Numbered from the stretch's first letter, positions 1-34,382 are shown. The stretch is 34,382 nt of DNA from Nitrospiraceae bacterium (GCA_013140715.1 JABFSG010000019.1:1-34382); one strand, 5' to 3'. Program-made: numbers and translations. The notes: generated by a model from the sequence alone, not told the origin.

Positions 1-737
1 GTATAGCTATTGCGAGTTTCCGGCGGCAACTTGAATCGCCCATAAGAGAGGAGATATTTCGGCAGATCGGACCAAGACCCGCCTCGGAGCGCTTTGAACT
101 GTCCCAGTTCCGGCCCTTGCGGATTTCGTTCAGGGGAGACCTCATAGTAGTTCGTCGCATACCAATCCTGCACCCATTCCCAGACATTCCCGGCCATGTG
201 ATAGAGCCCATAGGGACTCCTTCCCTGTTCATAGGACCGCACAGGCATTAAGGCTTGGCTGTAACTGAACCGCGCGCCTAACGAAAAATTCGCCAGATCC
301 GTGCGTGGAAGCCGATTGCCCCAGGGATACAACCGCCCATCTATTCCTCTGGCCGACTTTTCCCATTCCGCTTCGGTAGGAAGCCGCTTCCCCTTCCACC
401 GGCAATAGGCATCGGCGTCTGACCAGTCCACGCCGATCACAGGGCGATCCCCATGCTGAGACAGATCGACCCTGTGCCAATCCCAAGGCGCAAGACGGTC
501 TGTGGCAACGAGAAACTCCGCGTACTGCGCCGTGGCCACCTCATGGAGATCCATTGAAAAGCCATCGACCCACACCGGGTGCATGGGCCGTTCATCCTCC
601 AACGCCTGCCCCCTGTCCGATCCCATTGCAAACTCACCGGCTGGAATCTCGACCATAGGAGTTTCAGCAACGGTGGTCGTGCTTAAATCTCTGGACTTTC
701 TGAGCCGATCGAGTTGAGCGTCGCTGGAAGGAACCAT
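1..737 (-). CDS. Formylglycine-generating enzyme (SUMF1/FGE-sulfatase) family protein, C-terminus cut by window edge
   Basis: The minus-strand frame reads through to the left edge, so the C-terminus is missing. It shows the FGE-sulfatase fold signature: a beginning VEIPAGEFAMGSDRG, then PTEAEWEKSARG, YPWGN, GNVWEWVQDWY and LRGGSW. Family members oxidise a sulfatase cysteine to formylglycine, or act as related C-type-lectin-fold proteins such as iron(II)/ergothioneine-type oxygenases; the visible part does not tell which. The ATG at 737 has no clear ribosome site. The frame stays open upstream and encodes a signal-peptide-like stretch (WIAFLSILLLSTIMVPSSDA) whose hydrophobic core lies in the arm of the inverted repeat at 751-879, with a possible TTG start at 764. 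The true start is therefore uncertain, and the protein may be exported. Confidence 0.85.
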   Translation of the reverse strand, partial: MVPSSDAQLDRLRKSRDLSTTTVAETPMVEIPAGEFAMGSDRGQALEDERPMHPVWVDGFSMDLHEVATAQYAEFLVATDRLAPWDWHRVDLSQHGDRPVIGVDWSDADAYCRWKGKRLPTEAEWEKSARGIDGRLYPWGNRLPRTDLANFSLGARFSYSQALMPVRSYEQGRSPYGLYHMAGNVWEWVQDWYATNYYEVSPERNPQGPELGQFKALRGGSWSDLPKYLLSYGRFKLPPETRNSY

Positions 738-750
738 AATAGTCGAGAGT

Positions 751-879
751 AGAAGAATGCTCAAAAAGGCTATCCAATGAGGCCGCAGGCGAGAGAAAAC
801 CGGAGGCGTAGCCTCTGGGCTACGTTGAGGATTTTGTCGAGCCGAGAACAAAGTTGGGAGCCTTTTTCAGCATTCTTCT
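751..879. repeat. Imperfect inverted-repeat element (element A)
   Basis: The arms at 751-771 and 859-879 match in 20 of 21 bases when one is reverse-complemented (AGAAGAATGCTNAAAAAGGCT). They enclose about 87 bp with further internal pairing (GGCGTAGCC...GGCTACG). The right arm touches the stop codon of the methyltransferase at 879, and the left arm lies in the 5' part of the FGE-like gene. The TGCTGAAAAA core is shared with elements B and D, which points to a dispersed family rather than a one-off hairpin. It may act in RNA as a large stem-loop between the two genes. Confidence 0.8.
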
Positions 880-1550
880 CAATGGATGATGCCGCTGACA
901 ACCCAATGCCGATCATCCACCACATCGATCACCAATCGGCTCATATTCATCTCCGCCAATTGTGCCGCCACTTCATCTTCCGTGAACGATGCCAGCAGGG
1001 AACGATAAAAATCCCGCCGCAAGATCTCCGACTCCTCTGCCGCGTAACGATCCACGATCGCCTGCGCCTCCTCCGGCGAGTCCGGTCTGAGCAGATCCAT
1101 CACGAGCACGGGAGAATCCCGCTTCACCAGTTGCCGCAACCGATACCAAAACTGCAAAGGATTCGGCACATGATGCAAGAGACTGTTGGAAACTGCGGCA
1201 TCGACCGGCTCGACCAGCGAAACAGCCTGAAAACGTTCACAGTGGAAGGTAATCCGGTCGGCCAGGCCTGCCTGTTTCACCGCCTCGTCGGCCAGGCGGA
1301 TCATCGGTCCCGATGCATCGACGGCGATGATGCGGCAGGCGGAAAGCGCCCGCGCGAGTCGGATAGGAATATCTCCAGGGCCACACCCCAAGTCGAGGAC
1401 ATGGCCATCGGTGAACTCCGGAAAGTATTCGCGAAAGCGATCGACGAATCCCTGATTCTCCTGCTCGAAGTCCGCCCCTGCATAGGCAAGCGCCTGCTCA
1501 GGGTCATCCATCAGCTCAGGCTCAAGCGTACGTTTCATTGGGCCCACCAA
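879..1550 (-). CDS. Class I SAM-dependent methyltransferase
   Basis: The product is 223 residues. Motif I (VLDLGCGPGD, about residues 50-60) binds S-adenosylmethionine; an acidic residue follows in IIAVDASGPM, and motif IV-like DAAVSNSLLHHV lies near residue 115. This is the Methyltransf_11/25-type Rossmann fold used on small molecules or lipids; the substrate cannot be read from sequence. The start is probably the TTG at 1550, because a GAGG sits 7 bases before it; an ATG at 1538 is the alternative. It begins 20 bases after the MOSC gene and so is likely co-transcribed with prmA and the MOSC gene. The stop codon abuts the right arm of repeat element A. Confidence 0.85.
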   Translation of the reverse strand: MVGPMKRTLEPELMDDPEQALAYAGADFEQENQGFVDRFREYFPEFTDGHVLDLGCGPGDIPIRLARALSACRIIAVDASGPMIRLADEAVKQAGLADRITFHCERFQAVSLVEPVDAAVSNSLLHHVPNPLQFWYRLRQLVKRDSPVLVMDLLRPDSPEEAQAIVDRYAAEESEILRRDFYRSLLASFTEDEVAAQLAEMNMSRLVIDVVDDRHWVVSGIIH

Positions 1551-1570
1551 TTCTTAACCTCGACCTTGGC

Positions 1571-2059
1571 CTAAACCTGCATACTCGTCACTGCGTCCCC
1601 CGGTCTCACCATTCCCTCACGCAGCACCTTCGCATAGAGCCGGCTCCATCCTGGATTCTTTTTCTGAGAAACACGCTTGAAGTCTCCGTCCCTGAACCAG
1701 CGCGCATTCTTCTCACAGGGAGTCGTATAACTCATGATCTCGATCTGGACCTCCGGCCCGACCTGTAATCGGTCGCCGGGCTTCAGCTTCTCCCAGTCGA
1801 TGCCGGCGACCGTCAGGTTCTCTCCGGAGGAACCGGCCTCGATCGGATGGCCTTCGTCCTGCAACCGTTCGATCAGCTCTTGCGAGTACAGACAGAGAGC
1901 TCGATCCGGCCCCCCGTGGAACTTGAGATTCTCTTGCCGGTCGCCGGCGACGCCGGTTGTCGCAATAAGGGCCTCCAGGACCGGCCGTTTCGGCACCCCG
2001 CCATCCGACACATTGATCTGGTACACATGGGGATAGGGCGGTCTTCCAGTTTCGTTCAC
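1571..2059 (-). CDS. MOSC domain-containing protein
   Basis: The product is 162 residues and consists of essentially one MOSC domain: VYQINVSDGGVPKRPV at the N-terminus, GVAGDRQENLKFHGGPDRALCLYS, then GSSGENLTV and the conserved cysteine in YTTPCEK (about residue 115). MOSC proteins of the YiiM type handle molybdenum-cofactor-bound sulfur or N-hydroxylated substrates; a stand-alone domain suggests a reductase partner encoded elsewhere. The start is GTG at 2059, overlapping the prmA stop in a GTGA arrangement, with GGAG 8 bases upstream, so translation is probably coupled to prmA. Confidence 0.85.
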   Translation of the reverse strand: MNETGRPPYPHVYQINVSDGGVPKRPVLEALIATTGVAGDRQENLKFHGGPDRALCLYSQELIERLQDEGHPIEAGSSGENLTVAGIDWEKLKPGDRLQVGPEVQIEIMSYTTPCEKNARWFRDGDFKRVSQKKNPGWSRLYAKVLREGMVRPGDAVTSMQV

Positions 2060-2943
2060 CTGTCCACTCCTTCGCAGGATTCGGCCATCAACAATTCCAA
2101 CGCCACCCAGCCCTCCTGTTCACGACGTTGAGACAGCAGGGCGCCGACCCTGGAGAACGCTTCGGTGATCTCCCGCTCTTGTTCTAGCAAAATACCTGAC
2201 AGCAAGAGCCGCGCACCGTGGCTCACGTATCGGGCCAATTCATCGCACAGTAGCAACAGGGTCTGACGATCGAGATTGGCAAGAACCAGATCCGGTCGTA
2301 GCGTTCCTTGCCGATTTATTTCATCCAGCGTTCCGCACCGGAATTCGAGCTGGTTTCCAAACCCGTTCTCCGTGGCATAGTCTCGCGCACAATCGACCGC
2401 AACAGGGTCGCATTCTACTCCAAGGGCCGAGGCAGCCCCAAGCCGTAGCGCGGCCATCGCCAGAATGCCGCTCCCAGACCCCACATCCAACACGAACTCG
2501 CCGCCGTGAACGAGATCCTCAAGCTGTTCCAGTAACATCCGAGTCGTCGCGTGATGACCGGTGCCGAATGCCTGCTTCGGATCGAGCACGATCTCGATGT
2601 CCTGATCCTGTAGCACAACCGGTTCCCAGCTCGGCCTGACCACGATCCGCCGACCGATCCGAATCGGCCTGACTGACTGAGCCCATTGCCGATTCCAATC
2701 CTGATCGGGCAATTCCTCAATACGAATATCGCACTCGGTCGAAGCATCCGGATCGAGTCCCAATAACGTTCTACCCAGTTGAGCCTGTGCCTCCAAACTC
2801 CACTGTCGTTTCGGCCAATAGAGATGGACCACCCCCTTGTCCTCCCATCCGCCTTGAATCGCCTGATCGGACAGGCAGCCCAGCAACTCTCCCGCGTCGA
2901 CATTGGTCCGAATCTGGACATCGATCCACCCCTCTGACGTCAT
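2056..2943 (-). CDS. prmA: Ribosomal protein L11 methyltransferase
   Basis: The product is 295 residues, the usual PrmA length. The N-terminal half (WIDVQIRTNVDAGELLGCLSD...) is the substrate-recognition domain. The C-terminal half carries the family hallmarks: DPKQAFGTGHHATT (about residue 140), the SAM-binding VLDVGSGSGILAMAALRLGA, and ANLDRQTL in place of the usual ANIL motif. LLSGIL follows. PrmA trimethylates L11 in the cytoplasm. It is the first gene of a minus-strand group with the MOSC and methyltransferase genes. GAGG lies 11 bases before the ATG. Upstream, on the far side, is repeat element B. Confidence 0.95.
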   Translation of the reverse strand: MTSEGWIDVQIRTNVDAGELLGCLSDQAIQGGWEDKGVVHLYWPKRQWSLEAQAQLGRTLLGLDPDASTECDIRIEELPDQDWNRQWAQSVRPIRIGRRIVVRPSWEPVVLQDQDIEIVLDPKQAFGTGHHATTRMLLEQLEDLVHGGEFVLDVGSGSGILAMAALRLGAASALGVECDPVAVDCARDYATENGFGNQLEFRCGTLDEINRQGTLRPDLVLANLDRQTLLLLCDELARYVSHGARLLLSGILLEQEREITEAFSRVGALLSQRREQEGWVALELLMAESCEGVDR

Positions 2944-3020
2944 AATGTCTGGAACCTCATTTCTGGGAATGCCTAAGTCTCATTTTTCAGTACACTTGGA
3001 ATACCGATGGTTCACCATAA

Positions 3021-3233
3021 CAGGATGCTCAAAATGGCCAGCTTTCTCACCCACTCAGCCCCGGCACGCCAAGACGCGCCGTTCCGCGGGCAAGGCCGCA
3101 GCGAACTATCACTTCCATAAGGGGTGGCTGGGATGATCTCAACTGCGCGCGTCCAACGAGGGCCTTCTGAGACCGCGCGTTGCGCGAGCACGGGGATCGT
3201 CCCAGCCACCTCGCTCCATTTTTCAGCATCCTG
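3021..3233. repeat. Composite inverted-repeat element (element B)
   Basis: Outer arms CAGGATGCTCAAAATGG (3021-3037) and CCATTTTTCAGCATCCTG (3216-3233) pair with one base slip. An inner pair of 18-bp arms (3121-3138 and 3195-3212, GGGGTGGCTGGGATGATC and its near complement) encloses a core with two GC-rich blocks, GCGCGCGTCCAACGAG and GCGCGTTGCGCGAGCAC. The same core, in another pair of arms, occurs at 27628-27720. It separates the divergent genes prmA and the MutS-like gene and may hold or displace their promoters. Confidence 0.85.
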
Positions 3234-3275
3234 GCAGAGTTGACGCCCTCTCCCCCTTCCAGTAAGGTCGGCGCA

Positions 3276-5132
3276 ATGCACCAGAAACCCATCACACCGG
3301 TCACGAAGGCCCACTCCCTGACCCGCCTGGTCGAGAAGCTCGACCGTGTGATCGCCCTGGCGACTGCCGCTAGTTCTCGCATCACCCGCTGGCGTCTCAT
3401 TCTCTTTATTGTCGGAGCGATCTGCACGATAGCTCTCTACAAAATGGGGTGGTATCTAGCGGGCAACGGGTCGCTTGCCTGCTTCGTCGTCTTGTTCTTG
3501 ATGGTGGCCGTCTATCATAACAGGCTCGAAACACGTATGCACCGGCTTCGGCTCTGGAAGCAGATCAAGCTCGTGCACCTGGCGCGCCTGCGGCTGGATT
3601 GGACTCACATTCCCGCTCGCCCATCGAGCGCTCCTGAGTCGCATTCCTATGCCAAAGATTTGGACCTGGTCGGCCCCCACTCGCTCCTTCACCTGCTCGA
3701 TACGACCGTCTCCTCACATGGGCAGGCTCGGCTGGCTTCATGGCTTCTTGAACAACCTCCGGCACCCGACCAATGGCTCCTGCGCCGTCGCCTCGTCCAG
3801 GAACTCATTCCACGATCCCTGTTTCGCGATCGGCTGGGGCTCGAAGCTCAGCTCATTGGCGAACAGGAGATCAACGGCCGACGACTGGAAGCAGTCCTGC
3901 AGCATGCAGTAGGATTTCCCCATCTCACCACCGTCCTGACGATTCAAACTCTCCTCGCCGCCACAACGATCCTGTTCGGATTGGGCGCGCTGCTCGACTG
4001 GCTTCCGAATTATTGGATGTGGTCTTTCGCAGCCTATGCCCTGCTCTATTTCAAGACCGATCAAGGGGAAGAGTTATTGGAGCATGCGGTGGGCGTGCAC
4101 TTCGAACTGGAAAAACTGGGAGCCGTACTTGGGTTTATCGAACGGCATGCCCGACATAGCCACGCGGCACTCGCAGACCTCTGGGCGCCGCTGCTTGTAC
4201 CGGGTGTGAATCCGCCACAACTTGTCAGACAGGCAGCCCGCACCCTGCATGGAATCAGCGTCAAGGCCCATCCGGTCATCCATCTGATGGTCAACGCGCT
4301 CTGTCCCTGGGATCTCTGGTTTACCTATCGACTCCGACAGATTCAAGCTCAGGTGGCCGCCCATCTGCCGACCTGGATGGATCGACTGGCCGAAGTCGAG
4401 GCAGTCTCGGCGCTCGCCACCTTTGCTTCGCTCCATCCTTCCTATTGCTGGCCTGACCCGCTCACTATCGATCCCCAGCGTAATGGAGCGCAAGCCAAAC
4501 TGTCAGCCGCAGGTCTTGCCCATCCGTTGATTCCCGAGATGCACCGAGTCTCGAACGATTTTGCTCTTGAAACATTGGGAACCGTCGTCTTGGTGACCGG
4601 ATCCAACATGTCGGGGAAAAGTACCTTCCTCCGAACCCTGGGCATCAATCTGTGCCTCGCCCAGGCGGGCGCCCCTGTATGCGCCGGTATTCTTGAATGG
4701 AGCTGGGTGCGCCTCGCCACCTGTATCCGCGTGGATGACTCCCTCGAAGCGGGCCTATCTTTTTTCTATGCCGAGGTGAAACGCTTAAAAGGCCTGCTCG
4801 ACGAGGCGACGGATCGATCCAGAACGCCGGTACTCTTTCTGATCGACGAAATCTTCAAGGGGACCAATAATCGAGAACGGTTGATTGGAAGCCGTTCCTA
4901 TATTTCCGCTCTCGCACACAGCCATGGCTTCGGCTTGGTGAGCACCCACGATTTGGAGTTGACCGATCTCGACAAGACGGTGCCCAGACTTCGGAACGTC
5001 CACTTCCAAGAAACGGTAGCAGCCGGCGCCCTGCAATTCGACTACAAACTTAGACTCGGTCCCTGTCCCACCACCAACGCGCTGCGGATTATGGAGCTGG
5101 AAGGATTGCCGGTGCCTCCACCTCAAATCTAA
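3276..5132 (+). CDS. Membrane-anchored MutS-family ATPase
   Basis: The product is 618 residues from the ATG at 3276, which has an AAGG 8 bases upstream; an earlier in-frame ATG at 3180 lies inside repeat element B and is unlikely. It has the MutS core (DLVGPHSLLHLLD, SSHGQARLASWLL near residue 145) and ATPase domain: Walker A TGSNMSGKST near residue 445, Walker B LFLIDEIFKGTNNRER, and STHDLELTD. The mismatch-binding N-terminal domain of MutS is absent. In its place are hydrophobic segments near residues 40-80 (ILFIVGAICTIALY, LACFVVLFLMVAVY) and 225-270. This matches the membrane-spanning MutS-related group of unknown role, so a part in mismatch repair should not be assumed. Confidence 0.9.
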   Translation: MHQKPITPVTKAHSLTRLVEKLDRVIALATAASSRITRWRLILFIVGAICTIALYKMGWYLAGNGSLACFVVLFLMVAVYHNRLETRMHRLRLWKQIKLVHLARLRLDWTHIPARPSSAPESHSYAKDLDLVGPHSLLHLLDTTVSSHGQARLASWLLEQPPAPDQWLLRRRLVQELIPRSLFRDRLGLEAQLIGEQEINGRRLEAVLQHAVGFPHLTTVLTIQTLLAATTILFGLGALLDWLPNYWMWSFAAYALLYFKTDQGEELLEHAVGVHFELEKLGAVLGFIERHARHSHAALADLWAPLLVPGVNPPQLVRQAARTLHGISVKAHPVIHLMVNALCPWDLWFTYRLRQIQAQVAAHLPTWMDRLAEVEAVSALATFASLHPSYCWPDPLTIDPQRNGAQAKLSAAGLAHPLIPEMHRVSNDFALETLGTVVLVTGSNMSGKSTFLRTLGINLCLAQAGAPVCAGILEWSWVRLATCIRVDDSLEAGLSFFYAEVKRLKGLLDEATDRSRTPVLFLIDEIFKGTNNRERLIGSRSYISALAHSHGFGLVSTHDLELTDLDKTVPRLRNVHFQETVAAGALQFDYKLRLGPCPTTNALRIMELEGLPVPPPQI

Positions 5133-5214
5133 CCTTTCTCATCTTTTTATTCCGTTCCCGCTGTGCTAAGACTCTGTGCACGATTCAGGCGCATTCACCT
5201 GCATGAGAGGCGCC

Positions 5215-7407
5215 ATGACCATCCAACCTTGGATCACCTGCCTGCAAAGCGGAATACTCATCCGCTATCTCGACGCTCGCTACCCTGAACAGGCATCGAA
5301 AGTCGATCTCCAGCGAGTCATGGGAGCAGCCGAATCATTCCAGGAGATTCAGGATGCCCGTGCGTTCCTGACCGATTCAAGCAATTGGATTCCCCATTCG
5401 GTTTTCCGTGAGTTGATCAAGAGCTGCGAGTTGGCTACAGGCCAGAAGGACTTTACCTATCAGGCCGCTCTGGCCTACTACGAAACCGTCAAGACGCAGA
5501 CCCCGACACTGATTGAAACGATCGCGATCCTCCTCAACGACGTCGAATCGGTCTTTCGTTCTGTCGGCAACTGGGCCTCGGCCTATACGAATTATCTCCA
5601 ACTTCAGTCATTCGTCTGTCCCGATGAAACACAGACCTTGCACATTCTGTCTCGCAACTTGCCGCCGGTCGATCCCGGACTTGGAAACATGCGTCTCGTG
5701 CAAGGCAATCTCGAAGGCACTGCGAAACTGGATCCCTCCGTCGAGACTGCCACCTGCGAAGAGGCCTATTCACAACTCCGCCTAGAAACCCTGGTCCATG
5801 AATTCGGCGACGCCTATGACATGACCACGAAGAACGATCGGATTACTGTAGCCCGCCGATCGACGGGTGACGTCGTGATCACGGGACGAACGATTCGCCT
5901 CGCTCATACGCGGATGCCCATCAAAACCGATGGTATACCCGCTCCGCATGGTTCCGACGAACAGCTTGTCGCCGCGCTTGATGGGCCGAACCATCTCTCG
6001 GTCTGGACGGCTGAAGAGCCGGCCCGAGGATCCAAGACACACCTCCCCAAACAGGACGATCATTGCACCGCGATCCACATCGAACGCGGCGGGACCCTTT
6101 CGGCTGGATCACTCAGCACCACGATCAAGGCCGGTGCAATCTACAACGCGCCGTATACCCATTACCGCCTGCGTTGGACAAATCACCCTCCACACACGAA
6201 CAACACCACTGCCGCCGGTCGCTCGCAATTCTTGACGAACCGCCGCGCCTTCGCGCATCAGCTCTTTACGCATTTGAAAAACCTGCAGACGACACATCGG
6301 CACATGCTCACCATGTTCCTCCGCAATGTGGAACTGATACAGGAGAATATCCAACTGAAGCAGGAGCTGTCTGCGCAGCAAGAAACCGGCGGCATCATCG
6401 GCAAGAGCTCCCCGCTTCTAGATCTACTTTCACTCATCAAAACCATCGCCCCTTCGGACACAACCGTGCTGGTGACCGGAGAAACAGGAACGGGGAAGGA
6501 ACTCACCGCCCGTTTGATCCATCAACTGAGCCGGCGGAAGGACCGTCGCTTCGTTGCCGTAAATTGTGGAGCACTGCCAGAAACGCTCTTGGAAAGTGAA
6601 CTGTTCGGTCACGAGAAAGGATCGTTCACCGGCGCGGTCGCACAGAAGAAAGGGAAATTCGAGCTCGCCGAAGGAGGCACACTGTTCCTGGACGAAATCG
6701 GGGATATCTCGCCCGCGGTGCAGGTGAAATTGCTGAGAGTGCTTCAAGAGCGAGAGTTTCAGCGCGTAGGAGGAACGAACGATCTTACAGCCAACATCCG
6801 GCTGATCGCCGCTACCAATCGAGACCTCCTGGCGATGATGGAGCAGAACCAGTTTCGGAAAGACCTGTTCTATCGTTTGAATGTCATCCAGCTCTATGTC
6901 CCGGCCTTGCGGGAACGTCCGGAAGATATTACTGAGCTCGCCCAGCATTTCGTCCAGCGATTCGCCGAGAAGATCGGGAAATCGATCGCGGGCTTGACGC
7001 CGGACGCATTGCGGCTCTGTCTGTCGTATAAATGGCCCGGTAACATCCGCGAATTGGAGAATGTCATGGAGCGCGCCGTGACGTTGGCGCCGGAAGGCAA
7101 GAAGTGGATCACTCACGACCTGCTCCCGAACAATCTACGTTCGACCACAGAATCGGCGCCCTCGCTCGATCTTGCCGAGTTGGTGGACCGTGTTGACTGG
7201 AGTGCGCTGTTGAAAACCCTGGAGACGCGAGGATCGCTCACCGGGCTCTTGAACTATCTCGAGTGGACCATCACGCGCCGCGCCGTCGCCGAATATGGCG
7301 GCAACAAGAGCCACGCAGCCAAGGTGTTGGGACGTACCTATCGTTGGCTAAGAAAGCTGGAAAGCGAAATGACCGGACCTCAGCCTCCATCTTCTCCACC
7401 ACAGTAA
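5215..7407 (+). CDS. Sigma-54-dependent transcriptional regulator
   Basis: The product is 730 residues from the ATG at 5215, which has GAGAGG just upstream; GTG 5176 and ATG 5203 are alternatives. The AAA+ domain (about residues 392-620) has GETGTGKE (Walker A), the GSFTGA loop that contacts sigma-54, [11 protein letters not shown] (Walker B) and [10 protein letters not shown]. The C-terminus has a Fis-type helix-turn-helix ([20 protein letters not shown]). A coiled stretch ([19 protein letters not shown]) links it to about 370 N-terminal residues that I do not recognise, not a plain response-regulator receiver domain: no phospho-acceptor pattern was seen. It presumably senses a signal and activates an unidentified sigma-54 promoter. 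GSFTGA has Ser where GAFTGA is standard, a common variant. Confidence 0.93.
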
Positions 7408-7554
7408 ACGCCTCATAAAGTTTGCGCTAGCCAAGTCCTTCCAAAGGTTTCTGTATCGTAGAACCCAGCCAACCGCTCCGTAACTCGCGGTGTGTCGGCG
7501 TGACCTGTGCTGCTTCAGCCGGACGCTGCGCTCAGCCTTGCCTCCCTTTTGCCC

Positions 7555-8868
7555 TCAGCTTCCTACCAGAATAGCTGATTGGAAGTTCCCGGGCTGGCCT
7601 GGTATCTGAAACAGAATCCTGACACCTTCGTCTGCTAACGCGATATCAAGGAGGCTGTCCCCGTTCAGATCGGCAATAGCCACACCTGTAGGCCCACTCG
7701 CCCCCGGCCGATTCACTGCAGGAAGAAAGGCTCCTGGCGTGCCTGGGTTCTGGAAAAATACTGACACATTCCCGGCGATGTTGGAGAATGTACCCGCGTT
7801 CGCCACTGCTAAGTCCGCCTTCCCATCCCCGTTGAGATCTCCAACGGCGACGGACCAAGAGTTGTCTCCCGTGGCGTAGTTGGTCGCAGTCGAAAAGCTT
7901 CCCGGAGAAGCCGAACTGTTAAGGAGGACGGAGACGCTGGCCGTTCCTGCACTGTTGCCAGTGCCATAATTCGCAATCGCAAGGTCGAGTAGACCATCTG
8001 CATTAAGATCGGCAATCGCAACGTTTTTAGGTTGAAATCCTGCCGCAACCGTTTGCGGCGGCAAGAACGTGCCAGCTTCTGCCGGGTTCTGCAGGAAAAG
8101 TTTTACGTTCCCCGCATTAGCACAAGCAGCGACGAGGTCGGCTCGACCATCCACGTTGAGGTCGCCGATGCCGACAGAGGAGCAATTGACCCCCAGGCTT
8201 AATGGAGAGAAGAAGGTTCCCGGGTCACTAGCATTCTGAAAGAGAATGGAAAGCCCGGAGTCAGCGACCGCGATATCGAGGTGGCCGTCTCCGTTCAGAT
8301 CTCCAATTGCAACCCCATTTGGATGAGCGCCGACCCCAAGGTTCTGTGCTGTTAGGAAGGTGCCGTGCGAGGAGGAATTTTGGAATAGGATGGAGATACT
8401 AGCTGAGGATTCGTTTGCTGCCACCAAATCCATGAGGTTGTCGCCGTTGAGATCCCCTATGGAGACCATTAAAGGATCACTGCCTACGGCAAGGTTCATG
8501 GCACTGCCGAAAGCACCAGGGGAGGACTGACTTTGCAGAATGACCGACACGTGGCCTGGATGTGGTGGTGGACCAGCGATGAACGTATTAGCTGAGGCGA
8601 TGTCTGGACGACCATCGCCATTCAGATCACCCACCGCGACTGAGAAGGTTATCGTGAAAGGAGGGATTAGATCGTCATTACTACAGCCGCCAAGCGACAA
8701 GACAATGCATATGGTGATAAATAGGCGCGCCGACGACAACGGACGAGCGAACCTGTCCTTTGGACTCGCGGTCCTTCCGGGCGCCGGACCAGCAAATTGC
8801 GTCATGCCCAGAAATTCTCTCGCGGAGCGAACCAAAAAAAGAAGACTTGTCACGCTGCCGGTTTGCAT
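7555..8868 (-). CDS. FG-GAP/VCBS-repeat lipoprotein
   Basis: Seven repeats of about 50 residues carry the FG-GAP calcium-loop signature: VAVGDLNGDGRPDIASAN, VSIGDLNGDNLMDLVAAN, VAIGDLNGDGHLDIAVAD, VGIGDLNVDGRADLVAAC, VAIADLNADGLLDLAIAN, VAVGDLNGDGKADLAVAN and VAIADLNGDSLLDIALAD. Such repeats form a beta-propeller. A lipobox (IVLSLGGC) follows a hydrophobic stretch, so the protein is probably a surface or outer-membrane lipoprotein. The start is uncertain: ATG 8868 has AAGAGG 6 bases upstream, but the signal stretch lies 45 or more residues in, and ATG 8805 gives a shorter n-region. The upstream region contains the first paired palindrome (9043-9079). Function unknown; adhesion is a guess. Confidence 0.8.
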   Translation of the reverse strand: MQTGSVTSLLFLVRSAREFLGMTQFAGPAPGRTASPKDRFARPLSSARLFITICIVLSLGGCSNDDLIPPFTITFSVAVGDLNGDGRPDIASANTFIAGPPPHPGHVSVILQSQSSPGAFGSAMNLAVGSDPLMVSIGDLNGDNLMDLVAANESSASISILFQNSSSHGTFLTAQNLGVGAHPNGVAIGDLNGDGHLDIAVADSGLSILFQNASDPGTFFSPLSLGVNCSSVGIGDLNVDGRADLVAACANAGNVKLFLQNPAEAGTFLPPQTVAAGFQPKNVAIADLNADGLLDLAIANYGTGNSAGTASVSVLLNSSASPGSFSTATNYATGDNSWSVAVGDLNGDGKADLAVANAGTFSNIAGNVSVFFQNPGTPGAFLPAVNRPGASGPTGVAIADLNGDSLLDIALADEGVRILFQIPGQPGNFQSAILVGS

Positions 8869-9042
8869 CAATGTCCTCTTGCGCATAGAGTCGCTGCACC
8901 AAGGCTTTTCTAAAACCAAAGGAAACGCAACCTCTGTGCCAGAACGGCTGCCACTCACCAGTAGGTTAATTATCGCTAGGATCTTGAGCAGAAAATCAGC
9001 CGGCACTTATGGAAAGAGGCCGGGGACGCGAGGAGTCTAATT

Positions 9043-9079
9043 ATGAACGGGAGTTCATGTAGTCGAAACGGCTGTTCAG
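9043..9079. promoter_or_regulatory. Paired palindrome I (putative operator)
   Basis: A perfect ATGAAC-GGGA-GTTCAT palindrome (9043-9058) is followed by a degraded copy CGAAAC-GGCT-GTTCAG (9064-9079). The starts are 21 bp apart, two helical turns. It lies about 175 bp upstream of the FG-GAP gene. Confidence 0.55.
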
Positions 9080-9222
9080 GGCGAGAGAGATTTTTTTGCC
9101 CCAAGATCCGGCGGCAAAAACCTTGTGAAACCTCTAGCGGGTATCTTTGCGATTTCCTTCAGGATCAAGTAGAGGAAACAATTCCTGGAGCTGTTTCCTG
9201 TTACATTTTGCACGAGAATCTT

Positions 9223-9259
9223 ATGAACGATCGTTCCTAGATTATGAACGATCATTCAC
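9223..9259. promoter_or_regulatory. Paired palindrome II (putative operator)
   Basis: ATGAAC-GATC-GTTCCT (9223-9238) and ATGAAC-GATC-ATTCAC (9244-9259) again start 21 bp apart. They lie between the FG-GAP gene and the secreted protein at 9616, about 360 bp before the latter. A short inverted repeat, AGGAAACA...TGTTTCCT, sits just upstream at about 9174-9200. Confidence 0.6.
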
Positions 9260-9483
9260 GGACAAGGCGTATGTGCCGGTCAAATTCTTCTGCACGGCAC
9301 CTACAACAATCTCCTGGCTTCCTTATCGGCTTGGTTCCTTTGGATCAGATTTGATTCACACCAGCCTTCAAATAGATTCAGCAGAAACCAATCTTGCAAT
9401 GAAATAATCCTACCGTTTTGAACGGCCATCTCTTTCTCCCATCAATGACCCGGCCCACCTCTTGCACAATCACTTGAGCATCT

Positions 9484-9591
9484 ATGGATTGGCGCAAGTT
9501 TCTTCAAATGGTCGAAGAAGAGCTGCGGCATCGTTCCATGATACAGAAACCTTGGAGGGTACTGTGGCCGCCCCCCTCGGTTCGAACATAG
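9484..9591 (+). CDS. Possible small ORF (35 aa)
   Basis: The ATG at 9484 opens a 35-codon frame that starts MDWRKFLQMVEEELRHRS and ends at TAG 9589. The charged, amphipathic start looks more protein-like than random, but there is no good ribosome site and the tail is proline-rich. It ends 24 bases before the secreted-protein ATG. It could be a fragment of a lost gene or a leader peptide. Confidence 0.2.
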   Translation: MDWRKFLQMVEEELRHRSMIQKPWRVLWPPPSVRT

Positions 9592-9615
9592 GCCGCTCAC
9601 ATAGGAGGGATTACC

Positions 9616-10218
9616 ATGCGCACTCAACGACTCATCACTTATGCGTCTATTGTGTGTCTTGTTGTATTATCAGCAGGGTCAGCCATGGCCTTCGGCGAAC
9701 GAGATAATCCCAATGCGTTGCTGAAAGGGAAGTATCGGTTCAGCCAAAACAACACCTGCGCCATAGTCCTTGGTCCCGACGGCTTCACCGACCAACTTGT
9801 GACATTGGGGGATGGTTTCCCGGCCTGGCTCTACTTAACTGGAGTTGCTACCTACGATGGCGTCGGTAATGTCACAGTGAAGGATCACGGCATCTTCATT
9901 GGTGGAGCCGGCCCGTCGCCATTTTCCCAGGGCAACCAACCTGTAAGCACATTCGCGGATAACTGCAGCGGGACATATGAGGTGAACCCCCGAGACAGGA
10001 GCTTTACTCAAAAATCTAGCTGCACAGCTACTGATGGCTCGTCGTATAAGTTAACCGGCATCAAGTTTGAGGGCCAGATGAGTCCCGATAGTTCGGTCTT
10101 GATCTTGAGCTCGGCCGAGCCAGATGTGCAAACATTGAACGTACCCGCCGCGAACGGAGTTGCCGCAAAGCGCATCTGCGGGGCTCACGTCACATCAGTA
10201 CGCATGCGCCAAGAATAA
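9616..10218 (+). CDS. Small secreted protein of unknown function
   Basis: The product is 200 residues with a clear Sec signal peptide (LITYASIVCLVVLSAGSAMA, cleavage expected after residue 25) and a strong ribosome site, GGAGGG, 6 bases before the ATG. The mature part has four cysteines (NTCAIV, DNCSG, SSCTA, KRICG), likely paired as disulfides in the periplasm or outside the cell, and many Gly/Asn-rich turns consistent with a beta-fold. I do not recognise a family. It follows the paired palindrome at 9223-9259 and is monocistronic, with more than 500 bp to the next gene. Confidence 0.75.
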   Translation: MRTQRLITYASIVCLVVLSAGSAMAFGERDNPNALLKGKYRFSQNNTCAIVLGPDGFTDQLVTLGDGFPAWLYLTGVATYDGVGNVTVKDHGIFIGGAGPSPFSQGNQPVSTFADNCSGTYEVNPRDRSFTQKSSCTATDGSSYKLTGIKFEGQMSPDSSVLILSSAEPDVQTLNVPAANGVAAKRICGAHVTSVRMRQE

Positions 10219-10773
10219 GCGAACTCGGTTAGAGCGGTAGAGTCGGAAGGGTGGAGACGAACGTCGAGGGTAGGCAAGGCGCCGGCTTCATCCTTTCTCT
10301 CATCTCGGTTTCGGTTCCTGCCACCGAATAGTCATTCTGTAACACACGAGGCGCAGCGATTACACGAACAGTCAGGGGAAACTCCGACGGAAGCCTCCCC
10401 TGCGCCACGAGCCACGAAGTGAATCAACCACTGCATGCCGGTATCGAGTGTTGATCTCCCCGTAAAGCCTTACCTGGCACAAGAGTGTAAAGATTCGCTT
10501 TTCACATCAAATATGCACGATTATCTTTTTAAATTTGACTCATACCCATTGAGAACTCCCGTTCAGGTGCTCTGAACCGCCGTTCATAGTCCGGGCTTGC
10601 TGATCTCGCCACTCTGGTTGCCTTCCGATCAGGCCAATCGCGCAAAGTCCCGCCCACCAAGCTCTCAGACGAAACCGCTCCATCTGACCGTTCTCGGCGC
10701 ATTCCTTGCTCACGCAACAGAGTGAACCGGTACAGAGTCCTCCAAGGAACGACGCACTAACCAGGAGGCGGCT
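10219..10773. other. Intergenic region with duplicated leader copy 1
   Basis: There is no convincing gene here. The second half, 10531-10728, is a leader of about 200 bp that recurs at 12617-12815. Shared blocks include GAGAAC-N4-GTTCA, the ATAGT following the second palindrome, CCAATCGC, CGAAACCG and ATTCCTTGCTCACGC or its close variants. The first half is unremarkable. Confidence 0.6.
10551..10587. promoter_or_regulatory. Paired palindrome III (putative operator)
   Basis: GAGAAC-TCCC-GTTCAG (10551-10566) and CTGAAC-CGCC-GTTCAT (10572-10587) start 21 bp apart, 187 bp before the beta-barrel gene at 10774. TTGACT at 10535-10540 could be a -35 element, but no matching -10 is evident. Confidence 0.65.
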
Positions 10774-11430
10774 ATGAGATCAACGCTTGTCAGATGGACG
10801 CTCCTAATCGGACTGGGAACCGTACTCCTGCTGGCGCTCCCGTGCTTCCCCCTCGTTGTTTCTTCAGTGGCTCAAGCTGCCGAGGAGTCTGCCCTCTCAG
10901 TCTCTGATCATGCCCGTGCAGATACCCTCGTCAAGCGCAAGACATGGTGGACGGCACTCAATTTTGGAGCTGGATCTCTATCCCAATCTGGAGGGGGAAT
11001 GAATCAGCATGACACCCCCGGTTTCCTTGGCATTGAAGGTGGCTACGTCGTTCACCCGCAATTCTTGGTGGGTATCGAGTTAAGTGGGTGGCTCCAGGAA
11101 TCAAGCAACAGAGAGAACCCTGCCGTAGGAGAAGGGATCATGCAGGCCTTTCTGACAACGCGCTACTATCCACTCCCCGATTCCGGGCTTTTTATGAAAT
11201 TCGGAGGCGGCTATGTGAATCACTGGAATAACCGGCCAGGTGAGCCACAAAGGCTCAGTGGGTGGGGACTGACCGCTGGAGGTGGTTACGATGTGCTGCT
11301 CACCGAGTCCCTTCCAGTGCTTCCCTTTGTGACCCCCTTTGTCACGTACAGCTTCGGCGAAGCCGGCGACCTGAATCACAACGCCATCACAGGCGGCATC
11401 GGCCTGACGATCACAGGGAATGGAAAGTGA
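10774..11430 (+). CDS. Outer-membrane beta-barrel protein
   Basis: The product is 218 residues with an N-terminal signal peptide (LIGLGTVLLLALPCFPLVV...AQA, cleavage near residue 35). AGGAGG lies 5 bases before the ATG. The mature protein shows alternating Gly/aromatic strands typical of small barrels: NFGAGSLSQ, FLGIEGGYVVHPQFLVGIELSGWL, AFLTTRYYPLP, LFMKFGGGYV, GLTAGGGYDVLL, VTPFVTYSFG and GGIGLTITG. It probably has 8-10 strands. It follows duplicated leader copy 1 and overlaps the downstream lipoprotein frame at a GTGA, so the two are probably co-translated. Confidence 0.8.
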   Translation: MRSTLVRWTLLIGLGTVLLLALPCFPLVVSSVAQAAEESALSVSDHARADTLVKRKTWWTALNFGAGSLSQSGGGMNQHDTPGFLGIEGGYVVHPQFLVGIELSGWLQESSNRENPAVGEGIMQAFLTTRYYPLPDSGLFMKFGGGYVNHWNNRPGEPQRLSGWGLTAGGGYDVLLTESLPVLPFVTPFVTYSFGEAGDLNHNAITGGIGLTITGNGK

Positions 11431-11468
11431 CGGAGGACCACGGACTCACTGAGGATCCGGTTGTGGCG

Positions 11469-12086
11469 ATGCAGAAATCGTCCATGAGAACCCGCAGCCT
11501 CATTCTCCTCGTACTTCTCGTCACCCTCTCCGGCTGTGAGACGTATCGCGATTTCCCGATTGTGAATCCACTCCCAAGCCCATATAAGCCGGCAGCACCT
11601 CCTCGTTGTCATCAGACCATTAAGTTCCCAGGTGGTCCGGTAAATCGACCACTGATCTATAGGACAAATTTGAGTATTCTACTGCAAGAAGCACTTAAAG
11701 ATTACGGAGGCTGTAGCAGCAGTTCGCCTGTCGTTGATAATTCTAAGGGGGCAGAGACGGAAGTCGTGGTCAGCGTTCTGGACAAAAAATCACATCCTAT
11801 GTGGTATGAGATACCTATGGGACTGTTTTTTATAGGATCGGGCGGTTTATTTCCCATCTATGGTTGGCAAGGCGGCTGGGAGTTATCCTACAGCGTATAT
11901 GACCAATCTGTACTCCAAAAGACGTACAACTACGAAATTACGGCGAGGACATTAATCTCGATAGTGGGGCTTCCATTCCTCTGGATTAACTTCTTTACCT
12001 ATAGTTTCGATGATGCGGTGCGTTCGACAACAGCGCAATTTGTCATGGATGCCCAACGAGACGGGTATCTGGGAACAGCGGAGTGA
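11469..12086 (+). CDS. Lipoprotein of unknown function
   Basis: The ATG at 11469 gives 205 residues with the lipoprotein signal SLILLVLLVTLSGC (lipobox LSGC). A GTG at 11427, overlapping the previous gene's TGA, would give 14 more residues. The middle and C-terminal part (YSVYDQSVLQKTYNYEITAR...FLWINFFTYSFDDAVRSTTAQFVMD) resembles the C-terminus of the lipoprotein at 14904-15584 (KLFDRNGQLQKTYSYDDG...SVWENMIRTLF). I take the two as paralogues. It sits directly after a beta-barrel gene and is followed with a GTGA overlap by the nuclease pseudogene. Function unknown; a role in assembling or tethering the barrel is only a guess. Confidence 0.75.
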   Translation: MQKSSMRTRSLILLVLLVTLSGCETYRDFPIVNPLPSPYKPAAPPRCHQTIKFPGGPVNRPLIYRTNLSILLQEALKDYGGCSSSSPVVDNSKGAETEVVVSVLDKKSHPMWYEIPMGLFFIGSGGLFPIYGWQGGWELSYSVYDQSVLQKTYNYEITARTLISIVGLPFLWINFFTYSFDDAVRSTTAQFVMDAQRDGYLGTAE

Positions 12087-12586
12087 CTCGTTGGACAAGA
12101 GCTAGCCTTCGGGGCGGCTGTGCCGGTGTGCTGCTTCTACTCCTGTGTGCTTCTCTCGCAACTGCCGACTTCTCCGGCTCTGTTGTCGGTATCCTCGACG
12201 GCGACACCATCGAAGTCCTGCACAACCAACACCCTGAACGCATTTGCCTTAGCGGGATCGATTGCCCTGAGAAAAGCCAAGCCTATGGACAGAAAGCCAA
12301 GCAGGTCGCCTCGGACCTCGCCTTCGAGAAGGAAGTCACGCTATAGATCCACGGCTATGACAAGTACCAGTGCTCTCTTGCAAATATCCTTCTGCCCGAT
12401 GGAATGAATCTCAATCAGTAACTCCTCAAGCAGGGCTGGTGCTGGTGGTATTAAAAGTATGCGCCAGGGGATACGGTGCTAGAAGGGCTAGGAACAGAAG
12501 CATGAAAAGCGAAGCGAGGGTTCTGGGCTGATCCGCAGCCGGTGTCTCCGTGGGAGTGGCGGAGGCCTGGCCGAGCGCAACGGTAA
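12083..12586 (+). pseudogene. Staphylococcal-nuclease-like (thermonuclease, SNc) pseudogene with four in-frame stops
   Basis: The frame starts at a GTG overlapping the previous stop. It has a signal peptide (GVLLLLLCASLATA) and the SNc start GSVVGILDGDTIEVL...ERICLSGIDCPEKSQAYGQKAK. TAG at 12344 stops it after 87 residues. Past this stop the same frame keeps clear family sequence (IHGYDKY, NILLPDGMNLNQ, LLKQGWCWWY, KYAPGDTVLEGL, KAKRGFWADPQPVSPWEW) up to TAA 12584, interrupted at 12419 (TAA), 12452 (TAA) and 12503 (TGA). There is no frameshift. All four stops fall where homologues normally have sense codons. An intact relative would be a secreted nuclease that cuts DNA and RNA; this copy is probably dead. 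Confidence 0.85.
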
Positions 12587-13356
12587 ACGCTTCGATTCTC
12601 CGTCTTACCCCGTTTGCAATTCGACTCGTAGCCCTTGAGAACAGCCGTTCATGTACTATGAATCGCCATTCATAGTGCGAGCTTCATGATCCAGCTATCC
12701 CGGTGACCTTCCGGTCCAGCCAATCGCACAAAGCCCTTCCTACCACAGACTGCAACGAAACCGTCCAGCCTGACCGTCCCTAGGCGCGTTCCTTGCTCAC
12801 GCGGCACAATGAACCTGAACTGAATGCTCGGAGGGAAGCCCCCATGTGCGAACATTCGACGGTCAACTTCTTATTTCTCGATCCGGTAATCAAACTTGAT
12901 TCATCACCGAATCGTTTTCGATTCATGTGGACCGCTTTCCATCATCGTAGAGGAGTTTCTGTCAGAGGTAATTCTTGGGAACATCACAGACTACGACAGA
13001 GGACAGATGCATTTCTTATTAGGCACATGGCTTGCTCGATATTCGCATAGCCAGGGTTACTCATGAATGCCGCCGCGAGGCGTTCATGACCGAAACCCGC
13101 CGAAGCTTATCGCACGTATGGACGACAAAGGCGCAGGTGCGGTTCGTCGAGAAGGCTGAACAAGAAAAGCCCAGCCGGGCGAGAGCTTCGGACGACGTAG
13201 CAGGTCTTCATGAATAGTCAGGGTTACATACGAGTTGCCGGTTCCTAGGTTTGTGACCAAGGGGGGGCTGCAATGGTCTTCACCGTATCTCGGTGCTCAG
13301 CTCTTCCTCACCGAATCCCGTCCAATGTGGATCGCTCATTCACCAGGAGGTGGCAT
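12587..13356. other. Intergenic region with duplicated leader copy 2 and a hairpin
   Basis: The region holds leader copy 2 (12617-12815) with a paired palindrome, then a possible 68-residue ORF at 12844-13050 (start MCEHSTVNF, GGAGGG 8 bases upstream) of no recognisable family. It also contains a hairpin TCATGAATGCC...GGCGTTCATGA (13061-13090) with a 7-base loop and no T-run, and two direct copies of CAGGGTTAC (13052 and 13219). It may be the remains of a second barrel gene that once followed leader copy 2. Confidence 0.5.
12637..12673. promoter_or_regulatory. Paired palindrome IV (putative operator)
   Basis: GAGAAC-AGCC-GTTCAT (12637-12652) and ATGAAT-CGCC-ATTCAT (12658-12673) start 21 bp apart, inside duplicated leader copy 2. 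The second half-sites have changed together (GAAT/ATTC), so the symmetry is kept, which argues for selection. Confidence 0.65.
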
Positions 13357-14004
13357 ATGAAACGCTTGGGTTTCGCGCTAGGACTATGGTCCCTTTTAGT
13401 AGGACTGTGTTGCTTAATGCTATCCGGCCGTTCAGCCCAAGCAGAGATGTATGTCGCGGGGCAGATCGGCTACACGTCACCGAATAACTTGAGCAATGTG
13501 CAAGGGACCGGGGCTATCTCAGGCTTGTCCTTCTCCGATCTAAAATTGCATGATTCTATCGTCTACGGAGCGAAAGTTGGCTATTACCTTCCAAGTGTGA
13601 ATTGGCTCGGAGTAGAGACGGAAATATTTAACACCACTCCACAAGTCAAACAGCAGCCGATTACTATTTTAGGCATGACGGCGCCTGCGCCTGGTTTCAA
13701 TCTGAACGTCTTCACGTGGGCGATCAACGCCATGGTTCGCTATCCAGGCAAACAGTTTCAGCCTTATGCAGGTGTAGGCGTGGGGCTGTTCTTTGCGGAA
13801 GCGAAGTTCCAAGGGCAGTCGGACAAAGATGTCGCACCCGGCCTGAATGCATTAGCTGGGCTGCGCTATTTTGCGACTGATCGCATCGCGCTTTTCGCTG
13901 AGTATAAATACAACCGTGCAGCGTTCGACTTTCCTGATGCGATAGGACTCAAAGCGGACTACTCGGCAAACCATTTCCTTGGGGGTGTGTCGCTCCACTT
14001 TTAG
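13357..14004 (+). CDS. Outer-membrane beta-barrel protein (OmpA-like, beta-barrel porin fold)
   Basis: The ATG at 13357 has AGGAGG 6 bases upstream and gives 215 residues; earlier in-frame starts lack this. A signal peptide (FALGLWSLLVGLCCLMLSGRSAQA) precedes alternating strands: MYVAGQIGYTSP, IVYGAKVGYYLPS, WLGVETEIFNTTP, VFTWAINAMVRYPG, FQPYAGVGVGLFFAEAKF, NALAGLRYFATDRIALFAEYKYN, and a last strand NHFLGGVSLHF. The C-terminal Phe is the usual Bam-recognition end. The fold matches the 8-stranded OmpA-like/Omp_b-brl group. It is followed by a PEGA lipoprotein. Confidence 0.85.
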   Translation: MKRLGFALGLWSLLVGLCCLMLSGRSAQAEMYVAGQIGYTSPNNLSNVQGTGAISGLSFSDLKLHDSIVYGAKVGYYLPSVNWLGVETEIFNTTPQVKQQPITILGMTAPAPGFNLNVFTWAINAMVRYPGKQFQPYAGVGVGLFFAEAKFQGQSDKDVAPGLNALAGLRYFATDRIALFAEYKYNRAAFDFPDAIGLKADYSANHFLGGVSLHF

Positions 14005-14088
14005 CTAATGTGCCCGACTCACATAGCGTCTGACACAACCACAGGAAGCAGGCACACTGCCTCAAACAACAAGAATGGAGGTCGAAAC

Positions 14089-14727
14089 ATGAAGATCCCT
14101 TCCAACCTCATCAAGATTCTTATCCTAATAACCCCGATGCTGATATTAGGTTGTGCCACCATCGTTGTGGGAGATAAACAATCTCTAACGTTTGACTCAG
14201 AGCCGGCTGGCGCACAAATAATCATTAACGGTAAGCCGGAGGGCGTTACTCCGGCAACAATCACGATAAAGAAATCTGATTACCAAAACGCGACTGTCGT
14301 CTTTAAAAAAGAGGGTTACACAGATCAGCAAGCTACCCTCCATACGAAAACGACCGGGTGGTTTTGGGGAAATATTCTAATCGGCGGCCTTTTTGGGTCT
14401 ACCACTGACTCTAGTACCGGGGCAATGTTGGAATATGAACCAGCTAAATTTTTTGTGACGATGCCCCCTGCAAAGGCCTCACTCAACGAAATGGCACGAC
14501 TGGATTACCAGAACAGGGTGAGAGCGTATATTTTATTCAGCCACCAACATTTGGTTTCCGATCTAGCTAAAGGATCAGGCGAGCACCTATCTAGCCTCTA
14601 TGTCTTGCTGGGATTAACGGAAGCCAGGCAGCAAGGGGCCCTTCGTGAATTACGAACGTTGGCGGCAATCTCCGATAATGCCCCCGCGTTTGCTGAGGCA
14701 GTGCTTAAAATATTGCCGAATGGATAG
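14089..14727 (+). CDS. PEGA-domain lipoprotein with a C-terminal DUF3015-like region
   Basis: The ATG at 14089 has GGAGG 7 bases upstream and gives 212 residues. The lipoprotein signal ends in LILGC. A PEGA domain spans about residues 28-80 (LTFDSEPAGAQIIINGKPEGVTPATITI...FKKEGYTDQ), followed by a hydrophobic Gly-rich stretch (TTGWFWGNILIGGLFG). The last 70 residues (YILFSHQHLVSDLAKGSGEH...LYVLLGL) resemble the lipoprotein at 29156-29536 (FATFNQANVEQDLARGQGEY...LGTLMGL), which I place near DUF3015 from memory. PEGA domains often bind or sit against surface-layer structures. It follows the beta-barrel gene by 85 bp, probably in one transcript. Confidence 0.8.
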   Translation: MKIPSNLIKILILITPMLILGCATIVVGDKQSLTFDSEPAGAQIIINGKPEGVTPATITIKKSDYQNATVVFKKEGYTDQQATLHTKTTGWFWGNILIGGLFGSTTDSSTGAMLEYEPAKFFVTMPPAKASLNEMARLDYQNRVRAYILFSHQHLVSDLAKGSGEHLSSLYVLLGLTEARQQGALRELRTLAAISDNAPAFAEAVLKILPNG

Positions 14728-14813
14728 ACTGCTCTGATCGGGTCAGGTGGGGTCGGATGTCCGAATCCGGCCCCCAGCCGTTCCTAAAGGAGAGGGCCTG
14801 TGGGACTCCAGCG

Positions 14814-14839
14814 CTCGCAACAGCGACATCGGTTGCGAG
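14814..14839. other. Hairpin in the gap before the 14904 gene
   Basis: CTCGCAAC and GTTGCGAG form an 8-bp perfect stem with a 10-base loop in the 176-bp gap between two lipoprotein genes. There is no T-run, so it is not a classical terminator; RNA stability or attenuation are possible. Confidence 0.3.
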
Positions 14840-14903
14840 ATGGAGATACGGCTGAAGAAAAGCGGCCGGCGGGGTCCCAGGAATCGAAAGAGAGGAGAAA
14901 ACA

Positions 14904-15584
14904 ATGTCACCCCCCATCAATGATCGGATAACCCTTGTTCCAGTCCAGGATTTACTCCCTGCTAAGCGAAACACGATTGGTCGTGTCGCATGGATCGTGC
15001 TCTTAGCGTTCATCACAACGGCATGTGCATCATTTCCAGATAACCGATTGCCGAAGGTTGAAGAAACCCTGACTCAGGCGCAGGGCTCAAACAAGCCATC
15101 GGCATACTTGGCTCTACGGTGTATGGTCGATCTTTCGGAGGGGGGCGAGCAGCCTGGCGTCGAAACGGTCGGCCCGCTACCGATGCTACGACAAGTCGTG
15201 GAGAAGGTCGTCGCGGAATCAGCGCTCTTCCGCAGCTACACTTTTGATTCGTTTCAGGCTAAAAATACAGACCGCGTGCTGCAGATCGAGATGAGGAACT
15301 ACGGGAGCTTGGGGAAAGCGATCGGTGCGGGCCTGCTTACGGGCCTCACGCTCTTTCTGATCCCGTCCGCGGCGACGGACAACTACAAGCTTACCGCAAA
15401 GCTGTTCGACCGCAACGGACAGTTGCAGAAAACCTACTCCTACGACGATGGCATCACGACGTGGTTCGGTATCTGGCTCCTTCCGATGGCGGGGAATACG
15501 CCCCAGAGCGCTGTTCTCAGTGTTTGGGAGAACATGATCCGGACATTGTTCCGCGATGTGTTAAAGGACAACCTGTTGTCCTGA
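14904..15584 (+). CDS. Lipoprotein of unknown function, paralogue-like to the 11469 gene
   Basis: The product is 226 residues with GAGGAG 6 bases before the ATG. A 24-residue n-region precedes the membrane stretch RVAWIVLLAFITTAC (lipobox ITTAC); this long n-region is unusual. The C-terminal half has IEMRNYGSLGKAIGAGLLTGLTLFLIPSA followed by KLTAKLFDRNGQLQKTYSYDDG and SVWENMIRTLFRDVLKDNLL, resembling the lipoprotein at 11469. The short hydrophobic stretch may insert in a membrane. No function is recognised. Confidence 0.75.
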   Translation: MSPPINDRITLVPVQDLLPAKRNTIGRVAWIVLLAFITTACASFPDNRLPKVEETLTQAQGSNKPSAYLALRCMVDLSEGGEQPGVETVGPLPMLRQVVEKVVAESALFRSYTFDSFQAKNTDRVLQIEMRNYGSLGKAIGAGLLTGLTLFLIPSAATDNYKLTAKLFDRNGQLQKTYSYDDGITTWFGIWLLPMAGNTPQSAVLSVWENMIRTLFRDVLKDNLLS

Positions 15585-16168
15585 TCGTAGGAGTCTCGTG
15601 TCCTCTCGCCTAAGGCTTTCGGGCAGCCCGTGCAGGGAAGAAATAAGTTAGCGGACCGAGTCTGTTCATGACTCATACCTTCATTGCTTAACAGACACTC
15701 AAACCGACACCCAAGAGCGCCTCGGTTTTTCCGAGCGTCCGTGGTGAGTGCGACCTAGTTTGACCCTTAAGCATATGGGGGAAACAGTTCCAGGAGCCAT
15801 TTTCTGCCCTATCACCGATTAGTGGATTACGCTGGGCTGCCGCACGGCAACTGCAATCTAGATCGAACGACATTGCAAACGGCCAGTTTCTCGCTGCAAA
15901 GCATGATGCTGGCCGTTCTGTCTATTTCGGTGCATTCTCCCCTTGGTCCGCCCATGAACAACCGTTGCCATCCTCTGAACAAGCGTTCATAGTTTTTCCG
16001 CGAGATAGTTTCACATCCTGTCGTCAGCCGGCAATCCAGAATGGTGCGATTGCCTAAAACTCCCCATCTGACGCCCACCTCCGCTTGACGCCAGGTTGTG
16101 CCATGAGAGGCACAACTGTTGCTGAACTGATCGTCATGAACTCACCGGCTCCGCGAAGGAGGATCGCC
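15585..16168. other. Intergenic region before the FPLYRY-repeat gene
   Basis: No gene was seen. It contains an inverted repeat GTCTGTT...AACAGAC near 15660-15697, a GGAAACAGTTCC stretch at about 15779 that resembles one at 9174, a 9-bp perfect inverted repeat AACGGCCAG...CTGGCCGTT (15878-15886 and 15909-15917), and the fifth paired palindrome. Confidence 0.5.
15954..15990. promoter_or_regulatory. Paired palindrome V (putative operator)
   Basis: ATGAAC-AACC-GTTGCC (15954-15969) and CTGAAC-AAGC-GTTCAT (15975-15990) start 21 bp apart, about 180 bp before the start of the 1013-residue repeat protein. Confidence 0.6.
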
Positions 16169-19100
16169 ATGACGATGTCAAGATGCCGCCTGTTGAAGCT
16201 AGGGATGTTGCTTGTCGTGACCATGTTGTTCCCATTCGAAGTATTGGCCGAGGAAGACGGGGAGTCTCAGGATATCAGACGCCACTGCATCGGACTCTTG
16301 TGGTGCATCGAGCAGTCGCCCGGCGCAGTCTCTACTGATGGCCTGCTATGGCTCTATTCGGCTGAAGAGCGAGGCAGCTATTCTCGGCTGGCAGTGCGAC
16401 CTCTGTACTCCATGGAGGAAGATCCGACGCGCGACCTGCTACGGCGAAGCATCCTCTGGCCATTGGGGACCTATGAACGGAGAGGAGACCACGCCTGGGC
16501 TCATGTCTTTCCCCTCTATTGGCACTCTGAAGGGCCGGGCCAGGAATGGACCTTCACTGTCCCGCTCTATCTGAAGTCGATCCACGGAGACAGCGCATGG
16601 CATCATCTCTTTCCCTTGTTCAGTCGCCATGTCATGGGCGAGTACTACGCAAGAAACTTTGTGCTCGGTCCCCTGTTGATTACGACGCGCGACACCCGCA
16701 CCGACCTGACTCAATGGGATCTCCTCTTTCCTTTCTTTCACTATCGACAGGATCTGAATTCGTCGAACAGCTGGCTCTTCCCGCTCTATTGGTCGGGCGA
16801 AGACCCATCGAAGAGCGAAGCCTATCGCTACATCCTGCCGCTCTACGGTTCCTCTGACGACCCATCCCAACACTACCATTTCCTTTTCCCATTCTATGGC
16901 TATGCCGATAACACCTCGACCCATGTCAAGCGGCTCGCCATACTCGGCTTGCCTCCAGCGAAAGGATTCTCCGCAATACCTTCTTTAGCGCTGTTCGAAC
17001 AGGTGACGACGGGCGATGAGACGAGTCATCGGATATTTCCGCTCTACAGCTATGTCTCAGGCGCGGATGGCAGCAGCACTTTCGACGCGCTCCTCCTATA
17101 CCGCCATCAGACTGCACCATCCGGCACCATCGACCGATTCTTTCCGTTGTATCGATACGAGGGGAACGCCGACAGCCAGACCCATGAATTCGATTTGTTG
17201 GGCTATCGCGAAGCCTCTTGGTTTCGCTATGAAGACAATCCGGACAGGACTCAACACTGGCTCCTAGGGCTATACAACTACGACGGTAGCCGGGATGGAC
17301 CTTCTCAGCTCTCCGCGCTTGGCTATCGCCGCCTGTCCCTCTATCTCCACCGGAGCCAGGACAATCTGACCGAAGATCGGCTCGTTCCTTTGTACGACTA
17401 CTTCCGACAAGGCAACAACAGTGTGCTCTCTCTCCTCGGCATGTCCGAAATTGCCTTGTACCGTCAGGAATCGAGTCCCTCTCTATTTCAACATCGACTG
17501 TTTCCGCTCTATCGGTACCGGCACGATCTTGCAAAGGACGAAACACAATTCGACGCGTTGCTTCTGTATCGCCATCTGACCACACCGGTCCAGACCGCAG
17601 ATCGACTGCTCCCCTTCTGGGACTATGCCGGAGCGACCACCGAAGCAGACTGGCGTATCAGTCTTCTCGGAATTGAGTCCATGGCACTCTATCGCCACGA
17701 TAGCAACGACGCGCACACGTCGGACCACCTATTCCCCTTCTACGGCTATCGTAGCGAGCAAAATGGAGACACTCGGTTCAGCGTATTGGGGCTACCACCA
17801 TTCGGCCAGCTTGCAGCCTGGTCTCTCTACGAACATGACCACTCCTCGACTGAGGTGAACGACCGTTTCTTCCCCCTCTACCGTTACCGGAAGGACACAA
17901 CAGAGCAGGCGTCAGAATTCGACATGCTGGGAATGGGGTCAGCCTCCCTCGTTCACCACGAGGCGACTCCGACTAGCGTGACAAACCGTGTATTCCCACT
18001 CTATCGATATGCTCACGATGAAAAAACAGGGCAGACCACGATCAATCTGCTTGGAGTCGAACCGGTGAGTCTCTTCCGATCTCAGAGCAGCCCCACACAG
18101 AATGCTCACCATGCCTTCCCACTCTACAGTTACCGACAAGCCGGTGAAGCCCACCGCCTTTCGGCCATCGGCCTCCCCTCGATCGGCAGCATGCCTGCCT
18201 TGTCGCTGTATGCGCACGAGACCACGCCTTCCACTCTGCATGATCGGCTGTTTCCGATTTACAGCTATCGTGCAAACGACGCAACCGACAGCACCTCATT
18301 CTCTGCACTCTGGATGTTCTGGCGCACAACATCACCGACCACGAGCCAGACCAGTCTTTTCCCCATCGCGAGTATGACAAAAGATGAGGCGACGGGTGAA
18401 ACAAGCTGGTCTTTGATCGGACTCGAACCCGCTATTCCGATGAGTTGGATTCGCCATACCTGGTCACCTACTGGCAGTAGCGGACTCTTCTTCCCGCTCT
18501 ATAACTACCGGAACGAAGGAAACCAGTCCGTCCTGTCGATCGGTGGAGTCTCACACCTGGCGATTTATCGTCAAGAAACGACACCGACGTACCACAGCCA
18601 TCGACTCTTCCCCCTCTACAGCTTCCAACAAGACCTCACCCAAGACGTGGCACAAACGAGCATCCTGCTGGCTTACCGACACGAGCGGTCTTCCTCCGGT
18701 TCGAAAGACATTTTCATCCCCTTGTGGCACTACGAGCGCCACGATGAGCAAAATGAACGTCGGTTCAATGCGCTGGGCCTTGGCAACTTCTCGCTCTACG
18801 AACACCGGACGACATCGGCCGGCACGACCGACCGTTTCTTTCCCCTGTACAAGTACGAGTCCACGCGTGAAACCGGCACCGCGGAGTTTTCATTCATCTG
18901 GCCGCTAGTCGATTACAAAAACCGGCAAGGCACCGTCACATCGGTCAGTTTGCTATGGTGGCTGATCTCATACGAGCATCCGGATGCAGACCATTCCAAC
19001 TTCCATTTCCTCGGAGGTTCAAAGATGGCCGTGGTCCGGCGCATGACTTCTCCCAGAGAATCAGTGTTTGAATTCAACCCGATCATTCCGCTGTATCGGT

Positions 19101-19210
19101 ATCGGCATGAGACGGAGAGGGGAACCTCCTGGGATCTCTTCGGAGGGCTGGTGGGAATGGACAGGGCCAAGGAACAGACTCGCATGAAGCTGTTCTGGCT
19201 GTCTCTGTGA
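16169..19210 (+). CDS. Exported giant repeat protein with about 25 FPLYRY-type repeats
   Basis: The ATG at 16169 has AGGAGG 6 bases upstream and gives 1013 residues; earlier ATGs are unlikely. A signal peptide (KLGMLLVVTMLFPFEVLA) is followed by about 25 copies of a [FL]FP[LFI][YFW]xY strand: HLFPLFSR, LLFPFFHY, RIFPLYSY, RFFPLYRY, RLFPLYRY, HLFPFYGY, RVFPLYRY, AFPLYSY, LFPIYSY, FFPLYNY, RFFPLYKY and IIPLYRY. From about residue 290 the unit is roughly 35-46 residues: FFPLYRY, a charged turn, a FDxLLLYRH or LLGxxxxSLYRHE strand, then a TTPxxxxDR turn. Each unit looks like two amphipathic beta-strands with aromatic girdles, suggesting a very large barrel or beta-sheet in the outer membrane. The last repeat ends in LFWLSL. 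I know no named function. Confidence 0.8.
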   Translation: MTMSRCRLLKLGMLLVVTMLFPFEVLAEEDGESQDIRRHCIGLLWCIEQSPGAVSTDGLLWLYSAEERGSYSRLAVRPLYSMEEDPTRDLLRRSILWPLGTYERRGDHAWAHVFPLYWHSEGPGQEWTFTVPLYLKSIHGDSAWHHLFPLFSRHVMGEYYARNFVLGPLLITTRDTRTDLTQWDLLFPFFHYRQDLNSSNSWLFPLYWSGEDPSKSEAYRYILPLYGSSDDPSQHYHFLFPFYGYADNTSTHVKRLAILGLPPAKGFSAIPSLALFEQVTTGDETSHRIFPLYSYVSGADGSSTFDALLLYRHQTAPSGTIDRFFPLYRYEGNADSQTHEFDLLGYREASWFRYEDNPDRTQHWLLGLYNYDGSRDGPSQLSALGYRRLSLYLHRSQDNLTEDRLVPLYDYFRQGNNSVLSLLGMSEIALYRQESSPSLFQHRLFPLYRYRHDLAKDETQFDALLLYRHLTTPVQTADRLLPFWDYAGATTEADWRISLLGIESMALYRHDSNDAHTSDHLFPFYGYRSEQNGDTRFSVLGLPPFGQLAAWSLYEHDHSSTEVNDRFFPLYRYRKDTTEQASEFDMLGMGSASLVHHEATPTSVTNRVFPLYRYAHDEKTGQTTINLLGVEPVSLFRSQSSPTQNAHHAFPLYSYRQAGEAHRLSAIGLPSIGSMPALSLYAHETTPSTLHDRLFPIYSYRANDATDSTSFSALWMFWRTTSPTTSQTSLFPIASMTKDEATGETSWSLIGLEPAIPMSWIRHTWSPTGSSGLFFPLYNYRNEGNQSVLSIGGVSHLAIYRQETTPTYHSHRLFPLYSFQQDLTQDVAQTSILLAYRHERSSSGSKDIFIPLWHYERHDEQNERRFNALGLGNFSLYEHRTTSAGTTDRFFPLYKYESTRETGTAEFSFIWPLVDYKNRQGTVTSVSLLWWLISYEHPDADHSNFHFLGGSKMAVVRRMTSPRESVFEFNPIIPLYRYRHETERGTSWDLFGGLVGMDRAKEQTRMKLFWLSL

Positions 19211-19311
19211 AGACAAGTCGCTGAGCGATTCATACAAATTGAGGGGGAAAGGAAACATTTGCCTCCGACTCCAAACACTGGCACACTGCGGACCATACGA
19301 GGCCTTTCCTG

Positions 19312-22300
19312 GTGGACAGTCTTCAGCACAAACCTTCAGATATCAGCCCTATTTTGCACCCCCTTCGCGGCCTCCTCATTGCGCAATTTTTCGGCGCATT
19401 CAACGACAATGCCTGGAAGCTCATGGTCGCTTTGCTGGCGATCAAGCAGGCCACGGCTCAGATGGCGCCTGGGCCGGAGATGGAGACCGCGGCACAGACG
19501 CAGACGGCAATCACATTCATTATCTTCACAGTGCCACTGGTCCTACTGTCGTTAATCGGCGGGACGTTGGCCGATCGCCTCAGCAAACGCACGGTCATCA
19601 TCGCAATCAAAATGGTCGAGGTCTGCCTCATGAGCGCCGGCACTCTTGCGCTCTGGCTGAACCCCTCCGGCGGAATTCTTCCGCTGATCGTCTTATGCGG
19701 GATGGGAGCGCACAGCGCGCTCTTCGGCCCGTCGAAATACGGCATTCTCCCCGAGTTGATTCCTCATGAACGTCTCGCTTCGGGCAACGGCCTGTTGGAG
19801 GTTTGGACCTTTGCCGCCATCCTGGGGGGAACAGCAGCCGGGGGCTTTCTCTTGCAAACCGCCGGTAACCATCTCTGGCTGGCGCCCCTTGCCTTGGCCC
19901 TCTTATCTCTGGCCGGCCTGGTTGCAGCCTTTACCGTTCCCCGGGTCTCGCCGGCCCGCACATCCGGCGGTGTCGGCTCCACGATCCGCGGAGCCTGGGC
20001 CGCCATTCAAACTGAACGATTGCTGCGCCTTGCCATACCGGGAGAAATCTTTTTCTGGACGATCGCAAGCCTTTTCGCCCAGAACATACTCGTCTATGCC
20101 AAAACCGTGCTGCACCTTTCGGATGCGATGTCGGGGCTCCCGCTCACATTGTTGTCCGTCGGCATCGGCGCCGGAGCCCTATTGGTCGGGCGACTGTCTC
20201 AAAACCGGATCGAGTATGGACTGATTCCCTTGGGGGCCGTTGGCGCATCCATGGCGCTATCCTTGCTCGGCGCACTGACCCCGCCATTGTTCGGAACGTT
20301 TCTGGTATTGGGACTTCTGGGAGTTTCCTGTTCATTTATTTTTGTCCCGTTGAATGCCATTCTTCAATGGAGATCACCGGCCGATCGGCGAGGCGCCGTC
20401 ATCTCTTTCTCCAACACCTGCGTCTTCACCGGAATCCTCTTGGGATCGCTCGCCGGTGGCTCCCTCGCCAGTGGTGGATTTTCGACGAGCGGCATTTTTC
20501 TCATCACGGCAGGAGTGACCGTCTGCGGCACCCTGTGGGCCCTTTGGCTGATGCCAGATCTGTTCCTGCGGCTCTTGCTCATCATCTGCACAAATACGCT
20601 CTATCGCCTCCGCATTGTGGGGCAGGAACATATTCCCCCATCGGGTGGAGCGTTGCTCGTTCCAAACCATATGTCCTTCGTCGATGGCTTCTTGCTCATG
20701 GCCAGCGTCGATCGGCCCATACGGTTCGTGGTGGACGCCGCCTACGCGGAACACCCGCTGTTTAAGTGGTTGATGACCGCCATGAAGGTCATCCCCATCG
20801 CGTCAGGGGGCGGCCCCCGCATTATTCTTCGCGCCCTACGGAACGCAGGACAGATGCTCGACGACGGAGAGATTGTCTGCATCTTCCCAGAAGGGCAGAT
20901 CACCCGTACCGGCACTCTGCTGCCGTTTCGACGCGGCTTCGAACGGATTGTGAAAGGACGGCAGGCGCCGATCATTCCCGTACATCTGGATCGCCTATGG
21001 GGCAGCATCTTTAGCTTTGAGCGCGGGCGGTTCCTCACCAAATGGCCTGAGCGCATTCCCTATCCGGTCTCCGTGTCCTTCGGCGCAGCGTTGCCGTCGG
21101 ACACACCGGCGTACAAACTCCGCGAAGCAGTCCGCACACTTGGAGAGGCAGCCTGGCGCCTGCGCAAATCCTATCGTCGCCCCCTGCATCGTGAATTCAT
21201 CCATGCCATGAGGAGACATCCCTTTCGCTTCGCCATGGCAGACCAGACCAAGCCACACCTGTCGTCGCTCCAATCCCTGATCGGGTCCATCGTATTGGGT
21301 AGAACGCTTCGACACCAGTGGGAAGAGCAGCGTCATGTGGGAATCCTCCTCCCACCGACTGTCGCCGGCGCATTGGTCAACGTGGCTGCTCTCCTGTGCG
21401 GGAAAACCAGCGTGAATCTGAACTACACGGTCGGCAAATCTGGCATCGAAGCAGCCGTGAGACTGGCAAGCCTGCGCACGATCGTGACCAGCCGAGTCTT
21501 TGTCGAGAAGGCCAAGTTGGAGTTGCCGGACGGCCCCTCGATTATCTGGCTGGAAGACGTCGCCCGCACCATCGGCACAGGGAGGAAACTCTTCGCCGGT
21601 CTCCTCGCCCTCTGCGCCCCTGCGCGGCTGATCGAATTGGCCTGCGGACAGAACAGCCCCCTGACGATGGACGATCTGGCCACCATCATTTTCAGCAGCG
21701 GGAGCACAGGGGAGCCGAAAGGCGTGATGCTGTCTCACTTCAACGTGGACGCCAACGCTCAGGGAGCCAGCCAGATGCTCCATCTCTATCAAGACGAGCG
21801 GGTCCTCGGAATTCTTCCCTTCTTCCATTCGTTCGGGTATCTCGTATTCTGGTTAGCCATGTTCAATAACGCAGGCGTCGTGTTTCACCCCTCTCCGCTC
21901 GACGTCGCAGCCATCGGCGGACTCGTGAGCCGTTACCGCATCACGTTCCTTGTGACCACACCGACTTTTCTCCAACTCTATTGCCGCCGCTGTACGCCGG
22001 AGCAATTCAGCTCGCTGCGGGTGGTCCTGACCGGCGCCGAGAAACTGCCGTCCAGGCTCGTGCAGGCATTTGCCGATCAGTTCGGCATTGCCCCCATCGA
22101 AGGCTACGGCGTCACCGAATGCGCTCCTGTCATCGCTGTCAATTGCCCGGACTTCCGAGCAGCCGGATACTACCAGCCTGCCTCGCGGCGGGGCACTGTC
22201 GGCCAGCCGCTGCCCGGCGTATCGGTGCAGATCGTCGATCCCGACAGCTTCACCCCATTGCCACCGGACACTCCCGGCATGCTGCTGGTCAAGGGTCCCA

Positions 22301-22761
22301 ATGTCATGAGCGGGTATCTGGGGCGAGAGGATCTGACGGCCAATGTCCTGCGCGACGGCTGGTACATCACCGGCGATATTGCCACCTTGGACGAGGATGG
22401 ATTCGTCACGATCACCGACCGACTGTCGCGCTTCTCGAAGATCGGCGGTGAAATGGTTCCGCATGGCCGCGTCGAAGAAGCTCTGCAGCAGGCAGCCGGC
22501 GCCGATATGCAGGTCTTCGCCGTCACCGGTATTCCGGACGAACGTAAGGGCGAGCAACTCGCTGTCCTTCATACCCTGGATGAGACGCAGATTCCCGGCA
22601 TCGTGGCCAAGCTCACAGCAAACGGTCTGCCAAACCTCTATATCCCACCCCGCACGAATTTCATCAAAGTCGATGCTCTGCCGGTGCTGGGTACGGGGAA
22701 AATGGATCTGCGGGGCCTGAAACGAATCGCGATGGAACGACTTCAATCTCGTGAAGCGTGA
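19312..22761 (+). CDS. aas: LplT-Aas fusion: MFS lysophospholipid transporter, acyltransferase and acyl-ACP synthetase
   Basis: The product is 1149 residues, close to LplT plus Aas in E. coli (397 and 719). Residues 1 to about 430 are a 12-helix MFS transporter (FGAFNDNAWK, GGTLADRLSKRTVI, FGPSKYGILPEL). A PlsC acyltransferase follows, with NHMSFVDG (HX4D) near residue 452 and FPEGQITRTG near 524. An AMP-binding synthetase ends the protein, with IIFSSGSTGEPKG near 793 and GYGVTECAPV. Together they import lysophosphatidylethanolamine and reacylate it at the inner membrane. The start is GTG 19312 with GAGG 9 bases upstream. The single-chain fusion couples transport to acylation. It follows the repeat protein by 101 bp. 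Confidence 0.92.
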   Translation: MDSLQHKPSDISPILHPLRGLLIAQFFGAFNDNAWKLMVALLAIKQATAQMAPGPEMETAAQTQTAITFIIFTVPLVLLSLIGGTLADRLSKRTVIIAIKMVEVCLMSAGTLALWLNPSGGILPLIVLCGMGAHSALFGPSKYGILPELIPHERLASGNGLLEVWTFAAILGGTAAGGFLLQTAGNHLWLAPLALALLSLAGLVAAFTVPRVSPARTSGGVGSTIRGAWAAIQTERLLRLAIPGEIFFWTIASLFAQNILVYAKTVLHLSDAMSGLPLTLLSVGIGAGALLVGRLSQNRIEYGLIPLGAVGASMALSLLGALTPPLFGTFLVLGLLGVSCSFIFVPLNAILQWRSPADRRGAVISFSNTCVFTGILLGSLAGGSLASGGFSTSGIFLITAGVTVCGTLWALWLMPDLFLRLLLIICTNTLYRLRIVGQEHIPPSGGALLVPNHMSFVDGFLLMASVDRPIRFVVDAAYAEHPLFKWLMTAMKVIPIASGGGPRIILRALRNAGQMLDDGEIVCIFPEGQITRTGTLLPFRRGFERIVKGRQAPIIPVHLDRLWGSIFSFERGRFLTKWPERIPYPVSVSFGAALPSDTPAYKLREAVRTLGEAAWRLRKSYRRPLHREFIHAMRRHPFRFAMADQTKPHLSSLQSLIGSIVLGRTLRHQWEEQRHVGILLPPTVAGALVNVAALLCGKTSVNLNYTVGKSGIEAAVRLASLRTIVTSRVFVEKAKLELPDGPSIIWLEDVARTIGTGRKLFAGLLALCAPARLIELACGQNSPLTMDDLATIIFSSGSTGEPKGVMLSHFNVDANAQGASQMLHLYQDERVLGILPFFHSFGYLVFWLAMFNNAGVVFHPSPLDVAAIGGLVSRYRITFLVTTPTFLQLYCRRCTPEQFSSLRVVLTGAEKLPSRLVQAFADQFGIAPIEGYGVTECAPVIAVNCPDFRAAGYYQPASRRGTVGQPLPGVSVQIVDPDSFTPLPPDTPGMLLVKGPNVMSGYLGREDLTANVLRDGWYITGDIATLDEDGFVTITDRLSRFSKIGGEMVPHGRVEEALQQAAGADMQVFAVTGIPDERKGEQLAVLHTLDETQIPGIVAKLTANGLPNLYIPPRTNFIKVDALPVLGTGKMDLRGLKRIAMERLQSREA

Positions 22762-22875
22762 AACGTTCATCGTGAAGCGTATCTCGCATGATAAGATCGC
22801 AACGACCAGATAGTGCGGTGAACTGATGGCTCGTTCAGAACGACGCTTCACGCACGACGCTTCACGAGATACGGC
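22748..22875. repeat. GTGAAGCGT-family inverted repeats around the amidohydrolase start
   Basis: Direct copies of CGTGAAGCGT/CGTGAAACGT lie at 22752-22785, and inverted copies (CGCTTCACG, ACGCTTCACGAGATACG) at 22841-22870. CGTATCTCG near 22779 pairs with CGAGATACG near 22864. The right half encodes the amidohydrolase N-terminus. The same unit recurs inside the Lhr gene at about 31078-31112. Confidence 0.75.
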
Positions 22876-23830
22876 TCAGAAAACCCTGATCGACTGCCAC
22901 GTCCATCTGGCCGCGCTGCCGGACGGCGATAACGGCTGTTACATCTCGCCCAAAATGCTCAAGAGCCCGCTGTTTCGATTCCTTCTGTGGAAACACCGAC
23001 TCTCTCCGTCGAACCCACGGGAAGCGAACCGGAAATACCTCGACGATCTGCTTACAGAATTACGTGCCTCCCACCACGTTCAACAGGCCGTACTCCTCGG
23101 TATGGATGGGGTCTACGACCAGAATGGCCGGTTGGATCAGGCGCACACAGACTTTCTCATCGGCAACGATTATGTGCTGAAGACCACGAGGGCCTACCCC
23201 GATGAATTCCTGGCCGGCGTCTCGATCAATCCGCAGCGACGAGACGCGGTCGAAGAAGTCCATCGTTGCGCCGACGCCGGAGCTTCACTGGTGAAGGTCC
23301 TCCCGAACGCACAACAGTTCAACCCGGCTGAGATACGTTACAAATCCTTCTACCGAGCTCTTGCCGATCGGAAACTGCCGTTCCTCAGTCACGTCGGCTA
23401 TGAATTCAGCCTGGTCGGGAAAGACCAGTCCGTCGGCGATCCGGAGCGGCTCCACCTCGCACTTGATGAAGGAACCACCGTCATTGCCGCCCATGCCTGC
23501 AGCTATGGACTGATTCTTTTCGAGAAGTTTCTCCCGACCCTGCGCGACTTCGTACAACGTTATCCTCATTTCTATTCGGACATCTCCGCCCTCACGCTGC
23601 CGAATCGACTCAAGATGCTGCTGCATCTTCGCCAATACCCCGAGCTGCAAGAACGACTGCTTTTCGGCACAGACTATCCCCTGTCCGTATTCCATCTGGC
23701 GGCCTGGGGGCGTGTGTCGCTCGGCACACTTCGCGATATCATTCGCACCAAGAATCGTTTCGATCGGCAAGTGTCGGTCTGCCGAGGGTTGGGACTCGGC
23801 TTTCGATCGCTGGGCGACATTGTACGCTAA
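22826..23830 (+). CDS. Amidohydrolase family protein (TIM-barrel metal hydrolase)
   Basis: The product is 334 residues. The metal-binding pattern of amidohydrolase_2 is present: DCHVH near residue 24, H in FLSHVGYEF, H in AAHACSYG and D in FGTDYP. NPQRRDAVEEVHRCADAGASLVKVLP is typical of the barrel centre. Substrate unknown. The first 19 residues (MARSERRFTHDASRDTAQK) come from the GTGAAGCGT repeat, the family-typical part begins at TLIDCHVH, and no nearby alternative ATG or GTG precedes that. The ribosome site at 22826 is weak. It follows the Aas fusion by 65 bp and may share its transcript. Confidence 0.88.
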   Translation: MARSERRFTHDASRDTAQKTLIDCHVHLAALPDGDNGCYISPKMLKSPLFRFLLWKHRLSPSNPREANRKYLDDLLTELRASHHVQQAVLLGMDGVYDQNGRLDQAHTDFLIGNDYVLKTTRAYPDEFLAGVSINPQRRDAVEEVHRCADAGASLVKVLPNAQQFNPAEIRYKSFYRALADRKLPFLSHVGYEFSLVGKDQSVGDPERLHLALDEGTTVIAAHACSYGLILFEKFLPTLRDFVQRYPHFYSDISALTLPNRLKMLLHLRQYPELQERLLFGTDYPLSVFHLAAWGRVSLGTLRDIIRTKNRFDRQVSVCRGLGLGFRSLGDIVR

Positions 23831-24222
23831 GAATCTGTCCGAACACTTTTTCGTTACGAAGCGGAGAAACTGGTAACCAGCCGACGCCTAGTGCGCGGTC
23901 GATTCCGTCCCGATTACGACGGCGCATCTGAACCATCCTGTTGGATGAGATTCTGATGAAAATCGAATGCGATGTTCTATTGCGCGAACTGTGGCGCGAT
24001 CTGTCGCAGCGGGGTGATGGAACACAGGGGTATGCCTCACGGCACACCCCTCTTGTTATACCTGACTTGAATATGGAGAGCGGCTTGCTCTACTCAGACA
24101 GCCCGAAGACAAACGTGCGACTTTGGCGCCTATTCAGAGGTACGTGAACAGGCGCCAGAGATTAGAGTGTTCCGCAAACCGGCGTCGTTCCATCTGTGGC
24201 TGCGAGGAACTCGACCCTTCGA
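23831..24222. other. Intergenic region
   Basis: Nothing gene-like was found apart from the hairpin at 24026-24051. Short open frames have no ribosome site and no family resemblance. Confidence 0.5.
24026..24051. terminator. Strong hairpin, terminator-like
   Basis: AGGGGTATGCC and GGCACACCCCT form an 11-bp stem with one mismatch around a TCAC loop. The downstream CTTGTTAT is moderately T-rich. It lies 195 bases past the amidohydrolase stop. Confidence 0.55.
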
Positions 24223-24459
24223 TTACTCTCCACAGGCCTTGACCTTCCGCTCTTCCAGCGAGGCAATCGATGCTTTTCGAGTAGCCATGTTTTCCGCCTT
24301 CTCGTCTGCAGGGGCACGAGTGTTCTGGTCCAGGGCTTCCGCATACAAGCGTGCTGATTCGATACAATCTGGCGAGGGCGGTTTGGTCGAATCGCATGCC
24401 GCCACAAGGAATGTGCAGGCTAGAATAGCGATCATCAGTCCAACAAAACGCGTGGTCAT
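24223..24459 (-). CDS. Small lipoprotein
   Basis: The product is 78 residues with the signal LMIAILACTFLVAAC (lipobox LVAAC) and GGAGG 9 bases before the ATG. The mature part (PSPDCIESARLYAEALDQNTRAPADEKAENMATRKASIASLEERKVKACG) is a short charged helix with two more cysteines. No family is recognised. The short helical form recalls small outer-membrane-anchored lipoproteins, but nothing proves that. It is transcribed alone and divergently from the NnrS gene. Confidence 0.75.
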   Translation of the reverse strand: MTTRFVGLMIAILACTFLVAACDSTKPPSPDCIESARLYAEALDQNTRAPADEKAENMATRKASIASLEERKVKACGE

Positions 24460-24680
24460 TGTCCACAGCCTCCAATGTTAAACACTAGATTACTGGTCAC
24501 ACAGATCGGCATAATACGCAAAATCGTCCTACAAATTCCACTGCGATCGTCATATTGGTATAAAGTCCGCTGCCCTTCTTCCAGTCTGCCGACTGCACAG
24601 ATCGATGTCGACATTCTACTGACCCAACAGCGATAATCTTGCTCGTTTCAGAAACGCCCAAGGATATCCCTCACTTACCG

Positions 24681-25856
24681 ATGTCGATAGAACAGCCCGG
24701 TTATCAGGGTCCGGCATTTTTGTCCTACGGATTCCGCCCGTTTTTTCTCTGCACGGCCTTGTTCGCCGGCGCGGCGATCCCTGCCTGGGCACTGATTTTG
24801 ACCGGAACAGGCAATGCCACATTCCTCTATTCCCCGCGCGATTGGCATGCGCATGAGATGCTGTTCGGTTTTCTGCCCGCAGTCATCACCGGCTTCCTGT
24901 TGACGGCCATTCCAAACTGGACCGACCGGGCTCCCCTGAGAGGAGTCCCTCTGTTCTTGTTGGTGGCCCTCTGGCTGTCCGGGCGCCTGGCGATCGTTAT
25001 ACCCTGGCCTACACCCCTCGTATCCGCCGTCGTCGACTCGACATTTCTGGTCGTACTCGCATCGTTTGTTTGGAGAGAAATCACCGTCGGAAAAGCTTGG
25101 GATCGTCTACCGATCGGCGTGATCATCAGTCTCTATGCAGGCGCAAATATCCTCTTTCACACAATGGCCTTGAGCGGTAAAGAGACGGATCTTCCCGAAC
25201 GGATGCCGCTCTCGCTGATGATGATGTTGCTGGCGCTCATCGGCGGGCGCATCATCCCCACCTTCACCAACGATCACCTCGCCCGGCAGAACCTACCGGA
25301 AGAGTCTGCGTCCTTTTCCCGTTTCGACGGACTCGCGATCCTGCTCGTGGCAATGGCCGCTCTTGCCTGGACCCTTCAGCCAGAGGCTATGGCGACCGGC
25401 GGGTTATTGGTAACCGCAGGCCTGACCCATGCGATTCGTCTATCGCGCTGGCGCGGCTGGACCGCGTGGCGCGAACCTCTTGTGCTGATCCTGCATCTGG
25501 GGTATGGATGGCTTGCTCTGTCGCTGATCCTACTGGGCGGATCGATTTTCGAGGTGGGCTTGCAGACAGCCGATGCGGTTCACGCCCTCACAACCGGCGC
25601 AATGGGAGCGATGACCTTAGCGGTGATGACCCGTGCCAGTCTAGGTCACACAGGACGTCCCCTGCACGCTGGTCCCATGACCGTCGTGATCTACATACTG
25701 GTCAACGTGGGTGCGCTTCTTCGAGTGTTTGGGCCGGTCGCCGGACTCCCGACGAATTTCATGCTCGGCGCAGCGGCAACTGCTTGGAGCGGCGCCTATC
25801 TCCTCTTTGCCGCACTGTACGGTCCACTTCTCACGCGCCGCAGTATCGACGAATGA
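24681..25856 (+). CDS. NnrS family membrane protein
   Basis: The ATG at 24681 gives 391 residues; a TTG at 24639 would add 14. Neither has a good ribosome site. About 12 hydrophobic helices are visible. NnrS family motifs are present: RDWHAHEMLFGFLPAVITGF, GGRIIPTFTNDHL, HALTTGAMGAMTLAVMTRASLGHTGR. The histidines in WHAHE and HALTT are the expected metal or haem ligands. NnrS proteins bind haem and copper and protect against nitric-oxide stress, sensible for an organism handling nitrite. No NnrR-like binding site was seen upstream. Confidence 0.9.
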   Translation: MSIEQPGYQGPAFLSYGFRPFFLCTALFAGAAIPAWALILTGTGNATFLYSPRDWHAHEMLFGFLPAVITGFLLTAIPNWTDRAPLRGVPLFLLVALWLSGRLAIVIPWPTPLVSAVVDSTFLVVLASFVWREITVGKAWDRLPIGVIISLYAGANILFHTMALSGKETDLPERMPLSLMMMLLALIGGRIIPTFTNDHLARQNLPEESASFSRFDGLAILLVAMAALAWTLQPEAMATGGLLVTAGLTHAIRLSRWRGWTAWREPLVLILHLGYGWLALSLILLGGSIFEVGLQTADAVHALTTGAMGAMTLAVMTRASLGHTGRPLHAGPMTVVIYILVNVGALLRVFGPVAGLPTNFMLGAAATAWSGAYLLFAALYGPLLTRRSIDE

Positions 25857-25931
25857 CCGAATCGACTCAGGCATTCCTTATTGCCTAGCGGAATACAAAA
25901 GATTTGGGAGCGACGACCGTCCTCCGTTTGA

Positions 25932-27194
25932 CTACAACAACGCAAGCTGCGCCTGCGCCCAGGCATTGCCCTTGGCAGCGGCTTTCTCATACCATCCTCG
26001 AGCCTTCGTATAATCCTGCGGCACACCCTGTCCGTTGGCATACAACTGTCCGAGCTGCGCCTGTGCCCAGGCGTTGCCCTGAGCGGCAGCTTTCTCATAC
26101 CATCCTCGGGCCTTCGTATAATCCTGCGGCACACCCCGCCCGTTGGCATAGAGCTGTCCAAGGTTGTACTGCGCTTGTGCAACACCTTGGACTGCCGCTT
26201 GTTCCCACCACTGTCGCGCCTTCGTATAATTCTGTGGCATACCCCGCCCATCGGCGGACATCTGCCCGAGTTGGTTCTGCGCCCATCCGTTTCCCTGGGT
26301 CGCAGCTTTCTCATACCATTCCAGCGCCGTCGCATAATCCTGAGGCACACCCCGCTTCCCATTTTCATACAGTTGCCCAAGCTGGTTCTGCGCCATGACA
26401 TTGCCCTGGACACCCCCCATCTTCAGCTGCTGCAGGTCCACGGAGGAAATATTTTCCGCAGCTGGGGGAGGCGTACGGACGGGGGCCTGTGCCATCAGTC
26501 GTTGCATGGATTCCAACTGACCCCGCTCCTTTTGCGCATCTGTCATCGGCAACGTTTTCGAATTTGTCTCTCTTTCGTCCGACTGAGCCGTTCTGCCGGA
26601 CAGACCCTCCCGCATAGTTGCGGAGGAGCGAACCGGTTCTTCTTTCGGTGCGACCGACTCGCTCCTCTGAACGATCTCCTGTTCGACCGCCTTGGCAGGT
26701 TTGTAGGACACAATGACTTTGGATGGTTTCGTCACCACGAACACGATAAGCCCCGACAGTACTGCGGCTAAGACCAACATGGCCATTCGGAAAGGAGTGA
26801 GCCACTCATGTTCATGGGGCTTCGTGCCGAAACCGTGGTCGGAATCCTTTTTAGCCCTCGGCCGGTCCGGGCGGAATTCCCGCTTCTCATCTCGCTCGGG
26901 ATTAGAGGAAAACGAGGTCTGGCAGGAAGGGCAGGTCACGGTCCCAACCGTCGACGCATTCCCATTGCTGTTGACACGTCGCCAGGCATCGTACTGCTGC
27001 TTCACAACAGGATTGCCGAGCGTCTCGAAGGCCTGATTGATTTTCCCGGTCCTCTGCTCCGCCTTCACCAGAAGCTTGGGTTTATGGTGAAAGCGGTCGG
27101 GATGCCACACTTCCAATAAGAGCCGATAGGCCTGCTTGATCTCTTCGGGAGTGGAGGACTCCTCAATTTCAAGAATCGCGTAATAGTTCTCCAT
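25932..27194 (-). CDS. J-domain, membrane-anchored Sel1-repeat protein
   Basis: The product is 420 residues. Residues 1-70 are a J domain with the HPD motif (LLEVWHPDRFHHKP), which stimulates DnaK. A CPSC motif near residue 88 is a single zinc-knuckle half. A transmembrane helix lies near 138-156 (MAMLVLAAVLSGLIVFVV). A low-complexity linker precedes four full Sel1 repeats of 36 residues from about residue 270 (NQLGQLYENGKRGVPQDYATALEWYEKAATQGN and so on) and one partial. Sel1 repeats bind partner proteins. A type II anchor with the J domain in the cytoplasm would put Sel1 in the periplasm. The partner is unknown. Confidence 0.9.
   Translation of the reverse strand: MENYYAILEIEESSTPEEIKQAYRLLLEVWHPDRFHHKPKLLVKAEQRTGKINQAFETLGNPVVKQQYDAWRRVNSNGNASTVGTVTCPSCQTSFSSNPERDEKREFRPDRPRAKKDSDHGFGTKPHEHEWLTPFRMAMLVLAAVLSGLIVFVVTKPSKVIVSYKPAKAVEQEIVQRSESVAPKEEPVRSSATMREGLSGRTAQSDERETNSKTLPMTDAQKERGQLESMQRLMAQAPVRTPPPAAENISSVDLQQLKMGGVQGNVMAQNQLGQLYENGKRGVPQDYATALEWYEKAATQGNGWAQNQLGQMSADGRGMPQNYTKARQWWEQAAVQGVAQAQYNLGQLYANGRGVPQDYTKARGWYEKAAAQGNAWAQAQLGQLYANGQGVPQDYTKARGWYEKAAAKGNAWAQAQLALL
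25945..26165. repeat. Near-identical 108-bp tandem Sel1 units
   Basis: The last two Sel1 repeats in the J-domain gene are nearly identical at the DNA level (period 108 bp), for example ATAATCCTGCGGCACACCC twice. They encode LGQLYANG[RQ]GVPQDYTKARGWYEKAA. Recent duplication or slippage is likely. Confidence 0.8.
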
Positions 27195-27627
27195 AGGAGA
27201 CGCTCCACTACATAGACATGGTCAGCTCCTGAGAGCCCACGTCGAAGAAGGATGGGTCAAGAATTCGCTGGTTATACTAACTTAGGAGCTACTCATACTG
27301 GAAGGACTTCGATTGTAAGAGGCGCAACCAAACCAGCCCCTGGAACAACCAAATGCGCCAAATCGAAACTGGGAATTTCAGTCACAGGGAGAAAAGAGAA
27401 TTCAAATAGTTACTCCTGCCTTCCGCTACTTCTTACTTTCTTGCGCCCCGAATGGTCGTTGCCCTGTCAGGCCGAAACAATGGGGACATTGTGAATTTCC
27501 ACTCAATGTTGAACCTCTGATTTATCAGAAAATCACGAATGCCCACGTTTTTCCGCAGAAGCAGGACGGTCTGGTCGCTCCCCTCTCAATTAGATCGCCC
27601 TTCCACGCTTGTTTCTTCTTCTCAAAC

Positions 27628-27720
27628 GAGGGTGGCCTGCTTGATCTTCCGCTGCGCGCGTCGAACGAGCACGTTACTATTGCGCGTTCCGCGAGCACAG
27701 GAGACCAGCGGGCTACCCTC
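27628..27720. repeat. Inverted-repeat element C, sharing the core of element B
   Basis: Arms GAGGGTGGCCTGCT (27628-27641) and AGCGGGCTACCCTC (27707-27720) pair at 12 of 14 positions. The core GCGCGCGTCGAACGAG...GCGCGTTCCGCGAGCAC matches that of element B with few changes, while the arms differ, which points to a mobile or recombining core. Confidence 0.8.
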
Positions 27721-27794
27721 GTACTCCGTCGAGACGGATCAAGTCCCGATCGAGAAGTAGTGGAGTCAGCTGTTATGGATGAACTGAAACGACA

Positions 27795-27827
27795 ACGGCG
27801 AGGCCTGGGATCACCAGGCCTCGCCGT
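27795..27827. terminator. Bidirectional terminator-like hairpin
   Basis: ACGGCGAGGCCTGG and CCAGGCCTCGCCGT form a perfect 14-bp stem with a 5-base loop. It ends the minus-strand gene at 27867. Read on the minus strand the flank is T-rich (GTTGTCGTTTC). Confidence 0.75.
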
Positions 27828-27866
27828 GTCTTGCTTGACGCCAACCTTGCGGCTGACGCTGTTGCT

Positions 27867-28862
27867 CTAAGTTCTGATGGAGAGCGATATCGACGTCAGA
27901 CTGACTGCTTGGTAGGCAAACAACTGGCTGCTCACCGTGGTGGTGGGAGGCTCTGGTTGCCCGGCGGCGGGAGTCTGAGCTGTCTGATCACGATGACCGC
28001 GCAGTTCATCACGCAGATCCTCGCGCAGCTTCTTGAGGAAATCCGGTAGATACTTGCTGACTTTGTGGGATTCGACCCTCGTATCTTTCAGCGCATCCAA
28101 GACTTGCTGTACGAGAGATTTCTGCTGCGATGCATCCTGCGCCGGTGCGACCAGATGAGTCGCTTGGCCCGATGCCGGAGCCGCTGCGTCGGCCGATGGT
28201 TGGGGGGGCGCCGTGGTACCGGTAGACGGTTGCGGGATCGCCGCAGTCGTCGAAGGCGCCCCACCCGGGGTAGTGGTAGGAGTTGTCGCGCCGGGTATCT
28301 GCGATTGCTGGCCCGCCGGTAGCGCAGGCTGACCGGTCGCCTCCGAAGCAATCTGGGCAGCGAAGAGCGTAACCGACCGTTCCACATCCACATTCAGGTC
28401 CAGACCGGAGAGAGAGGACAATCTTCCAAACCGCTCGACCAACTTCGCCGTCTTGGCAAGCGCTTCGTCGTCGTTTCCATTCAAGTATTGTTTGAAAATG
28501 TTGGAGACTTTTCGGAACAGCTTCTCCAGATCCTTGACCTCTTGTTCATTCAGGTCGCCTTGAACCGTCACGCCAAACTCTTGTTTGAGCGAAAACTCTG
28601 CATACTTCGCTTCAACATCCACAGTCTTACCATCGCCTTCAACGTGGGATTTGTAGTTTACGGCACGGAAATCGGATTCGAGATTCGCCGAGAGGGTGAT
28701 GGTATCGCCTTCCGCCGTTGTGACGTTCAGACGGCCGGTGAAGTCGTTGGAGACTGCGACCCCGCTGACCTTGGTATCCAATCGCTGAGTCCCCGCGCCA
28801 TTCGCAGGAGCTAGGTTAAAGAACTGTTGCGGATCGACTTGAGTCAGAGCTTGGACTGGCAT
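27867..28862 (-). CDS. Hypothetical protein, possibly DUF5610-like
   Basis: The ATG at 28862 has GAGGAGAGG 4 bases upstream and gives 331 residues; an earlier ATG at 28922 is less likely. There is no signal peptide. Residues about 25-70 are predicted beta (SGVAVSNDFTGRLNVTTAEGDTITLSANLESD), residues 80-160 alpha (LNEQEVKDLEKLFRKVSNIFKQYLNGNDDEALAKTAKLVERF). The centre is a disordered Pro/Thr/Ala-rich linker, and the end is helical again (LVQQVLDALKDTRVESHKVSKYLPDFLKKLREDLRDEL). The alpha region recalls DUF5610 from memory, not verified. No function is known. It is monocistronic, with a strong terminator just past the stop. Confidence 0.7.
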   Translation of the reverse strand: MPVQALTQVDPQQFFNLAPANGAGTQRLDTKVSGVAVSNDFTGRLNVTTAEGDTITLSANLESDFRAVNYKSHVEGDGKTVDVEAKYAEFSLKQEFGVTVQGDLNEQEVKDLEKLFRKVSNIFKQYLNGNDDEALAKTAKLVERFGRLSSLSGLDLNVDVERSVTLFAAQIASEATGQPALPAGQQSQIPGATTPTTTPGGAPSTTAAIPQPSTGTTAPPQPSADAAAPASGQATHLVAPAQDASQQKSLVQQVLDALKDTRVESHKVSKYLPDFLKKLREDLRDELRGHRDQTAQTPAAGQPEPPTTTVSSQLFAYQAVSLTSISLSIRT

Positions 28863-28941
28863 AGGGCCTCTCCTCGATTGATAAATTCGGTTCGACGTAC
28901 TGCACAGCTCTTGTATCGGCACAGATTAGGCCGATCTTTAG

Positions 28942-29084
28942 CAGGATGCTGAAAAAAAATCTTCCGCCCTTGTTCATGTGGTCTGTTCGGTCTATCTGGC
29001 TCCTTGGTCCAAAGAACAAAATAAACCAGACAAACAAAACAGACCAGATAGACCAGACTGCTCTCCGAGTTTTTCTGCTGCCTG
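28942..29084. repeat. Inverted-repeat element D
   Basis: Outer arms CAGGATGCTGAAAAA (28942-28956) and TTTTTCTGCTGCCTG (29070-29084) pair imperfectly. An inner perfect 11-bp pair GGTCTATCTGG/CCAGATAGACC lies at 28989-28999 and 29044-29054. The interior is a CCAGACAAA/CCAGATAGA simple repeat. The outer arms match the family of elements A and B. Confidence 0.75.
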
Positions 29085-29155
29085 TTAACGCGCTTATGCT
29101 ATAGTGGAGCCTGTCAACGATGTAGGAAGCCCCTTCCACACCAGGAGGTACCGAC

Positions 29156-29536
29156 ATGAAACGGATCGCTGTTTGGGCCATCATACCAATGCTCATGCTG
29201 GGTGCGACCGGCTGCACCCTCAAAGCCACGATCAAACAGACCACGGATACTACCTCCAATGTCACAGGCACAACGTCCGGTCGCACCTGGTTCAATGAAG
29301 ACGGCCTCCTGAATCCAGAACATAAACTCATCGCCTTTGCCACTTTCAACCAGGCGAATGTGGAACAGGACCTGGCCAGAGGGCAGGGGGAATATGTCAC
29401 ATCGCTCGGCACCCTCATGGGACTGCCGAAGGACCGGCAAGCAGCCTTTCATACGAAAGCGCAGGGAGCGTTCCAGACGCTCATGACCTCTGATCAGCAA
29501 GCCCGACTCCAACAGTTGCGGATGCTGGCTCATTAG
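29156..29536 (+). CDS. Small DUF3015-like lipoprotein
   Basis: The product is 126 residues with AGGAGG 7 bases before the ATG. The signal is MKRIAVWAIIPMLMLGATGC (lipobox ATGC). The C-terminal half (FATFNQANVEQDLARGQGEYVTSLGTLMGLP) has a DUF3015-like pattern and resembles the tail of the PEGA lipoprotein at 14089-14727. Role unknown. It ends before a bidirectional terminator. Confidence 0.75.
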   Translation: MKRIAVWAIIPMLMLGATGCTLKATIKQTTDTTSNVTGTTSGRTWFNEDGLLNPEHKLIAFATFNQANVEQDLARGQGEYVTSLGTLMGLPKDRQAAFHTKAQGAFQTLMTSDQQARLQQLRMLAH

Positions 29537-29568
29537 CCCACGCTATTCAGAAGGTTGAACGGCGAAAT

Positions 29569-29602
29569 CGCGCGGGAGTCGCAAACAAGCGACTCCCGCG
29601 CG
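29569..29602. terminator. Bidirectional terminator between converging genes
   Basis: CGCGCGGGAGTCGC and GCGACTCCCGCGCG form a perfect 14-bp stem with an AAACAA loop. It lies between the stops of the lipoprotein (29536) and the helicase (29618). Confidence 0.8.
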
Positions 29603-29617
29603 TCTCGCTTGTCTCGC

Positions 29618-32600
29618 TTACAATTCTCGAACGACGAGCGATATCTGTTCGTCCGGTCTGTCCGCAGCCGCCCGCCCCAAGACGGTTCGCACCAGGACCC
29701 CGTCACGAATAACCACGAAGTTGGACGGCACTGCCGGAACACGCGGACCCGGCAAGATGACTCCGGCGAGATTGAGCGGATCGCTGGCGGACAGTTTGAT
29801 TTCATAAGAGGAAGCGTTCACCTCGCTTCGCTTTCTTACCGATCGTAGCGATTCGACTGCTTCCGGCAACGCAAATTGTTCCCCGGTAAAGCCACCGACA
29901 AACCGACCTCCACGGACCTCGCCTTGCAGCTCCATCCGGCGATACTGCTGCAGCAAATCGCGCCAGGACAAGACCAATGATTCCCGCCCCAACAGGTCGC
30001 GGAACACCACGCCGTACCGACGTAACAACTGGCGCGCGACTCCCTCTACAGAGCTGATCGCCGATAGCTGATGGCTGACGGCATTTCTGAGCAACGACCA
30101 TCGACCCGTCGCATGGCGAGGCCTGCGTGCACGTTCTCGCCCTTCCGCCCTCCGACGATGAGGATCCATAAGCGAACGTAAGTTGTCGAATCCGTCCGCC
30201 GTCACCAATCCTGCCGCCACCAGTTCCCACAGGCCATTTTCGACTTCCGACGACAGGTGGCCGGTGCTCCGTACGAGATCGGCAAAGAAACTCGCCCCAC
30301 CGTCGCGTAAGGCTCGCGAAAGGTTCTGCGCCACATCGCTCAATCCAGCCAGCGGATCGGAAACTGATGCCCGCTCTTCATCGCCGAATGCAGCGAGCAG
30401 CCAGGTTCCCTGTTCCCGTGGAAAGAGACTGATCGGTGCGACTGCCGTAGGAACAATCCGCCGGCTAGAAATACCGGGAGATTCCTGAGTCAGTCGTGGA
30501 TGTGGACTGAGCCGGCCCCAGCTCACCCCGCCGCTCAAACAGAGTCGGTCCAGCCATTCCGGTTCATACTTCGCCAGCCTTGTCCTGAGCAGATGCGGCT
30601 CCCAGGCAGAGGCGGCGGTTTCGAATCCGGCCAGCTGATTGATAATGTCCAAGAGGCCGGCTTCGCCATGAAGTCGAGACCCAGGTGAGACATGTTGCCA
30701 TTGACAAAGAAATCGCACGAACTCGGCAACCGTCACCGGCTCAACCTCTTTTCGCAACTTGCCGATGGTCAGACGATGTATGCGCGCCAGTAGGCGGCGG
30801 TGACACCATTCGACCAAGTGAGGGGTCAGGGGTGAGGGGTGAGGCGATGTCGGATGGAAACTGCCTCGAAGGACTTGCCCGGATGTCTCCAGACGAATTA
30901 ATGACTGGTCGATCGTCTGGGCTGGAAGATGCAACCGCACCGCAAGCTCAGATGCCGTCGTTGGGCCGATACTCTCCATCCAACCGAGCACGATGGCATC
31001 GAGAGTCGCATCATCGCTGCTCGCAAACGCTTTTGCAATTCGATCTCGATTCTCCGTCGCCACCCACCCTCCGATACCGTGAAGTGTGAAACGTAAAGCG
31101 TGAAGCGAAAGGTGACTGGCGCGACCGGACTCGACCAGCGCAGGAAAGAAATGCGCCCAATTGTCAGTCGTCGATTCCGGTACCCACACCAGCGTCAACA
31201 GAGCATCGTGCAATTCATCAGGGTCACGCACAATAGGCCAGGACTCCCGCTGCACCTCCTCGATCGCTGCTGGGTCCAACGCGCCAACTTCACCTGCCAG
31301 CTGAGCCGGAAGCGTGCGCCGCATCTCTACCGCTCGCGCCCGCCGCTCTTCCAACGGCGCATCGTCGAGAAACGCATAGGGGTTGGCATTCAAGATCTCG
31401 TGCGAGAAGGGAGACGGCGTCGGGGTATCGACTGCCACACAACGAATGGCCCCTCCTTCAATCTGTTTGAGAAGCTCGGTCAACCCGTCGAGATCCATTG
31501 CCTCAGTAAAACAATCTCGCAGGGTCTCGTTCACCAGCGGATGATCCGGGATCAGCCGAGTTCGTTCACCGACAATATTGTCCTGACAGGCCATCGCATC
31601 GGGAAAGACTGCGCCAAGAAGATCTTCTGCCTTCATCCGTTGAATCTGCGGAGGAACCTTTTTCCCCTGTGAGAAACGCAGCAATAGCAAGGCGCGACTG
31701 ACATTCCAGCGCCAGCGCGTCATAAACATGGGTGCCTGGAGCACGGCGGGCAACAAGACCTCGCGAAGCGTATGGCTGCGCAGAAACCCGAACACCGCCT
31801 CGAGCGGAAAACTGTGTTTCTCGCCGAGCGAGATCACAATCCCGTTGTCGGTCGCCGCAGCCTGCAATTCGAAATCGAAGGTCACGCAAAACCGCTTCCG
31901 CAAGGCCAGGCCCCAGGCACGGTTGATCCGCCCGCCGAACGGCGTGTGCAAGACGAGCTGCATCCCGCCGCTTTCGTCGAAGAACCGCTCGGCAACGATC
32001 GTCTCTTGCGTCGGCACGGTTCCGAGTATTGCCTTGCCTGCCAGCACATACTCGATAGCCTGCTGCGCGCCGCGCTGACCCAGGCTGCATTCTTCCCGCA
32101 GCCATTGAATGGGTGAGGCATAAGGGGTGAGGGGTAAGGGGATTGCTTCAAGACGGTGGGCGATATCGGACCGAAGACGAGCCACCTCCGCAGAAAGCTC
32201 TGCAGTCCTCGACGGTGCTTCGCCGCGCCAGAATGGAATATTGGGTGCTGCTCCGTGGGCATCTTCCACCCGCACCTTGCCCCTCTCCACACCCTTGATC
32301 CGCCAGGAAGTATTGCCGAGCAGCATGATATCTCCGGCCAGACTCTCGACCGCGAAGTCTTCATCCACCGATCCCACGACCGTCCCCTCAGGCTCAGCAA
32401 CCACGGCATAGTTCGCCGTGTCTGGAATCGCCCCTCCGGACGTGATCGCTGCAAGCCTAGCCCCCCGTCGGCCTTTGATACGGCGATTGATCCGGTCATG
32501 GAACAGATGGGCCAGACCTCGACCGCGATTGGTTGCAATTCCATCTGCTAACATCCGCAACACCTGATCGAACTCCGAACGAAGCAATGATCGATAGGGG

Positions 32601-33949
32601 TCGGCCCGCCGGCAGAGATCGAACAGGTCGTCTTCCTGCCAGGTCTGCGTCGCGGCTGCTGCCACCAGGTGCTGCGCCAAAATATCGAGCGGAGCCTGCG
32701 GCACAGTAATACGATCTAAGGCTCCTATCCTGATCGCGCGCATCAAAGCTGCACATTCGAGCAAGTCGTCCCTCGTCATCGCAAAGAGACGGCCCTTAGG
32801 GATGGCCTTGATCCAGTGACCGGCCCGACCGACCCGCTGCAGACAGGTGGCAATCGCGCGGGGCGAACCGATCTGACAGACGAGGTCCACCATACCGATA
32901 TCGATGCCGAGTTCCAGCGAGGCTGTTGCGACGACGACGCGCGTCTTGCCGCTCTTCAGTCGTTCTTCGGCCGACAAGCGAATCTGGCGCGAGAGGCTGC
33001 CATGGTGCGCCGCAACGACATCAGCTCCCAGGTCTTGAAGTCGTTCTTCAAGTGCGTGTGACACCCGTTCAGCGAGGCGTCTGGTGTTGACGAAAACCAG
33101 GGTCGAGCGATGCTGTCTGACCAGTTCGGCGATGCGATCGTAGACATCGGCCCAGATCGCGTTGGTGGCTATGGCGCTCAGCTCATCCTTCGGCACCTCC
33201 ACGGCCAGATCCATCTCGCGCTTATGCCCTGTGTCGATGATGGTACAGGGGCTAGTGAGGGGTACTGGGTGAGGGGTAAGGGGTAACGGCTCGCGATTTC
33301 CGACGAGAAACTGCGCGATGGTTTCGATCGGACGTTGTGTTGCGGAGAGTCCGATACGTTGAGGTTTCGTGAGCGTCAGCGCTTCCAATCGTTCCAGCGA
33401 TAGAGCCAGGTGAGCGCCGCGCTTGTTCGGCGCAACAGCGTGAATTTCATCCACGATAACGGTCCGGACTGTCTGCAGCAGCCGGCGGCTCTTTTCTGCC
33501 GTCAACAAGATATAGAGCGACTCGGGCGTGGTGACGAGAATATGGGGTGGCCGCTTGAGCATCTGCTGGCGATCTGTCATCGGTGTGTCGCCGGTACGGA
33601 CCAGCACACGGAGTTCCGGCATCAAGAGCCCGGCGGACAAGGCGACTTGACCGATTTCAGCCAACGGCTGTTGCAGGTTTTTTTGTATGTCGTTGCTGAG
33701 TGCTTTGAGTGGTGAAACGTAGAGCACCTGCGTATAGTCATCGAGTTCACAGGCCAGGGCCTGCTTGAAGAGCTGATCGATACAGGAGAGAAAGGCCGCG
33801 AAGGTTTTACCAGAACCGGTCGGAGCGGCGATCAATACATCCGAACCGGATTGAATCGCCGGCCAGGCCTGAACCTGGACATCGGTGGGTTGCCCAACCT
33901 GCGCATTAAACCATTCGGCGATGAGAGGATGGAATCGAGAGAGGGCCAT
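29618..33949 (-). CDS. lhr: Lhr-type large ATP-dependent helicase
   Basis: The product is 1443 residues; E. coli Lhr is 1538. It has all superfamily 2 motifs: IAAPTGSGKTFAAFL (Walker A, about residue 38), VDEIHAVAPNKRGAHLALSLERL (DEIH box), GLSATQRP, TLVFVNTRRLAERV, HHGSLSR, ATASLELGIDIG and QRVGRAGH. The WH and Lhr-core regions follow, and the C-terminus ends in an Lhr-CTD-like part (GRFVGGFTGEQFALPEAVESL). Lhr unwinds DNA and RNA:DNA hybrids in repair. At least five short dispersed repeats are inserted in frame (see repeats). There is no obvious ribosome site for the ATG at 33949. Confidence 0.93.
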   Translation of the reverse strand: MALSRFHPLIAEWFNAQVGQPTDVQVQAWPAIQSGSDVLIAAPTGSGKTFAAFLSCIDQLFKQALACELDDYTQVLYVSPLKALSNDIQKNLQQPLAEIGQVALSAGLLMPELRVLVRTGDTPMTDRQQMLKRPPHILVTTPESLYILLTAEKSRRLLQTVRTVIVDEIHAVAPNKRGAHLALSLERLEALTLTKPQRIGLSATQRPIETIAQFLVGNREPLPLTPHPVPLTSPCTIIDTGHKREMDLAVEVPKDELSAIATNAIWADVYDRIAELVRQHRSTLVFVNTRRLAERVSHALEERLQDLGADVVAAHHGSLSRQIRLSAEERLKSGKTRVVVATASLELGIDIGMVDLVCQIGSPRAIATCLQRVGRAGHWIKAIPKGRLFAMTRDDLLECAALMRAIRIGALDRITVPQAPLDILAQHLVAAAATQTWQEDDLFDLCRRADPYRSLLRSEFDQVLRMLADGIATNRGRGLAHLFHDRINRRIKGRRGARLAAITSGGAIPDTANYAVVAEPEGTVVGSVDEDFAVESLAGDIMLLGNTSWRIKGVERGKVRVEDAHGAAPNIPFWRGEAPSRTAELSAEVARLRSDIAHRLEAIPLPLTPYASPIQWLREECSLGQRGAQQAIEYVLAGKAILGTVPTQETIVAERFFDESGGMQLVLHTPFGGRINRAWGLALRKRFCVTFDFELQAAATDNGIVISLGEKHSFPLEAVFGFLRSHTLREVLLPAVLQAPMFMTRWRWNVSRALLLLRFSQGKKVPPQIQRMKAEDLLGAVFPDAMACQDNIVGERTRLIPDHPLVNETLRDCFTEAMDLDGLTELLKQIEGGAIRCVAVDTPTPSPFSHEILNANPYAFLDDAPLEERRARAVEMRRTLPAQLAGEVGALDPAAIEEVQRESWPIVRDPDELHDALLTLVWVPESTTDNWAHFFPALVESGRASHLSLHALRFTLHGIGGWVATENRDRIAKAFASSDDATLDAIVLGWMESIGPTTASELAVRLHLPAQTIDQSLIRLETSGQVLRGSFHPTSPHPSPLTPHLVEWCHRRLLARIHRLTIGKLRKEVEPVTVAEFVRFLCQWQHVSPGSRLHGEAGLLDIINQLAGFETAASAWEPHLLRTRLAKYEPEWLDRLCLSGGVSWGRLSPHPRLTQESPGISSRRIVPTAVAPISLFPREQGTWLLAAFGDEERASVSDPLAGLSDVAQNLSRALRDGGASFFADLVRSTGHLSSEVENGLWELVAAGLVTADGFDNLRSLMDPHRRRAEGRERARRPRHATGRWSLLRNAVSHQLSAISSVEGVARQLLRRYGVVFRDLLGRESLVLSWRDLLQQYRRMELQGEVRGGRFVGGFTGEQFALPEAVESLRSVRKRSEVNASSYEIKLSASDPLNLAGVILPGPRVPAVPSNFVVIRDGVLVRTVLGRAAADRPDEQISLVVREL
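30051..30082. repeat. In-frame AGCTGATGGCTGA repeat in lhr
   Basis: Two imperfect copies of GCTGAT(C/G)GC(C/T)GATAGCTG, here encoding SHQLSAISS near residues 1290-1300. Confidence 0.65.
30817..30846. repeat. In-frame GTGAGGGGT repeat in lhr, copy 1
   Basis: Units GTGAGGGGT, CAGGGGTGAGGGGTGAGG, encoding TSPHPSPLTPH near residue 1035. Confidence 0.7.
31078..31112. repeat. In-frame GTGAAGCGT-family repeat in lhr
   Basis: GTGAAGTGTGAAACGTAAAGCGTGAAGCG-type units; the minus strand encodes LHALRFTLHG near residue 950. It is the same family as at 22748-22875. Confidence 0.7.
32111..32141. repeat. In-frame GTGAGGGGT repeat in lhr, copy 2
   Basis: GTGAGGCATAAGGGGTGAGG-type units, encoding PLPLTPYASP near residue 603. 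Confidence 0.7.
33253..33288. repeat. In-frame GTGAGGGGT repeat in lhr, copy 3
   Basis: GTGAGGGGTACTGGGTGAGG followed by GGTAAGGGGTAACG, encoding PLPLTPHPVPLTSP near residue 221. Confidence 0.7.
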
Positions 33950-33992
33950 GGCGGCGTGATCGTACCACGCTGCTGAAGGATAGCTCTACCGG

Positions 33993-34382
33993 TTAAGGAA
34001 TCGCCCTGATGTAGACATCCAAAACAGCTGAGGCTGGTGGCACCGTGACAAGGTTCGTTGCCGACGATACGAACGCCACAAACCGCCCATCTCCACTAAT
34101 AGACGGCGTGCTGCTGGCGGCATTGCCTGGTACTGACCCACCACTATTGTCTTGAGATACTAGGCTCGTCTGATTTGTCTGAGTATCGCGGACATAGGCT
34201 TGTCCTGCAACAACAGACGCAGCCGGCGCGAGTAAATTCGTAGCCTGCGATACGAGCGCCACAAACCGCCCATCTCCACTAATAGACGGCGTGCTGCTGG
34301 CGGCATTGCCTGGTACTGACCCACCACTATTGTCTTGAGATACTAGGCTCGTCTGATTTGTCTGAGTATCGCGGACATAGGC
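33993..34382 (-). CDS. PD40/TolB-like beta-propeller protein, C-terminal part
   Basis: This is the last 129 residues of a longer protein whose N-terminus lies past the right edge; the stop TAA is at 33993-33995. Two units read AYVRDTQTNQTSLVSQDNSGGS, PSISGDGRFVA(L/F)VS(Q/S)ATNL: the PSISGDGRFVAF pattern is the PD40 blade (WD40-like). The C-terminal end (VLDVYIRAIP) looks like a final blade. The N-terminal localisation signal is not in view. Function unknown; such proteins are often secreted. Both blades use identical DNA (see repeat). Confidence 0.75.
   Translation of the reverse strand, partial: AYVRDTQTNQTSLVSQDNSGGSVPGNAASSTPSISGDGRFVALVSQATNLLAPAASVVAGQAYVRDTQTNQTSLVSQDNSGGSVPGNAASSTPSISGDGRFVAFVSSATNLVTVPPASAVLDVYIRAIP
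34075..34382. repeat. 183-bp tandem repeat in the propeller gene
   Basis: Positions 34075-34199 and 34258-34382 are identical over at least 125 bp, with a period of 183 bp (61 codons). The spacer between them, which codes for ATNLLAPAASVVAGQ or ATNLVTVPPASAVLD, differs. Further copies may lie past the right edge. Confidence 0.95.

Follow-up and report, generated by a model that had tools for sequence, protein, structure and literature searches.

Paired TGAAC-N4-GTTCA palindromes as putative enhancers linking a sigma-54 activator to a cluster of exported-protein genes in a Nitrospiraceae bacterium

Organization of the locus

The window analysed here is the whole 34,382-nucleotide stretch of DNA from a Nitrospiraceae bacterium (GCA_013140715.1 JABFSG010000019.1:1-34382), taken from a genome that is 99.7% complete. 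It contains a gene for an enhancer-binding protein (bEBP), five pairs of TGAAC-N4-GTTCA palindromes, candidate sigma-54 promoters and genes of exported proteins, arranged as follows (gaps are distances from pair to promoter).

5215-7407, plus strand: bEBP gene, about 730 aa, with an N-terminal domain, an AAA+ domain with GSFTGA and a putative C-terminal Fis-type HTH
7555-8868, minus strand: FG-GAP repeat lipoprotein gene, predicted target 1 (FG-GAP_3, E = 4e-47); start re-placed downstream of the promoter, approximate
8926-8941, minus strand: sigma-54 -24/-12 element TGGCACAGAGGTTGCG ahead of the gene for the FG-GAP lipoprotein, sharing the top score of the window
9044-9078: palindrome pair 1, putative enhancer of the minus-strand promoter 8926-8941, gap 102 bp
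9224-9258: palindrome pair 2, putative enhancer for 9451, gap 192 bp
9451-9466, plus strand: sigma-54 element CGGCCCACCTCTTGCA
9616-10218, plus strand: ORF for a 200-aa protein with a signal peptide, predicted target 2
10552-10586: palindrome pair 3, putative enhancer for 10695, gap 108 bp
10695-10710, plus strand: sigma-54 element CGGCGCATTCCTTGCT
10774-11430, plus strand: gene of a 218-aa exported barrel-like protein, predicted target 3
about 11490-12086: lipoprotein ORF, LIC12231-like, after target 3
12638-12672: palindrome pair 4, putative enhancer, duplicate of 10552, gap 109 bp
12782-12797, plus strand: sigma-54 element AGGCGCGTTCCTTGCT, duplicate promoter
12887-12924: palindrome pair of another type, two copies of GAATC-N6-GATTC at a spacing of 22 bp
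13021-13036, plus strand: sigma-54 element AGGCACATGGCTTGCT, 97 bp past the 12887 pair and before the OMP gene 13357-14004
15955-15989: palindrome pair 5, putative enhancer for 16108, gap 118 bp
16108-16123, plus strand: sigma-54 element AGGCACAACTGTTGCT
16169-19210, plus strand: gene of an FPLYRY-repeat exported protein, LA_1737-like, the most widely conserved predicted target

The palindromes occur as pairs in a fixed register

A first-pass annotation of this DNA had described five such pairs, each with palindrome starts exactly 21 bp apart, and had placed them in these intergenic regions of the window alone. Both statements were borne out, with coordinates one higher than originally given. 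Over the 20 fixed bases the pairs carried two (9044), two (9224), one (10552), three (12638) and two (15955) mismatches; the first palindrome began with AGAAC in pairs 10552 and 12638, and one half was weaker in each of pairs 9044 and 15955. Dinucleotide-shuffled windows yielded no pairs. When the whole genome (3,581,610 bases, 105 contigs) was searched at up to three mismatches, only these five pairs were recovered, all in the window, so that the sites were not scattered as chance occurrences would be; the reversed control pattern gave no match in the same sequence. The exact single palindrome occurred in eight copies genome-wide, five of which had no partner at 20-22 bp and lay mostly within genes. 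The pair and not the palindrome is therefore the specific unit, and the single palindrome was rejected in that role. A scan of spacings from 14 to 69 bp across related loci returned 30 pairs at 21 bp, three at 20 bp and single cases elsewhere, and the second palindrome was retained in orthologous regions of related genomes. Pairs 10552 and 12638 had about 170 bp of downstream sequence in common, which indicated a duplication, and the five pairs therefore represent four independent sites.

Sigma-54 promoters lie downstream of the pairs

A strong sigma-54 element was detected 102-192 bp downstream of all five pairs, an arrangement that the first-pass annotation had overlooked together with the adjacent bEBP gene. 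Each of the five elements showed GG-N10-GC at -24/-12 with the TGGCAC/TTGC consensus, and they ranked among the best scores in the window under weights that we chose after the promoters had been seen by eye. At chance level, 4.6% of window positions would have such an element downstream. The genome encodes one RpoN, recognized as a single Sigma54_DBD gene (E = 1.3e-56). Enhancers are usually located 80-150 bp upstream of the promoter (PMC4987338), and the gaps of 102, 108, 109 and 118 bp agree with this distance. The 192-bp gap of pair 9224 exceeds it and counts against the model; the corresponding gap was 191 bp in the related genome G016 and 196 bp in G102. Across related loci the gaps clustered at 108, 117-120, 134-135, 142-144 and 191-196 bp.

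Similar arrangements were observed at individual targets in other genomes. The orthologue of the FG-GAP lipoprotein in G102 was likewise preceded by a pair and a sigma-54-like element, and the 9616-10218 gene had the same promoter and start in G016. The 108-bp gap of pair 10552 recurred in G005, G015 and G016, where the promoter block was kept before a different lipoprotein, as though enhancer-promoter cassettes retained the promoter while the gene behind it changed. No convincing ORF was found directly downstream of the duplicate promoter at 12782. The FPLYRY homologue was found behind a pair and a sigma-54 element in G000, G005, G011, G013, G023, G091 and G124, with a gap of 117-118 bp in the first five, and behind a half site and a sigma-54 element in G019. 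In G013, the most diverged member of the genus (bEBP 83% identical), 18 of 20 fixed enhancer bases of the FPLYRY promoter were conserved as against six of 15 free ones, and the gap of 117-118 bp was unchanged; the per-base count at fixed positions was clearer than a global-alignment footprint over the whole promoter, which was only weakly contrasted.

The neighbouring gene encodes a sigma-54 activator with an unmatched N-terminal domain

The product of 5215-7407 matched Sigma54_activat (PF00158) with E = 2e-71 and a score of 239.6 bits (cut-off 20.2), and AAA_lid_14 was also matched. The ORF as listed begins at 5176 (GTG), and the ATG at 5215 was supported by orthologues; the G016 orthologue has an in-frame stop upstream of M14, and since this stop precedes the true start the gene there is intact. 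The loop that contacts sigma-54 reads GSFTGA in 11 of the 12 orthologues and GAFTGA in G164, and the same A2-to-S change is known from LevR (PMC3162934). At the C-terminus the match to HTH_8 was weak (E = 0.0025, below the Pfam cut-off), with the typical position and the GGNKSRAAKVLGR pattern, and the recognition helix was invariant in all 12 orthologues, down to an N-domain identity of 44%.

The N-terminal domain (about 370 aa) matched nothing in Pfam, and a profile search gave no match to PDB sequences. AlphaFold2 models were unusable for the full protein (pLDDT 34.5) and poor for the N-terminal domain (pLDDT 56); with the latter, low-confidence model Foldseek returned no E below 0.001, and the best VIA-align hit (Z 7.1) covered short stretches and was not convincing. 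The protein reached no cut-off among the NCBIfam equivalogs (NtrC, NifA, PEP-CTERM regulator, AtoC, NorR, PspF and others), the best being NifA with 369 against the required 528.85, over the AAA+ domain only.

Pairs and bEBP tend to occur in the same genomes

Within the genus, the full-length bEBP was detected in seven of 32 genomes (83-92% identical) and a pair was present on the same contig in all seven; the HTH was found in the same seven genomes and in no others. In the family (175 genomes, scored by presence of the N domain), pairs were found in 11 of the 13 genomes with the bEBP versus 15 of the 162 without it (Fisher 6e-9, a value that overstates independence because the genomes are related). 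With at most two mismatches allowed, the numbers were 7/13 and 1/162. The reversed control pattern was absent from the 13 bEBP genomes. Many of the background matches were one conserved sequence repeated in several genomes of one genus, and the one match in G008 was probably due to chance. Two bEBP genomes had no pair: in G002 the bEBP gene runs into an assembly gap, so the absence there is uninformative, and in G145 a half site preceded a sigma-54 element. The pair found without a bEBP in G015 came from an assembly that is 71% complete. The cases of G145, G015 and G008 weigh against the model, as does the weak HTH_8 match.

The bEBP N domain was not restricted to the family and was present in other families of the class. 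In four genomes of the class outside the family (G301, G349, G370 and G414) the pair abuts the bEBP stop codon and is followed at 147-158 bp by GGCA[CT]G-N4-TTGT and then by GspH/PilV-like pseudopilin genes; the identity of this promoter is weaker because its -12 element is TTGT, not TTGC. No pseudopilin genes were found near the locus in the genus of the window, where the predicted targets are exported proteins. These observations tip the balance slightly towards a class-wide bEBP family, with a new sensor domain and a shared recognition helix, that may have kept the 21-bp two-dimer code while the regulon and the cassette genes were exchanged (pseudopilins in distant families; in Nitrospira, envelope proteins of the FPLYRY, FG-GAP and barrel types).

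A proposed two-dimer enhancer

We consider it highly probable (about 0.88), from the sequence comparisons above, that the pairs are enhancers of the bEBP encoded at 5215-7407, which would drive the exported-gene cluster through sigma-54. Each TGAAC-N4-GTTCA would be bound by one bEBP dimer through its putative C-terminal Fis-type HTH, and two dimers, two helical turns apart on the same face of the DNA, could seed the hexameric AAA+ ring, which would form upon a signal at the N-terminal domain. DNA looping would then carry the GSFTGA loops across the intervening 102-192 bp to sigma-54 polymerase waiting at a -24/-12 promoter, which would be opened by ATP hydrolysis. The predicted targets form a local cluster of exported genes: the FG-GAP lipoprotein, the secreted protein, the barrel-like protein and the FPLYRY-repeat protein. 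The earlier suggestion of a dimer-of-dimers regulator that binds one face of the DNA upstream of envelope genes fits this scheme, and it was the class of regulator that had been missed. The data concern pairs, promoters, regulator domains, co-occurrence and conservation, from which we infer binding, cooperativity, activation and the signal.

It is unlikely that some other protein binds the pairs and that the neighbouring bEBP is coincidental. The genome holds about 26 bEBP-like matches, because of which another bEBP could in principle bind the pairs, and the second pair code, GAATC-N6-GATTC, exists for what is probably a further bEBP; yet the pair co-occurs with the bEBP of 5215-7407 throughout the family, with the HTH in the same seven of 32 genus genomes, and abuts the bEBP gene in distant families. 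No other regulator was found among the window proteins scanned, and a TetR-like repressor was rejected since these proteins included no candidate for one. We give still less credence to a dispersed repeat (REP or MITE-like), or to RNA hairpins or terminators, in place of protein-binding sites: the flank common to 10552 and 12638 would suit a repeat, but the flanks of the other sites are unrelated apart from the mutual overlap of 9044 and 9224, the 21-bp register is constant despite variation in the N4 and in the spacers, and the pairs lie upstream of promoters and have no copies elsewhere in the genome. LexA-type SOS operators are the least credible, for although the GAAC-N4-GTTC core resembles the LexA box of Gram-positive, Bacillus type and the first-pass annotation had listed LexA and TetR-like proteins among the families with such sites, the genome has no PF01726 (LexA_DNA_bind) match in a search that was positive in Escherichia coli and Bacillus subtilis, which excludes LexA in its canonical form, and the pairs are followed by sigma-54 promoters and lie beside the bEBP gene only, not at repair genes.

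Relation to known sigma-54 systems

The proposed enhancers of the bEBP resemble those of NtrC (glnA etc., TGCACC-N4-TGGTGCA) in their palindromic dimer sites, the N4 centre and the -24/-12 promoters downstream, and NtrC is likewise an activator with an AAA+ domain; its Fis-type HTH has a putative counterpart in the bEBP. Unlike the NtrC sites, those described here have a TGAAC half-site and are paired at a fixed 21 bp, and the bEBP has no receiver domain and an unmatched N-terminal domain instead. GlrR (TGTC-N10-GACA), FhlA (CATTTCGTACGAAATG), PrpR (CGTTTCATGAAACG) and PspF share the logic of one EBP and one palindrome but differ in half-sites and sensor domains. The PrpR core TTTCATGAAA is nearest in letters to the TGAAC pair, but lacks the N4 spacer. 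PspF and ZraR function in the envelope stress response (PMC4987338). In Desulfovibrio vulgaris, EBP regulons with palindromic enhancers near promoters and many exterior functions were delineated by comparative genomics (PMC4641369); that organism belongs to a different phylum, and a text search of the paper found no GAAC motif. Sigma-54 has also been proposed as a controller of the bacterial exterior, with surface components as predicted sigma-54/EBP targets (PMC3162934). The surface targets predicted here fit this proposal, which is a general statement and, in the available part of that paper, does not describe this EBP or its sites.

The regulon appears to be a real one of a known kind, although the family of its activator, the sensor domain, the code of the enhancers and the set of target genes all appear undescribed; no description of this bEBP, half-site or Nitrospira regulon was found in the literature covered, outside which many journals lie. 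Contigs of the same lineage are named Nitrospira sp. RCB, palsa_1310 and others, which we take to be in or near comammox clade B. Sigma-54 circuits have scarcely been mapped in nitrifying bacteria, where genetics is hard, and under the model a set of uncharacterised surface genes of this group would be given a regulator, a class of promoter and a DNA code. The TGAAC pair code is simple enough for target prediction across the class, switching of the envelope as one unit becomes directly testable, and the unmatched N-terminal sensor domain offers a starting point in the search for its signal.

The GAATC-N6-GATTC pair at 12887 lies outside this regulon and is probably the enhancer of another bEBP. 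Because it precedes another sigma-54 promoter, the paired design is used more than once, which suggests that enhancers paired at 21-22 bp are commonplace in these genomes.

A second palindrome pair upstream of sigma-54-like elements

Besides the TGAAC-N4-GTTCA pairs, a second paired code, made of two GAATC-N6-GATTC palindromes at a start-to-start distance of 22 bp, was found at five good places in G000, the genome holding the window:

12887-12924 of the window
contig C59, 13826
contig C68, 84418
contig C84, 22490
contig C84, 23488

All five pairs were followed, 73-153 bp downstream, by a sigma-54-like element. In the window the element lies 97 bp beyond the 12887 pair and is followed by the OMP gene at 13357; two TonB-dependent receptors lie near the pairs on C84. 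The pair is kept in two other genomes (G011 and G023). It is probably the enhancer of a sigma-54 enhancer-binding protein (bEBP) other than that encoded at 5215-7407.

The 12887 pair and its promoter fall within a stretch (12672-13350) behind the duplicated enhancer-promoter at 12638-12797, which has no convincing ORF downstream. At about 13062-13090 the stretch also carries the inverted repeat TCATGAATGCC...GGCGTTCATGA, and the words AGCCAGGGTTAC and AGTCAGGGTTAC recur in it; it is perhaps an insertion or the remnant of a lost gene.

Relatives of the bEBP

Loci L113, L114, L118 and L119 come from another family of the class; there the bEBP is located upstream of a GspH/PilV pseudopilin operon, which suggests an ancestral tie of this regulator to pilins of the type IV pilus-like or type II secretion kind. 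A 27-aa fragment 78% identical to the bEBP HTH, apparently the remnant of a second copy, was detected in genome G005 (locus L049, about 12143-12223; G005:C59:25643-25723), approximately 500 bp from a palindrome pair.

Other ORFs in the window

The secreted, Staphylococcal-nuclease-like ORF at 12083-12520 has an in-frame stop at about 12344 and is a probable pseudogene. In a single 1149-aa ORF (19312-22761), an MFS transporter domain is joined to acyltransferase and AMP-binding domains.
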